41,992 nt of DNA from Betaproteobacteria bacterium HGW-Betaproteobacteria-6. Lineage in GTDB: Bacteria; Pseudomonadota; Gammaproteobacteria; Burkholderiales; Rhodocyclaceae. The stretch is from positions 1 to 41,992 of the forward strand of contig PHCF01000009.1 in the NCBI GenBank assembly GCA_002842145.1, in the 5' to 3' direction. Positions 1 through 41,992 of the stretch are shown one piece after another. Made by a program: the position numbers and the translations under genes. The notes beneath the pieces are model-generated. The model had not been told where the DNA came from. It was given only the letters and a program-made list of their open reading frames with translations, and made no database searches. Each line of letters opens with the position of its first letter. Within the stretch, counting starts at the first letter, position 1.

Positions 1-843
1 GTGGATGTTCTTGCCGGTGGACAGGTCCATCACGGTGTCGCCGCCCCAGCGGATCGACCAGGTCATTTTCTCGACTTCTTCCTGAATGCTGGAGCCGAGT
101 GCCGAGTTGCCAATGTTGGCGTTGATCTTGGTGAGGAAGTTGCGGCCGATGATCATCGGCTCGCTTTCCGGGTGGTTGATGTTGTTCGGGATGATGGCGC
201 GTCCACGGGCGATTTCGCTACGGACGAATTCCGGAGTGATTTCTTCCGGGATGCTGGCACCGAAATTCTGGCCCGGGTGCTGGCGGCCGAGCAACTTGGC
301 CATCTTCTCGCCCATCGGGCCCGTATTCTTCAGGCTTTCCATGTAGGCGCGACGATTGTTGTTTTCACGGATGGCGACGTATTCCATCTCGGGGGTAATG
401 ATGCCCTGCCGGGCGTAGTGCATCTGGCTGACGTTCTTGCCGGCCTTGGCGCGCAGCGGCTTACGGTGCAGCCCAGGGAAACGCAGTTCGTCGAGCGCCT
501 TGTCTTCGGCACGAATGCGGCCGAATTCGGAAGTCAGGCCGGAGAGCTCTTCAACATCGCCGCGCTCGGCAATCCATTGAGCGCGCAAGGCAGGCAGGCC
601 GTTACGGATATCAATCTTGGCGGCCGGGTCTGAGTAGGGGCCGGAGCAATCGTAAACGTAGATCGGCGGGTTCTTTTCGCCACCGAAGGCGGTCGGCGTG
701 TCTGCCTGTGAGACCTCACGCATCGGCACCCGGATGCCCGCGCGCGAACCCTGAACATAGATCTTGCGGGAATTGGGCAGCGGCTGGATTGCAGCCTCGT
801 CGACGTGGGCATTGGCGGCGAGGAATTTAGTGGCCGTTATCAT
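1..843 (-). CDS. thiC: Phosphomethylpyrimidine synthase ThiC, 3' end cut by window edge
   Basis: ThiC is a radical-SAM enzyme that rearranges aminoimidazole ribotide into hydroxymethylpyrimidine phosphate for thiamine synthesis. The first 281 codons are present, reading from ATG at 843 off the left edge. Recognisable family stretches are the N-terminal [13 protein letters not shown], the [20 protein letters not shown] segment, [51 protein letters not shown] and the final [15 protein letters not shown]. The C-terminal CxxCxxxxC iron-sulfur motif lies outside the window. The gene follows the usp gene with a 156-bp gap and is probably transcribed separately. I see no TPP riboswitch core (no CTGAGA with a matching partner) in the leader; instead there is a long imperfect hairpin at 927-981. 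Identification is secure; only the regulation is uncertain. Confidence 0.97.
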
Positions 844-926
844 CAATATTCAACCTTTTACTAGGCCTATTTCCAGAACGAGAAAGGAATTAATCTTGTA
901 GGGGCTAGGTAATTTTTTGGCTGGCA

Positions 927-981
927 ATCAGGAGATATTCATACGCAGGAAAAATCATCCCAGGTAATGAATATCCCTGAT
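927..981. promoter_or_regulatory. Long imperfect inverted repeat between usp and thiC
   Basis: The arms at 927-942 and 967-981 are complementary over 15 bp with a single bulged A at 933. The loop is 24 nt. It lies in the thiC leader and downstream of the usp stop. No T-tract follows on either strand, so it is not a classical intrinsic terminator. It could be an operator, an mRNA control structure or a small palindromic repeat element. Confidence 0.5.
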
Positions 982-999
982 CCATAGCTTTAATGTGCG

Positions 1000-1455
1000 C
1001 TAATGCTGTTCTCGAATTAGCAGCAAAGAGGTCGAGGCGATTCGAGTCAGATTTTCTGCAACACTGCCAACCAACATCCGTTCGAAGCCTCTTCGGCCGT
1101 GAGTTCCGACAACGATCAGATCTGCATTCCAGTCTTGAGCAGCACTAACCAGCATCTCTGCCACGCGATGTTTCGCGGATTCAATCAGCAAGCTATCAGC
1201 ATTGCAGCCGGCATCCTTCGCCTTCGCCACTGCTGTATCCAGCATCTTTTTGCCGTCCTCCCGCATTTGCTCCTTGGTAACCTCAATATCGATATAGGAG
1301 CCAATGCCCATGCCATGTTGAACCAATGAGGACTCGTCGGCCGCATACACGATACGAATATTTGCTTGCAACGATCTGGCGATCAGAATTACCTCCTCCA
1401 ATGCTTTGGCGGAACAGGAACTGCTGTCGATACCAATTAAAATTCGCTTGTACAT
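1000..1455 (-). CDS. Universal stress protein, UspA family
   Basis: This 151-residue single-domain Usp protein starts with the family-typical YKRILIGIDSSSCSAKAL strand-loop and ends with the nucleotide-binding pattern G-x2-G-x9-G-S, visible as GTHGRRGFERMLVGS near residues 117-131. That motif usually indicates an ATP-binding Usp. It begins only 14 bp after the glcA stop and is probably the last gene of the glycolate operon, suggesting expression with glycolate catabolism. Its precise job cannot be told from sequence; Usp proteins generally act in stress tolerance in the cytoplasm. A regulatory role on the pathway is possible but is only inferred from position. Confidence 0.93.
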   Translation of the reverse strand: MYKRILIGIDSSSCSAKALEEVILIARSLQANIRIVYAADESSLVQHGMGIGSYIDIEVTKEQMREDGKKMLDTAVAKAKDAGCNADSLLIESAKHRVAEMLVSAAQDWNADLIVVGTHGRRGFERMLVGSVAENLTRIASTSLLLIREQH

Positions 1456-1469
1456 TTGTGTCTCCAGAT

Positions 1470-3158
1470 TTAATGACCCGAAACAACGGGCGCCGAGGAG
1501 TGAATGACCATGTCAGTAAAAGGCGGAACATAAGCCTGCAACATGACCAGGATGCCAACCAGACAGGCGAGAGCAATGGAGTGGAAGAAGACATAGCGCA
1601 GGATGTCGCCTTCATGATTGAACCAGCGCGTAGCGGTCGAGGCGACCACGATCGATTGTGCGTCAACCATCTTGCCCATCACCCCACCCGAACTGTTGGC
1701 CGCACCCATCAGGTTAGGACTCAGGCCCAACTGATCTGCGGCAACCTTCTGCATGCCGCCAAACAGCACGTTCGAGGCCGTATCCGAACCGGTTAGCGCC
1801 ACGCCCAGCCAGCCCATAAGTGTTCCAAAGAATGGGTACATCCAACCCGTATTGGCGAACGCCAGGCCGAGGGTAGTGTCGGTTCCGGAGTAGCGCGTCA
1901 GGGAGCCTAGACCAAGCATCAGGACGATGGTCAGCAGCGAGTAGCGCACCAGCCAAATCGTGCTGCCGAACGTCTTGATGAGCTGCAACGGGTTGTATTT
2001 CATGACCAACCCACCAACGATTGCTGATAGCAGGATACCGGTGCCCGTGGCCGACAGCAGGTTCAGGGTATAGACCGCTCCTTCCTTAGTGGGCACCTTG
2101 ACGACAGGCGGAACTTTCTCGATCAGTTTGTCCAGACCTTCGATCGGAAACTTGGGAGCGAAAATGTTGTTGAAGAAGGCCTTAACATCAGGCAGACCCC
2201 AGATGAACACAAATACAGTAAGAATCACCCAAGGCGTCCAGGCACGAATCACATCGGCGCGTGTGTGACGTTTTGGCGGTGCCATCTCATGCCCTTCACC
2301 GCCGTCCGTTTCATGCCCCTTCAGCGATACCGAGCGCCAGATCTTCTTGGGCTGCCAGACTTTCAGGAAAGCGACCAGACAAACCATCGAAACAATCGCG
2401 GCAATTACGTCCACCAGTTCCGGGCCAATGTAGTTCGAAACCAGAAACTGCATCACTGCAAAGCTCGCGCCGGTGACGAGGATTGCCGGCCAGATTTCCC
2501 ACATCGCCTTGCGTCCAGCGAAGGCCCAGATCAGCCAGAACGGCACGAGCAGCGAGAAAAACGGTAATTGGCGGCCCACCATCGCCGTCACCTCCATCAC
2601 GTCGTAGCCGTGCACTTTGGCCAGCGTGATGATCGGCGTACCAAGCGCACCGTAGGCAACCGGAGCGGTATTGGCGATCAGTGAAAGACCCGAGGCCGCC
2701 AGCGGCGAGAAGCCCAAACCCATCAGAATCGCAGCTGTCACGGCAACTGGCGTACCGAAACCCGCTGCCCCCTCAAAGAAGGCTCCAAAGGCGAAGGCTA
2801 TAAGCAACAGTTGCAGGCGACGGTCCTCAGTGATGCCTGCGATCGAGTCTTGTAGGATCCGGAAGCTGCCGTTCCGCTCGGTTAGTTGGTGCAGAAAAAT
2901 GATGTTGAGCACGATCCAGCCAATCGGCAACAGCCCGGTGAAGCCGCCATACATCGCAGCCTTTCCAGCCATTTCGGCAGGCATGCCATAAGCAAAGACG
3001 GCAACGGCAAGAGCCGAAATCAAGCCCATTGCTGCCGCTATATGGGCCTTGATGTGAAAAAAGCCCAGTGCCGCCAGCATTACCACTACTGGGATAGCGG
3101 CCAAGGCGGTCGAATAAAACATATTTCCGACAGGGTCGTATATTTGTTGCCAAATCAT
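1470..3158 (-). CDS. glcA: Glycolate/L-lactate permease (LctP family)
   Basis: This 562-residue polytopic inner-membrane protein belongs to the LctP family (LldP and GlcA of E. coli, 551-560 residues), which imports glycolate or lactate with protons. Family hallmarks are FEGAAGFGTPVAVTAAIL (about residues 127-144), IANTAPVAYGALGTPI, LTGSDTASNVLFG and AANSSGGVMGKM near the C terminus. Many hydrophobic helices are evident, with a polar loop around residues 270-300. The operon (gcl, hyi, glxR, glycerate kinase, pyk) makes glycolate the likeliest substrate, so GlcA is preferred over LldP. The start ATG has GAGGAGA just upstream. L-lactate cannot be excluded, since the two permeases overlap in specificity. 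Confidence 0.92.
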   Translation of the reverse strand: MIWQQIYDPVGNMFYSTALAAIPVVVMLAALGFFHIKAHIAAAMGLISALAVAVFAYGMPAEMAGKAAMYGGFTGLLPIGWIVLNIIFLHQLTERNGSFRILQDSIAGITEDRRLQLLLIAFAFGAFFEGAAGFGTPVAVTAAILMGLGFSPLAASGLSLIANTAPVAYGALGTPIITLAKVHGYDVMEVTAMVGRQLPFFSLLVPFWLIWAFAGRKAMWEIWPAILVTGASFAVMQFLVSNYIGPELVDVIAAIVSMVCLVAFLKVWQPKKIWRSVSLKGHETDGGEGHEMAPPKRHTRADVIRAWTPWVILTVFVFIWGLPDVKAFFNNIFAPKFPIEGLDKLIEKVPPVVKVPTKEGAVYTLNLLSATGTGILLSAIVGGLVMKYNPLQLIKTFGSTIWLVRYSLLTIVLMLGLGSLTRYSGTDTTLGLAFANTGWMYPFFGTLMGWLGVALTGSDTASNVLFGGMQKVAADQLGLSPNLMGAANSSGGVMGKMVDAQSIVVASTATRWFNHEGDILRYVFFHSIALACLVGILVMLQAYVPPFTDMVIHSSAPVVSGH

Positions 3159-3292
3159 AGTTGTCTCCTCATTTTTTAAAAATCCGCCTCCCCCTAGTGG
3201 AAAGCTTGAAAAAGGCTGCCGAGTTCTTCTCGCTAAGCCTCGTGAGCCATACCCCTCTACATGAGTTTTGGAAAAAACTGTTTGTTGGAGCG

Positions 3293-4723
3293 CTAACCGT
3301 TGACGCGTTCTGGAATGCGGATGACATGCAGCAAATTGGTCCCCCCTGCATGTCCGGATGGCAATCCGGCGATCATCAGCACATCGTCACCGGCCGAAGC
3401 CAAATTGAACTGCACGGCGGCAGCTGTCGCGTCGGAAACCATTGTTTCCAGCGTTGATGCCTCCTCGAACGGGACTGGATGAACCCCCCAGACAAGCGCC
3501 AGACGACGTGCAGTTTGTGGCGAAGGAGTAAGTGCCAAAATCGGTGTAATTGGACGTTCGCGGCTGGCCCTGAGACAGGTTCGACCGCTTACCGTGTAAG
3601 CCACCGTCGCTGCCGGCTCTAGTAAGCCGGCAACACGCCTGAGCGCACAGCAAATTGCGTCCGGCGTATTGACCTCGGCAGGTGTATGACTAGCCTCTAG
3701 AGCGTTACGCCACTGCGGGTCCTGTTCGACTTCCTGGATAATCAGATCCATGATCGTAACGGCTTCAAGCGGGTACTGCCCCGAAGCAGACTCAGCTGAT
3801 AGCATCACGGCGTCCGCACCATCATAGATAGCGGTTGCAACATCCGACGCTTCTGCACGAGTCGGTACGGGCGCTGTAATCATCGATTCGAGCATCTGGG
3901 TAGCAACGACCACGGGCTTCCCTGCTGACCGAGCCGCCCGAACGATGCGGCGTTGTAGTATGGGTACACTCTGAGGAGGAAGTTCGACGCCAAGATCACC
4001 TCGAGCCACCATGATCCCATCAGCGAGCGCAACGATTCGCTCAAGGTGAGTAACGGCGGATGGTTTTTCGAGCTTGGCCATTACCCAGGCCTTGTCGCCA
4101 ATAAGGCTTTTCGCCTCTTCGATGTCCTCAGGCCGCTGGACAAAGGAAAGTGCAACCCAATCCACGCCCAGGTTTAACCCATACGCAAGATCTGCACGAT
4201 CCTTCTGGGTCAGCGGCGAGATTGGCAACACGACTCCAGGAACATTCACCCCTTTTCGATCAGACAATAGCCCACCGACTACAACCGTCGTATCAGCGAA
4301 ATCCGTCCCGAAGGCATCAACCCTGATACGAAGCTTTCCATCATCAATCAGTAACTCAGTACCGACCTTCAGAGCGGAAAAAATTTCTGGATGGGGTAAA
4401 TGGGCGCGCTTCTCACATCCGGGCGTTGGATCAAGATCCAATCGAAACTTGTTCCCCTTTTCCAGTAGAACTTTTCCGGAAGCGAGAGTGCCTATTCTCA
4501 ACTTCGGCCCTTGCAGATCCAACAGGACACCGATCGGACGTCCCAACTCACGCTCAACCTCACGAATCCGGTTATAGCGCTCCTGATGGTCAGCATGCGT
4601 TCCATGACTGAAGTTGAGCCGAAAAACGTCAGCGCCGGCAATTGCCAGTGCTCGAATGGTTTCCAGCGATGAACTTGCGGGGCCCAAGGTAGCAACTATT
4701 CTTGAGCGACGATGAAGTCTCAT
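3293..4723 (-). CDS. pyk: Pyruvate kinase
   Basis: Converts phosphoenolpyruvate and ADP to pyruvate and ATP. The 476-residue length fits bacterial enzymes. Hallmarks are the N-terminal RRSRIVATLGPAS, FRLNFSHG, LLDLQGPKLRIG, the signature around VMAKLEKPSAV (catalytic Lys), ARGDLGVELP, ATQMLESMI and DGADAVMLSAESASGQYPLEAV. The C-terminal allosteric domain is present. I chose the ATG at 4723 because AAGGAG stands just before it and the product then begins with the family-typical sequence; an in-frame ATG 21 bp upstream is less likely. Its place between glycerate 2-kinase and glcA makes it the last step of the glycolate-to-pyruvate route, probably a dedicated isozyme. A 129-bp gap separates it from the kinase gene upstream. 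Confidence 0.97.
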   Translation of the reverse strand: MRLHRRSRIVATLGPASSSLETIRALAIAGADVFRLNFSHGTHADHQERYNRIREVERELGRPIGVLLDLQGPKLRIGTLASGKVLLEKGNKFRLDLDPTPGCEKRAHLPHPEIFSALKVGTELLIDDGKLRIRVDAFGTDFADTTVVVGGLLSDRKGVNVPGVVLPISPLTQKDRADLAYGLNLGVDWVALSFVQRPEDIEEAKSLIGDKAWVMAKLEKPSAVTHLERIVALADGIMVARGDLGVELPPQSVPILQRRIVRAARSAGKPVVVATQMLESMITAPVPTRAEASDVATAIYDGADAVMLSAESASGQYPLEAVTIMDLIIQEVEQDPQWRNALEASHTPAEVNTPDAICCALRRVAGLLEPAATVAYTVSGRTCLRASRERPITPILALTPSPQTARRLALVWGVHPVPFEEASTLETMVSDATAAAVQFNLASAGDDVLMIAGLPSGHAGGTNLLHVIRIPERVNG

Positions 4724-4759
4724 TATGTCTCCTTCTTTATTCATGAAAGGTTTCTTTGG

Positions 4760-4776
4760 CCTGAAGCAACTTCAGG
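4760..4776 (-). promoter_or_regulatory. Small perfect hairpin upstream of pyk
   Basis: A 7-bp stem (CCTGAAG/CTTCAGG) with a 3-nt loop lies 37 bp before the pyk start, inside the gap after the glycerate kinase gene. It lacks a T-tract on the transcribed strand, so it looks like an mRNA processing or stability element or an operator rather than a terminator. The role is a guess. Confidence 0.35.
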
Positions 4777-4852
4777 ACACGAATCAAGCTATAAATTCAT
4801 ACCAGAATGACTGGTTCAATCGGGGCTAGGGGACCCCGCATATTCAGTTGCG

Positions 4853-6115
4853 CTAGAGGACCAAGATGGCTCGAAAATCGTTGACATTGGTCAGCGTCGG
4901 ACCCGTTACCAAGGAATCTCCGATAGCTTCAAAAAAGCCATGTCCGTCATTGCTGTCTAAGCTCTGAAGCGGTCTGACTCCCCGAGCCCAAGCCCTTTCC
5001 AGAGAATCCGGTGCAATGAATGCGCCAGCAATTTCTTCCAGACCATCGACGCCATCCGTATCGCCAGCGACGGCATAGATGTCAGTGGCACCATTCAAGG
5101 CAATCGCCGTCGAAAGCAGAAACTCAACATTGCGACCACCGCGACCACTACCCTTCACGGTAACGGTCGTTTCTCCACCCGACAGAAGCACACAAGGCGT
5201 CGAAAAAGGCTGATGATGTTCCCGAATTTGCAATGCGAGTGCAGCCAGCACCTTGCCGACGTCGCGAGCTTCGCCCTCGATCCGGTCGCTGAGAATAACG
5301 GGCGTAATACCCGCCTGTTGAGCGACCGTAGCAGCCGCCTCAAGCGCCATTTGCGGGGTGGCGATCAGGTGGGTCGTCACACGCGCCAAGCGCGAGTCAT
5401 CCGGCTTGATCGTTTCGCCTTCACCTGACTCGAGAAATGTACGCGCAGCGCTAGGCAATTCAATAGCGTAACGACGCACTATGTCGAGCGCCTGGCTACA
5501 GGTAGTAAGATCACCGACCGTCGGCCCCGATGCAATATCCATTGGATTGTCGCCAGGCACATCGGAAATCACCAGATTGACGACACGGGCCGGATGGCAT
5601 GCTGCTGCTAGCCGCCCACCCTTGATCGCTGACAAGTGGCGCCGAACGCAGTTCATTTCCGAAATCGTCGCCCCCGACTTCAGCAAAGCTCGGTTGATCT
5701 CCTGCTTTTCTTCCAGCGTGATACCGTTAGCTGGTAAGGGTAAAAGGGCAGACCCACCACCGGAAATCAAACAAATAACCAAATCGTCGGACGTCAAACC
5801 GCTGACAAGCTCCAGCATTGATTGAGCGGCCTTCAGACCCGCGACATCTGGGACAGGATGTGAGGCTTGAACAATCTCTATACGTTCGCAGGGAACTTCA
5901 TACCCGTAACGCGTCACCACCAATCCGGAAAGAGCCCCAGCCCAACGCTGCTCCAGAGCCCTGGCCATCGCAGCTGAAGCCTTCCCTGCGCCGATCACAA
6001 TCGTTCGGCCTTTAGGTAGATCAGGTAAAAAGGAGGCAACACAAACCTCGGGCTGCGCAACATGCACGGCAGCAGAAAACAGTTTGTGGAGCAATTCACG
6101 AGGTTCAATGTTCAT
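4853..6115 (-). CDS. Glycerate 2-kinase, MOFRL family (GckA/TtuD-like)
   Basis: Predicted to phosphorylate D-glycerate to 2-phosphoglycerate, the product assigned to MOFRL-type (class II) glycerate kinases. About 420 residues, matching the family. Visible features are GRTIVIGAGKASAAMARALE near the N terminus, ASHPVPD, LISGGGSALLPLP, SAIKGGRLAAACHPARVV, LVISDVPGDNPMDIASGPTVGD and the C-terminal domain with LLSGGETTVTVKGSGRGGRN and AVAGDTDGVDG. I use the ATG at 6115, which matches the usual family start; ATG 6127 and TTG 6133 are in-frame alternatives, and none has a good ribosome-binding site. Older annotations of this family as hydroxypyruvate reductase are probably wrong here. A 2-phosphoglycerate product fits the enolase and pyruvate kinase encoded in the same locus. 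Confidence 0.93.
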   Translation of the reverse strand: MNIEPRELLHKLFSAAVHVAQPEVCVASFLPDLPKGRTIVIGAGKASAAMARALEQRWAGALSGLVVTRYGYEVPCERIEIVQASHPVPDVAGLKAAQSMLELVSGLTSDDLVICLISGGGSALLPLPANGITLEEKQEINRALLKSGATISEMNCVRRHLSAIKGGRLAAACHPARVVNLVISDVPGDNPMDIASGPTVGDLTTCSQALDIVRRYAIELPSAARTFLESGEGETIKPDDSRLARVTTHLIATPQMALEAAATVAQQAGITPVILSDRIEGEARDVGKVLAALALQIREHHQPFSTPCVLLSGGETTVTVKGSGRGGRNVEFLLSTAIALNGATDIYAVAGDTDGVDGLEEIAGAFIAPDSLERAWARGVRPLQSLDSNDGHGFFEAIGDSLVTGPTLTNVNDFRAILVL

Positions 6116-6164
6116 GATGATGTCCATTAGCAAAAATGGCCGGCATGATCTCCGGCCTATGCTG

Positions 6165-7052
6165 TTAGCGTTGTCCGATTTCGAAATTGGCCATTAACTC
6201 CAACGCACGAACCATCGCCGAATGATCCCATCCAGCCCCACCATGGGCTGCACAGGAATTAAAGAGCTCTTGTGCAGCCGCCGTGTTCGGAAGAGAAACC
6301 CCCAGTTGGCGAGCTGTCGTCAAGGCAAGGTTGAGGTCCTTCTGATGCAACTCAATCCGGAATCCGGGATTGAATGAGCGCTTAACCATGCGTTCGCCAT
6401 GCACTTCGAGAATCCGAGAGTTCGCGAACCCACCCATCAATGCCTCTCGCACCTTTCCTGCGTCAGCACCTGCTTTAGCTGCCAGTAGCAATGCCTCTCC
6501 AACGGCTTCAATGGTCAAGGCCACGATAATCTGATTGGCCACCTTGGTAATCTGGCCATCGCCGTTGCCGCCAACCAAGGTAATGTTCTTGCCCATCAGC
6601 TCGAATAGCGGTTTGACACGCATGAACGCTTCATTGCTGCCGCCGACCATGATCGTCAGAGATGCAGCTTTGGCGCCAACTTCACCACCGGACACGGGAG
6701 CATCCAGATACTCACAGCCCAGCGCGTTGATGCGCTTCGCAAACCCCTTTGTTGCCACAGGAGAAATGGAGCTCATATCGACAACGGTCTTGCCCTTGGT
6801 CAGTCCAGCTGCGACACCATTCGCGCTGAACAGGACATCCTCCACGTGGGGCGTATCGGGCACCATGACAAAGATGATGTCGGAACGCCACGCAACATCC
6901 TTCGCACACTCGCAGACATGCGCCCCTGCCTCGACGAGGCTTGCCGGCGTTTCGCCGATAGTGAAGGTATGCAGCGAATGACCGGCGGCCAAGATATGGC
7001 CTGCCATTGGGGTGCCCATAATCCCAAGCCCGATAAATCCGATTTGTGCCAT
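6165..7052 (-). CDS. glxR: Tartronate semialdehyde reductase (2-hydroxy-3-oxopropionate reductase)
   Basis: Reduces tartronate semialdehyde, the Gcl product, to D-glycerate with NAD(P)H. It is a 295-residue member of the beta-hydroxyacid dehydrogenase family. The N-terminal Rossmann motif is IGFIGLGIMGTPMAGHI (GxGxxG). The substrate-binding signature DAPVSGGEVGAKAASLTIMVGG is near residues 117-138, and the catalytic-lysine region is GQITKVANQIIVA near residues 166-178. AGGAG stands before the start ATG. It sits between hyi and the glycerate kinase, with 33-bp and about 50-bp gaps, in pathway order. GarR is a near-identical paralogue in other bacteria; the gcl context supports GlxR. Confidence 0.96.
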   Translation of the reverse strand: MAQIGFIGLGIMGTPMAGHILAAGHSLHTFTIGETPASLVEAGAHVCECAKDVAWRSDIIFVMVPDTPHVEDVLFSANGVAAGLTKGKTVVDMSSISPVATKGFAKRINALGCEYLDAPVSGGEVGAKAASLTIMVGGSNEAFMRVKPLFELMGKNITLVGGNGDGQITKVANQIIVALTIEAVGEALLLAAKAGADAGKVREALMGGFANSRILEVHGERMVKRSFNPGFRIELHQKDLNLALTTARQLGVSLPNTAAAQELFNSCAAHGGAGWDHSAMVRALELMANFEIGQR

Positions 7053-7085
7053 GTTTATCTCCTAATAATTAAGTGTTTGTTGAAT

Positions 7086-7928
7086 TTAGCCAGCAAGATT
7101 CTTCATCCAATCCATGGAATCGCTATTGCCGCTCGAAGCCGTGATCTCTGGTTTCAAAAGTACAGACATCCATCCCAAGCCTTGCTTCGTATCAGCCGCC
7201 GGCTTGTATTCACACCCGATCCAGCCTTGATAACCAAGCTCGTCAATGCGCTTGAATAGCCATCGATAGTTGATTTCACCGCTCCCAGGCTCGTTGCGGC
7301 CCGGGTTATCCGCAAGTTGGATATGGCCGATACGGGGCAGGTATTTCGCGATCGTGTTGCCCAGCTCGCCCTCCATGCGTTGAGCATGGTAGATGTCGTA
7401 CTGGATATACAGGTTGTCAGCAGCAACCTCGTCCAGAATTGCCGCGGCTTGATCCGTCCGATTCAGGTAGAAGCCAGGAATGTCGAACGTATTGATCGGC
7501 TCGATCAATAACTTCAAATCAGCCTTTTTCAGCTCAGCCGCGGCGAAACGAAGGTTGGCAACCAGCGTCTGTTGCAATACCTCGACAGAAACATCGGCAG
7601 GGATTTTCCCGGCGAGGCAATTCAATTGCGTTACGCCAAGCGCCTTTGCGTATTCAATCGCCTTGAAAACACCGGCGCGAAACTCGTCGACGCGCGAAGG
7701 GTGGCAGGCAATTCCCCGCTCACCTGCGTCCCAATCTCCGGCAGGTAGGTTATGCAAGACCAAGGTCAGGCCGTTGGCTTCAAGACGCTGCTTGATCTCG
7801 GCAGCTGACCAGGCATAAGGAAAAAGAAATTCGACAGCGGAAAACCCTGCATTGGCAGCGCGCTCGAAGCGGTCGAGGAAGGAAGCCTCACCGAAAAGCA
7901 TGGTGAGGTTGGCAGCAAAACGTGGCAT
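7086..7928 (-). CDS. hyi: Hydroxypyruvate isomerase
   Basis: Interconverts hydroxypyruvate and tartronate semialdehyde; it belongs to the xylose-isomerase-like TIM-barrel family. Visible are the N-terminal PRFAANLTMLFGEASFLDRF, LHNLPAGDWDAGERGIACHP, the metal-site strand LLIEPINTFDIPGFYLN, QYDIYHAQRMEGELG, HIQLADNPGRNEPGSGEINY and the terminal GCEYKPAADTKQGLGW. At 280 residues it is about 20 longer than usual, owing to a C-terminal tail rich in Ser, Met and Trp of unknown role. AGGAGA precedes the start. It stands directly after gcl (30-bp gap), the typical arrangement. Confidence 0.95.
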   Translation of the reverse strand: MPRFAANLTMLFGEASFLDRFERAANAGFSAVEFLFPYAWSAAEIKQRLEANGLTLVLHNLPAGDWDAGERGIACHPSRVDEFRAGVFKAIEYAKALGVTQLNCLAGKIPADVSVEVLQQTLVANLRFAAAELKKADLKLLIEPINTFDIPGFYLNRTDQAAAILDEVAADNLYIQYDIYHAQRMEGELGNTIAKYLPRIGHIQLADNPGRNEPGSGEINYRWLFKRIDELGYQGWIGCEYKPAADTKQGLGWMSVLLKPEITASSGNSDSMDWMKNLAG

Positions 7929-7958
7929 TTGTCTCTCCTATTTATTTCGTTTACCTGG

Positions 7959-9755
7959 TTACTCCAGCAATCCGGCCATTTCCAGGCCTTCTCGCCCACC
8001 AGGGTGACGGCAGTCGATTTCCTCGAACTCGATGATGTTGTCGATCTCAGTACCCATGGCGATATTGGTTACCTTTTCGAGGATCACTTCGACCACGACC
8101 GGAACCATGTACTTCTGAGCCATTTCTTGCGCTTCGATCAGTGCCGCCTGAATTTTTTCCGGGTCAGTCACGCGAAGCGATTTGCATCCCAGCCCCTGAA
8201 CAACGGCCTGATGATCGACACCATATCCGCGCAGATTTCCATCACTTTCCGGAATGTTTTGGTTTTCGAACGCCAACTGAACGCAATAGTCCATGTCGAA
8301 ATTGCGTTGTGCTTGCCGGATCAAGCCTAGGTAGCTGTTATTCACCAGCACATGCACGTATGGAAGGCGGAACTGCGCGCCGACTGCCAATTCCTCGATC
8401 ATGAACTGGAAGTCGTAATCACCTGAGAGAGCGACAATCTTGCGTGTCGGGTCTGCGGCGACAACACCCAAAGCAGCCGGAATCGTCCAGCCCAACGGTC
8501 CTGCCTGACCGCAGTTGATCCAGCGACGTGGCCCATAGACATGAAGGAACTGCGCGCCAGCGATCTGCGAGAGCCCAATCGTCGTAACGTAAGTTGTGTC
8601 ACGAGAAAATGCATTGTTCATTTCCTCGTAGACGCGCATCGGCTTGACCGGCGTTTCGGTGAAATGGCTCTTGCGGAGCATCATACGTTTCCGATCCGCG
8701 CACCGCGAAAGCCAATCGGAGAAATCCTTAAGAGTACCTGCTGCTTTGCGCTCCCGAGCAACCTGAACAAAGAGTTCCAGCGCAGCTTTGGCATCACTGA
8801 CGATCCCCAAATCCGGCATGAAGACTCGGCCGATTTGAGTCGGTTCGATATCCACATGAACGAAAGTACGCCCCTTCGTATAGACGTCGACAGAACCGGT
8901 ATGGCGATTAGCCCAGCGGTTGCCGATACCCAACACGAAGTCGCTCGCCAACATGGTTGCGTTCCCATAACGATGACTCGTCTGCAGCCCACACATCCCG
9001 GCCATAAGGGGATGGTCATCAGGGATCGTGCCCCAGCCCATGAGCGTAGGCACAACGGGCACACCAGTCAGTTCTGCAAGCTCAACGAGAAGATCGCTTG
9101 CATCGGCATTAATAATTCCGCCACCTGCCACGATCAATGGCTTTTCCGAAGACTGCAGCATATCGAGCGCCTTCTCGACCTGTTTGCGAGTAGCTGCCGG
9201 CTTATAGAGAGGCAATGGCTCGTACAAATCGACATCGAACTCAATTTCGGCAACTTGCACATCAAACGGCAAATCGATAAGGACCGGTCCGGGGCGCCCG
9301 GATTTCATGATATGGAATGCTTGCTGAAACACCTGCGGAACCAGCGCCGGCTCTCGAACTGTCACAGCCCATTTCGTAACCGGCTTCGCGATTGACTCGA
9401 TATCGACCGCTTGGAAGTCCTCTTTGTAAAGCCGCGCCCTGGGGGCCTGGCCGGTGATACATAGAATAGGTATCGAATCAGCCGAAGCAGAATACAGGCC
9501 AGTGATCATGTCTGTACCTGCAGGTCCTGATGTACCAATGCAGACACCGAGGTTCCCGGGTTTGGCACGCGTGAAACCTTCCGCCATGTGAGATGCACCC
9601 TCAACGTGCCTGGCTAGGATATGATTGAAGCCTCCAGCCTTACGCATCGCCGAATACAGGGGGTTAATCGCGGCCCCCGGCACACCGAAGACTGTACTGA
9701 TGCCTTCCTTTTTCAAAACCTCAATCGCTGCGTCGATTGCGCGCATTCGAGCCAT
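7959..9755 (-). CDS. gcl: Glyoxylate carboligase (tartronate-semialdehyde synthase)
   Basis: Thiamine-diphosphate enzyme that condenses two glyoxylates to tartronate semialdehyde and CO2. The 598 residues match E. coli Gcl. The N-terminal TPP half shows [15 protein letters not shown] and [18 protein letters not shown]; the C-terminal half has the TPP/Mg motif [15 protein letters not shown] with the NNSYLG segment. Valine 51 (in ARHVEGASH) replaces the catalytic glutamate found in nearly all other ThDP enzymes, a known Gcl hallmark that separates it from acetolactate synthase. AAGGAGGAG precedes the ATG, so this is the first, strongly translated gene of the minus-strand operon. The LysR gene is divergent, and an inverted repeat lies between them. 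Confidence 0.97.
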
Positions 9756-9807
9756 TTTGCTCCTCCTTCATTGATATTGATTCAACAGTGAAGTCAGCTT
9801 AGTCTTT

Positions 9808-9835
9808 GCCCAATCAGAACTGAATGGCATTGGGC
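9808..9835. promoter_or_regulatory. Inverted repeat in the gcl-lysR intergenic region, probable LysR operator
   Basis: Perfect 7-bp arms (GCCCAAT at 9808-9814 and ATTGGGC at 9829-9835) are separated by 14 bp. They sit between the divergent starts of gcl (9755) and the LysR gene (9865). Dyads at such positions are typical LysR-type binding sites. Its length and spacing are seen directly; the function is inferred. Confidence 0.55.
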
Positions 9836-9864
9836 CTAACTTCTGTCGATACCTGGAGTATTGA

Positions 9865-10770
9865 ATGGATCGTTACACGGAAATTCGGAGTTTTTCCCTG
9901 GTTGCAGAGAAGGGGAGCTTTGCTGGCGCAGCCCTAGTGGAGGGGGTTACTCCAGTCGTTATGGGGCGCCGCCTGGACATCCTCGAATCTCGCTTGGGCG
10001 TTCGGCTTATGCATCGCTCAACAAGAGGTCTCACTCTGACGGCACTTGGGGAACAATTTTTTGAACAGTGCCAGCATCTGCTTCGCGAATTCGACATGAT
10101 CGAAAGCAGTATTACGGCGGGGCGCCAGACGGTGCGAGGGCATTTAGTCGTTTCGGCACCCGCCGCCTTCGGCCGAAGGCATATCGCCCCACACGCTCCA
10201 ACCTTCCGCGAGCGCTATCCAGATTTGAAGTTGTCATTCAACTTCACAGACAGCGTCGTCGATTTGGTTCGTGAAGGTTATGACATGTCCATTCGGATTG
10301 GCGAGGTCACCGACCCCAACTACGTCACAATTCCGCTATTCCCTAATCGCCGCGTCGTTTGCGGCACACCTGCCTATTTCGAACGCCACGGCATACCTCG
10401 AAGCCCTGAGGAACTAGCCAAACACAACTGCTTGGCGTTCAATCTACAGGGAGGGCAGCAACGCGGATGGAACTTTATTCGTAACGGCAAACTGGTATCG
10501 ATCCGCGTCGAAGGCGACTTGGCCTGCAATGATGGCGAGTTGCTCTTCAGTTGGGTCAAGCAAGGAATCGGAATCGGCTGGCGGTCAACCTGGGAAATTC
10601 AAGCGGAACTCAAAAAAGGGGCGCTGGTCACCGTTCTTGATGAGTTTGCCGCCCTAAGCTACCCGATACAAGCCGTTTACCCACAACAACGATTCCTGCC
10701 CGCGAAGGTGCGTCATTTCATCGATTACCTGAAGGAACTCTACAACCAGCCCGGCTACTGGGAAGGATAG
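9865..10770 (+). CDS. LysR-family transcriptional regulator, likely controlling the gcl operon
   Basis: This 301-residue LysR protein has an N-terminal winged helix (about residues 1-60; MDRYTEIRSFSLVAEKGSFA, then MGRRLDILESRLGVRLMHRS) and a substrate-binding domain (about residues 90-295). The recognition helix is atypical in carrying TPVVMGRRLDILE rather than the common S-x-x-S-xx-I-xx-LE form. GGAG precedes the ATG. It is divergent from gcl with a 109-bp shared promoter region containing a dyad, and convergent with the glcC-like gene only 6 bp away. The inducer is unknown; glyoxylate, glycolate or tartronate semialdehyde would fit. Subfamily assignment is uncertain. Confidence 0.93.
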   Translation: MDRYTEIRSFSLVAEKGSFAGAALVEGVTPVVMGRRLDILESRLGVRLMHRSTRGLTLTALGEQFFEQCQHLLREFDMIESSITAGRQTVRGHLVVSAPAAFGRRHIAPHAPTFRERYPDLKLSFNFTDSVVDLVREGYDMSIRIGEVTDPNYVTIPLFPNRRVVCGTPAYFERHGIPRSPEELAKHNCLAFNLQGGQQRGWNFIRNGKLVSIRVEGDLACNDGELLFSWVKQGIGIGWRSTWEIQAELKKGALVTVLDEFAALSYPIQAVYPQQRFLPAKVRHFIDYLKELYNQPGYWEG

Positions 10771-10776
10771 GCACAC

Positions 10777-11580
10777 TTACCCCTCTCCATCCCCTCTCTT
10801 CCAACCTTCCAGTCGCATAACAGCGGTCGATAATCGCAGCTCTTCTTGTTCGATCTCCATGAACATGTCGCGCAAGGCATGGATGTGCTCTTTCGCTATG
10901 CGCTCCGCGCGCTCTGGATCACGACCGGTAACTGCATCGAACAAGCGCTCGTGCTGCCGATCAATAATTCGCTTGAAAGCTGGGCGGTGGTAGAGATTGG
11001 CTACGGATGCGAAAACACTTCTCAACATTAAATCCGACAGCGACTCAAGGGTATGCACAAGCACGGGATTGTGCGATGCACCATTGATTGACCGGTGAAA
11101 TCCGTGATCAACACGCGCGTGCTCTTCCAGAGCAGCATCCGTGGGACTCTCCTGTTTGTCCTTGAGCTCATCGAAGCGTCGGCGAATCAGAACGACATCC
11201 GCTGAAGTTGCCCGCAGGGCTGCAAGACGTGCTGCCTCACTTTCGAGAATGGCCCGAACCTCCAGCAAGTCATACAAGGTACGGGATTGAGATTCCATCA
11301 GGTAGCTAAGCGGGCTCGTATCTGTCTCGCCTGCCAAGCGGGCGATATACGACCCTCTGCCATGCTCGGTCTCGATAATTCCCCGGCCTCGCAAGAGACG
11401 CAATCCTTCACGCAAGACTGACCGGGAAGCACCTAGCTTTTCGCAGAGTCGGCGCTCTGAAGGCAAGACGTCACCGACCTTCAAAATGCCATCAATGATC
11501 AGGCGCTCAATGCGCTCAGCCACAACGTCGGGAAGCGGCTTACGTTTCACATTTTCTGACGTGGTATTACCAGTATCCAA
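10777..11580 (-). CDS. glcC: GntR/FadR-family regulator, GlcC-like
   Basis: A FadR-subfamily GntR regulator of about 267 residues. The N-terminal winged helix includes LPDVVAERIERLIIDG, PSERRLCEKLGASRSVLREGLRLL and the wing GIIETEHGRGSYI. The C-terminal all-helical FCD domain has the metal/ligand histidines expected in DHGFHRSINGASHNPVLV and the EHIHALRDMF helix. It is divergent from glcDEFG, like E. coli GlcC, the glycolate-responsive activator. The start is a TTG: GAGGAGG at about 11588-11594 precedes two tandem TTG codons (11583 and 11580), and the second has the better spacing. A TGGTATTACCA palindrome overlaps its first codons, suggesting autoregulation. PdhR or LldR-like roles are less likely given the neighbours. 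Confidence 0.88.
   Translation of the reverse strand: MDTGNTTSENVKRKPLPDVVAERIERLIIDGILKVGDVLPSERRLCEKLGASRSVLREGLRLLRGRGIIETEHGRGSYIARLAGETDTSPLSYLMESQSRTLYDLLEVRAILESEAARLAALRATSADVVLIRRRFDELKDKQESPTDAALEEHARVDHGFHRSINGASHNPVLVHTLESLSDLMLRSVFASVANLYHRPAFKRIIDRQHERLFDAVTGRDPERAERIAKEHIHALRDMFMEIEQEELRLSTAVMRLEGWKRGDGEG
11562..11572. promoter_or_regulatory. Candidate GlcC operator overlapping the start of glcC
   Basis: Perfect 11-bp palindrome TGGTATTACCA, of the TGGTnnnACCA type bound by FadR-subfamily regulators such as PdhR and LldR. It lies within the first few codons of glcC, where bound protein could block its own transcription. The same sequence recurs at 11671-11681. Confidence 0.6.
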
Positions 11581-11669
11581 CAATACACCTCCTCAACACG
11601 CTCAACTTAAGCAACCGCGTACAGTTCTCGTATTTTCATATAGATAGGATTATTACTCAATAAAATAAA

Positions 11670-11682
11670 CTGGTAATACCAG
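11670..11682. promoter_or_regulatory. Candidate GlcC operator upstream of the glcD promoter
   Basis: Perfect 13-bp palindrome CTGGTAATACCAG, sharing the 11-bp core of the site at 11562. It lies 12 bp before a candidate -35 box, the position expected for activation from a site next to RNA polymerase. The binding protein is inferred from family operator patterns and from the adjacent glcC-like gene. Confidence 0.65.
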
Positions 11683-11694
11683 CCTAGTTTCGCA

Positions 11695-11723
11695 TTGAAA
11701 TGCGGTTGTAACGCCTCTAGTAT
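11695..11723 (+). promoter_or_regulatory. Candidate sigma-70 promoter of glcDEFG-eno
   Basis: TTGAAA (11695-11700) and TAGTAT (11718-11723) are separated by 17 bp. The -35 matches 5 of 6 consensus bases and the -10 matches 4 of 6. A weak -10 with an operator just upstream fits an activator-dependent promoter. Predicted by eye only. Confidence 0.45.
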
Positions 11724-11784
11724 CCAGCGCTCAAACAGGGCAAGCATCCCTGCCCCCTACCCCAAAAAAGAGGAGACAAGAGCG

Positions 11785-13299
11785 ATGAGCGTTCATTGTG
11801 ACCACCAGGACGAAGTGGTTCCGCGCCAATCCAATTATGCCGGTCTAATAGCCGAGCTAAGAAGGAACCTTCCTATTCTTTCCATCCTGGATCAGATGGA
11901 GGACGTTAAGCCTTATGAGTGCGACGGATTGTCTGCCTACCGCCAGGTTCCTCGTGCAGTTATCTTGCCGCGCACGGAAAGCGACCTGAAACGGGTTTTG
12001 GAGGCTTGCCGTCAACACCGAGTTCCCGTAGTTGTCCGCGGTGCCGGAACCGGCCTCTCTGGTGGTGCCATGCCACACGCCGAAGGCGTAGTTGTATCTC
12101 TCGCTCGTTTCATGCAGATCCTTGAAATAGATCCCCAAGCCCGCACTGCACGCGTTCAACCAGGCGTTCGCAATCTGGCGCTTTCCGAAGCTGCAGCCCC
12201 CCACAATCTGTATTACGCACCAGATCCTTCATCGCAAATTGCCTGCACCCTGGGAGGAAATGTCGCAGAGAATTCGGGAGGCGTGCATTGCCTTAAGTAT
12301 GGGCTGACCGTACACAACGTGTTGTCTGCGCGTGCCCTGGTCCTCTCGGAGGATGGCATCGATGAGGTTACCTTCGGCAGTGCTTCGCCAGACGCCCCTG
12401 GACTTGACCTACTAGCTGCACTCAATGGCTCTGAGGGCATGCTCGCAGTTGTTACTGAGATATTGGTCAAGCTTACGCCCAAGCCGGAAATCGCTCAGGT
12501 GGTCATGGCCTCGTTCGATTCGGTGGTTACAGCTGCCGATGCCGTTGCAGCAATTATTGCTGCAGGCATTATCCCTGCCGGCCTCGAAATGATGGACAAA
12601 CAAGCGATTGCTGCGGTTGAGCCATTCGCCCGCGCTGGCTACGACACAGATGCTGCAGCCATCCTGCTATGCGAATCCGACGGCACATCGGAAGAAGTCG
12701 CACACGAAATCGCACGCATTACGGAAGTGCTACGAAACGCTGGCGTACGGCAAATACGTACCTCTCAGAACGAAGCGGAACGTTTGCTCTTTTGGGCAGG
12801 ACGCAAGGCAGCCTTCCCTGCAGTCGGCCGCATCACCCCAGATTACCTTTGTATGGATGGGACGATTCCAAGAAAACGCTTGGGTGAAATGCTCGGAGCC
12901 ATCTCCGAAATGGAAAAGAAATACAGCTTGCGGTGCGCCAATGTATTCCATGCGGGCGACGGCAACCTTCACCCCTTGATTATGTTTGATGCCAACGACC
13001 CGGATGAAACGACCCGGGCACTCGCCTTCGGTGCTGAGATTCTGGAACTATCAGTTGCATTGGGCGGGACAATCACCGGCGAACATGGTGTTGGCATAGA
13101 AAAGCTTGCGCAAATGTGTGTCCAGTTCAGCCCTGAGGAGTTGAGCGCCTTTTCTGCAGTCAAGTATGCGTTTGATCCACAGGGGCTCCTCAACCCAGGA
13201 AAAGTCATCCCGACTGCAGCGCGCTGCCGAGAGTACAAGCAGACCGGCACCGGCCACCGCCACGATTGCCACGCCCATAACCATGAGGTGACTGCATGA
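11785..13299 (+). CDS. glcD: Glycolate oxidase subunit GlcD (FAD-binding)
   Basis: FAD-linked catalytic subunit of glycolate dehydrogenase, which oxidises glycolate to glyoxylate and passes electrons to the respiratory chain. From the ATG at 11785 (AGGAG close upstream) it has 504 residues, like E. coli GlcD (499). The PCMH-type FAD domain shows RAVILPRTESDLKRVLEAC, VPVVVRGAGTGLSGGA and GCTLGG-type IACTLGGNVAENSGGVHCLKYG. The C-terminal FAD-oxidase domain shows NVFHAGDGNLHPLI and TGEHGVGIEK. An open frame extends 90 bp further upstream but lacks a family match. The gene overlaps glcE by 4 bp (ATGA), so the two are translationally coupled. The C terminus ends in a His-rich tail (HRHDCHAHNHE), which is unusual. 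Confidence 0.97.
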   Translation: MSVHCDHQDEVVPRQSNYAGLIAELRRNLPILSILDQMEDVKPYECDGLSAYRQVPRAVILPRTESDLKRVLEACRQHRVPVVVRGAGTGLSGGAMPHAEGVVVSLARFMQILEIDPQARTARVQPGVRNLALSEAAAPHNLYYAPDPSSQIACTLGGNVAENSGGVHCLKYGLTVHNVLSARALVLSEDGIDEVTFGSASPDAPGLDLLAALNGSEGMLAVVTEILVKLTPKPEIAQVVMASFDSVVTAADAVAAIIAAGIIPAGLEMMDKQAIAAVEPFARAGYDTDAAAILLCESDGTSEEVAHEIARITEVLRNAGVRQIRTSQNEAERLLFWAGRKAAFPAVGRITPDYLCMDGTIPRKRLGEMLGAISEMEKKYSLRCANVFHAGDGNLHPLIMFDANDPDETTRALAFGAEILELSVALGGTITGEHGVGIEKLAQMCVQFSPEELSAFSAVKYAFDPQGLLNPGKVIPTAARCREYKQTGTGHRHDCHAHNHEVTA

Positions 13300-14414
13300 G
13301 CCTTGCAATTCAGACCGTTTCTACGGTACAGCCTGATTCGCCGATTTTGCAACGCTGGCAGGATCAAATTCGCACAGCCAGAGCAGAAGAAAAAACTCTG
13401 GTTATCACCGGTGCCGGTAGTAAATCATTTTATGGCCTTCCCATTGAAGGCGAGGCACTCGACACCCGGGATTACCGGGGAATCATCGACTACGAGCCGA
13501 CTGAGCTGGTAATGACCGCACGCTGCGGAACTCCGCTCTCCGAGATTGAAGCAACTTTGGCTGCCAGTGGCCAGATGTTGGCATTCGAACCTCCTCGTTT
13601 TGGTGGCACGCCCACCATAGGCGGCGTTGTGGCTGCAGGCCTCTCCGGACCTCGGCGGATGGCAGCTGGTGCCGTTCGCGACTTCGTCCTCGGCGTACGA
13701 TTGATGACAGGTACTGGCGATCTAATGCGCTTTGGCGGCCAAGTCATGAAGAACGTCGCTGGCTATGACGTTTCACGAATGCTAACCGGGAGCCTCGGCT
13801 GTTTTGGTGTCGTTGCGGAAGTCTCGCTCAAAGTGGTGCCAACCTTGCACCAGGAAACGACCTTGCAATTTGATGTCACAGAGCGGGAGGCATTGGCGAA
13901 TCTGAATCGCTGGGCCGGTCAACCGCTACCGATTTCGGGGAGCCTGTGGCTTGACGGCAAACTAAGCGTGCGTCTATCCGGTGCAGAACCCGCCGTTGCA
14001 GCGGCCCGCCGCAAACTGGGAGGCGAAGCGCTCGTCGACAACAGCGTAGCTGAAGCCTTATGGGCAGGAGTACGCGACCAGTCCCACAGCTTCTTCGCTG
14101 AAGACAGCTCGGCTTTGATTCGTCTCTCTTTGCCAGACACCAGCGCCCCCATCCCTCGCAGCGAGCAGCAACTGATCGAATGGGGTGGCGCACAACGCTG
14201 GTATCGAGCCGATGTCAGCCAACTTCAGCAATTCTGCGACCTTGCCACTAACGCCGGGGGTCACGCCACTCTGTTCCGCGCTCCCAAAGGACACCGCACA
14301 AGCAAGGCGTTTACTCCGCTGAGCAAGCCGCTGCTGCGTATTCATCGCGCACTCAAACAATCTTTTGATCCGGCAGGGGTATTTAACCGCGGCCGCATGT
14401 ACCCGGAGTTTTAG
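13296..14414 (+). CDS. glcE: Glycolate oxidase subunit GlcE (FAD-binding)
   Basis: Second FAD-domain subunit of glycolate dehydrogenase. At 372 residues it is slightly longer than E. coli GlcE (350). It shows the PCMH fold with TLVITGAGSKSFYGLP, ELVMTARCGTPLSEIEATLA, LAFEPPRFGGTPTIGGVVAAG and GGQVMKNVAGYDVSRMLTGS, plus the C-terminal DPAGVFNRGRMYPEF. Start overlaps the glcD stop (ATGA) and glcF begins 4 bp after its stop. GlcE lacks the separate oxidase domain of GlcD and is required for complex activity in E. coli. Confidence 0.97.
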   Translation: MSLAIQTVSTVQPDSPILQRWQDQIRTARAEEKTLVITGAGSKSFYGLPIEGEALDTRDYRGIIDYEPTELVMTARCGTPLSEIEATLAASGQMLAFEPPRFGGTPTIGGVVAAGLSGPRRMAAGAVRDFVLGVRLMTGTGDLMRFGGQVMKNVAGYDVSRMLTGSLGCFGVVAEVSLKVVPTLHQETTLQFDVTEREALANLNRWAGQPLPISGSLWLDGKLSVRLSGAEPAVAAARRKLGGEALVDNSVAEALWAGVRDQSHSFFAEDSSALIRLSLPDTSAPIPRSEQQLIEWGGAQRWYRADVSQLQQFCDLATNAGGHATLFRAPKGHRTSKAFTPLSKPLLRIHRALKQSFDPAGVFNRGRMYPEF

Positions 14415-14418
14415 TCAA

Positions 14419-15639
14419 ATGGAAACCCATCTTGCAGATTGGATTCGTAACACCCCTGAAGGGAATGAGGTAGAAGCGGTACTTAGAGCGTGCGTTCATT
14501 GCGGCTTCTGCACTGCCACTTGCCCAACGTACCAGTTGCTTGGCGACGAGCTCGACAGTCCCCGCGGTCGCATCTACCTGATGAAGCAGATGTTTGAAGG
14601 CGGAGAGGTAACCTCCAGTACCCGCGAGCATCTAGACCGTTGCCTCACTTGTCGCAGTTGCGAATCCACATGCCCCTCCGGCGTGCAATATCACAAATTG
14701 CTCGACATCGGTCGCGCGACCATCGAAAAACTTGTACCGCGCCCCGCCGGTGAACGTGTTCAACGCACTCTTTTGCGTGCCGTGATTCCCAATCCGACGG
14801 TATTCAAAACTCTGTTAAAAGCTGGGGAGATCGTCCGTCCGATTCTTCCAAAGGCGTTGTCAGAAAAAATGCCTCGGCGCTCCAAGAAGGCGAGAGAGCG
14901 ACCTGTGCCTCACCACCAACGACGAATGCTGATTCTGGAAGGCTGTGCCCAACCGAGTTTGTCTCCCAACACAAATGCTGCAACTGCTCGCGTCCTAGAC
15001 CGCCTCGGCATCAGCGTCATTGCAGTTCCGGAAGCCGGATGTTGCGGTGCTGTCGATTTTCACATGAATGCCCAGGAACATGGCCTTAATCGCGCCCGGA
15101 ACAACATCGATGCATGGTGGCCGATGATTGAACAGGGGGCCGAGGCCATTATCCAAACCGCGAGTGGCTGTGGCGCTTTCGTAAAGGAATACGGTTATCT
15201 GCTGCGCAGTGATCCGGTGTATGCCGAGAAAGCAAAGTGCGTTAGCGAGTTGGCGAAAGATTTGGTCGAGGTAATGCGGAAAGAGCCACTCGAAACCCTT
15301 GGAGTTTTGTCAGGCAAAACACTGGCCGTTCACTGCCCCTGTACTCTGCAACATGCCCAAAAACTTGGCGGCGCAATCGAAGAAGTTCTTAAGCGCCTGG
15401 GCTTCGCCCTGACCGCGGTTTCAGAAGGCCATTTGTGCTGCGGCTCAGCTGGTACTTATTCGATAACTCAGCCCGAGATTTCGATGGCGCTGCGCGACCG
15501 GAAACTCGTCGCGCTGGAAAAAGGGAAACCCGAATCAATCGTCACGGCAAATATTGGTTGCCAAACCCATCTTGCAAGTGCTGGAAAGACGCCGGTTCAT
15601 CACTGGATTGAACTGGTTGACGAAGCGCTCAACCAGTAA
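14419..15639 (+). CDS. glcF: Glycolate oxidase iron-sulfur subunit GlcF
   Basis: Iron-sulfur subunit of glycolate dehydrogenase with 406 residues, almost identical in length to E. coli GlcF (407). Two 4Fe-4S motifs are visible: CVHCGFCTATCP (about residues 29-40) and CLTCRSCESTCP (about residues 75-86). Two CCG-domain repeats follow, with GCCGAVDFH and LCCGSAGTYS, which bind further cofactor in this family. I start at ATG 14419, preceded by GGAG and 4 bp after the glcE stop; an in-frame start 54 bp upstream would overlap glcE and has no family support. It passes electrons from GlcD/GlcE towards quinone, presumably at the inner membrane. Confidence 0.97.
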   Translation: METHLADWIRNTPEGNEVEAVLRACVHCGFCTATCPTYQLLGDELDSPRGRIYLMKQMFEGGEVTSSTREHLDRCLTCRSCESTCPSGVQYHKLLDIGRATIEKLVPRPAGERVQRTLLRAVIPNPTVFKTLLKAGEIVRPILPKALSEKMPRRSKKARERPVPHHQRRMLILEGCAQPSLSPNTNAATARVLDRLGISVIAVPEAGCCGAVDFHMNAQEHGLNRARNNIDAWWPMIEQGAEAIIQTASGCGAFVKEYGYLLRSDPVYAEKAKCVSELAKDLVEVMRKEPLETLGVLSGKTLAVHCPCTLQHAQKLGGAIEEVLKRLGFALTAVSEGHLCCGSAGTYSITQPEISMALRDRKLVALEKGKPESIVTANIGCQTHLASAGKTPVHHWIELVDEALNQ

Positions 15640-15666
15640 TGCTCAAACAATTGAAAGGAGAACATC

Positions 15667-16095
15667 ATTCAAACCAAACCCATGCTATCTCACGATGACA
15701 TCACGCTGATTCTAAAGGCTGCACGCGAAGAAGCCCTGAAGAATAATTGGCCGGTGTGCATCAGCGTAGTCGATGACGGCGGACACCTTCTGGCACTTGA
15801 ACGACTTGATGGCTGCGCCCCGATCGGTGCGTATATCAGCGCGGAAAAGGCACGCACCGCCGCGCTCGGCCGTAGGGAATCGCGAGTTTATGAAGAAATG
15901 ATCAATGCAGGACGCACTGCTTTTCTTTCGGCCCCAGCGATATCCGGAATGCTAGAAGGTGGTGTCCCAATCATTGCTGCAGGCCATATCGTCGGCGCAG
16001 TAGGAGTCTCCGGTGTAAAGAGCGAGCAGGATGCACAGGTTTCTCACGCCGGCGCCATTGCTATTCAAGAACAGTTTTCAAACAATCCCAATTAG
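15667..16095 (+). CDS. glcG: GlcG/HbpS family protein (DUF336), probable ATT start
   Basis: Small haem-degrading/HbpS-like domain protein of about 140 residues, commonly encoded in glycolate operons but of undetermined role there. Typical features are ISVVDDGGHLLALERLDG, AYISAEKARTAALGRRES, INAGRTAFLSAP and LEGGVPIIAAGHIVGAVGVSG. The first ATG is at 15682, but a strong AAAGGAG (15654-15660) would then be 21 bp away. An in-frame ATT at 15667 lies exactly 6 bp after that site and adds the QTKP segment that family members commonly show at their N terminus. I therefore call an ATT start, rare but known for infC. An ATG-to-ATT sequence error is the alternative. The gene is in the glcDEF operon, 27 bp after glcF. 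Confidence 0.85.
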   Translation: MQTKPMLSHDDITLILKAAREEALKNNWPVCISVVDDGGHLLALERLDGCAPIGAYISAEKARTAALGRRESRVYEEMINAGRTAFLSAPAISGMLEGGVPIIAAGHIVGAVGVSGVKSEQDAQVSHAGAIAIQEQFSNNPN

Positions 16096-17394
<1,299 letters not shown>

Positions 17395-17422
17395 CTAAAT
17401 CAATAGGTTGAATTGGAATTCA

Positions 17423-17460
17423 CCACCCCGGTGAAGTATCTGGGGTGGCGTGTTTCTTTC
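17423..17460 (+). terminator. Terminator-like hairpin after eno
   Basis: A 7-bp stem CCACCCC/GGGGTGG with a 12-nt loop (17423-17448) is followed by a pyrimidine-rich stretch CGTGTTTCTTTC. It lies 29 bp after the enolase stop. The long loop and interrupted T-tract make it a moderate candidate for ending the glcDEFG-eno transcript. Confidence 0.5.
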
Positions 17461-17506
17461 AATCAAACGAGCAAACAAGAACTGGCATAAGAACTGAAAA
17501 CAGCTT

Positions 17507-17812
17507 ATGACGCCATCTCTTCTAAACTTTGATGCCATGCTGGCATTAGCAAGGTCAAATCCTTTTGAGTTTGATAGGTTAGCTGCACATTTACGCCTTG
17601 AAGCCGTCGCAAGCTTTGGATCATTGGAGCTTGGTGAGAAATCATTGCTCGAACTTGAACTCATGCTCTCGAGAGCTAATTGCCCTGAAGAACGATTAGG
17701 GGTGCTCTCAGAAATGCTTATAAAAACGGTTTCTCAGTTGCCATTTCTCATTGCTCACCTTAGTCAAAATTCTTACGACTCAGCAATTGATTCAAGTTCT
17801 CCGACAAATTAA
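17507..17812 (+). CDS. Small hypothetical protein, DUF3135-like
   Basis: A 101-residue acidic, helical protein. The segment LNFDAMLALARSNPFEFDRLAAHLR resembles the start of DUF3135 proteins (pattern FD-x3-LA-x2-P-x2-F-x2-L). The rest is amphipathic helix ending in a Ser-rich tail, with no membrane segment. The ribosome-binding site is weak. It lies 112 bp after eno, behind a terminator-like hairpin, and is followed at 17860 by a strong intrinsic terminator. No function is known for the family; the assignment is from memory of the motif and is tentative. Confidence 0.65.
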   Translation: MTPSLLNFDAMLALARSNPFEFDRLAAHLRLEAVASFGSLELGEKSLLELELMLSRANCPEERLGVLSEMLIKTVSQLPFLIAHLSQNSYDSAIDSSSPTN

Positions 17813-17859
17813 ATCGACTCTTATCTGTGGTTTCCCTGCGCATCCCCCTCGGGATTTTA

Positions 17860-17885
17860 GCCACCTCCGGGTGGCTTCTTTTTGA
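17860..17885 (+). terminator. Intrinsic terminator
   Basis: Stem GCCACC/GGTGGC with the stable tetraloop TCCG (17860-17875), directly followed by TTCTTTTT. This is a textbook rho-independent terminator for the small gene ending at 17812 and perhaps for the whole glc transcript. Confidence 0.88.
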
Positions 17886-18044
17886 ATCTCACCAGTTTTG
17901 ATTATTTTCCCGCTTGGAATTTTGTCGTGCGGAACGTATCCCCCCTAATAGCTCAGCATATTAACTTGCGATAATCATATATCCGAGGATTTCGAATGTA
18001 CTTTCTTACATCGTTACGCGTCGCAACCCGTACCTGAAGTTCCC

Positions 18045-18311
18045 AAAGGCGTTGAGTTAGCAGGATCTGCTTCGTCTTCGCTCCAGGTGATCGAAACCGG
18101 AGCCGTTCACACACTTGACCGGATTCGAGAAGTTGCCAATGCGACTCTAGAGCAGAGCGCAGCCAGCACGTCGATCGCTCAGCGCGTTAACCAGATCGCG
18201 CAGATGGTCGAATCAACTGCGAACACCATGCGCACCACTGCTGACACTGCCAAACAACTGGAACGAGTTGCACTAGGACTCAAAGGTCAAATATCACGCT
18301 TTCACATCTAA
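18045..18311 (+). pseudogene. C-terminal remnant of a methyl-accepting chemotaxis protein
   Basis: The translated tail contains LEQSAASTSIAQRVNQIAQM and TADTAKQLERVALGLKGQISRF, which match the extreme C terminus of proteobacterial chemoreceptors (pattern REQSAAST-IAQ-VEQIAQM, then A-QLE-LA--L---V-RF). Homology-like sequence begins about 18045 (GVELAGSA). Upstream the frame stays open to about 17950 but loses resemblance and has no credible start; a GTG at 18087 is the only nearby start codon. The sensor, transmembrane, HAMP and signalling-tip parts are absent. This looks like a decayed fragment left by a deletion or rearrangement. Confidence 0.75.
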
Positions 18312-18400
18312 CCACGAAGTAGGATTGATAGCGACGTAAATACCCAGGGTAGGTGACTCAATGCACTGCCCTTATCTCTCGAATTAAGCAAGCTGCTAAT

Positions 18401-19234
18401 TCAAAGCATTTCTAACGGTACAGATCGATTGGGGGGTGGGAATATACGATCAAGTTCAGCTAGAGTGCTGCCGTCCAGCGAATACTGCAAAGTCTCAAAA
18501 TTTTCTTCAAGGTGCTCGCGCTTGGAAGCCTTTGGAATAACAATTAATTGATCTCTGTGGAGCAACCACGCCAAGGCAAGTCTCGCAGGAGTCAAGTTTA
18601 AGCTCTTGGCCAGCGCAACCAATTGACGATGTTTAAGCAATCGTGCCTGCTCAACTGGCGAATATGCCATCAGCGGTATCCGGTGCTTGTTGCTCCAAGG
18701 GCATAAATTCCATTCGATTCCTCGCCGAGACAGGTTGTATAGAACTTGATTGACTGCTACGTTACTTCCATCCGTCGTAGAAATTAGCTCCTGCATATCT
18801 GCAGAATCAAAATTGCTGACACCCCAATGTCGAATTTTTCCCTGCTCCCGTAATTTTTCGAATGTTTCAACCGTCTCCGTCAGTGGCACAGCGCCTGGCC
18901 AGTGAAGTAAATACAGATCAAGGCATTCAATAGTCAGCCGCTTAAGACTCCTTTCACATGCTGCCAGCATACCATTGGCACTGGCATTATGGGGATATAC
19001 CTTACTGACCAAAAAAACACGGTCGCGCCGCCCTTTGATGGCTTCGCCGACCAATTGCTCCGAAGCTCCTTCCCCATACATTTCGGCAGTATCAATAAGA
19101 GCAACGCCCAGATCGACACCATGCTGTAGCGTTGCGATCTCCTCGTTACGGTTGCCAGGATTTTCACCCATCATCCAAGTACCCATACCAAGAGCTGGAA
19201 CGCGTTCACCAGACGGCAAGTAAACAAACTTCAT
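18401..19234 (-). CDS. Aldo/keto reductase
   Basis: A 277-residue NADPH-dependent aldo/keto reductase. The tetrad is visible: Asp and Tyr in LIDTAEMYGEG (about residues 47-57), Lys in LVSKVYPHNAS (about residue 77), and His in LYLLHWPGAVPL (about residue 110). The cofactor-binding end is VIPKASKREHLEENF. The most similar subgroup is the 2,5-diketo-D-gluconate reductase type. It starts 3 bp after the lrgB stop and is probably cotranscribed with lrgAB. The substrate is unknown; a small aldehyde such as glyoxylate or tartronate semialdehyde is a context-based guess only. Confidence 0.9.
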   Translation of the reverse strand: MKFVYLPSGERVPALGMGTWMMGENPGNRNEEIATLQHGVDLGVALIDTAEMYGEGASEQLVGEAIKGRRDRVFLVSKVYPHNASANGMLAACERSLKRLTIECLDLYLLHWPGAVPLTETVETFEKLREQGKIRHWGVSNFDSADMQELISTTDGSNVAVNQVLYNLSRRGIEWNLCPWSNKHRIPLMAYSPVEQARLLKHRQLVALAKSLNLTPARLALAWLLHRDQLIVIPKASKREHLEENFETLQYSLDGSTLAELDRIFPPPNRSVPLEML

Positions 19235-19237
19235 CGT

Positions 19238-19927
19238 TCAATTAACCCAATAAGCAACTACAGGTGCCAACAGCACCATAGTAATACCAGTGAAAACCAT
19301 CACAATGCTGGCAACTGCACCTTCCTCCCCTCCGATCTCGTAAGCCTTGGAAGTTCCAAATCCATGTGCACTAGCACCAAGCGCAGCCCCTTTCGATATG
19401 CCGGAACGTAACCCCAACCAATTTAGAAATGTGTCGCTAATAAATATCCCAAAAACTCCAGTAATCATCACGCAGATCACGGTCAGATTTTGATCACCAC
19501 CAAAAGATTTCGATGCTAATAGTGCGAATGGCGTCGAAACTGACCGTGGAAGACTGCTACGCACCAGATCGGGCGGCAGATGAAATATGCGAGCAAGCAA
19601 CATTGAACTTAGTATTCCCAGCCCAAAACCAACCAGCACGCCGATCATTAGCGTAATTGGATAGCGACGGAGGAGCATGCGCTGGGTATAGATCGGATAA
19701 GCAAATGCGATAGTTGCCGGGCCTAGCAGCCATGTCAGCCAGCGCGTATCTTGAAAATATATAAGAAACGGCGTCTGCGTCAGTTCTATGGTGACAAAGA
19801 GCAGTATTGGAGAAATAAGAATTGGCGACAGCCAAAATTTGCGATATCTCAGATACAGCTTTTTTGAACAGGCATAAATTGCAACCGTTCCAGCCAAAAA
19901 TAACAGCGAGACAAAATCAGCGCTCAT
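19238..19927 (-). CDS. lrgB: LrgB/CidB family membrane protein
   Basis: A 229-residue inner-membrane protein of the LrgB family. Several hydrophobic helices are evident, and the family signatures PRSVSTPFALLASKSFGGDQNLT and LGASAHGFGTSKAYEIGGEEGAVAS are clear. Start ATG at 19927 overlaps the 3' end of lrgA by a few bases short of its stop region (lrgA ends at 19935, 7 bp away). LrgAB proteins were first linked to murein hydrolase control. Related proteins carry pyruvate in Gram-positive bacteria, and the plant fusion homologue PLGG1 carries glycolate and glycerate. Being next to a glycolate/glycerate pathway, a carboxylate transport role is the better guess here. Confidence 0.9.
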   Translation of the reverse strand: MSADFVSLLFLAGTVAIYACSKKLYLRYRKFWLSPILISPILLFVTIELTQTPFLIYFQDTRWLTWLLGPATIAFAYPIYTQRMLLRRYPITLMIGVLVGFGLGILSSMLLARIFHLPPDLVRSSLPRSVSTPFALLASKSFGGDQNLTVICVMITGVFGIFISDTFLNWLGLRSGISKGAALGASAHGFGTSKAYEIGGEEGAVASIVMVFTGITMVLLAPVVAYWVN

Positions 19928-19934
19928 ATTGATT

Positions 19935-20333
19935 TCAACGTTCAGATTGATCGCGATCACGCATTCGCGACTCAAGCCTGAAGACAAAATCGACAATCAG
20001 GCCAGTACAGCCCATCACAATCGCACAACCAATCATTGTTGCGACGAGTAGATTAAGTCCATATTTAGCGAAAAAAGGCCCGAGTTCGGTAATTGACAAC
20101 AATGGCGGTATGAAAAACAAGGGCATCTCAGCCAAGAGTAGTCGGGCGCCAGATTCAATCTGTCGATGCGACAAAAATCCACGAATCAAAAGAAATGTGA
20201 CAATAAATAACCCAATCACGCCTGAAGGTGTCGGCAATTTCAGGTAATTAACAAACTGGTCAATTATTGCCCATACAACAAAAAAAAACATAAGCTGCTG
20301 CAATAGTAAAATAAAACGGATGATGGGTTTCAT
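19935..20333 (-). CDS. lrgA: LrgA/CidA family holin-like membrane protein
   Basis: A 132-residue protein with about four hydrophobic segments, typical of the LrgA/CidA family. Signature segments are LKLPTPSGVIGLFIVTFLLI and LLLAEMPLFFIPPLLSI (about residues 70-86). The C terminus is charged (LESRMRDRDQSER). It lies directly upstream of lrgB and probably forms one transport complex with it. The start is ATG at 20333, without a clear ribosome-binding site; a perfect 14-bp hairpin lies 8 bp upstream and may limit translation. Confidence 0.9.
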   Translation of the reverse strand: MKPIIRFILLLQQLMFFFVVWAIIDQFVNYLKLPTPSGVIGLFIVTFLLIRGFLSHRQIESGARLLLAEMPLFFIPPLLSITELGPFFAKYGLNLLVATMIGCAIVMGCTGLIVDFVFRLESRMRDRDQSER

Positions 20334-20341
20334 GACAAAGG

Positions 20342-20372
20342 GGCTATGCTATTGAAGCTCAATAGCATAGCC
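20342..20372 (-). promoter_or_regulatory. Perfect 14-bp hairpin just upstream of lrgA
   Basis: Arms 20342-20355 and 20359-20372 (GGCTATGCTATTGA and its complement) pair perfectly around a 3-nt loop. It ends 8 bp before the lrgA start codon, where the ribosome would bind. A translational control element or an operator is likely. No T-tract follows on the lrgA strand, so it is not an ordinary terminator. Confidence 0.55.
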
Positions 20373-20391
20373 ATCCACAAAACTTCATGAA

Positions 20392-20427
20392 TGAATAAAT
20401 ATTATTCAACCCATTCCTTAATGGAAT
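20392..20427. promoter_or_regulatory. Two further palindromes upstream of lrgA
   Basis: TGAATAA-ATA-TTATTCA (20392-20408) is a perfect 17-bp palindrome. It is followed at once by CCATT-CCTT-AATGG (20411-20424), which also reads as ATTCC-ttaat-GGAAT (20413-20427). Together with the hairpin at 20342 they form a run of three dyads in the lrgA promoter region, likely regulator sites. Confidence 0.4.
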
Positions 20428-20612
20428 AGCAAGGAGTAGAGGGCCTTGGCTGTCAGCACTGACGCAAAGAGATACTAGAGTTTTACTTAGAAGCGTGGCT
20501 GTCCTGATACTCAAAGAGGGTGTGCATGATTCATGCTGCTTCGGGATCAGCTTGTAAACCCTGCGGATGACTACCTTGTAGAAAAATTTTTCCGCAGAAA
20601 TTTTGACAGTAA
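20428..20612. other. Non-coding gap between lrgA control region and hns terminator
   Basis: No convincing gene. It contains a perfect 13-bp palindrome GCATGATTCATGC (20524-20536) and a small GTCAG-CA-CTGAC hairpin near 20450. The lrgA promoter is probably here, but no clear -35/-10 pair stands out. Confidence 0.4.
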
Positions 20613-20615
20613 GTG

Positions 20616-20646
20616 AAAAAAAAGGCTGCCGAAGCAGCCTTTTTAT
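20616..20646. terminator. Bidirectional intrinsic terminator after hns
   Basis: Stem GGCTGC/GCAGCC with tetraloop CGAA (20624-20639), flanked by eight A bases on the left and a T-run on the right. It works on the minus strand as the terminator of the H-NS-family gene ending at 20665, and would also stop plus-strand transcripts. Confidence 0.9.
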
Positions 20647-20664
20647 ATCTATATAATCTGGAAA

Positions 20665-20982
20665 TCAAACAGCCAGTTGATCCAGACTACCGCCATTGGC
20701 AAAGAATTCTACGACCCATTTTGGCTGACGGCCCCGGCCTGTCCATGCCAGTTCAGAGTTCTGCGGGTGGCGATATTTCACGGCAACAGTGCCCTTCTCC
20801 TTTTTCGTCTTAGAAGAGCTATCCCCCAGCAGATCAGAAAGGCTGAAACCACGCTCAGCAGCAAGAGCTTCGAGATCTCTCAAGGTCTTGGCCTTCTCAT
20901 CTTTTTCCCTACGCTTAATTTCGGCAGGGATATGATTCAGCAGGTCTTTTAGTTGGGCGAGAGTCAGAGAGGAAATATCCAT
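20665..20982 (-). CDS. H-NS family nucleoid protein
   Basis: A 105-residue H-NS-family DNA-binding protein. The N-terminal oligomerisation helix region is MDISSLTLAQLKDLLNHIP followed by a charged coiled coil rich in Lys, Arg and Glu. The C-terminal DNA-binding domain has KYRHPQNSELAWTGRGRQPKW with the TGRGR-x-P minor-groove hook. I start at ATG 20982, which fits the family; an ATG 45 bp upstream adds an untypical leader. It lies between the metabolic block and the accessory island; whether it silences island genes, as H-NS often does with foreign AT-rich DNA, is inference. Confidence 0.93.
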   Translation of the reverse strand: MDISSLTLAQLKDLLNHIPAEIKRREKDEKAKTLRDLEALAAERGFSLSDLLGDSSSKTKKEKGTVAVKYRHPQNSELAWTGRGRQPKWVVEFFANGGSLDQLAV

Positions 20983-21328
20983 AGGGAATCTTTTTTTAAA
21001 TTCGAACAAAGGCTGATTATCGCTCATTTCAGCGACAAATTAGTGGAGTGGAAGCAAAGAGGCATCCAGATAGCGATAGCGGTCATATGAAACAACGCGA
21101 TCCCTGCCTTTAGTACAGGCCGGATGTGTTGCGAGCCGAGCGGCTAGCGCCCCTTCCGTATCTGATAGCCCCAAACGCTAGCTTTCCAATATTCCAGCAT
21201 ACTTTACGCAATACGCGTAATACGAACGACTGGCAATGGCGAATGCTGTTTCATTCCTCTAACTAACGGAGCGCCCATGGGCTTGGCTGATTTCTGCCGG
21301 ATGACTCAGCAGCATGCAATTTAGCCGT
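20983..21328. other. Intergenic region between hns and the SMC operon
   Basis: About 346 bp with no convincing gene. It must hold the hns promoter. A TTACGC-aatac-GCGTAA inverted repeat is at 21204-21220. No tRNA or recognisable integrase attachment duplication is visible, though this is where the metabolic block meets the defence genes. Confidence 0.5.
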
Positions 21329-22201
21329 TTAGCGCAGCAAATGCCGGGTTTCCGGAAGCAGCACCGAGATAAATTCATCGTATTGCCTATCGTACTCTGC
21401 CTCTTTATCGAGATAGGTAAGGAATTTTTCCAGCGTGATTGCCTGTGTTGCCGTGCGCGGAGGTTCGTAGGTCTGCCAGACTTTTAGAAATAGGCGTCGC
21501 AGCGGATGATGCCCATTTTTCCCTCTACATAAAGCTGCCGCCAGAACATTAAATGGGCCATCGAGCCGGCTACCAACGGTTCGTCCCAGTTGAAAAGATA
21601 GGAGCACAGGTAGGACACCTTTGCATCCCCAGAACGCCGGATTAAGCGCCGGAGCAAATTCATCTCGCCAGTAGCGATAGCGGGTTAACCGATAGATATC
21701 AGCAAAGAGTGCCTGCTGTTGGTCCTTGGGGGAACCCGCATCATAGTAATGGGTGGCATGCTCAAGCAATGTGCGCATTGCCTGATCCCAAGACTCATTC
21801 GTATCACAGGGTTGTTTGTCGAGTTTGCTCAGAACCACCCGCTCCCAGGCCCCCTTTAGGCGCAGATGGTGTTCGACCAATTGGCGATCTGGATAACTGA
21901 AATGCCCTCCCCTCACCTGTTCGATGCCATGACGGATCATCATCAAAATGGTGACTTCGTTTTCGAGGTCTTCTGCTTCGCGGGTATTTCGTGTTCCAGT
22001 GTTAATTGCGTGCATCACCCGGCGTGGCTTATGTAGGCGAGTCCATTCTGCACCAAACCCCTCACCGTCCCAGTGTTGTTGCAAGCGCTTGGAAATGTCT
22101 GATGTGAGGCCGACGTAATAGCATCCATCGCTCAACTCAAGAACGTATAAATAGATATCTACGGGGTCAGGAGACCCACACCAAAATGTTTCTGGTTTCA
22201 A
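21329..22201 (-). CDS. GIY-YIG domain nuclease-like protein, fifth gene of SMC operon
   Basis: A 290-residue protein whose N-terminal 90 residues form a GIY-YIG nuclease-like domain. The two motif strands are YLYVLEL (17-23) and YYVGLT (28-33); Arg39 in SKRLQQH and a Glu-rich helix (about 75-82, REAEDLENE) supply the usual catalytic Arg and Glu. The remaining 200 residues are mainly helical, with no recognised domain. The start is TTG at 22201, 15 bp after the Toprim-protein gene, so it is probably the last gene of that operon. GIY-YIG nucleases cut DNA in repair, restriction and homing. A second nuclease beside a Wadjet-like set is unexpected. Catalytic activity is inferred from motifs. Confidence 0.75.
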   Translation of the reverse strand: MKPETFWCGSPDPVDIYLYVLELSDGCYYVGLTSDISKRLQQHWDGEGFGAEWTRLHKPRRVMHAINTGTRNTREAEDLENEVTILMMIRHGIEQVRGGHFSYPDRQLVEHHLRLKGAWERVVLSKLDKQPCDTNESWDQAMRTLLEHATHYYDAGSPKDQQQALFADIYRLTRYRYWRDEFAPALNPAFWGCKGVLPVLLSFQLGRTVGSRLDGPFNVLAAALCRGKNGHHPLRRLFLKVWQTYEPPRTATQAITLEKFLTYLDKEAEYDRQYDEFISVLLPETRHLLR

Positions 22202-22216
22202 TTTTATTCCAGTGAG

Positions 22217-23122
22217 CTAGCGCGGCCTGCAGCGAGCAAATGCCAAATCCCTATCCTGGCTACCTTGATCAGTAAGGAGGCAAGTATCTCGCCCAATCCA
22301 ATACTCTTGTACTACCGCCGAACGGTATTTGAGGATCAAATCAAGTACGCCCCGGCACAGAGCATCTGCTGGAATTCCAGCTATCGCATTCTGGACGCTT
22401 GGGTACTGATTCTGGAAAAGGTCCCTGCGACCTATTTGCGGCGATGATAGCTGCTTAACAAGCGTAGGCAGGTTTGGAGTAACCATTCCTACAAGCCACG
22501 GCAACCTAGCGGCAATAACTACTCCTGCCAGATCGGCATCAACGAAAGCTAGGACTGGCAACTTTGCATCTCCTAGAAACGTCAGAACGTTATCGATGCG
22601 ACTCTCGTATGGATCACCGCGATACACCACCAAAGGAGAACGATATTCCACCGGGAGCTTAAAGCTGGTCTCGTGAATCCGATTGAAGCTCTCGTAGTTC
22701 TCAACCACCATGATGGCGCGATGGCCGATCTGACTGACAATCTTTGTCCAATCCACGTCCAGATGAGACTCTGCCGGTAGGTTGATAGGCTGGCCACCGA
22801 TAACGAGAGCTTGCCCGGCTAGCGCCTTGATCGAGATGCGGTTGCGCTTTACGGCTTCGCCGCCGGCCTTTTCAATGGGCGTAACCTCAAGCCGCTTCGC
22901 ACGACTCATGCCGGTCATATCCACTGGCTTGGTGGAAAACCCCTTGGCTTCCAGCCACTCACGCATCGCCTGACGGTCACGCTCGTTGAAATAGACAGAT
23001 TTGCCGCGTTTGGTGCCGACACCATTATCAACGAGGCGTTGGAGCGTAGCTGTCAAAGTGAAACGCTCGTCCTGCCGAGACAGGATGCGCTGCATGGCTT
23101 CCGCAAGCTTTTGATCGAGCAT
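22217..23122 (-). CDS. Toprim-domain protein, JetD/MksG-like
   Basis: A 301-residue protein with a C-terminal Toprim-like core. Glu141 is in IMVVENYESF, and the DxD pair Asp195/Asp197 is in VLAFVDADLAG, the metal-binding pattern of the Toprim fold. The N-terminal 120 residues are probably winged-helix (QRILSRQDERFTLTATLQRL; FNERDRQAMREWLEAKG). JetD/MksG is the topoisomerase-VI-like nuclease of Wadjet that cuts plasmid DNA. This protein is shorter than common JetD (often about 350-400 residues), and I did not recognise DUF3322 in it. The start codon shares a base with the stop of the upstream gene (TGATG), showing tight coupling. The family link rests on motif and operon context. Confidence 0.75.
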   Translation of the reverse strand: MLDQKLAEAMQRILSRQDERFTLTATLQRLVDNGVGTKRGKSVYFNERDRQAMREWLEAKGFSTKPVDMTGMSRAKRLEVTPIEKAGGEAVKRNRISIKALAGQALVIGGQPINLPAESHLDVDWTKIVSQIGHRAIMVVENYESFNRIHETSFKLPVEYRSPLVVYRGDPYESRIDNVLTFLGDAKLPVLAFVDADLAGVVIAARLPWLVGMVTPNLPTLVKQLSSPQIGRRDLFQNQYPSVQNAIAGIPADALCRGVLDLILKYRSAVVQEYWIGRDTCLLTDQGSQDRDLAFARCRPR

Positions 23123-24339
23123 CAGGCAGCCCTCTTGGAGATCACGACATCCATGATGAGGAGGTTTCCGTCAAAGTCTGGATGCGGCCGAGAGTTCATG
23201 CGCAACTGCCATTTGCCGATCTTGCCCTTATTGTCATGTTCAGCCAGGACGCGGAGAACCCATATCTCCTCCTTGATATTGCCAAGGAATGAAGGATTGA
23301 TGGCCCACCAATCACGTGCCGAAATGCCTTCCGTTGACCGACTGGCTTCCTTGAAATAAATCCGGATCGCCTTGCGGATAGGCGACTCTGGCGGCTGAAT
23401 TTGCTGATTGCCAGGCTCCTCATCCACATTGCCGGCCGGGCGGGCAGTACGGCTCTTGGCTCCAGCCGTGTCTGGAATCGACCTTGCAATCTCTGAGAGG
23501 AGCTCTTCGGCTTCCGAGGCAAATACGTCAGGGTGAGTCTGGATTTCAAGCGGAGTCGCACAACGTAGCCAATCGGCCGGTTCAGCAACTTCATCCCACG
23601 CTTTCGGTTCCCAATCCGGATTGCGGTTCAGGTGCAGAGCAAAAGCGCGAACCCGCTTGGCACGCTCTTCGATCTTACGGAACTCAAAGAGGTACTGGTT
23701 CAGCGTATCCAGGATAGTCCATAGCGACTCGCGGAATGCAGGAATGCGATCTGCCAGCAGTGACTTGAAAGACAGTGCCAATTCCTCGTGCCCGGCCAAC
23801 TGCTCGCCAATATCCGAAAAGTGGAAGCTTTCCAGAAGATTGACCAGTTGTTGAGTTCGCTTCTGGTAGTGGAGGTTCTGGCGCTTCTTCTCGGCGATGC
23901 TCGAAACGGCTGCAAAGCGCGTGGAGACTTGGGCTTGAAGGATGATCAGTTCATCGTCGATGGCATCGGCAATATCGCTGATGGCTTCCCGTGTTTCTAC
24001 TTCGTAGCGCTCGCAATCAGCATCACGCCCTTCCTGATAGGCCACAGAATGGCCCTCAACCAGATCGGACAGGCGCTGAAAATAGCCTCCGATGTTGGCC
24101 CCTATCGAAAACAGCCGCTCGGTGTTGAGCGCCGCATTCAGGAAATGGCGGAAACTAGCCCGTAGCTGGAAGGCGTCCCTGATGTCCGGCGACAGGAGAC
24201 GAAGATGCCGCAAACGTTCGATGTCGCGGAAGTTCTCCTCGGTCTTGTGAACACGACCTTGATAGTAGGCTTCGGCAACCGTCTTGCTGCTCGCACTTAG
24301 CTTGGCGAGTAGCGTGAGGACTGGGTCGATGTTGCTCAC
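23122..24339 (-). CDS. Kleisin-like subunit (JetA/MukF-like) of the SMC complex
   Basis: A 405-residue, mostly helical protein. The N terminus resembles a winged helix (VLTLLAKLSASSKTVAEAYY), and a long helical middle (about residues 60-230) could serve as the MukF/JetA dimerisation and neck-binding region. A Pro/Glu-rich linker (about residues 285-310, with SPIRKAI after it) leads to a C-terminal domain with strands near WQLRMNSRPH and LLIMDVVIS. I saw no enzyme motif. Size and position between the KITE-like and Toprim genes are what one expects of the kleisin. It overlaps the upstream gene by 4 bp (ATGA). Assignment is by context and secondary-structure appearance; sequence similarity to DUF3375 is not obvious. 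Confidence 0.6.
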   Translation of the reverse strand: MSNIDPVLTLLAKLSASSKTVAEAYYQGRVHKTEENFRDIERLRHLRLLSPDIRDAFQLRASFRHFLNAALNTERLFSIGANIGGYFQRLSDLVEGHSVAYQEGRDADCERYEVETREAISDIADAIDDELIILQAQVSTRFAAVSSIAEKKRQNLHYQKRTQQLVNLLESFHFSDIGEQLAGHEELALSFKSLLADRIPAFRESLWTILDTLNQYLFEFRKIEERAKRVRAFALHLNRNPDWEPKAWDEVAEPADWLRCATPLEIQTHPDVFASEAEELLSEIARSIPDTAGAKSRTARPAGNVDEEPGNQQIQPPESPIRKAIRIYFKEASRSTEGISARDWWAINPSFLGNIKEEIWVLRVLAEHDNKGKIGKWQLRMNSRPHPDFDGNLLIMDVVISKRAA

Positions 24340-24980
24340 AGGAGCCCCCGCTGCTCTGGCGCATCCTCCTGATCCTCTGCTGCTGGATCGGCAATTCCTT
24401 CGTTCTGAGCCGGGTCCATGAGAAATTCGATCACTTGATAGTAGTAATCGATCTTCCCCGTGAAGCGGTAGGACTCTTGCTCGCGATTGACCAGAATCAG
24501 GTAGCCCCAGCGCTCCATTTGCTGGATAACCTTGTCCAGCATTCCCTTCGCTGATGCGTCGGTGACGGTGAATTCCTTGCCCATTGTGGCAAATTCGCGC
24601 AGCACCTCGAAGAGGTGGGGATTCTCGGTGACAGCCTTCAGAAGCACCGCATAGTCCAGACGGTCACCGGCTGCCGGGCTGGAGTCCTTCTTCTCCACCT
24701 CCATGCACAGATTGATGAAGTGGATGACCGGACGAATCATCTGTTTGATGTTGGCAAAAACACGCTTTACCTCAGAGCGCTCATCGGAACCGACACGCTT
24801 CCAGGTCGCGTAGTAGGCGACGCCATTCGGGGTCTTGGTCAGACGACGCCCGATCCTGTCGAGGTAAGTGGCAACATCCTGCCGTGACTCCTCGGAATTG
24901 AGCCAACGGAAGGCGTCAGGCGCAGTCGATTCACAGATGAACTTGCCTTCGAGCAGGCGAATGGTGACCTGGTCAAACAT
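24336..24980 (-). CDS. KITE-like subunit (JetB/MukE/MksE-like) of the SMC complex
   Basis: A 214-residue protein with the size and gene position of a MukE/JetB subunit. Predicted tandem winged-helix content includes DYAVLLKAVTENPHLFEVLREF and a second unit with KGMLDKVIQQMERWGYLILV, followed by a strand-turn (YRFTGKIDYYYQVIEFL). The C-terminal tail is strongly acidic (DPAAEDQEDAPEQ). It overlaps the SMC gene by 8 bp and the kleisin-like gene by 4 bp, so the complex parts are translationally coupled. There is no catalytic motif; in the family this subunit binds the kleisin and DNA. DUF4194 membership is plausible but not verified. Confidence 0.65.
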   Translation of the reverse strand: MFDQVTIRLLEGKFICESTAPDAFRWLNSEESRQDVATYLDRIGRRLTKTPNGVAYYATWKRVGSDERSEVKRVFANIKQMIRPVIHFINLCMEVEKKDSSPAAGDRLDYAVLLKAVTENPHLFEVLREFATMGKEFTVTDASAKGMLDKVIQQMERWGYLILVNREQESYRFTGKIDYYYQVIEFLMDPAQNEGIADPAAEDQEDAPEQRGLL

Positions 24981-27900
24981 GGGCTTCCTCCTCGTCGTCC
25001 TCTACTTCGTCATCAAGGTTTATCAAGCCGACCTTGCGGCCCGGGAGAATCTTGTAGTTGCGCTCGAACAGCTCGGCTAGGTCAAGATCGATATCCGGGA
25101 AAGCCGAAATCATGGTGATATTGTTCCGCGTCAGCAGATCGAGCAGCGTTTTGGCATTGGCGAAACTCAAGTCCTTCAGCTCGTCCACGACGAAAGGCAC
25201 GACAACGTTCTCTGAACGGCGAATCCGGTTCACGAAGCCAATCAGGATCACACAGAGAATGATGTAACTCAGACCGTTACTACTGATGTTGGCCAGCTCG
25301 TGTTCATTGCTTGCTGTTTTCACCCCTTGATTGTTCACGTTGGCACTGATCTTCAGGCTGATGAGATCAACCGGGTCAGCAACCAGCCCCTTGTCCTCAC
25401 CAACGACAAGCGCTACTTGCTTGGCGGCATCGACAAAGCTGGCAGGCGGCAATGCTGGATCACCATTGGTGTGCCAAGTTTCGTATTCGCGATGCAGGTT
25501 GCCAACCGCTTCCCAGTAGCCCTGAGTATCGACCTCGGCCCGGATTTCCGTGCTGACATCGGCAATGCTGTCGAAGATTTGGCCTTGTTCCAGATTAGCT
25601 CGCAAATCGGTCGCGAAGGTGCTGACGTTACGTTTGAAGTCATCGAGACTCTTCCAGAAGTAGGAGATGTTCTGAGCAAGCGTCTTTCCGCGCTGGAGAA
25701 GGTCTGTCCGGTTCGTTTCGTGTTCGTGCTGGAACCAAGTGCGGAATACTTCAATCCACTCGTGCTCCATTCCCGGGCGCGGATAGCCTGATGCCGCCAC
25801 GGCGCTTGCATAGAACTTCTCGGGGCCGGTACCAACAATCGAAATCATCTGCCGGCGAATTTCTTCAACACCTTGCCGAATCTTTTCCCGGAAACTATCA
25901 AGGTCTGCCATCAAGCGGCGACGCTCGGCCACTAGAGCGTCGATATCGGGAATCTGCTCGAAACCGGCCTTCAGGGTTTCCTGATCTTGCGGCCAATGCA
26001 CCAGATCACGTGTTTGGCCTAAAGCGAGAATGCGCCTTCTCTCGTGTTTATTGATCGTCTCACCGATCTCCTTGATGACAGCCTGTTTCTTATCGGTGAC
26101 TTCCTTGCGCTCACGGAGCACATCTTCGCTCTCGCGCTTCAGGCGAGCGGAATCAGCATCTGCTGTTTGCCGGTCCTGTAAGTGTGTTGGCCGTTGAGAC
26201 CACAAGGTATCGAGCCAGTCACGATACTGAATCACCTCTGAGCGTAGCTTGTTGGCTTCGGCAATCTGGCCGTCCAGTTTGGAAATGCGCCTCCGGAGTC
26301 CATTGAGGACATCGGTTGAATAACCCTTGTCGCGCAGGCTGGCGTCGCGATCTTTGGCGATCTGGGCGACTTTGGCAGCCAAGTCGGCATCGATAGTCCT
26401 CTTGCGGGTATCGATCTCATTGAGCGCGTTTGTCTCTTCGGACTTTAGTTGAACGAGGTTTGCGGTATGTAGCGTCTCAACCTCTTCTATTTCTTTGCGG
26501 TGATCCTTCTTGAGCGATTCCAGCGCCTGAACAGCCAAGGAAAGATTCTTGGCGCAAACATCAAGGTCTCCTTGGGCTTTTGTGGCTGCCGCCTTTTTGC
26601 TTTGCTCGACTCGGAGAAGTGCAGTCTTTACCGCAGTATCGGCAGACAGCTTCCGGTTCTTTGCTGTAGCGATGGCGGCATCGTGAAGGGTAATGGCGGT
26701 CTTGGCCTTATCCATTGCCTCCTTCTTCTTTATCAGGAGTTTCCTGTCTTCTGCCACCTCCCCTTTCCGGGTTGCCAGCCTAGTCCTAACCAGCTTGATT
26801 TCCTGCTGGATAGCTTCTTCGGAGGAGTAGCGACCCGCCTTGAGTTGCTCCAGATCGATGGTTACTCCGTACAGATCGCGACCATCGCCAAGAACCGGGG
26901 CCAGATCAGTCCTCAGTAGCGTTTCTGGAGAGACCACACGTCCGATGTCGGCAGCCCAGTTCGGCTTATTCCGGCGCAAGAAACCGAGGAAGGTGTCGTC
27001 TCCAGCAGCATCGGCGGCTAGCAGTTCTTCAAGTTCTGCCTCCGCTTTCTCGATGGCGTTTTCACCTTCGTTGACCTGCAATTCCAGATCGTCGTATTCG
27101 CGCTTAGCCTTGCTGTAGGTCTTTTGGAGGCCATCAGTCTTGTCGTGGAGGTCGGTCAGATCAGTGTTAGCGGCGGATTGTTTCTGCCGTTCGATTTCCA
27201 GTGCTTGAATGGTCTCCGGGTCAGCCTGGATTTTTTTGACCTCGACCTCCAGCCCGGCTTTTTGGGTCTTGAGGTCTGTGACTTTGATGTTTGCTGCGTC
27301 GAGTTCTGGCTCATGGCGCAACCGGATCGCCTTGAGATTTTCCCCGTGAGCATCACTGACTGCTTCCTTGCGCTTTCCGAAGGACTCGTAGATGCCGGGC
27401 TTCTTGTCGTCTAGCTCAGACTTCTGATCGCGTGCCTGATTTCTGGCCTCTGTTTCCATTGCCGTGAACGTCTCAGTCAGCGACTTTACCTCTCGCTCCA
27501 AGTCATCCAACTGCTGCTTGAGCGGCTTCAGTTCAGCTTCCCATGCAGCAATCGAATCGACTTTCGTTATCTTGCCGGCGATATCGTCCGTCTCATATTT
27601 GCGCTTCCGGGCATCCAATTGCTCGATGGCCTGGCGAGCCTGCTTGGCGCGGGAGTCTGCTGCAATCTTTGCATCCGAAATGGTTTGCAGGCGCTTTCTG
27701 TACTCTTCCTCGGTCTCGGTGAGGTCAGACTTGGCCCGCTCCTCGGCTTTCTCACCTTCTACAACCTGTTCTTGAAAGTAGTCTTGAAGTAACTGGAACT
27801 TCGCATGGAGGGTCGTAAATTCATGATTGATCAGCAGGCGACCTTGATCGGCCTGCTCCAGATCAGCCATGACCGGCGCTTTTTCCATCACTTGACGATG

Positions 27901-28590
27901 GGCTTCGTGTTCATTGAGCCAGTGCTGCAAGTCACGCCGGCCAGTGCGGAGTGCAAAGACCTCGTCACCATTCAGGACGGACGACACAATCATCTTCTTC
28001 AGATCGTGGAAGGTGGTTGCACGCTGAAGGATGCCGGTGACCACACGCTCAAGATGGGTCAGTTTCCCGGTGCCGCCCGTGAAGGAAAAACGTGCGGCCA
28101 AGTTGCGGTGTTCACGGCCGGCTGTGTTCTGAATGATCTGCCGATAAACGTGGAGTGTCAGCGGCTTCGAGTCGAAAACGCCCTGCTTGTCGAGATGCCG
28201 ATAGAGGTCGCGAGTCTGGACAACCTGCCCTTCGTGCTTGAACAACGCCGGCTTGTACTCGCTATCGATCAGGCGATAAACCACGCCTTCGCCGCTCTGG
28301 CCATCTGGATGAATCACAGCCATAGCCTTATGTGTCCGGCGCAGATACTCGAAGATGACGTAGGAGCCGGTAGTCGGGAAATAGTAGCTGCCGAAACGCT
28401 CTGTGACTGCATCACCGCGAATGATCCGTGAAGGGCTTTCACCGAAGAACATTGGCAGTAGGCGCAGCAAAGTGGTCTTGCCCGCACCGTTTTCGCCATT
28501 GATGGTGATGTGTCCGTTGACATCGAGTTCAACGATGCGGCTGCGGCAGTAGGAATCGATCAGGATGATACGAGTAAGTCGGAAGTCCAA
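24973..28590 (-). CDS. SMC-like ATPase, JetC/MukB-like
   Basis: A 1205-residue SMC-type ATPase. Walker A is GENGAGKT (32-39) in the N-terminal head (about 1-230). Two long coiled-coil arms (about 270-525 and 600-950) flank a small hinge (about 533-595; TFLGFLRRNKPNWAADIG and LYGVTIDLEQL). The C-terminal head carries a degenerate signature SSNGLS (1103-1108) and Walker B FVVDE (1133-1137) followed by LKDLSFANAK. The tail is highly acidic. It is probably a motor that loads on or extrudes DNA. The start is TTG at 28590 with AAGAGG upstream. It begins the operon, whereas the SMC gene comes third in canonical jetABCD. It resembles DUF3584-type ATP-binding proteins. The LSGGQ-like motif differs from standard SMC proteins. 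Confidence 0.85.
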   Translation of the reverse strand: MDFRLTRIILIDSYCRSRIVELDVNGHITINGENGAGKTTLLRLLPMFFGESPSRIIRGDAVTERFGSYYFPTTGSYVIFEYLRRTHKAMAVIHPDGQSGEGVVYRLIDSEYKPALFKHEGQVVQTRDLYRHLDKQGVFDSKPLTLHVYRQIIQNTAGREHRNLAARFSFTGGTGKLTHLERVVTGILQRATTFHDLKKMIVSSVLNGDEVFALRTGRRDLQHWLNEHEAHRQVMEKAPVMADLEQADQGRLLINHEFTTLHAKFQLLQDYFQEQVVEGEKAEERAKSDLTETEEEYRKRLQTISDAKIAADSRAKQARQAIEQLDARKRKYETDDIAGKITKVDSIAAWEAELKPLKQQLDDLEREVKSLTETFTAMETEARNQARDQKSELDDKKPGIYESFGKRKEAVSDAHGENLKAIRLRHEPELDAANIKVTDLKTQKAGLEVEVKKIQADPETIQALEIERQKQSAANTDLTDLHDKTDGLQKTYSKAKREYDDLELQVNEGENAIEKAEAELEELLAADAAGDDTFLGFLRRNKPNWAADIGRVVSPETLLRTDLAPVLGDGRDLYGVTIDLEQLKAGRYSSEEAIQQEIKLVRTRLATRKGEVAEDRKLLIKKKEAMDKAKTAITLHDAAIATAKNRKLSADTAVKTALLRVEQSKKAAATKAQGDLDVCAKNLSLAVQALESLKKDHRKEIEEVETLHTANLVQLKSEETNALNEIDTRKRTIDADLAAKVAQIAKDRDASLRDKGYSTDVLNGLRRRISKLDGQIAEANKLRSEVIQYRDWLDTLWSQRPTHLQDRQTADADSARLKRESEDVLRERKEVTDKKQAVIKEIGETINKHERRRILALGQTRDLVHWPQDQETLKAGFEQIPDIDALVAERRRLMADLDSFREKIRQGVEEIRRQMISIVGTGPEKFYASAVAASGYPRPGMEHEWIEVFRTWFQHEHETNRTDLLQRGKTLAQNISYFWKSLDDFKRNVSTFATDLRANLEQGQIFDSIADVSTEIRAEVDTQGYWEAVGNLHREYETWHTNGDPALPPASFVDAAKQVALVVGEDKGLVADPVDLISLKISANVNNQGVKTASNEHELANISSNGLSYIILCVILIGFVNRIRRSENVVVPFVVDELKDLSFANAKTLLDLLTRNNITMISAFPDIDLDLAELFERNYKILPGRKVGLINLDDEVEDDEEEAHV

Positions 28591-28612
28591 AGCTGGCCTC
28601 TTGGTGGCAAGA

Positions 28613-28653
28613 TGTTATCGTTAATGACATGTTATCGCATGAGATAAATGACA
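28613..28653. promoter_or_regulatory. Tandem repeat upstream of the SMC operon
   Basis: The unit TGTTATCG-n-AATGACA occurs twice: 28613-28629 with a 2-bp spacer and 28630-28653 with a 9-bp spacer. It lies 22 bp upstream of the SMC start codon, so it probably overlaps the promoter. A repressor site for the operon is likely; no regulator gene adjoins it. Confidence 0.5.
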
Positions 28654-29029
28654 CTCGCACAACAGGGTAACCGATACATTCCCGACCGAGTAAAGCAGGG
28701 TTCAAGGCAAGCAGTGTCGGAACTGAGGAAATTGGGGTTGGTCCTCTTCCCTACTTTGTCGGACATTGCCCCCCATAGGTCTGGAGTTCGGTACCAAAGC
28801 AGTCTTTCATTGATCCAAATGGCAATGACTGCTTTATAAAAAATTCCGGACTCGCTCCGAACTTGATAGGCGCCGTGGGCATCCCCGCGACGCTGACCTA
28901 TGACATGCTGGTGCCAGTCGCACCTTCGACCCCTGACGCCGCAGCGAAATATTCCGATAGGGTTCGCCGCCAATGCCTGGGCTATGATGCTGGGAAACGG
29001 AGCACCATAGAACAATCTTGGGGGAAAAG
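28654..29029. other. Intergenic region before the HNH gene
   Basis: About 375 bp without a convincing gene. A 63-codon plus-strand frame from 28648 has no recognisable product. An imperfect hairpin (28796-28835: outer arms AAAGCAGT/ACTGCTTT, inner arms CATTG/CAATG with a 4-nt bulge) is followed by ATAAAAAATT. The promoter of the HNH gene should lie here. Confidence 0.4.
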
Positions 29030-30523
29030 ATGGGTATTACTTGCATCGTGTGCGGCCTAGCTGCGGGCTCGGGGGAACACGTCTTTCCGGCGGCGCTCGG
29101 CGGGCGGCGAATCAACAGTAAAATCTACTGCACCAAGCATGACAACGGCTATTCCAGTTTGGTCGCGGAACTGGCCAATCAAGTGGATGTCCTCAATGCC
29201 ATGTTGGGCGTAGTCCCCGACCATTCCAAGAATGTCAAAAGCGTTCTTGCCCGCGACGCCAACACTGGCGAGGAGCTGAGGCTCTCAGCCAAGGAGAGCG
29301 TCTTCACAGCGCCGCGCGTCATCTCCCAAGAACCAGCGGGAAACGGCGTGCTCATGAAGATGTCGTTCCCCAACCGGGAGGCGATGAAGCAGTGGCTGGC
29401 AGAGCAAAAGGCCAATGGCCTCGACGCGACGCCGCTGCAAAAGGCGCAGGAGCAGACCTATTTCTTAGGCGAAGTCCACCACCAGCGGCGTTTTGGCGGA
29501 CCGTACGGCCTCGGCGCGGTGGCGTATGTCACCCAAACCTTCTTGGCCCAGGCATTCCCAGATTTGGCGCGTTCCGGCGACGTGGCGCAGTTCATCGCCT
29601 ACACGCAGGCCATCGCAGCCCTCGCCCAGATTCGAGGCGGTTGTGGCGAGGCTACGGATGGACCGGCCGATCCGAGGTTGGAGCCGGCGCGCCAAGCGCT
29701 CGAAGCCGCGCTCGCGCCTTGGGGCGGTCAGGCTCCTGTCTGGTGGGATTTCGAGCCGCAACCCGACGCGACGCCCAACGCCTTTGAGTTTGGCCACCGC
29801 GTGACGGTGGGGGTCGATGCGTCGGATGGGCAAATCTTTGGGCGCTTCTCACTGTTCTCGTCGATCCATTTCGGCATGCACTTTGGGACGGTAAGCGCTG
29901 GTGCCGCGACCAAGAGCGTGACGGTGGACATCGACCCGATGGCGGCGCATACGCCCAACGACATCAAGAAGGTCGAGTCCGCCTCGGCCATCGCCCGAGT
30001 GGCGGTGCCAGCCCAGCCCACGGAAGGCCTAGCCGCCGCGATTTCTAGTGGGAGCCAGGCGGTAGTGTTCACGGACTTGATGCGCAAAATCGAGGCTCAT
30101 TCGTTGGCCAAGTCAGCCGCCAAGATGCATTCTGAGCTCACCGCCTATTCGACCCTGTCGGAGTTTGAAGGCGAGCAGCTCGTGGATCGTTTGATCGATG
30201 GGCAGGCGCAGCGCGTATTGAACATGGCCAAGTGGGTGCTGCAAGGGTTCAAGTCTCGACTTCCGGCCGAGTTGCTCCCTGCGCTCGGGCCGATGATCGA
30301 CGCAATGACTGCCTACGATCCGAGTTCAACCAACGGGCTTTCGTCCATGGCGAATGCGACGCTAGCTCTCGCCAAGGGTGCACTGGCCGCGCAGATGCGT
30401 GAGGACATTAAGGCTGGCCGCCTCGACGAGCGCCGCATCGCCGAACTGATGGGCGATGGGCCCGGCGCAGCAGTGGTCGGCCAGGCCATTTTGGCTCCGA
30501 TTACCCAAGCTCCGGGTGGCTGA
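29030..30523 (+). CDS. HNH-type zinc-finger nuclease-like protein
   Basis: A 497-residue protein. Its N terminus has a treble-clef HNH-like arrangement: C5-x2-C8, Glu16-His17 in GEHVFPAALGG, then C34-x2-H37 and Asn39 in YCTKHDNGYSSL. These are candidate zinc ligands and HNH active-site residues. The remaining 450 residues have no recognised domain; the C-terminal half is helical and Ala-rich. I use ATG 29030, with GGGGGA just upstream; TTG 29018 is an alternative. The gene is clearly more GC-rich than its downstream neighbours, suggesting separate ancestry. A 60-bp gap separates it from the HEPN-like gene, so the two probably form an operon. Nuclease activity is inferred only. Confidence 0.7.
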   Translation: MGITCIVCGLAAGSGEHVFPAALGGRRINSKIYCTKHDNGYSSLVAELANQVDVLNAMLGVVPDHSKNVKSVLARDANTGEELRLSAKESVFTAPRVISQEPAGNGVLMKMSFPNREAMKQWLAEQKANGLDATPLQKAQEQTYFLGEVHHQRRFGGPYGLGAVAYVTQTFLAQAFPDLARSGDVAQFIAYTQAIAALAQIRGGCGEATDGPADPRLEPARQALEAALAPWGGQAPVWWDFEPQPDATPNAFEFGHRVTVGVDASDGQIFGRFSLFSSIHFGMHFGTVSAGAATKSVTVDIDPMAAHTPNDIKKVESASAIARVAVPAQPTEGLAAAISSGSQAVVFTDLMRKIEAHSLAKSAAKMHSELTAYSTLSEFEGEQLVDRLIDGQAQRVLNMAKWVLQGFKSRLPAELLPALGPMIDAMTAYDPSSTNGLSSMANATLALAKGALAAQMREDIKAGRLDERRIAELMGDGPGAAVVGQAILAPITQAPGG

Positions 30524-30583
30524 GGAGCCGCAGGTGACGGATTGCAGCTCGGCTACATATTGAATAGAAAAAAGGGGGAAACG

Positions 30584-32026
30584 GTGGCGATACAAAAAAT
30601 AAGCTTGGAAGATGACGACTTCAAATTGGCGTTTATCCAAGGCACATTGGCAATCGATTGTCTTGAAATCACGTTGACGCAGAATGCTACCGACAATCCA
30701 AGAATCTATACGGCGGCAGGCTCAATCTTCGCAAGCCCAGAGAACGGGACCGAGGCGCGATTGGTGTGGAAGAGAGACGAGCATCATCCATACGATCAAA
30801 TCGCGACTCTCAATGCGATGTTGCGAGTCCAGTCAGGCGAGCTCATTCCAGCTGATCACTACTTTTCTCTGAGAGCTGTGGACATTGCCGGCAACTGCTG
30901 GACGCATCCCGCTGTTCTGTTGAAGCGCGATGAAATGCAGCAAGCGGAGATTCTTACTGTCGCTTGCGACTCCATTCAGGTTGAGATCGCATCCGACGTC
31001 AAGCGAACCCTCGTGCATTACGTCTTCAATGACGACCTTGAAATGCCGATGAACGTTTCACTGCCATCGCAGGATGTAATTCGAGGAAGAAGGCGCCTGT
31101 TGATCAAAAATCGCGTGTCTGCCGGCGTGGTCGATGGCATGGATATCAGCTACTACCAGGTCAGCGCCGACAAGGCCGGCAACTCGTATGAGTTTGCGGC
31201 TGTGGTGCAAGTTGGCACAGAGCAGCCCTCAGATTTTCACGCAAGATTATTGGAAGCTATTCAATTTTGCGTGGCAAAACATGCTTGGCCCATCATGGAA
31301 GAAGTAATCCAAGGCGGCAAGCAGATCGTCACTTTGTCCAAATCCATTCCATTCAACAACGGTCTGGTTTCTAGTCCTCTGCCGAGCCATGCGTCGGAAG
31401 AGTTCTATCGCCTGATGGAGTGCTATTACCGGTATTCGTGCTCGGAGGCCAACGGGGTGGATGCCGCCCCGCTGTCCAAGAAGGTCGGCGGACTTTTTAC
31501 GCTCAAGGGCGTCTGGATCGACACCATCGCTCTGTTGTTGAGCGTTTCGGTGGAGAGCGTTCTGCAAGACCCGATTTTCAAGAACCTGGGAAAGCCAGAC
31601 AAAGGGCTCAAGGCATTGATCAACAAGCTGTTTGATTGGGTGAAACAAGCTCCGGTCGATGAGGACTTGATTGGACGAGCGACGTCCGCGATGGGCACTA
31701 TGAAGTCGAACCGAGCGGTGGACAAGATGTTCGTCTTGGCAAAGGCCGGGGTGATTGACGAGGATGAGATCAAGGCCTGGAAGGCTTTGAGAAATCCCAC
31801 CGCGCACGGCAGCTTCGAGCTAGACCCCGCGAAGTTTCAAGACTTGCTGGACAACGTCTATAAGCTTGTCGCCATGATCTACAAACTCGCGTTCTTCCGG
31901 GTTGGCTACGTCGGAAAATTCTCGAACTACGCCGCGCGGGGATGGCATGAGGCTCACTTTGATGCCGCGGCCTGCAAGGCGGGGCTAGATATGCTTGATT
32001 CAGCCAGCGCAGCGACCTGTGGCTGA
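30584..32026 (+). CDS. Large protein with C-terminal HEPN-like R-N-x3-H motif
   Basis: A 480-residue protein of unknown family. The N-terminal 230 residues are rich in beta strands and resemble a sensor or binding domain. The C-terminal region is helical and contains KALRNPTAHGSF, with Arg403 and His408 forming the R-x4-H motif of HEPN ribonucleases; helices flank it on both sides as in HEPN folds. Similar LRN-xx-AHG motifs occur in ApeA-like and other abortive-infection proteins. The start GTG at 30584 has AAGGGGGAAA before it; an in-frame upstream start at 30542 is less likely. It follows the HNH gene in the same direction. Predicted to cut RNA when triggered, but this rests on the motif only. 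Confidence 0.6.
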   Translation: MAIQKISLEDDDFKLAFIQGTLAIDCLEITLTQNATDNPRIYTAAGSIFASPENGTEARLVWKRDEHHPYDQIATLNAMLRVQSGELIPADHYFSLRAVDIAGNCWTHPAVLLKRDEMQQAEILTVACDSIQVEIASDVKRTLVHYVFNDDLEMPMNVSLPSQDVIRGRRRLLIKNRVSAGVVDGMDISYYQVSADKAGNSYEFAAVVQVGTEQPSDFHARLLEAIQFCVAKHAWPIMEEVIQGGKQIVTLSKSIPFNNGLVSSPLPSHASEEFYRLMECYYRYSCSEANGVDAAPLSKKVGGLFTLKGVWIDTIALLLSVSVESVLQDPIFKNLGKPDKGLKALINKLFDWVKQAPVDEDLIGRATSAMGTMKSNRAVDKMFVLAKAGVIDEDEIKAWKALRNPTAHGSFELDPAKFQDLLDNVYKLVAMIYKLAFFRVGYVGKFSNYAARGWHEAHFDAAACKAGLDMLDSASAATCG

Positions 32027-32302
32027 CCAGACTGAATTACCGCACTATAGGCGAGAATGCTGCCGCTTTTTCAGGATGAACCGATGACGGCTTCATGTCA
32101 CGCACCGCAAACCGGATGATGCTGCATCACTGTTGTCTCGCCTCTTAAATGGTGAAACCAATCTATTGCCCCCGCACATGACCAATCTCAGCCTTGCAAC
32201 TGAGATGCAGTAGAATCGAACGTTTTTCTGGCCAAGCACCTGATCACAGGACAGCAACGGTAGATAGCAGTGCTAAGGCGTCCGACACAGGGTATAGGGA
32301 TA
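32027..32302. other. Gap between HEPN-like gene and sce7726-like gene
   Basis: About 276 bp without a gene. It includes a 7-bp stem ATCTCAG/CTGAGAT with an 8-nt loop (32185-32206), possibly a regulator site or a weak terminator without a T-tract. The base composition falls sharply to AT-rich after this point, hinting at a junction between separately acquired modules. Confidence 0.45.
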
Positions 32303-32863
32303 GTGAACCAATTGATTCTTGACGACAAGACGATTAGAAAATCATTGATCAAGCGTCTGTCGCAGCAATCACCAGCTCCGAAAGCCTTACTTGAGGAATT
32401 GCGAGTTCACAATGGCAATGCAATTGCTGACGTTGTCACCGTTCATTCTGCAGCACACTGCTATGAGATCAAGGGGGAGACCGACTCTATCTACCGAATC
32501 TTGAGGCAGAGTCGCTATTTTGACCTCGTATTTGAAAGAATTACCCTTGTTACGGTCGCCCGGCATACAGATAATGCCTTACGCCTAGCTCCACCACACT
32601 GGGGAATTATGGTCGCCAAGCAACGATCAGAAGAAATATCCATAAGTCACGTTCGGGCGGCATCTCTGAGCCCACTCTTTGACAAAAGGCTTGCACTTTT
32701 GACGCTATGGAAATCGGAAATGGTCGAAGTCGCTGGTGATAGCACCATCGAAAAACCAGAAAAACTAAACCGAAGTGAATTGTCAGATATTCTCGCGTCC
32801 ATGCTAAGCAAGGACTCCGTCAATAAAAGCATTGGCGAGAAACTAAAATCCAGAAACAGTTAA
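32303..32863 (+). CDS. sce7726-family protein, PD-(D/E)xK nuclease-like
   Basis: A 186-residue protein (GTG start at 32303) matching the sce7726 pattern: an early Glu (ALLEELRVHNGN), then IADVVTVHSAAHCYEIKGETDS with Asp43, Glu55 and Lys57. This is the D-xn-E-x-K core of the PD-(D/E)xK fold. The following RILRQSRYFDLVFERITLVTV is also family-typical. sce7726 genes often neighbour sce7725/beta-family genes in accessory regions, and here the convergent gene is a beta-family protein. The stops of the two genes share a TTAA. The function is unknown; a DNA-processing or defence role is plausible. The upstream in-frame start at 32270 is an alternative. Confidence 0.75.
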   Translation: MNQLILDDKTIRKSLIKRLSQQSPAPKALLEELRVHNGNAIADVVTVHSAAHCYEIKGETDSIYRILRQSRYFDLVFERITLVTVARHTDNALRLAPPHWGIMVAKQRSEEISISHVRAASLSPLFDKRLALLTLWKSEMVEVAGDSTIEKPEKLNRSELSDILASMLSKDSVNKSIGEKLKSRNS

Positions 32864-33945
32864 AGCAAAGACAAATAATCTCTGACCATAAAAGTCATAT
32901 GGGCATTTATTGTTGGTTTTAAAATACTGCTTGGAGTAACCTTTTTCCCCTGTCCGTGGGCTTTTTGAAACAAGAATAAGCTGCCAAAGGAATATTCTGG
33001 CCCACGATAAAATGGCTGACCAATCAAGTGTGCAGCAATGTCGTTATATTGTAGGTCGCCTCTAGCATGTGTCTTCAACGCTCCACCACGCGCCACATAA
33101 TGTACGTTGGCATGTGAGTAAAAAATTTTTGGGGTCATGATATTACGCATCGCCGCTGGTGGAATTTTAAACTCCGAATACAACGGACTTACGATCGTGT
33201 AGTCACCCAAGGTAAGGCTTGTTCCAGACAAATGCTTGCTAGCACTTTCGTATATCTCCAGTTCAATCCGTTCATAAGTTCCCTCTGATTCAACCTCAAG
33301 AAGATCCTTGATTGATGCGGGTATCGATGACCCAGTAACGATGATGTCATCAAAGCCAAAGGCCGCCATACTTTCCTTTACGAAATGAACGATCTGCCCT
33401 GCACGTGTTGCGGCATCAACATTTGCACAAACTCGATTATCTAAAACCAGAATCCAATGATGAAACAGACCTTCGCCCAGTTCGATTAAGTCAAAAATTT
33501 CATCACGAACCAAGTCAAAACTCAAAAAATCCTCTGCGAGCAACCTAATCGCCACAACATTTGCACTGATTATTCCTGACGCTTTGTACTGGAATACCAA
33601 TTTATTTCTCTCATCAGTACGGTCAAGCCCAATGACCGGTATGAAGCTGAGGTTTTTGAAGCTCTCCATAACATAGGCGTAATTATTTTTGCCGTTGATA
33701 TGTAGTGCGTCATCAATATCGAAGTTGTCCAGAAAGAAGGTGTAGCCAACGCCCAAATTTCTTTCGACACTCCGTGCAGCTTTATCGACTAGCGCAATGA
33801 ATGCGTCTTTGTTAGCACCATCCTTTTGTTTTGGAAGGTCAAAGAAAGGTGTAACAAATTTCTTTACTTCACCACTCAGAGCCCCAAGTGCCCCAATCTC
33901 ATTTACTTTGATCTTGAGAAAGGGTACGTAGTTATTCATTGCCAA
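32860..33945 (-). CDS. Beta-family protein (DUF4365-type neighbourhood, 'beta protein')
   Basis: A 361-residue protein resembling the phage-derived 'beta protein' family, which is probably a TIM-barrel-like fold. Features are the N-terminal YVPFLKIKVNEIGALGAL, VTPFFDLPK, YTFFLDNFDIDD, FIPVIGLDRTDE, ILVLDNRV, the late tryptophan-poor YTIVSPLYSEF, and the C-terminal FYRGPEYSFGS and NAHMTFMVRDYLSLL. It overlaps the ImmA/IrrE gene by 14 bp and is the last gene of the GNAT-ImmA-beta triplet. The start is TTG 33945 or ATG 33939. No biochemical function is established for the family. The DUF4365 reference in the call is only a loose association with such neighbourhoods, not a domain claim. Confidence 0.7.
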   Translation of the reverse strand: MAMNNYVPFLKIKVNEIGALGALSGEVKKFVTPFFDLPKQKDGANKDAFIALVDKAARSVERNLGVGYTFFLDNFDIDDALHINGKNNYAYVMESFKNLSFIPVIGLDRTDERNKLVFQYKASGIISANVVAIRLLAEDFLSFDLVRDEIFDLIELGEGLFHHWILVLDNRVCANVDAATRAGQIVHFVKESMAAFGFDDIIVTGSSIPASIKDLLEVESEGTYERIELEIYESASKHLSGTSLTLGDYTIVSPLYSEFKIPPAAMRNIMTPKIFYSHANVHYVARGGALKTHARGDLQYNDIAAHLIGQPFYRGPEYSFGSLFLFQKAHGQGKKVTPSSILKPTINAHMTFMVRDYLSLL

Positions 33946-34783
33946 AGAGAATCTCCCTAACGTTGACCTCGTTAACGATCCGTGAAAATAACTCGTGCCG
34001 GTTAAGATCCTTTCGAATTCGTCCGGCCACGATGGCGGGATGCACGCCTACCTTACTGGCAAACGAAATGACGTCAGCTTCTTCAAGCGAATACAACGCT
34101 TGGCAACTTCTCCAATCACTTCGGCTGATCAGTGCATTGCTCGCCACACGGTTGGCCGCAAGTTCGACCAGATCTTCATCTTCATTTTCGAGATCATCCA
34201 GGATCGGCGTTACCAGCATCTCATAATGCTTGCTGATATGTGCCAATTCATGCATCAACGTAAACCAGAAGTTGTCCAACCTCGCATAACGTAAGCTAAG
34301 TCCAACGACCGGATTCCCAGTCGCCAAGTTAAAAACCGCACCATCTAACTTCATGCCAGGAATGGATGGTTCGAATACAACAAGGATCCCATGCTCAAGC
34401 AATATCTGGTCAAGACGATTTATGTTGCCAATATCGACGCTCAGTTGTGCGAACTCTCTTAGCTGAGTGGTGTTTAGCCCTTTGAAAGGCGGTACTTCGT
34501 TCAGCCCTCCATAGATCTTTGCCAATTCCTTGACTCTCGAAAGCCAAAGCAATAGCAAAGCATCGTTGGCATCATCTCGTTTCCGAAATAGCGTTTGCTT
34601 GCAGGAGCGAGCCTCATGCACCTCCTTCAGCATCTTGAAAAAGGCGAAGTCCCGATCCACCCCAAGGATTTTTCCTGGAATGTTTCTGACCAACTTTTCA
34701 CATTGAAGGAAAGAGTCGTACAACTCAAAGGCGTCTGTAGCTGCGGAGAGAACAGGAAAATCGTTTAGCTCGTTGATTTCCAT
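33932..34783 (-). CDS. ImmA/IrrE-family metallopeptidase
   Basis: A 283-residue protein with the zinc-peptidase motif HELAH (178-182) preceded by WFTLM and followed by an acidic stretch (LENEDEDLVELAANRVA) that supplies the third ligand and the Asn/Ala-rich helix of the family. The N-terminal 150 residues are helical. The C-terminal part (EEADVISFASKVGVHPAIVAGRIRKDL) is typical of the ImmA tail in antitoxin-like proteins (often annotated as HigA-type). The start is immediately after the GNAT stop (TAGATG). ImmA/IrrE enzymes cleave regulators in mobile-element and stress systems. The substrate here is unknown; the XRE regulator at 37890 is one candidate. Confidence 0.88.
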   Translation of the reverse strand: MEINELNDFPVLSAATDAFELYDSFLQCEKLVRNIPGKILGVDRDFAFFKMLKEVHEARSCKQTLFRKRDDANDALLLLWLSRVKELAKIYGGLNEVPPFKGLNTTQLREFAQLSVDIGNINRLDQILLEHGILVVFEPSIPGMKLDGAVFNLATGNPVVGLSLRYARLDNFWFTLMHELAHISKHYEMLVTPILDDLENEDEDLVELAANRVASNALISRSDWRSCQALYSLEEADVISFASKVGVHPAIVAGRIRKDLNRHELFSRIVNEVNVREILFGNE

Positions 34784-35470
34784 CTATGCCACCACAAGCT
34801 TTTGCGCCAAATCTTCAGGCATTTCGAAGTAAAAGAGCTTTTCTTTGTCAGCGGGAACGTGTCTCACCATCCCTAGGTCTTGGTAATATGGCATCGCCCG
34901 CTGAATAGCGTGTAAGGAGAATCCATATCGTAACTTGAGGTGGTTTCGTCCATAATTAACTGCATACCTCATCAGTTCCGTGGCGACTCCCCGAATTGCG
35001 CGATTTCGCATCGGATTAGTGCGATTCCATGGTGCTGCTGCGAGGTATTCGACATAAAAAATGTCCCCGGAGGAAATACAACTCGGCTTGGGGTGATAGA
35101 TCAGACAAGCCCCCTGAGGGTAACCCTCCGCCATCACATAGAACCAGTCGTACTCTTCACTGTTGTAGTGCAATGTTTTAGCAAGCCAATCCCAGTGATG
35201 GTCATCAATCTGGACCTCGCTCAACACTTTGTGAAGCGTCGCCTCATCGTAGTTTTGGTTCTTGATGAAGTGCAGCATTTGGACGGTGAACACACCCCAA
35301 GTCTTGTCGCATAAATAGGCCTTTACCGGGTCCCATCCATGATGCAGTGCATACTCGACAGGCTCACCGTCAGGGGTAAAAAGAGTCCCTTGAGAGACAA
35401 TATCTGCGGATTCGGGCGCAATCCCCTCATCCGCAATCAATTTCCTGATTTCTGCGACAGTGAGTCCCAT
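34784..35470 (-). CDS. GNAT-like acetyltransferase domain protein
   Basis: A 228-residue protein. The C-terminal half has the layout of a GNAT fold: strand EYDWFYVMAEGYPQGACLIYH, strand GDIFYVEYLAAAP, then NRAIRGVATELMRYAVNYG (acetyl-CoA binding helix region, lacking a perfect R-x2-G-x-G/A), followed by LKLRYGFSLHAIQRAMPYYQDLGM with the tyrosine-rich end. The N-terminal half (about 1-110) is an unrecognised helical domain. It is tightly coupled to the ImmA/IrrE gene. Such proteins may be toxins that modify tRNA or protein, or plain modifiers; neither is shown. The next gene upstream is 110 bp away, so the triplet may have its own promoter. Confidence 0.7.
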   Translation of the reverse strand: MGLTVAEIRKLIADEGIAPESADIVSQGTLFTPDGEPVEYALHHGWDPVKAYLCDKTWGVFTVQMLHFIKNQNYDEATLHKVLSEVQIDDHHWDWLAKTLHYNSEEYDWFYVMAEGYPQGACLIYHPKPSCISSGDIFYVEYLAAAPWNRTNPMRNRAIRGVATELMRYAVNYGRNHLKLRYGFSLHAIQRAMPYYQDLGMVRHVPADKEKLFYFEMPEDLAQKLVVA

Positions 35471-35580
35471 ATGGCTTAAGCAGTCAATGACATCTGCAAT
35501 ATATTACATCGTACTCATCATGATCTGCCAAGGAAAATCCAGCAAGGCGTTAGTTCAAAGCGACTTTCTAACACTTATCG

Positions 35581-36036
35581 CTATGCATTTCTTCCCAGAA
35601 GCCAGTTCCAGAAAGCCTTCAACAAATCGCCAATTGAAGATGAGTTTGAATGTTTCAAAGCTTCTTCGTCCGAGTTTCGGCTCTGATCCATCGCAATCCT
35701 ATGCATCGCATCAATCGAGGCCTTATCACGACTGAACACGGCTGCCATTTGGCGATCAGTCATTCCGCCAGCCCAAACGATACGGTTATTTCTTATCACG
35801 TAGTGCGACTTGCATGCCATGGACCAGTTTCCAATTGACGGATGCAATGTTGCCTTTCCATCGACAAGTCTCAAATCCCATTCAGCTGGTGATAAAGGGG
35901 TTACTACTTTTTCGCCACACCCGCAGCAGCACAGGTGAAGAGCCAGCTTATATTTGAAGCTAATATAAAGAACCCCCGGACTCAGTTCTTTGGGCGCTAA
36001 CTCCACAACTTGTGGCGTAACTTGCTCAACTCGCAT
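35581..36036 (-). CDS. DUF6527-family zinc-binding protein of the ubiquitin-like operon
   Basis: A 151-residue protein that fits the DUF6527 family. It carries Cys36, Cys38 and Cys40 in LHLCCCGCGEK, then WSMACKSHYVIRNNRIVW with Cys75-x2-His78. These are probably zinc ligands in a treble-clef or RING-like arrangement. The last 50 residues are helical, ending in AFWNWLLGRNA. The start ATG at 36036 has a strong GGAGGGGGAG site and overlaps the E1-like gene by 11 bp. DUF6527 genes recur beside bacterial E1-like and multiubiquitin genes, so an E3- or substrate-adapter role is a reasonable guess but not shown. Confidence 0.75.
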   Translation of the reverse strand: MRVEQVTPQVVELAPKELSPGVLYISFKYKLALHLCCCGCGEKVVTPLSPAEWDLRLVDGKATLHPSIGNWSMACKSHYVIRNNRIVWAGGMTDRQMAAVFSRDKASIDAMHRIAMDQSRNSDEEALKHSNSSSIGDLLKAFWNWLLGRNA

Positions 36037-37228
36037 GCTCCCCCTCCGCCAAGTCAGCTCTTGCCAAAGCTGTCGCACCTACCATGAACTCCATGTGGTG
36101 CCAGGCTTTTGGCATAGCATAGAAATTCAGGTGTTGCTTCCAACGCATCACCGCTAACAAGGCATTAAGCGCATTGGCGTCTGAGATTTGTATATTCTGA
36201 TCGTAGAGCCCGTCGCCAGCATCTTCCATCGTTGGAACCCGCCCCCAGAAATGGTCACTTTTCTGGGGCGACGACATCGTCACTCGACATGTTCCATAAA
36301 TCTCATTTGCCGAAGACAATGACAGGTCCATTCCGCAGTCTAGGAAGGGGCGCCCCTGTTCTTGTAGTGCCAAGCAGATCAGTTTCCGCGCCCCCCCTCT
36401 ATCCACACAAACGAACACAAAATCGAATTGCTCCAGCAATCCGACATTCGCCTCCGCGACATAGTGAGGATGCGGAATCAGGCCCCGACGCATAGAGGAA
36501 TACATCCGGACGTAGTAGTCCACCTTCATGCAACCGAACTCCCTTTCCGCGGCCGCCCCAGGCGAACGGAATGCATTGTGTAAGTCGAAGGTATCTCCAT
36601 CGAACAGGTGAATTTCACGAACTGGTGTCTTGGCCAATTGATCCAACAAATAGGATCCAGTGCCCCCTAGACCGACGATCGCCACCTTCGATTGCGCAAG
36701 CCGCTCGCTGACCGAACCGAAGTTGCCCCGAGCAGAACATGCATCCGGGTAACAAAATGGCGACTCACTCGGCGCCACCCAAATGCCGGCTGCAGTAACC
36801 GGACGCCCACAATTCGGATCAATTACCCTAGCCTGATCCGCAATGATTCGCCAATAGTGCATCAGCTGGTCAAAGTGGTAGGCATAGGCTGACCAACCGA
36901 CTTCTTTATTGGAGAAAAAATACCGCGCGGGGACATTGGGCGCCAATTCTCCGCCCGCCACCTCGGAACACCTGATGTCTTCGATAGGCCGGCCGTTTGA
37001 AAAGCACGGGTACGGGCCATCGAACCATACCTGATGGGTCGCAGGAGCAACAACTGCGCTTTCTGTATATAAAAAAGTGGAAACCAGTGTTCCCAACTGG
37101 ATTTGGCGATGCTCGTTAACCACCGGCACATCGTGCAGGAGGAGGTGTGACCCTACCACGCTCACACGATGGCCCGCGGCAACAAAAGGAGCAAGCGCAG
37201 CTTCAAGAACGGCCGGTTTTTCGGACAT
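36026..37228 (-). CDS. ThiF/E1-like adenylyltransferase
   Basis: A 400-residue E1-like enzyme. The C-terminal half is a ThiF adenylation domain: SKVAIVGLGGTGSYLLDQLA (GxGGxG at 186-191), LFDGDTFDLHNAFR (acidic Asp210, then Asn218 and Arg221), and FVFVCVD (Asp276), the adenylate-binding pattern. The N-terminal about 165 residues form a separate domain (probably DUF6791-like), with RYFFSNK and a Trp-rich patch. Start ATG 37228 has AAGAAGGG upstream and lies inside the 3' end of the ubiquitin-like gene. It presumably activates the Ubl by adenylation; a conserved catalytic Cys for thioester transfer is not obvious. No E2-like gene is adjacent. Confidence 0.88.
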   Translation of the reverse strand: MSEKPAVLEAALAPFVAAGHRVSVVGSHLLLHDVPVVNEHRQIQLGTLVSTFLYTESAVVAPATHQVWFDGPYPCFSNGRPIEDIRCSEVAGGELAPNVPARYFFSNKEVGWSAYAYHFDQLMHYWRIIADQARVIDPNCGRPVTAAGIWVAPSESPFCYPDACSARGNFGSVSERLAQSKVAIVGLGGTGSYLLDQLAKTPVREIHLFDGDTFDLHNAFRSPGAAAEREFGCMKVDYYVRMYSSMRRGLIPHPHYVAEANVGLLEQFDFVFVCVDRGGARKLICLALQEQGRPFLDCGMDLSLSSANEIYGTCRVTMSSPQKSDHFWGRVPTMEDAGDGLYDQNIQISDANALNALLAVMRWKQHLNFYAMPKAWHHMEFMVGATALARADLAEGEHAS

Positions 37229-37460
37229 TGCAGACCATCCCTTCTTTAACAGGTACAGGCTTGTCGCCCCGTGCCACAGAGCGATCACCAATTTCCGGAT
37301 GACTCACGGTAATGGTGTAAACAATGTCCGATGAATCTGCGGGCGGATCATCCGGATATGCCAAGTGTGCCAACTGGGCGTATGTTAGGTGCCCTGGATG
37401 AACTTCGATCTCTTCCAGATTCAGGATGATTTTTACGGCATTCTGATGAGTATTGGTCAT
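37203..37460 (-). CDS. Ubiquitin-like protein (multiubiquitin-domain family, single copy)
   Basis: An 85-residue beta-grasp protein of the multiubiquitin family. Pattern elements are NAVKIILNLEEIEVHPGHLTYAQ (first strand-turn-strand), LAHLAYPDDPPADSSDIVYTITV, and the C-terminal KPVPVKEGMVCNVRKTGRS. Unlike multi-copy members it has one domain. The C terminus is TGRS rather than the di-glycine of ubiquitin, so conjugation may need trimming to a Gly or use other chemistry. AAAGGAATTC precedes the ATG. It is the first protein of the set and overlaps the E1-like gene by 26 bp. The pairing of Ubl and E1 strongly suggests a conjugation system. Confidence 0.85.
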   Translation of the reverse strand: MTNTHQNAVKIILNLEEIEVHPGHLTYAQLAHLAYPDDPPADSSDIVYTITVSHPEIGDRSVARGDKPVPVKEGMVCNVRKTGRS

Positions 37461-37503
37461 TTGAATTCCTTTTCAGACAAAAAATTTATGCAGCTGTGGA
37501 GAA

Positions 37504-37725
37504 CTAGCCTTTGGGCGGAAAAGGATCATTGCCATAGCTATTCCGCTCGCGGATACGACCGTTTTCCCCATGTATCAAAACTTCTGACCGCTGATTGATC
37601 GCGATATCACGCGCAGCTCGCTCTGCCTCGGCCTGAGTCCGGTGATGCGAGGTATCTTTCTGGTTGCCCTCACCACGAACAGCCCAACCATTTTCACGAT
37701 GTACAACATGCTGGTTCTTGCCCAT
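37504..37725 (-). CDS. DUF2188 small protein
   Basis: A 73-residue protein that clearly fits DUF2188: HVVHRENGWAVRGEGN, then ERAARDIAINQRSEVLIHGENGRIRERNSYGNDPFPPKG. The start ATG at 37725 has AAAAGGAG upstream. The family is widespread and of unknown function, usually annotated as hypothetical. It is the first gene of the minus-strand unit carrying Ubl, E1-like and DUF6527, 43 bp upstream of the Ubl, and is divergent from the XRE regulator. Operator-like repeats lie between. Confidence 0.9.
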   Translation of the reverse strand: MGKNQHVVHRENGWAVRGEGNQKDTSHHRTQAEAERAARDIAINQRSEVLIHGENGRIRERNSYGNDPFPPKG

Positions 37726-37771
37726 AACTACTCCTTTTGATGAAATTGACTTTCGCTGCATCAACACAACA

Positions 37772-37791
37772 TTGTTCGTTATATCGATACA
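37772..37791. promoter_or_regulatory. Operator-like repeat, copy 1, between DUF2188 and XRE genes
   Basis: TTGTTCGTTATATCGATACA, which matches 18 of 20 bases with the copy at 37840-37859. Each has TGT at one end and ACA at the other, a partial dyad. It lies 46 bp upstream of the DUF2188 start, where it could block that promoter. Probably bound by the adjacent XRE protein. Confidence 0.6.
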
Positions 37792-37839
37792 CAACTGCAG
37801 AATACGAGCAACCAAAAGTAATGTCAACTCGATTCATTT

Positions 37840-37859
37840 TTGTTCGTTATTTCGGTACA
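37840..37859. promoter_or_regulatory. Operator-like repeat, copy 2, upstream of XRE gene
   Basis: TTGTTCGTTATTTCGGTACA, the second copy of the repeat at 37772-37791, in direct orientation and 68 bp away. It is 30 bp before the XRE start codon, suggesting autoregulation and coordinated control of the divergent transcripts. Confidence 0.6.
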
Positions 37860-37889
37860 ATCAGTCTTTCATCATCACAGGAGAGTGGC

Positions 37890-38228
37890 GTGCCTACACC
37901 TCTAGGCGACAAGATTCGGAAGCTACGTCAGGAGAAGCGCTTGAGCCTCGATCAACTGGCAGCACAAGCCGAAACAAGTAAGAGTTATTTGTGGGAGCTT
38001 GAAAACAGGGATACCGCAAATCCAACCTTGGAGAAGGTGCAAAAGATTGCGGACGTTCTCGGAATTACATCCGAGTTTCTGCTCGATACAGAGACGGCCA
38101 CTCCATCAGAAGACATTGCAGACCTTGCGTTCTTCAGGAGGTACCAAAAATTACCGACAGAGAAAAAACAACAGTTGCAGGACATCTTGAAGGTCCTCAA
38201 TAGCACAGGCGGCAAGAAGGACTCATGA
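37890..38228 (+). CDS. XRE-family HTH transcriptional regulator
   Basis: A 112-residue regulator with an N-terminal HTH_XRE domain: LGDKIRKLRQEKRLSLDQLA, AQAETSKSYLWELENRD and NPTLEKVQKIADVLGITSEFLL. The C-terminal 40 residues (AFFRRYQKLPTEKKQQLQDILKVL) form a helical dimerisation tail. The start is GTG at 37890 with AGGAGA 6 bp upstream. A longer frame runs upstream but overlaps both operator repeats and gives no recognisable protein. It is divergent from the ubiquitin-like operon and is followed by the kinase gene 52 bp later. Probably represses both directions. With an ImmA/IrrE protease nearby, proteolytic relief of repression is possible, as in ICEBs1. Confidence 0.92.
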   Translation: MPTPLGDKIRKLRQEKRLSLDQLAAQAETSKSYLWELENRDTANPTLEKVQKIADVLGITSEFLLDTETATPSEDIADLAFFRRYQKLPTEKKQQLQDILKVLNSTGGKKDS

Positions 38229-38280
38229 CCCCGCAACACCAGAAAAATTACAAAGACATATATACAACTAGGAGGAACAG

Positions 38281-39408
38281 ATGAATGCACCGCAAACTGG
38301 AGCAGAGGAAGCCCCGACACCTATCACGCACAATCTGGTAGGACAGACCATAGAGGGTGGATGGGTCGTCAAACAGATGCTTTCGAAGCCAGGAAAACCG
38401 GCTCCACATTCGTCTGGAGGAACTTTTTCCGTGACCTATCTGTGCGAGCGTGACGGCGCACATGCCTTTCTCAAGGTATTCGACATCTTTTCGGCCATGC
38501 AATCGGATAATCCGATTGAGGAACTTGGCGAAGTGATCCAAGCGTATGCCCATGAATCACGGCTCATAGACATTTGTAGAGATGCAGGCCTGAACCGGGT
38601 GGTGAAGGGAATCCTGAAACACTCATCGCAGGTAGCCGACCCTGCGTATCCGTACATGCGTATGCCCCTCTGCTACATACTATTCGAGACGGCGGATGGT
38701 GGCGACATTCGCTCCCTGATGGGGCGTAAAGGGCAGTTAGAGGTTGTGGCTAATCTGGAACTACTTCACCAAGTGGCCGTCGGCTTACGGCAATTGCACG
38801 GCGTGCGTATCGCGCATCAGGATCTCAAACCGTCAAACGTGGTCATTTTCGAGCGAGACAAAACCGGTGCCAAGGTCGCTGATCTGGGGCGGGCTAGCCA
38901 CCGCGATTATCCGGCACCGCACGATACCTTGGCCTTTGCCGGAGATGGACTCTATGCGCCACCGGAACAGTTGTATCAATATGTGGCACCCGAGTGGATT
39001 GATCGACGTGAGGCGTGCGATCTCTACCAACTGGGATCACTTCTTTGCTTTCTCTTTGCCGGCGAAGGTGCAACCAGCGGCACCATCGAACGAATGCCGC
39101 CGGAGTTCTGCCCAGGAGCATGGGACGGCTCATATGCCGAAGTAATTCCCTATGTTCAACAAGGATTTGCCTCGTTCATCGAGGATATTGCTTTGGACTT
39201 CCCCGAATGGGCACGCGACGAACTCGTTGTTTTTGTACAGCATGCCTGCGACCCCGATGTGCATCGTCGAGGTCACCCTAAAGCCCGGCAACAGATTGTC
39301 GATGGCAAAGTTGGGCGGATCGGACTGGATCGCTTCATCACCACTTTAGCCAATCTTGCCAAGCGAGCCATGGTACAGGCTCGCATCGAGCGGAACGCCA
39401 AAGAATGA
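38281..39408 (+). CDS. Hanks-type Ser/Thr protein kinase
   Basis: A 375-residue eukaryotic-like kinase. The pattern is intact: Gly-rich loop region SSGGTFSVTYL (44-54), VAIK lysine Lys65 in FLKVFD, alpha-C Glu92, catalytic loop HQDLKPSN (179-186; Asp181, Lys183, Asn186), DLG (201-203) in place of DFG, and an APPEQ (226-230) in place of APE. No transmembrane segment follows, so it is cytosolic. A strong AGGAGG stands before the ATG. It overlaps the next gene by 4 bp (ATGA). Kinase-TPR pairs occur in regulatory and phage-defence systems; the target here is unknown. HQD for HRD is a common active variant. Confidence 0.92.
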   Translation: MNAPQTGAEEAPTPITHNLVGQTIEGGWVVKQMLSKPGKPAPHSSGGTFSVTYLCERDGAHAFLKVFDIFSAMQSDNPIEELGEVIQAYAHESRLIDICRDAGLNRVVKGILKHSSQVADPAYPYMRMPLCYILFETADGGDIRSLMGRKGQLEVVANLELLHQVAVGLRQLHGVRIAHQDLKPSNVVIFERDKTGAKVADLGRASHRDYPAPHDTLAFAGDGLYAPPEQLYQYVAPEWIDRREACDLYQLGSLLCFLFAGEGATSGTIERMPPEFCPGAWDGSYAEVIPYVQQGFASFIEDIALDFPEWARDELVVFVQHACDPDVHRRGHPKARQQIVDGKVGRIGLDRFITTLANLAKRAMVQARIERNAKE

Positions 39409-41084
39409 GCAAGAAAACTCTCTTCTCAGACAACATCGATCGCAAAATCCTGCCTCGCTGGAGGGATTCATCGCGCGTAGCAGGCAACAGTGAAGCACTC
39501 GCACTGCGCTCGCACAAAAGGGTACTGTCTTTCGAAGCGGAATTGGGTCGAGTACGCGAGGAACTGAGCAAATATCCACATCCCGGTATCGCTGCAGAGG
39601 CAATTAGCCTGGCCCATTTCGCGAATGATGTGTCGCTTCACGAGGCTGCCGTGGCTGTGCTCAAGGAGGCAGAAAGCCTGCCAGCGAATCTTCAGCGTCA
39701 CGTGAAGAGTGCAACGCACGATGAGCAAAAGTCAAATGGGAATCACTGGGGAGGCCCTGAGGAAAGTATTTTCCAAGTGGGGCGGCTACGCAGACTTATG
39801 CAGCATTACCCAAGAAATCCGCTCCTCTTTATGGATCTGGCGCGACACCAATCTATCCTAGGCGAACATGAAAAAGCTGAAAAATCCACTCGGATAGCTC
39901 TTTCCTTGGCACCGAATCACCGGCAGATTTTGCGCTCTTCCGTCCGTTTTTATGTAAACAACGGGGAAGGAGGAGTAGCAATGCGTCTTTTAGCCAAGTC
40001 CCCAGCCACCAAAAATGACCCCTGGCTCATCGCCGCAGAACTGGCTACCGCCCAAACCGAGGAACGCGCCCCAAAATTCATGCGAGAAGCACGGAGAATA
40101 CTGGACCAACGTGCGTTTCAACCAGCCATGCTCACCGAACTTGCAGCAGCGGTTGGCACCTACGAATTGCTTGATGGAAAGCGAAAAGATGCGAAGAAGC
40201 ATTTCGAAACGGCACTCCTGTCCCCAAATGAGAACGCGCTCGCACAGATTAAATGGGCAGACGAACGGGGGAAATTAGCACTTGCGGGCATCGAAAAAGG
40301 ATTTAAACGCGTCGCCAGCGCTAACGAGGCTGCGTTTCTACGTGCCTACTCAAACCAGGATCTTCTCATTGCGGCCCCTTATGCAGAGAAATGGTACAAC
40401 GAAGAACCGTTTTCTGCCGATGCTGCAATCATGGCAACCTACGTGTACTGCCTCCTCGACGACTATGCAGCGATAGAACGTATTACCGAATTTGCAGTAA
40501 GAGCCCATCCGACCAATTATTGTCTCCATAACAACGACTACTACGCCAGAATCTCCAGCGGCACGCTGTTCGAGGGAGACCCGACTCATGTCGATCAAAA
40601 CATACGTCAATCAGCGGATATTCTCATGCATCAAATCCGAAGCGATACCGCTGACGTGGCTCACGCAGCAGCCAATCTGGGGCTGCTTCTCTATCGAATG
40701 GGGATACCAGAAGAGGGACGTAAGGCCTATGACTACGCTGTCCAGTGGGCGACTAAGCGACGGGAAAAATTCTCGATTGCCAATGCGCTAACCATGCATT
40801 CACGTGAAGCCATATTAGCGAAAACGGAATGGGCTCCAGCCACTCTTGCTGCAGCTAAAGTCGCGGTCAAGCAGATTCCCAACTTCAGTGCGGGACTCTC
40901 GTTCTATATCTCTAAACTCGAAGCGCTGGCCGCTGATCCAGATAACGCATCAACGATCCTGAATCCCGCAACGGCGAACAACTACTTAGAGAAGAAACCG
41001 CCGCTGGTACTAGGGCGCGATTTTCATATTCGATGGCAGAAGGATGGTAGAGCAACGCTCATCGTCCCCCACTTGAAGGCTTGA
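39405..41084 (+). CDS. TPR-like helical-repeat protein
   Basis: A 559-residue soluble, all-helical protein with TPR-like repeats. Examples are NPLLFMDLARHQSILGEHEKAEK followed by ALSLAPNHRQIL, a DAKKHFETALLSPNENA segment, and AHAAANLGLLLYRMGIPEEGRKAYDYAVQ. Repeats are irregular. The N terminus (SKKTLFSDNIDRKILPRWRDS) is charged and not repeat-like. No enzyme motif or signal peptide is visible. Its ATGA overlap with the kinase gene implies a functional pair, with this protein acting as substrate, scaffold or sensor. Function beyond protein interaction is not predicted. Confidence 0.8.
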   Translation: MSKKTLFSDNIDRKILPRWRDSSRVAGNSEALALRSHKRVLSFEAELGRVREELSKYPHPGIAAEAISLAHFANDVSLHEAAVAVLKEAESLPANLQRHVKSATHDEQKSNGNHWGGPEESIFQVGRLRRLMQHYPRNPLLFMDLARHQSILGEHEKAEKSTRIALSLAPNHRQILRSSVRFYVNNGEGGVAMRLLAKSPATKNDPWLIAAELATAQTEERAPKFMREARRILDQRAFQPAMLTELAAAVGTYELLDGKRKDAKKHFETALLSPNENALAQIKWADERGKLALAGIEKGFKRVASANEAAFLRAYSNQDLLIAAPYAEKWYNEEPFSADAAIMATYVYCLLDDYAAIERITEFAVRAHPTNYCLHNNDYYARISSGTLFEGDPTHVDQNIRQSADILMHQIRSDTADVAHAAANLGLLLYRMGIPEEGRKAYDYAVQWATKRREKFSIANALTMHSREAILAKTEWAPATLAAAKVAVKQIPNFSAGLSFYISKLEALAADPDNASTILNPATANNYLEKKPPLVLGRDFHIRWQKDGRATLIVPHLKA

Positions 41085-41094
41085 CCTACACATC

Positions 41095-41124
41095 AAATGA
41101 TCAATCATTTATCACAGTTATCAC
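41095..41124. promoter_or_regulatory. Palindrome and tandem repeats upstream of the membrane-protein gene
   Basis: AAATGAT-CA-ATCATTT (41095-41110) is a perfect 7-bp-arm dyad. It runs directly into two direct copies of TTATCAC (41109-41115 and 41118-41124), spaced by 9 bp. This is a dense likely regulator site between the TPR-like gene and the gene starting at 41200. Confidence 0.45.
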
Positions 41125-41128
41125 AAGG

Positions 41129-41169
41129 GAGGCTAAAAATATCAAACCCCTTGATAACAAAATAGCCTC
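41129..41169 (+). terminator. Nested hairpin after the kinase-TPR operon
   Basis: Outer stem GAGGCTA/TAGCCTC (41129-41135 and 41163-41169) encloses an inner stem TATCAA/TTGATA (41140-41145 and 41151-41156). TTATT follows. A terminator of the kinase-TPR transcript is the simplest reading, but the T-tract is short. Confidence 0.45.
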
Positions 41170-41199
41170 TTATTAAATCACTTTAAAGGAACAAAAGCA

Positions 41200-41796
41200 T
41201 TGAAAAACATGCAAATAGCTTTTGCACTATTATCATTCATAAGCGGCTCCTTCTTAGCATTTAAATCCGGCATCGCGGGAGTTTGGTGGGCAATACCTGC
41301 CTTCTTACTCTGTGGCCTAATGGTCGCATCATGGTTCATTTTCGGTTTCATTCAGAGCCTGAAAAGCTGGATTTGGGAATTTTTATCTGGCGTAATGATG
41401 ATCTGTTTCGTCTTTGCAGTTATTTTTCATCACCCAGGGTTAGATACATCGGTCCAGAAAGCACATTCCGAATTATTTGTGCTTTTTCAGGACATCCGCT
41501 CCCAATGCAGATCACCGAACTTGATCACTGATGATTTGCAACTTCATGGGATGCAAACTTGCGGACAAGCATCTACGTACGGACTCATGGATGCAGCAAC
41601 AGAATTGTGGAAGGCGATCTACTTTGGTCCTGGCGCAAGCTTGCTGGACGGCGCAAACTCACTAGCTAATGGTTCCAATAAGGATAGATGCTTTGAGAAA
41701 TACGTTGAGGCAAAAAAAATCTGTCCCGTTGCGTTCAGCACACTCAATCAAGAAACTCTTTCAACCCTTGCGAGAATGGGAGTAACAGCCCCATAG
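41200..41796 (+). CDS. Small inner-membrane protein of unknown function
   Basis: A 198-residue protein with three hydrophobic segments in its first 85 residues (about 5-22, 27-50 and 58-77), followed by a soluble region of about 115 residues. The soluble part has several cysteines (SQCRSPNL, MQTCGQAS, KDRCFEKY, KKICPVAF), possibly forming disulfides if periplasmic. The start is TTG at 41200 with AAAGGAA 7 bp before; ATG 41209 is an alternative. I do not recognise the family. It follows the kinase-TPR operon behind a hairpin and a set of repeats, so it is probably transcribed on its own. Confidence 0.65.
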   Translation: MKNMQIAFALLSFISGSFLAFKSGIAGVWWAIPAFLLCGLMVASWFIFGFIQSLKSWIWEFLSGVMMICFVFAVIFHHPGLDTSVQKAHSELFVLFQDIRSQCRSPNLITDDLQLHGMQTCGQASTYGLMDAATELWKAIYFGPGASLLDGANSLANGSNKDRCFEKYVEAKKICPVAFSTLNQETLSTLARMGVTAP

Positions 41797-41861
41797 AGGC
41801 AATAAAAAAATAAAATCGGCGAAGATACCGCCGTGAACGAATTAATGCCCAGCACCAGGCG

Positions 41862-41992
41862 GTGAGCTCATTGATCAAAGAATTCGGCGAGGGTACCCGA
41901 GGCGATTGGGCTGCTGCAAACGCCCAAATGCGGACGTTTCTTGAGGGGTTGCTCGATGACATTGCTAGGCACGAATTTCCAGCGGATGTGGA
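41862..41992 (+). CDS. Possible partial gene running off the right edge
   Basis: An open frame from GTG 41862 reaches the window end without a stop. It reads SSLIKEFGEGTRGDWAAANA and continues as amphipathic helix (MRTFLEGLLDDIARHEF). The composition looks like protein, but no ribosome-binding site stands before the GTG. The same frame is open back to 41814. The family is not recognised. Confidence 0.3.
   Translation, partial: MSSLIKEFGEGTRGDWAAANAQMRTFLEGLLDDIARHEFPADV

Follow-up and report, generated by a model that had tools for sequence, protein, structure and literature searches.

The closest described systems are those of Wadjet type I (JetABCD = MksFEBG = EptABCD), which consist of four tightly packed genes ordered kleisin-KITE-SMC-Toprim (A-B-C-D) in 8/8 of the type I reference loci compared here. 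The mksFEBG order is described as conserved in Gram-negative carriers (PMC10123090). The operon analysed here lies in a 41,992-nucleotide stretch of contig PHCF01000009.1 (the window) and is likewise tightly packed. Judged by profile comparison, its SMC, KITE and Toprim proteins are homologous to JetC, JetB and JetD, but the genes are ordered SMC-KITE-kleisin-Toprim, and the type I kleisin JetA has no recognisable counterpart. The Wadjet features present are an SMC of the JetC/MukB kind with its motifs, a JetB-like KITE and a JetD-type Toprim with E and DxD residues. No published description of an SMC-first Wadjet-like branch was found in the literature searched.

Subunits of the SMC-first operon

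Five open reading frames lie on the minus strand, with the positions and lengths first reported for them. Successive genes from SMC to Toprim overlap by 8, 4 and 1 nt, and a gap of 15 nt separates Toprim from the GIY-YIG gene. The SMC ATPase (JetC/MksB-like, 1205 aa, 24973..28590) starts with TTG, with AAGAGG upstream, and matches Pfam DUF3584 (PF12128, E = 2.8e-189). As originally predicted, its Walker A (G32-K38-T39), signature SSNGLS (S1104-N-G1106) and Walker B (D1136-E1137) were all found, with G32, N34, G37, K38, S1104, G1106, D1136 and E1137 invariant in 32/32 SMCs. The non-canonical signature (S-N-G-L here versus SGGQ in reference L132, read by eye) is thus a family-wide trait. In hhalign comparisons with type I Jet proteins, where every mismatched subunit pair scored ≤1.3%, the C-terminal head of the SMC aligned with JetC across 77 columns (96.7%; 80.7% with a reference profile of two sequences), and the same head aligned with E. 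coli MukB at 72.6%. The SMC profile gave 97 matches in the PDB at E up to 0.1, and no solved JetC chain was among the 60 listed.

The SMC leader contains two GATAACAT repeats, 17 nt apart (28612..28636, minus strand), which on reading of the sequence are a probable operator. The repeats are also kept in Azonexus hydrophilus, there beside a divergent WYL regulator gene. A WYL gene lies divergently upstream in 4/27 complete operons scanned (L009, L112, L117 and L027) and the annotation of the interrupted locus L136 also places one upstream; the gene is missing from the window, and the best match in the same genome is 34% over 74 residues.

The KITE subunit (JetB/MksE-like, 214 aa, 24336..24980, minus strand) matches Pfam MksE (PF21980, 1e-11, over the cut-off) and, under the cut-off, DUF4194. 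It aligned with type I JetB over 169 columns (hhalign, 89.4%), a match that was absent with a two-sequence reference profile (1.3%), and the solved JetB chain was not found when the KITE profile was searched against the PDB at E up to 1.

The third gene (405 aa, 23122..24339, minus strand) occupies the JetA/MksF position, between KITE and Toprim, in 40/40 complete operons. Its product had been labelled kleisin-like; the position agrees with this label, which neither sequence searches nor AlphaFold models confirmed. The protein matched no Pfam family, and a Pfam search of its relatives gave only scattered single-member matches. There was no hhalign profile match to JetA or MukF, and no PADLOC JetA match in the window or among the 22 kleisin-like members scanned. 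The PDB matches were rejected as unrelated helical proteins, with no kleisin among them, and two AlphaFold models had low pLDDT (44.7 and 43.5). It is here designated a putative kleisin, with position and conserved linkage as the basis of the name.

The predicted Toprim nuclease (JetD/MksG-like, 301 aa, 22217..23122, minus strand) is, unlike the Wadjet type I nuclease, a DUF7281 protein (PF23947, 4.6e-21) of ~300 aa in which Pfam finds neither DUF3322 nor DUF2220. The earlier remark that DUF3375 and DUF3322 were unrecognisable was borne out by the Pfam scan of the window proteins. hhalign matched the protein to type I JetD at 95.4% over 79 columns of the Toprim core (46.3% with a two-sequence reference profile), the E and DxD residues of the two aligning; the alignment is confined to the Toprim part, outside the JetD CAP domain. 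The Toprim profile did not retrieve the solved JetD chain from the PDB at E up to 1; the same search with a type I JetD as query does. Seven residues (K85, E141, N142, R168, G169, D195 and D197), among them the predicted E and DxD, are conserved in 35/35 Toprim sequences, and the nuclease residues are also kept in 12 Toprims of a single-genus set, 4 of which overlap with the 35. A weak likeness to topoisomerase VI A/Spo11 was seen (Pfam TopoVI/Spo11 Toprim, 0.0032; PDB 2zbk, 0.51), and no sign of the CAP part of those proteins was found in the window Toprim. The operon is intact, and its ATPase and nuclease residues are conserved.

Searches against PADLOC-DB 2.0 gave no confident JetA-D (Wadjet I-III) match for the window proteins, the best E-values being 0.003 (JetD1), 0.0036 (JetB1) and 0.0041 (JetC3), with none for JetA. 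The four genes were therefore not assigned to any known type in which this order is constant. Some of 20 Toprim members matched JetD1, JetD2 or JetD3 (best 4.1e-6, JetD3), and some of 19 KITE members matched JetB1 (best 3.6e-5); for the SMCs, the scan comprised the window protein alone.

Distribution of the family and of the GIY-YIG gene

The order SMC-KITE-kleisin-like-Toprim, on one strand, was found in 40/40 complete operons (the window plus 31, and 8 from one genus that were picked from 37 matches, so the 40 are not independent). The SMC-first order, which the original prediction had set against jetABCD, is therefore family-wide and not peculiar to the window genome. Most of these operons were located via the Toprim gene, and complete means that all four genes are present, so the count concerns order rather than presence. 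Interrupted or partial loci (L072, L136 and L137), weak-match loci (L035, L036, L037, L120, L121 and L122) and duplicates (L113 = L069, L118 = L009) were left out.

Occurrence in the window's family is sporadic, with 8 strong Toprim matches in 297 genomes (the weak-match genome G565 was not among the loci compared). One genus belonging to the window's class carries the Toprim in 37/41 genomes, and neighbours are shared by many of the 11 operons retrieved from it. A KITE-based search of a plasmid collection, which did not select for Toprim, gave 19 records, spanning 10 named genera and ≥107 kb in 18 cases; 16 of them were retrieved, 14 with a complete operon and 16/16 with the Toprim gene. The combined plasmid records number 20, of which 17 were retrieved (NZ_CP015514, NZ_CP062152 and NZ_CP097357 were left out). 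The size of these plasmids says little, since longer ones carry more genes anyway, and one 40-kb circular plasmid bears the operon. We suspect that some of the large Vibrio plasmid records may be second chromosomes. The window operon adjoins defence genes (PD-Lambda-2 B and C, PDC-M71A and B, and a cll-like protein). No viral relatives were found by Toprim or kleisin-like protein, and the viral SMC matches were an incomplete fragment (L079) and a weak match (L080). DUF3375 was over the cut-off in 0/18 carrier genomes. In the genome of the window itself, a different contig gave one sub-threshold DUF3375 match of 51 residues.

The fifth gene (290 aa, 21329..22201, minus strand) encodes a GIY-YIG endonuclease-like protein (Pfam PF01541, 1.4e-5, over the cut-off), of which residues 11-105 align with PDB 1zg2 (E = 1.2e-8). 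The catalytic domain covers ~ residues 14-105 and contains Y17, Y29-V-G31, R39, H43 and E80, which we take to fill the Y-x-Y, Y-x-G, R and E motif roles of the GIY-YIG superfamily. UPF0213-type GIY-YIG proteins align over residues 11-105 only, and the ~185 further C-terminal residues of the window protein recurred, among the sequences searched, in A. hydrophilus and a remnant in genome G523 and nowhere else. This third genome holds a 3' remnant of the gene beside a transposase-like ORF, with no operon genes in the surrounding 20 kb. Among the sequences searched, the only full-length copy besides that of the window is in A. hydrophilus (L009, duplicate L118), the gene following just 2/40 complete operons. 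The original prediction had taken the gene to suggest a new Wadjet subtype or a separate SMC-nuclease defence family, to be doubted if it occurred in this genome alone; its distribution comes close to that, and since 38/40 complete operons are without it, the subtype marker is rejected and the gene is an add-on.

Proposed function and competing explanations

We consider it likely that SMC, KITE, putative kleisin and Toprim form a Wadjet-like SMC-nuclease complex through which small plasmids are lost, with the GIY-YIG protein as an accessory. What remains of the original Wadjet/Mks-like proposal is thus a divergent relative with another gene order and signature. The operon probably restricts small circular DNA, as far as function can be read from this computational analysis. 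For this reading speak the constant order and strand, the subunit-specific profile matches, the invariant catalytic residues, the adjoining defence genes, the divergent WYL genes, the sporadic occurrence in the window's family, the plasmid-borne copies and a dN/dS of 0.05-0.18 for the five genes between the window and A. hydrophilus; against it stand the unrecognised kleisin, the short SMC and Toprim alignments, the lack of Jet chains among the PDB matches and the near-fixation in one genus. Following the Wadjet mechanism as described in PMC10586767, the SMC-KITE-kleisin motor would load onto DNA and extrude loops. On a small circle, extrusion would run to completion and paired motors would meet, which would release the Toprim dimer, with E141, D195 and D197 holding metal, to cut the circle; small plasmids would be lost, and the chromosome and large plasmids spared. 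The GIY-YIG protein would be an accessory endonuclease of recent acquisition, its gene probably sharing a transcript with the preceding Toprim gene in both the window and A. hydrophilus. It may act on the same target by cutting or degrading it, and the core family would manage without it. More speculatively, the family might be a fourth Wadjet type, SMC-first and with a DUF7281 nuclease, that is missed by defence models; it would serve large plasmids against smaller competitors and, in at least one genus, have become a domesticated part of the chromosome, with Azonexus recruiting a GIY-YIG nuclease to finish the linearised plasmid.

A five-subunit system that needs the GIY-YIG protein, and hence a new subtype with two nucleases, appears unlikely. 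The five genes are common to two different surroundings as one block, window/A. hydrophilus similarity ending ~8 nt past the GIY stop and ~80 nt before the SMC start; the overall dN/dS of GIY-YIG is 0.175, and the G523 remnant looks as if a similar block had once been there. However, the operons without the gene include the nearest relative, L112, of the same genus, and no recurring fifth gene was found among 10 downstream ORFs scanned. GIY-YIG has a dS of 0.13 versus 0.33-0.54 in the other four genes, and a dN/dS of 0.34 in its first 100 codons, which cover most of the catalytic domain and hold few changes (5 nonsynonymous, 4 synonymous). The lower dS suggests a separate, later arrival, against which speaks the lack of a sharp identity break at the Toprim/GIY border; a single gain in the common ancestor of the window and A. 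hydrophilus would fit the tree built from 32 operons.

Equally improbable, in our estimate, is a second chromosome-organising condensin of the MksBEF kind, with Toprim acting in repair or topology rather than plasmid defence. The near-fixation of Toprim in one genus is unusual for defence and would suit a chromosomal role, as would the conserved neighbours there; a canonical SMC is also over the cut-off in 9/11 carrier genomes tested, so this would be a second condensin, and Pfam calls the KITE MksE. Against it, the family is sporadic elsewhere (DUF7281 over the cut-off in 12/398 genomes), is also plasmid-borne, lies within a defence island in the window, and keeps its nuclease residues in all Toprims compared. 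MksBEF and MukBEF share with the operon the MksE-like KITE and the MukB-like SMC head, but MukE and MukF are unmatched (0.7 and 1.0%), and a nuclease-free definition does not fit, as Toprim follows in all KITE-search plasmid loci retrieved and in the window. An anti-phage SMC-nuclease of the Lamassu kind, sensing phage DNA and killing the cell, is very improbable. Lamassu is described as consisting of LmuB, LmuA and LmuC. The PADLOC LmuB model does match SMC residues 672-1114 (1.6e-9), but two reference JetC proteins score alike (1.7e-9 and 5.3e-10), so the match probably reflects the coiled coil. Lamassu is not known to include a KITE or a JetD-like nuclease, both of which are present here, and this assignment was rejected.

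As a Wadjet-like SMC-nuclease family carried on plasmids and chromosomes and weakly matched by the PADLOC Wadjet models, these operons may be missed in surveys of plasmid defence. The small Toprim and unrecognised kleisin would provide a natural compact version for studying how the nuclease is switched on, and the GIY-YIG add-on offers a direct comparison of five-gene with four-gene operons. Near-fixation in one genus raises the question of whether an anti-plasmid motor can join chromosome maintenance.

Gene content and order of the operon

All five minus-strand open reading frames of the original prediction were found in the window: SMC (24973-28590), KITE (24336-24980), kleisin-like (23122-24339), Toprim (22217-23122) and GIY-YIG (21329-22201). 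The first three junctions overlap by 8, 4 and 1 nt, and 15 nt lie ahead of the GIY-YIG gene. Pfam placed the SMC in DUF3584 (2.8e-189), the small KITE subunit in MksE (1e-11), the Toprim protein in DUF7281 (4.6e-21) and the product of the fifth gene in GIY-YIG (1.4e-5). The 405-aa kleisin-like gene was assigned to no family in the Pfam scan, and an NCBIfam scan of the window proteins gave nothing over its cut-offs.

A Toprim search of genome contigs led to Azonexus hydrophilus at 94% (locus L009) and, at 47%, to L010, a MAG of the Rhodocyclaceae. DUF7281 was above cut-off in 12 of 398 genomes sampled from the phylum (13 at E 0.001), and of the 297 genomes examined from the window's family, 8 gave strong Toprim matches (12 at E 0.001); in a plasmid collection, tblastn detected the Toprim gene in 14 records and the KITE gene in 19. 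The full-length four-gene set was recovered at 31 loci beyond the window, every one in the order SMC-KITE-kleisin-Toprim on a single strand. Eight further operons, all of a single genus, are arranged likewise, giving 40/40 overall; since a complete operon was defined by finding all four genes, this count tests order, not presence. It leaves aside three loci with some of the genes only (L072, L136, L137) and six with distant matches (L035-L037, L120-L122). At four loci (L035, L036, L037, L121), shorter SMC-like genes (905-998 aa) lie close to distant DUF7281-type Toprim matches, overlapping the Toprim gene in L036; these perhaps represent a second, two-gene architecture.

The Toprim proteins share invariant K85, E141, N142, R168, G169, D195 and D197 (n = 35 sequences), and the SMC proteins G32, N34, G37, K38, S1104, G1106, D1136 and E1137 (n = 32). 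The SSNGLS signature, flagged as unusual at the outset, is thus a family trait: S-x-G is constant in the 32 SMCs, and the other positions vary.

Relationship to Wadjet

PMC10586767 describes JetABCD, the CAP and Toprim portions of JetD, and the total-extrusion model, and PMC8649781 records Wadjet by COG4924 among Tn7-like cargo. For comparison, eight Wadjet reference loci were assembled (L131-L133, L142-L146), two typed JetA1-D1 by PADLOC and the remainder obtained through annotation or profiles built from these. Among solved structures, the L132 JetD matches MksG and JetD chains 8b7f, 8q72 and 7til. Profile-profile comparison with the eight references paired SMC with JetC (96.7%), KITE with JetB (89.4%) and Toprim with JetD (95.4%), and no mismatched Jet pair exceeded 1.3%; for SMC and Toprim the alignments are confined to 77 columns of the SMC C-terminal head and 79 of the Toprim core. 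The kleisin-like gene had no match in this comparison (JetA 0.3%, MukF 1.0%). With two references the values were weaker (Toprim 46.3%, SMC 80.7%, KITE 1.3%, kleisin 2.7%), and the family profiles did not recover the PDB Jet chains, for the SMC among the best 60 of 97 matches.

Matches of the window proteins to the PADLOC Jet models were weak (JetD1 0.003, the best; JetB1 0.0036; JetC3 0.0041). Across the family, Toprim members gave scattered JetD1, JetD2 and JetD3 matches (3/20 for the commonest models, best 4.1e-6) and KITE members matched JetB1 (7/19 for the commonest models, best 3.6e-5); among SMCs, the scan covered that of the window. The JetA model matched none of the window proteins and none of the 22 kleisin-like members. 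AlphaFold prediction of the kleisin-like protein gave no usable model (pLDDT 44.7 from a single sequence and 43.5 with three), and the third gene is unproven as a Wadjet kleisin.

The predicted Wadjet-like character is supported by the profile homology of SMC, KITE and Toprim. However, the kleisin is unmatched, the PADLOC models are hit at best weakly, and the SMC-first order departs from the A-B-C-D order seen in 8/8 reference loci (the L145 SMC match is a 212-aa piece only).

The GIY-YIG gene

The GIY-YIG gene had been taken to suggest either a new Wadjet subtype or a separate SMC-nuclease defence family, and the survey of its occurrence beside this SMC did not bear it out as a subtype marker: phmmer, and tblastn of 51 fetched loci (including duplicates and non-operon loci), found it at full length in 2 of 40 operons, those of the window and A. 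hydrophilus. Among 398 phylum and 297 family genomes, the full-length gene was confined to G000 and G650, and G650 evidently repeats the A. hydrophilus contig; seven plasmid-collection records match solely in the region of the catalytic domain. At L119:9849-11362, genome G523 has a frameshifted 3' remnant (codons 80-290) directly adjoining an ORF read as a transposase, with no further operon gene within the 20 kb fetched. In other operons, ten ORFs lying 3' of the Toprim gene belong to mixed families or none, with no recurrent nuclease family among them.

A midpoint-rooted FastTree phylogeny of 32 concatenated operons groups the two carriers as sisters, and their nearest relative, the congeneric L112, is without the gene. 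Similarity between the two five-gene blocks stops ~8 nt past the GIY stop and ~80 nt before the SMC start, and their surroundings differ, which suggests that in this lineage the five genes move as a unit. Between the two, dN/dS is 0.05-0.18 across the five genes (0.34 in the first 100 GIY codons, from 5 nonsynonymous and 4 synonymous changes), and dS is 0.13 for GIY versus 0.33-0.54 for the other four. Along the block, identity varies in a mosaic fashion, with no step at the Toprim/GIY border. The protein carries a UPF0213-like GIY-YIG domain (PDB 1zg2, 1.2e-8), and its C-terminal part of ~185 residues occurred nowhere else in these searches. The extra nuclease is a local add-on. The next larger ORF downstream is an H-NS-like gene (20665-21027).

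Genomic setting and possible roles

The operon of the window looks chromosomal, with genes read as enolase- and pyruvate-kinase-like at lower coordinates. Adjoining the operon is a defence island (28632-41084) with PD-Lambda-2 B and C, a cll-like protein, a ThiF/DUF6791 protein with DUF6527 beside it, an HTH gene, PDC-M71A and B (a kinase and TPR pair) and, under the cut-off, a weak HNH similarity (0.0085). Divergently upstream of the SMC gene, 4 of 27 complete operons scanned (L009, L112, L117, L027) carry a WYL-like gene, its domain Pfam-confirmed in L009, and one is annotated upstream in L136. The window has none, the best match in its own genome being 34% over 74 residues with no close copy; its SMC leader retains two GATAACAT repeats. 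Just outside the operon, a 62-bp block is kept in three genomes (window 28714-28775, L009:3557-3618, L119:8631-8692; window/L009 87%, L009/L119 79% identity) and could be an insertion end or regulatory sequence.

Of the KITE-bearing plasmid records, 18/19 are at least 107 kb (median 360 kb), which fits a system sparing large circles, with the caveat that longer plasmids hold more genes anyway. An exception is a 40-kb Acinetobacter plasmid, where the end of a transposase gene lies 104 nt upstream of the SMC gene. On the conjugative Azospira plasmid pAZI09 (L068, 397 kb), the operon lies ~6.6 kb from type IV CRISPR csf1, csf2, csf3 and csf5. On an Enterobacter hormaechei IncC plasmid (L136), an IS256-like element interrupts the SMC gene, and the operon adjoins a Tn7-like TnsD gene, the WYL gene and CBASS-like genes.

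The genus of G050, in the window's class, has the Toprim gene in 37 of 41 genomes (three partial: G810, G820, G822). The whole four-gene operon was checked in 11 of its genomes (L031-L033, L149-L156) as well as in a sister-genus genome (L034), with the nuclease residues kept in 12/12. Taking L032 as reference and counting it, 7/11 operons have one or more upstream neighbours in common at 82% identity or above, and 8/11 one or more downstream, some kilobases off. Nine of the 11 carrier genomes tested had a canonical SMC above cut-off, among them all three from this genus. Together, near-fixation, common neighbours and a canonical SMC alongside make a second condensin with a chromosomal role a live rival, and the genus-wide occurrence runs against a purely defensive reading.

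In the open-access library searched, no description of an SMC-first Wadjet-like family was found, most subscription papers and preprints being outside reach; DUF7281 had no mention there, and no title on DUF3584 concerned Wadjet. The family is undescribed in the literature searchable here. There is a good probability that the operon works like Wadjet, and it represents a real, conserved Wadjet-like SMC-nuclease family.
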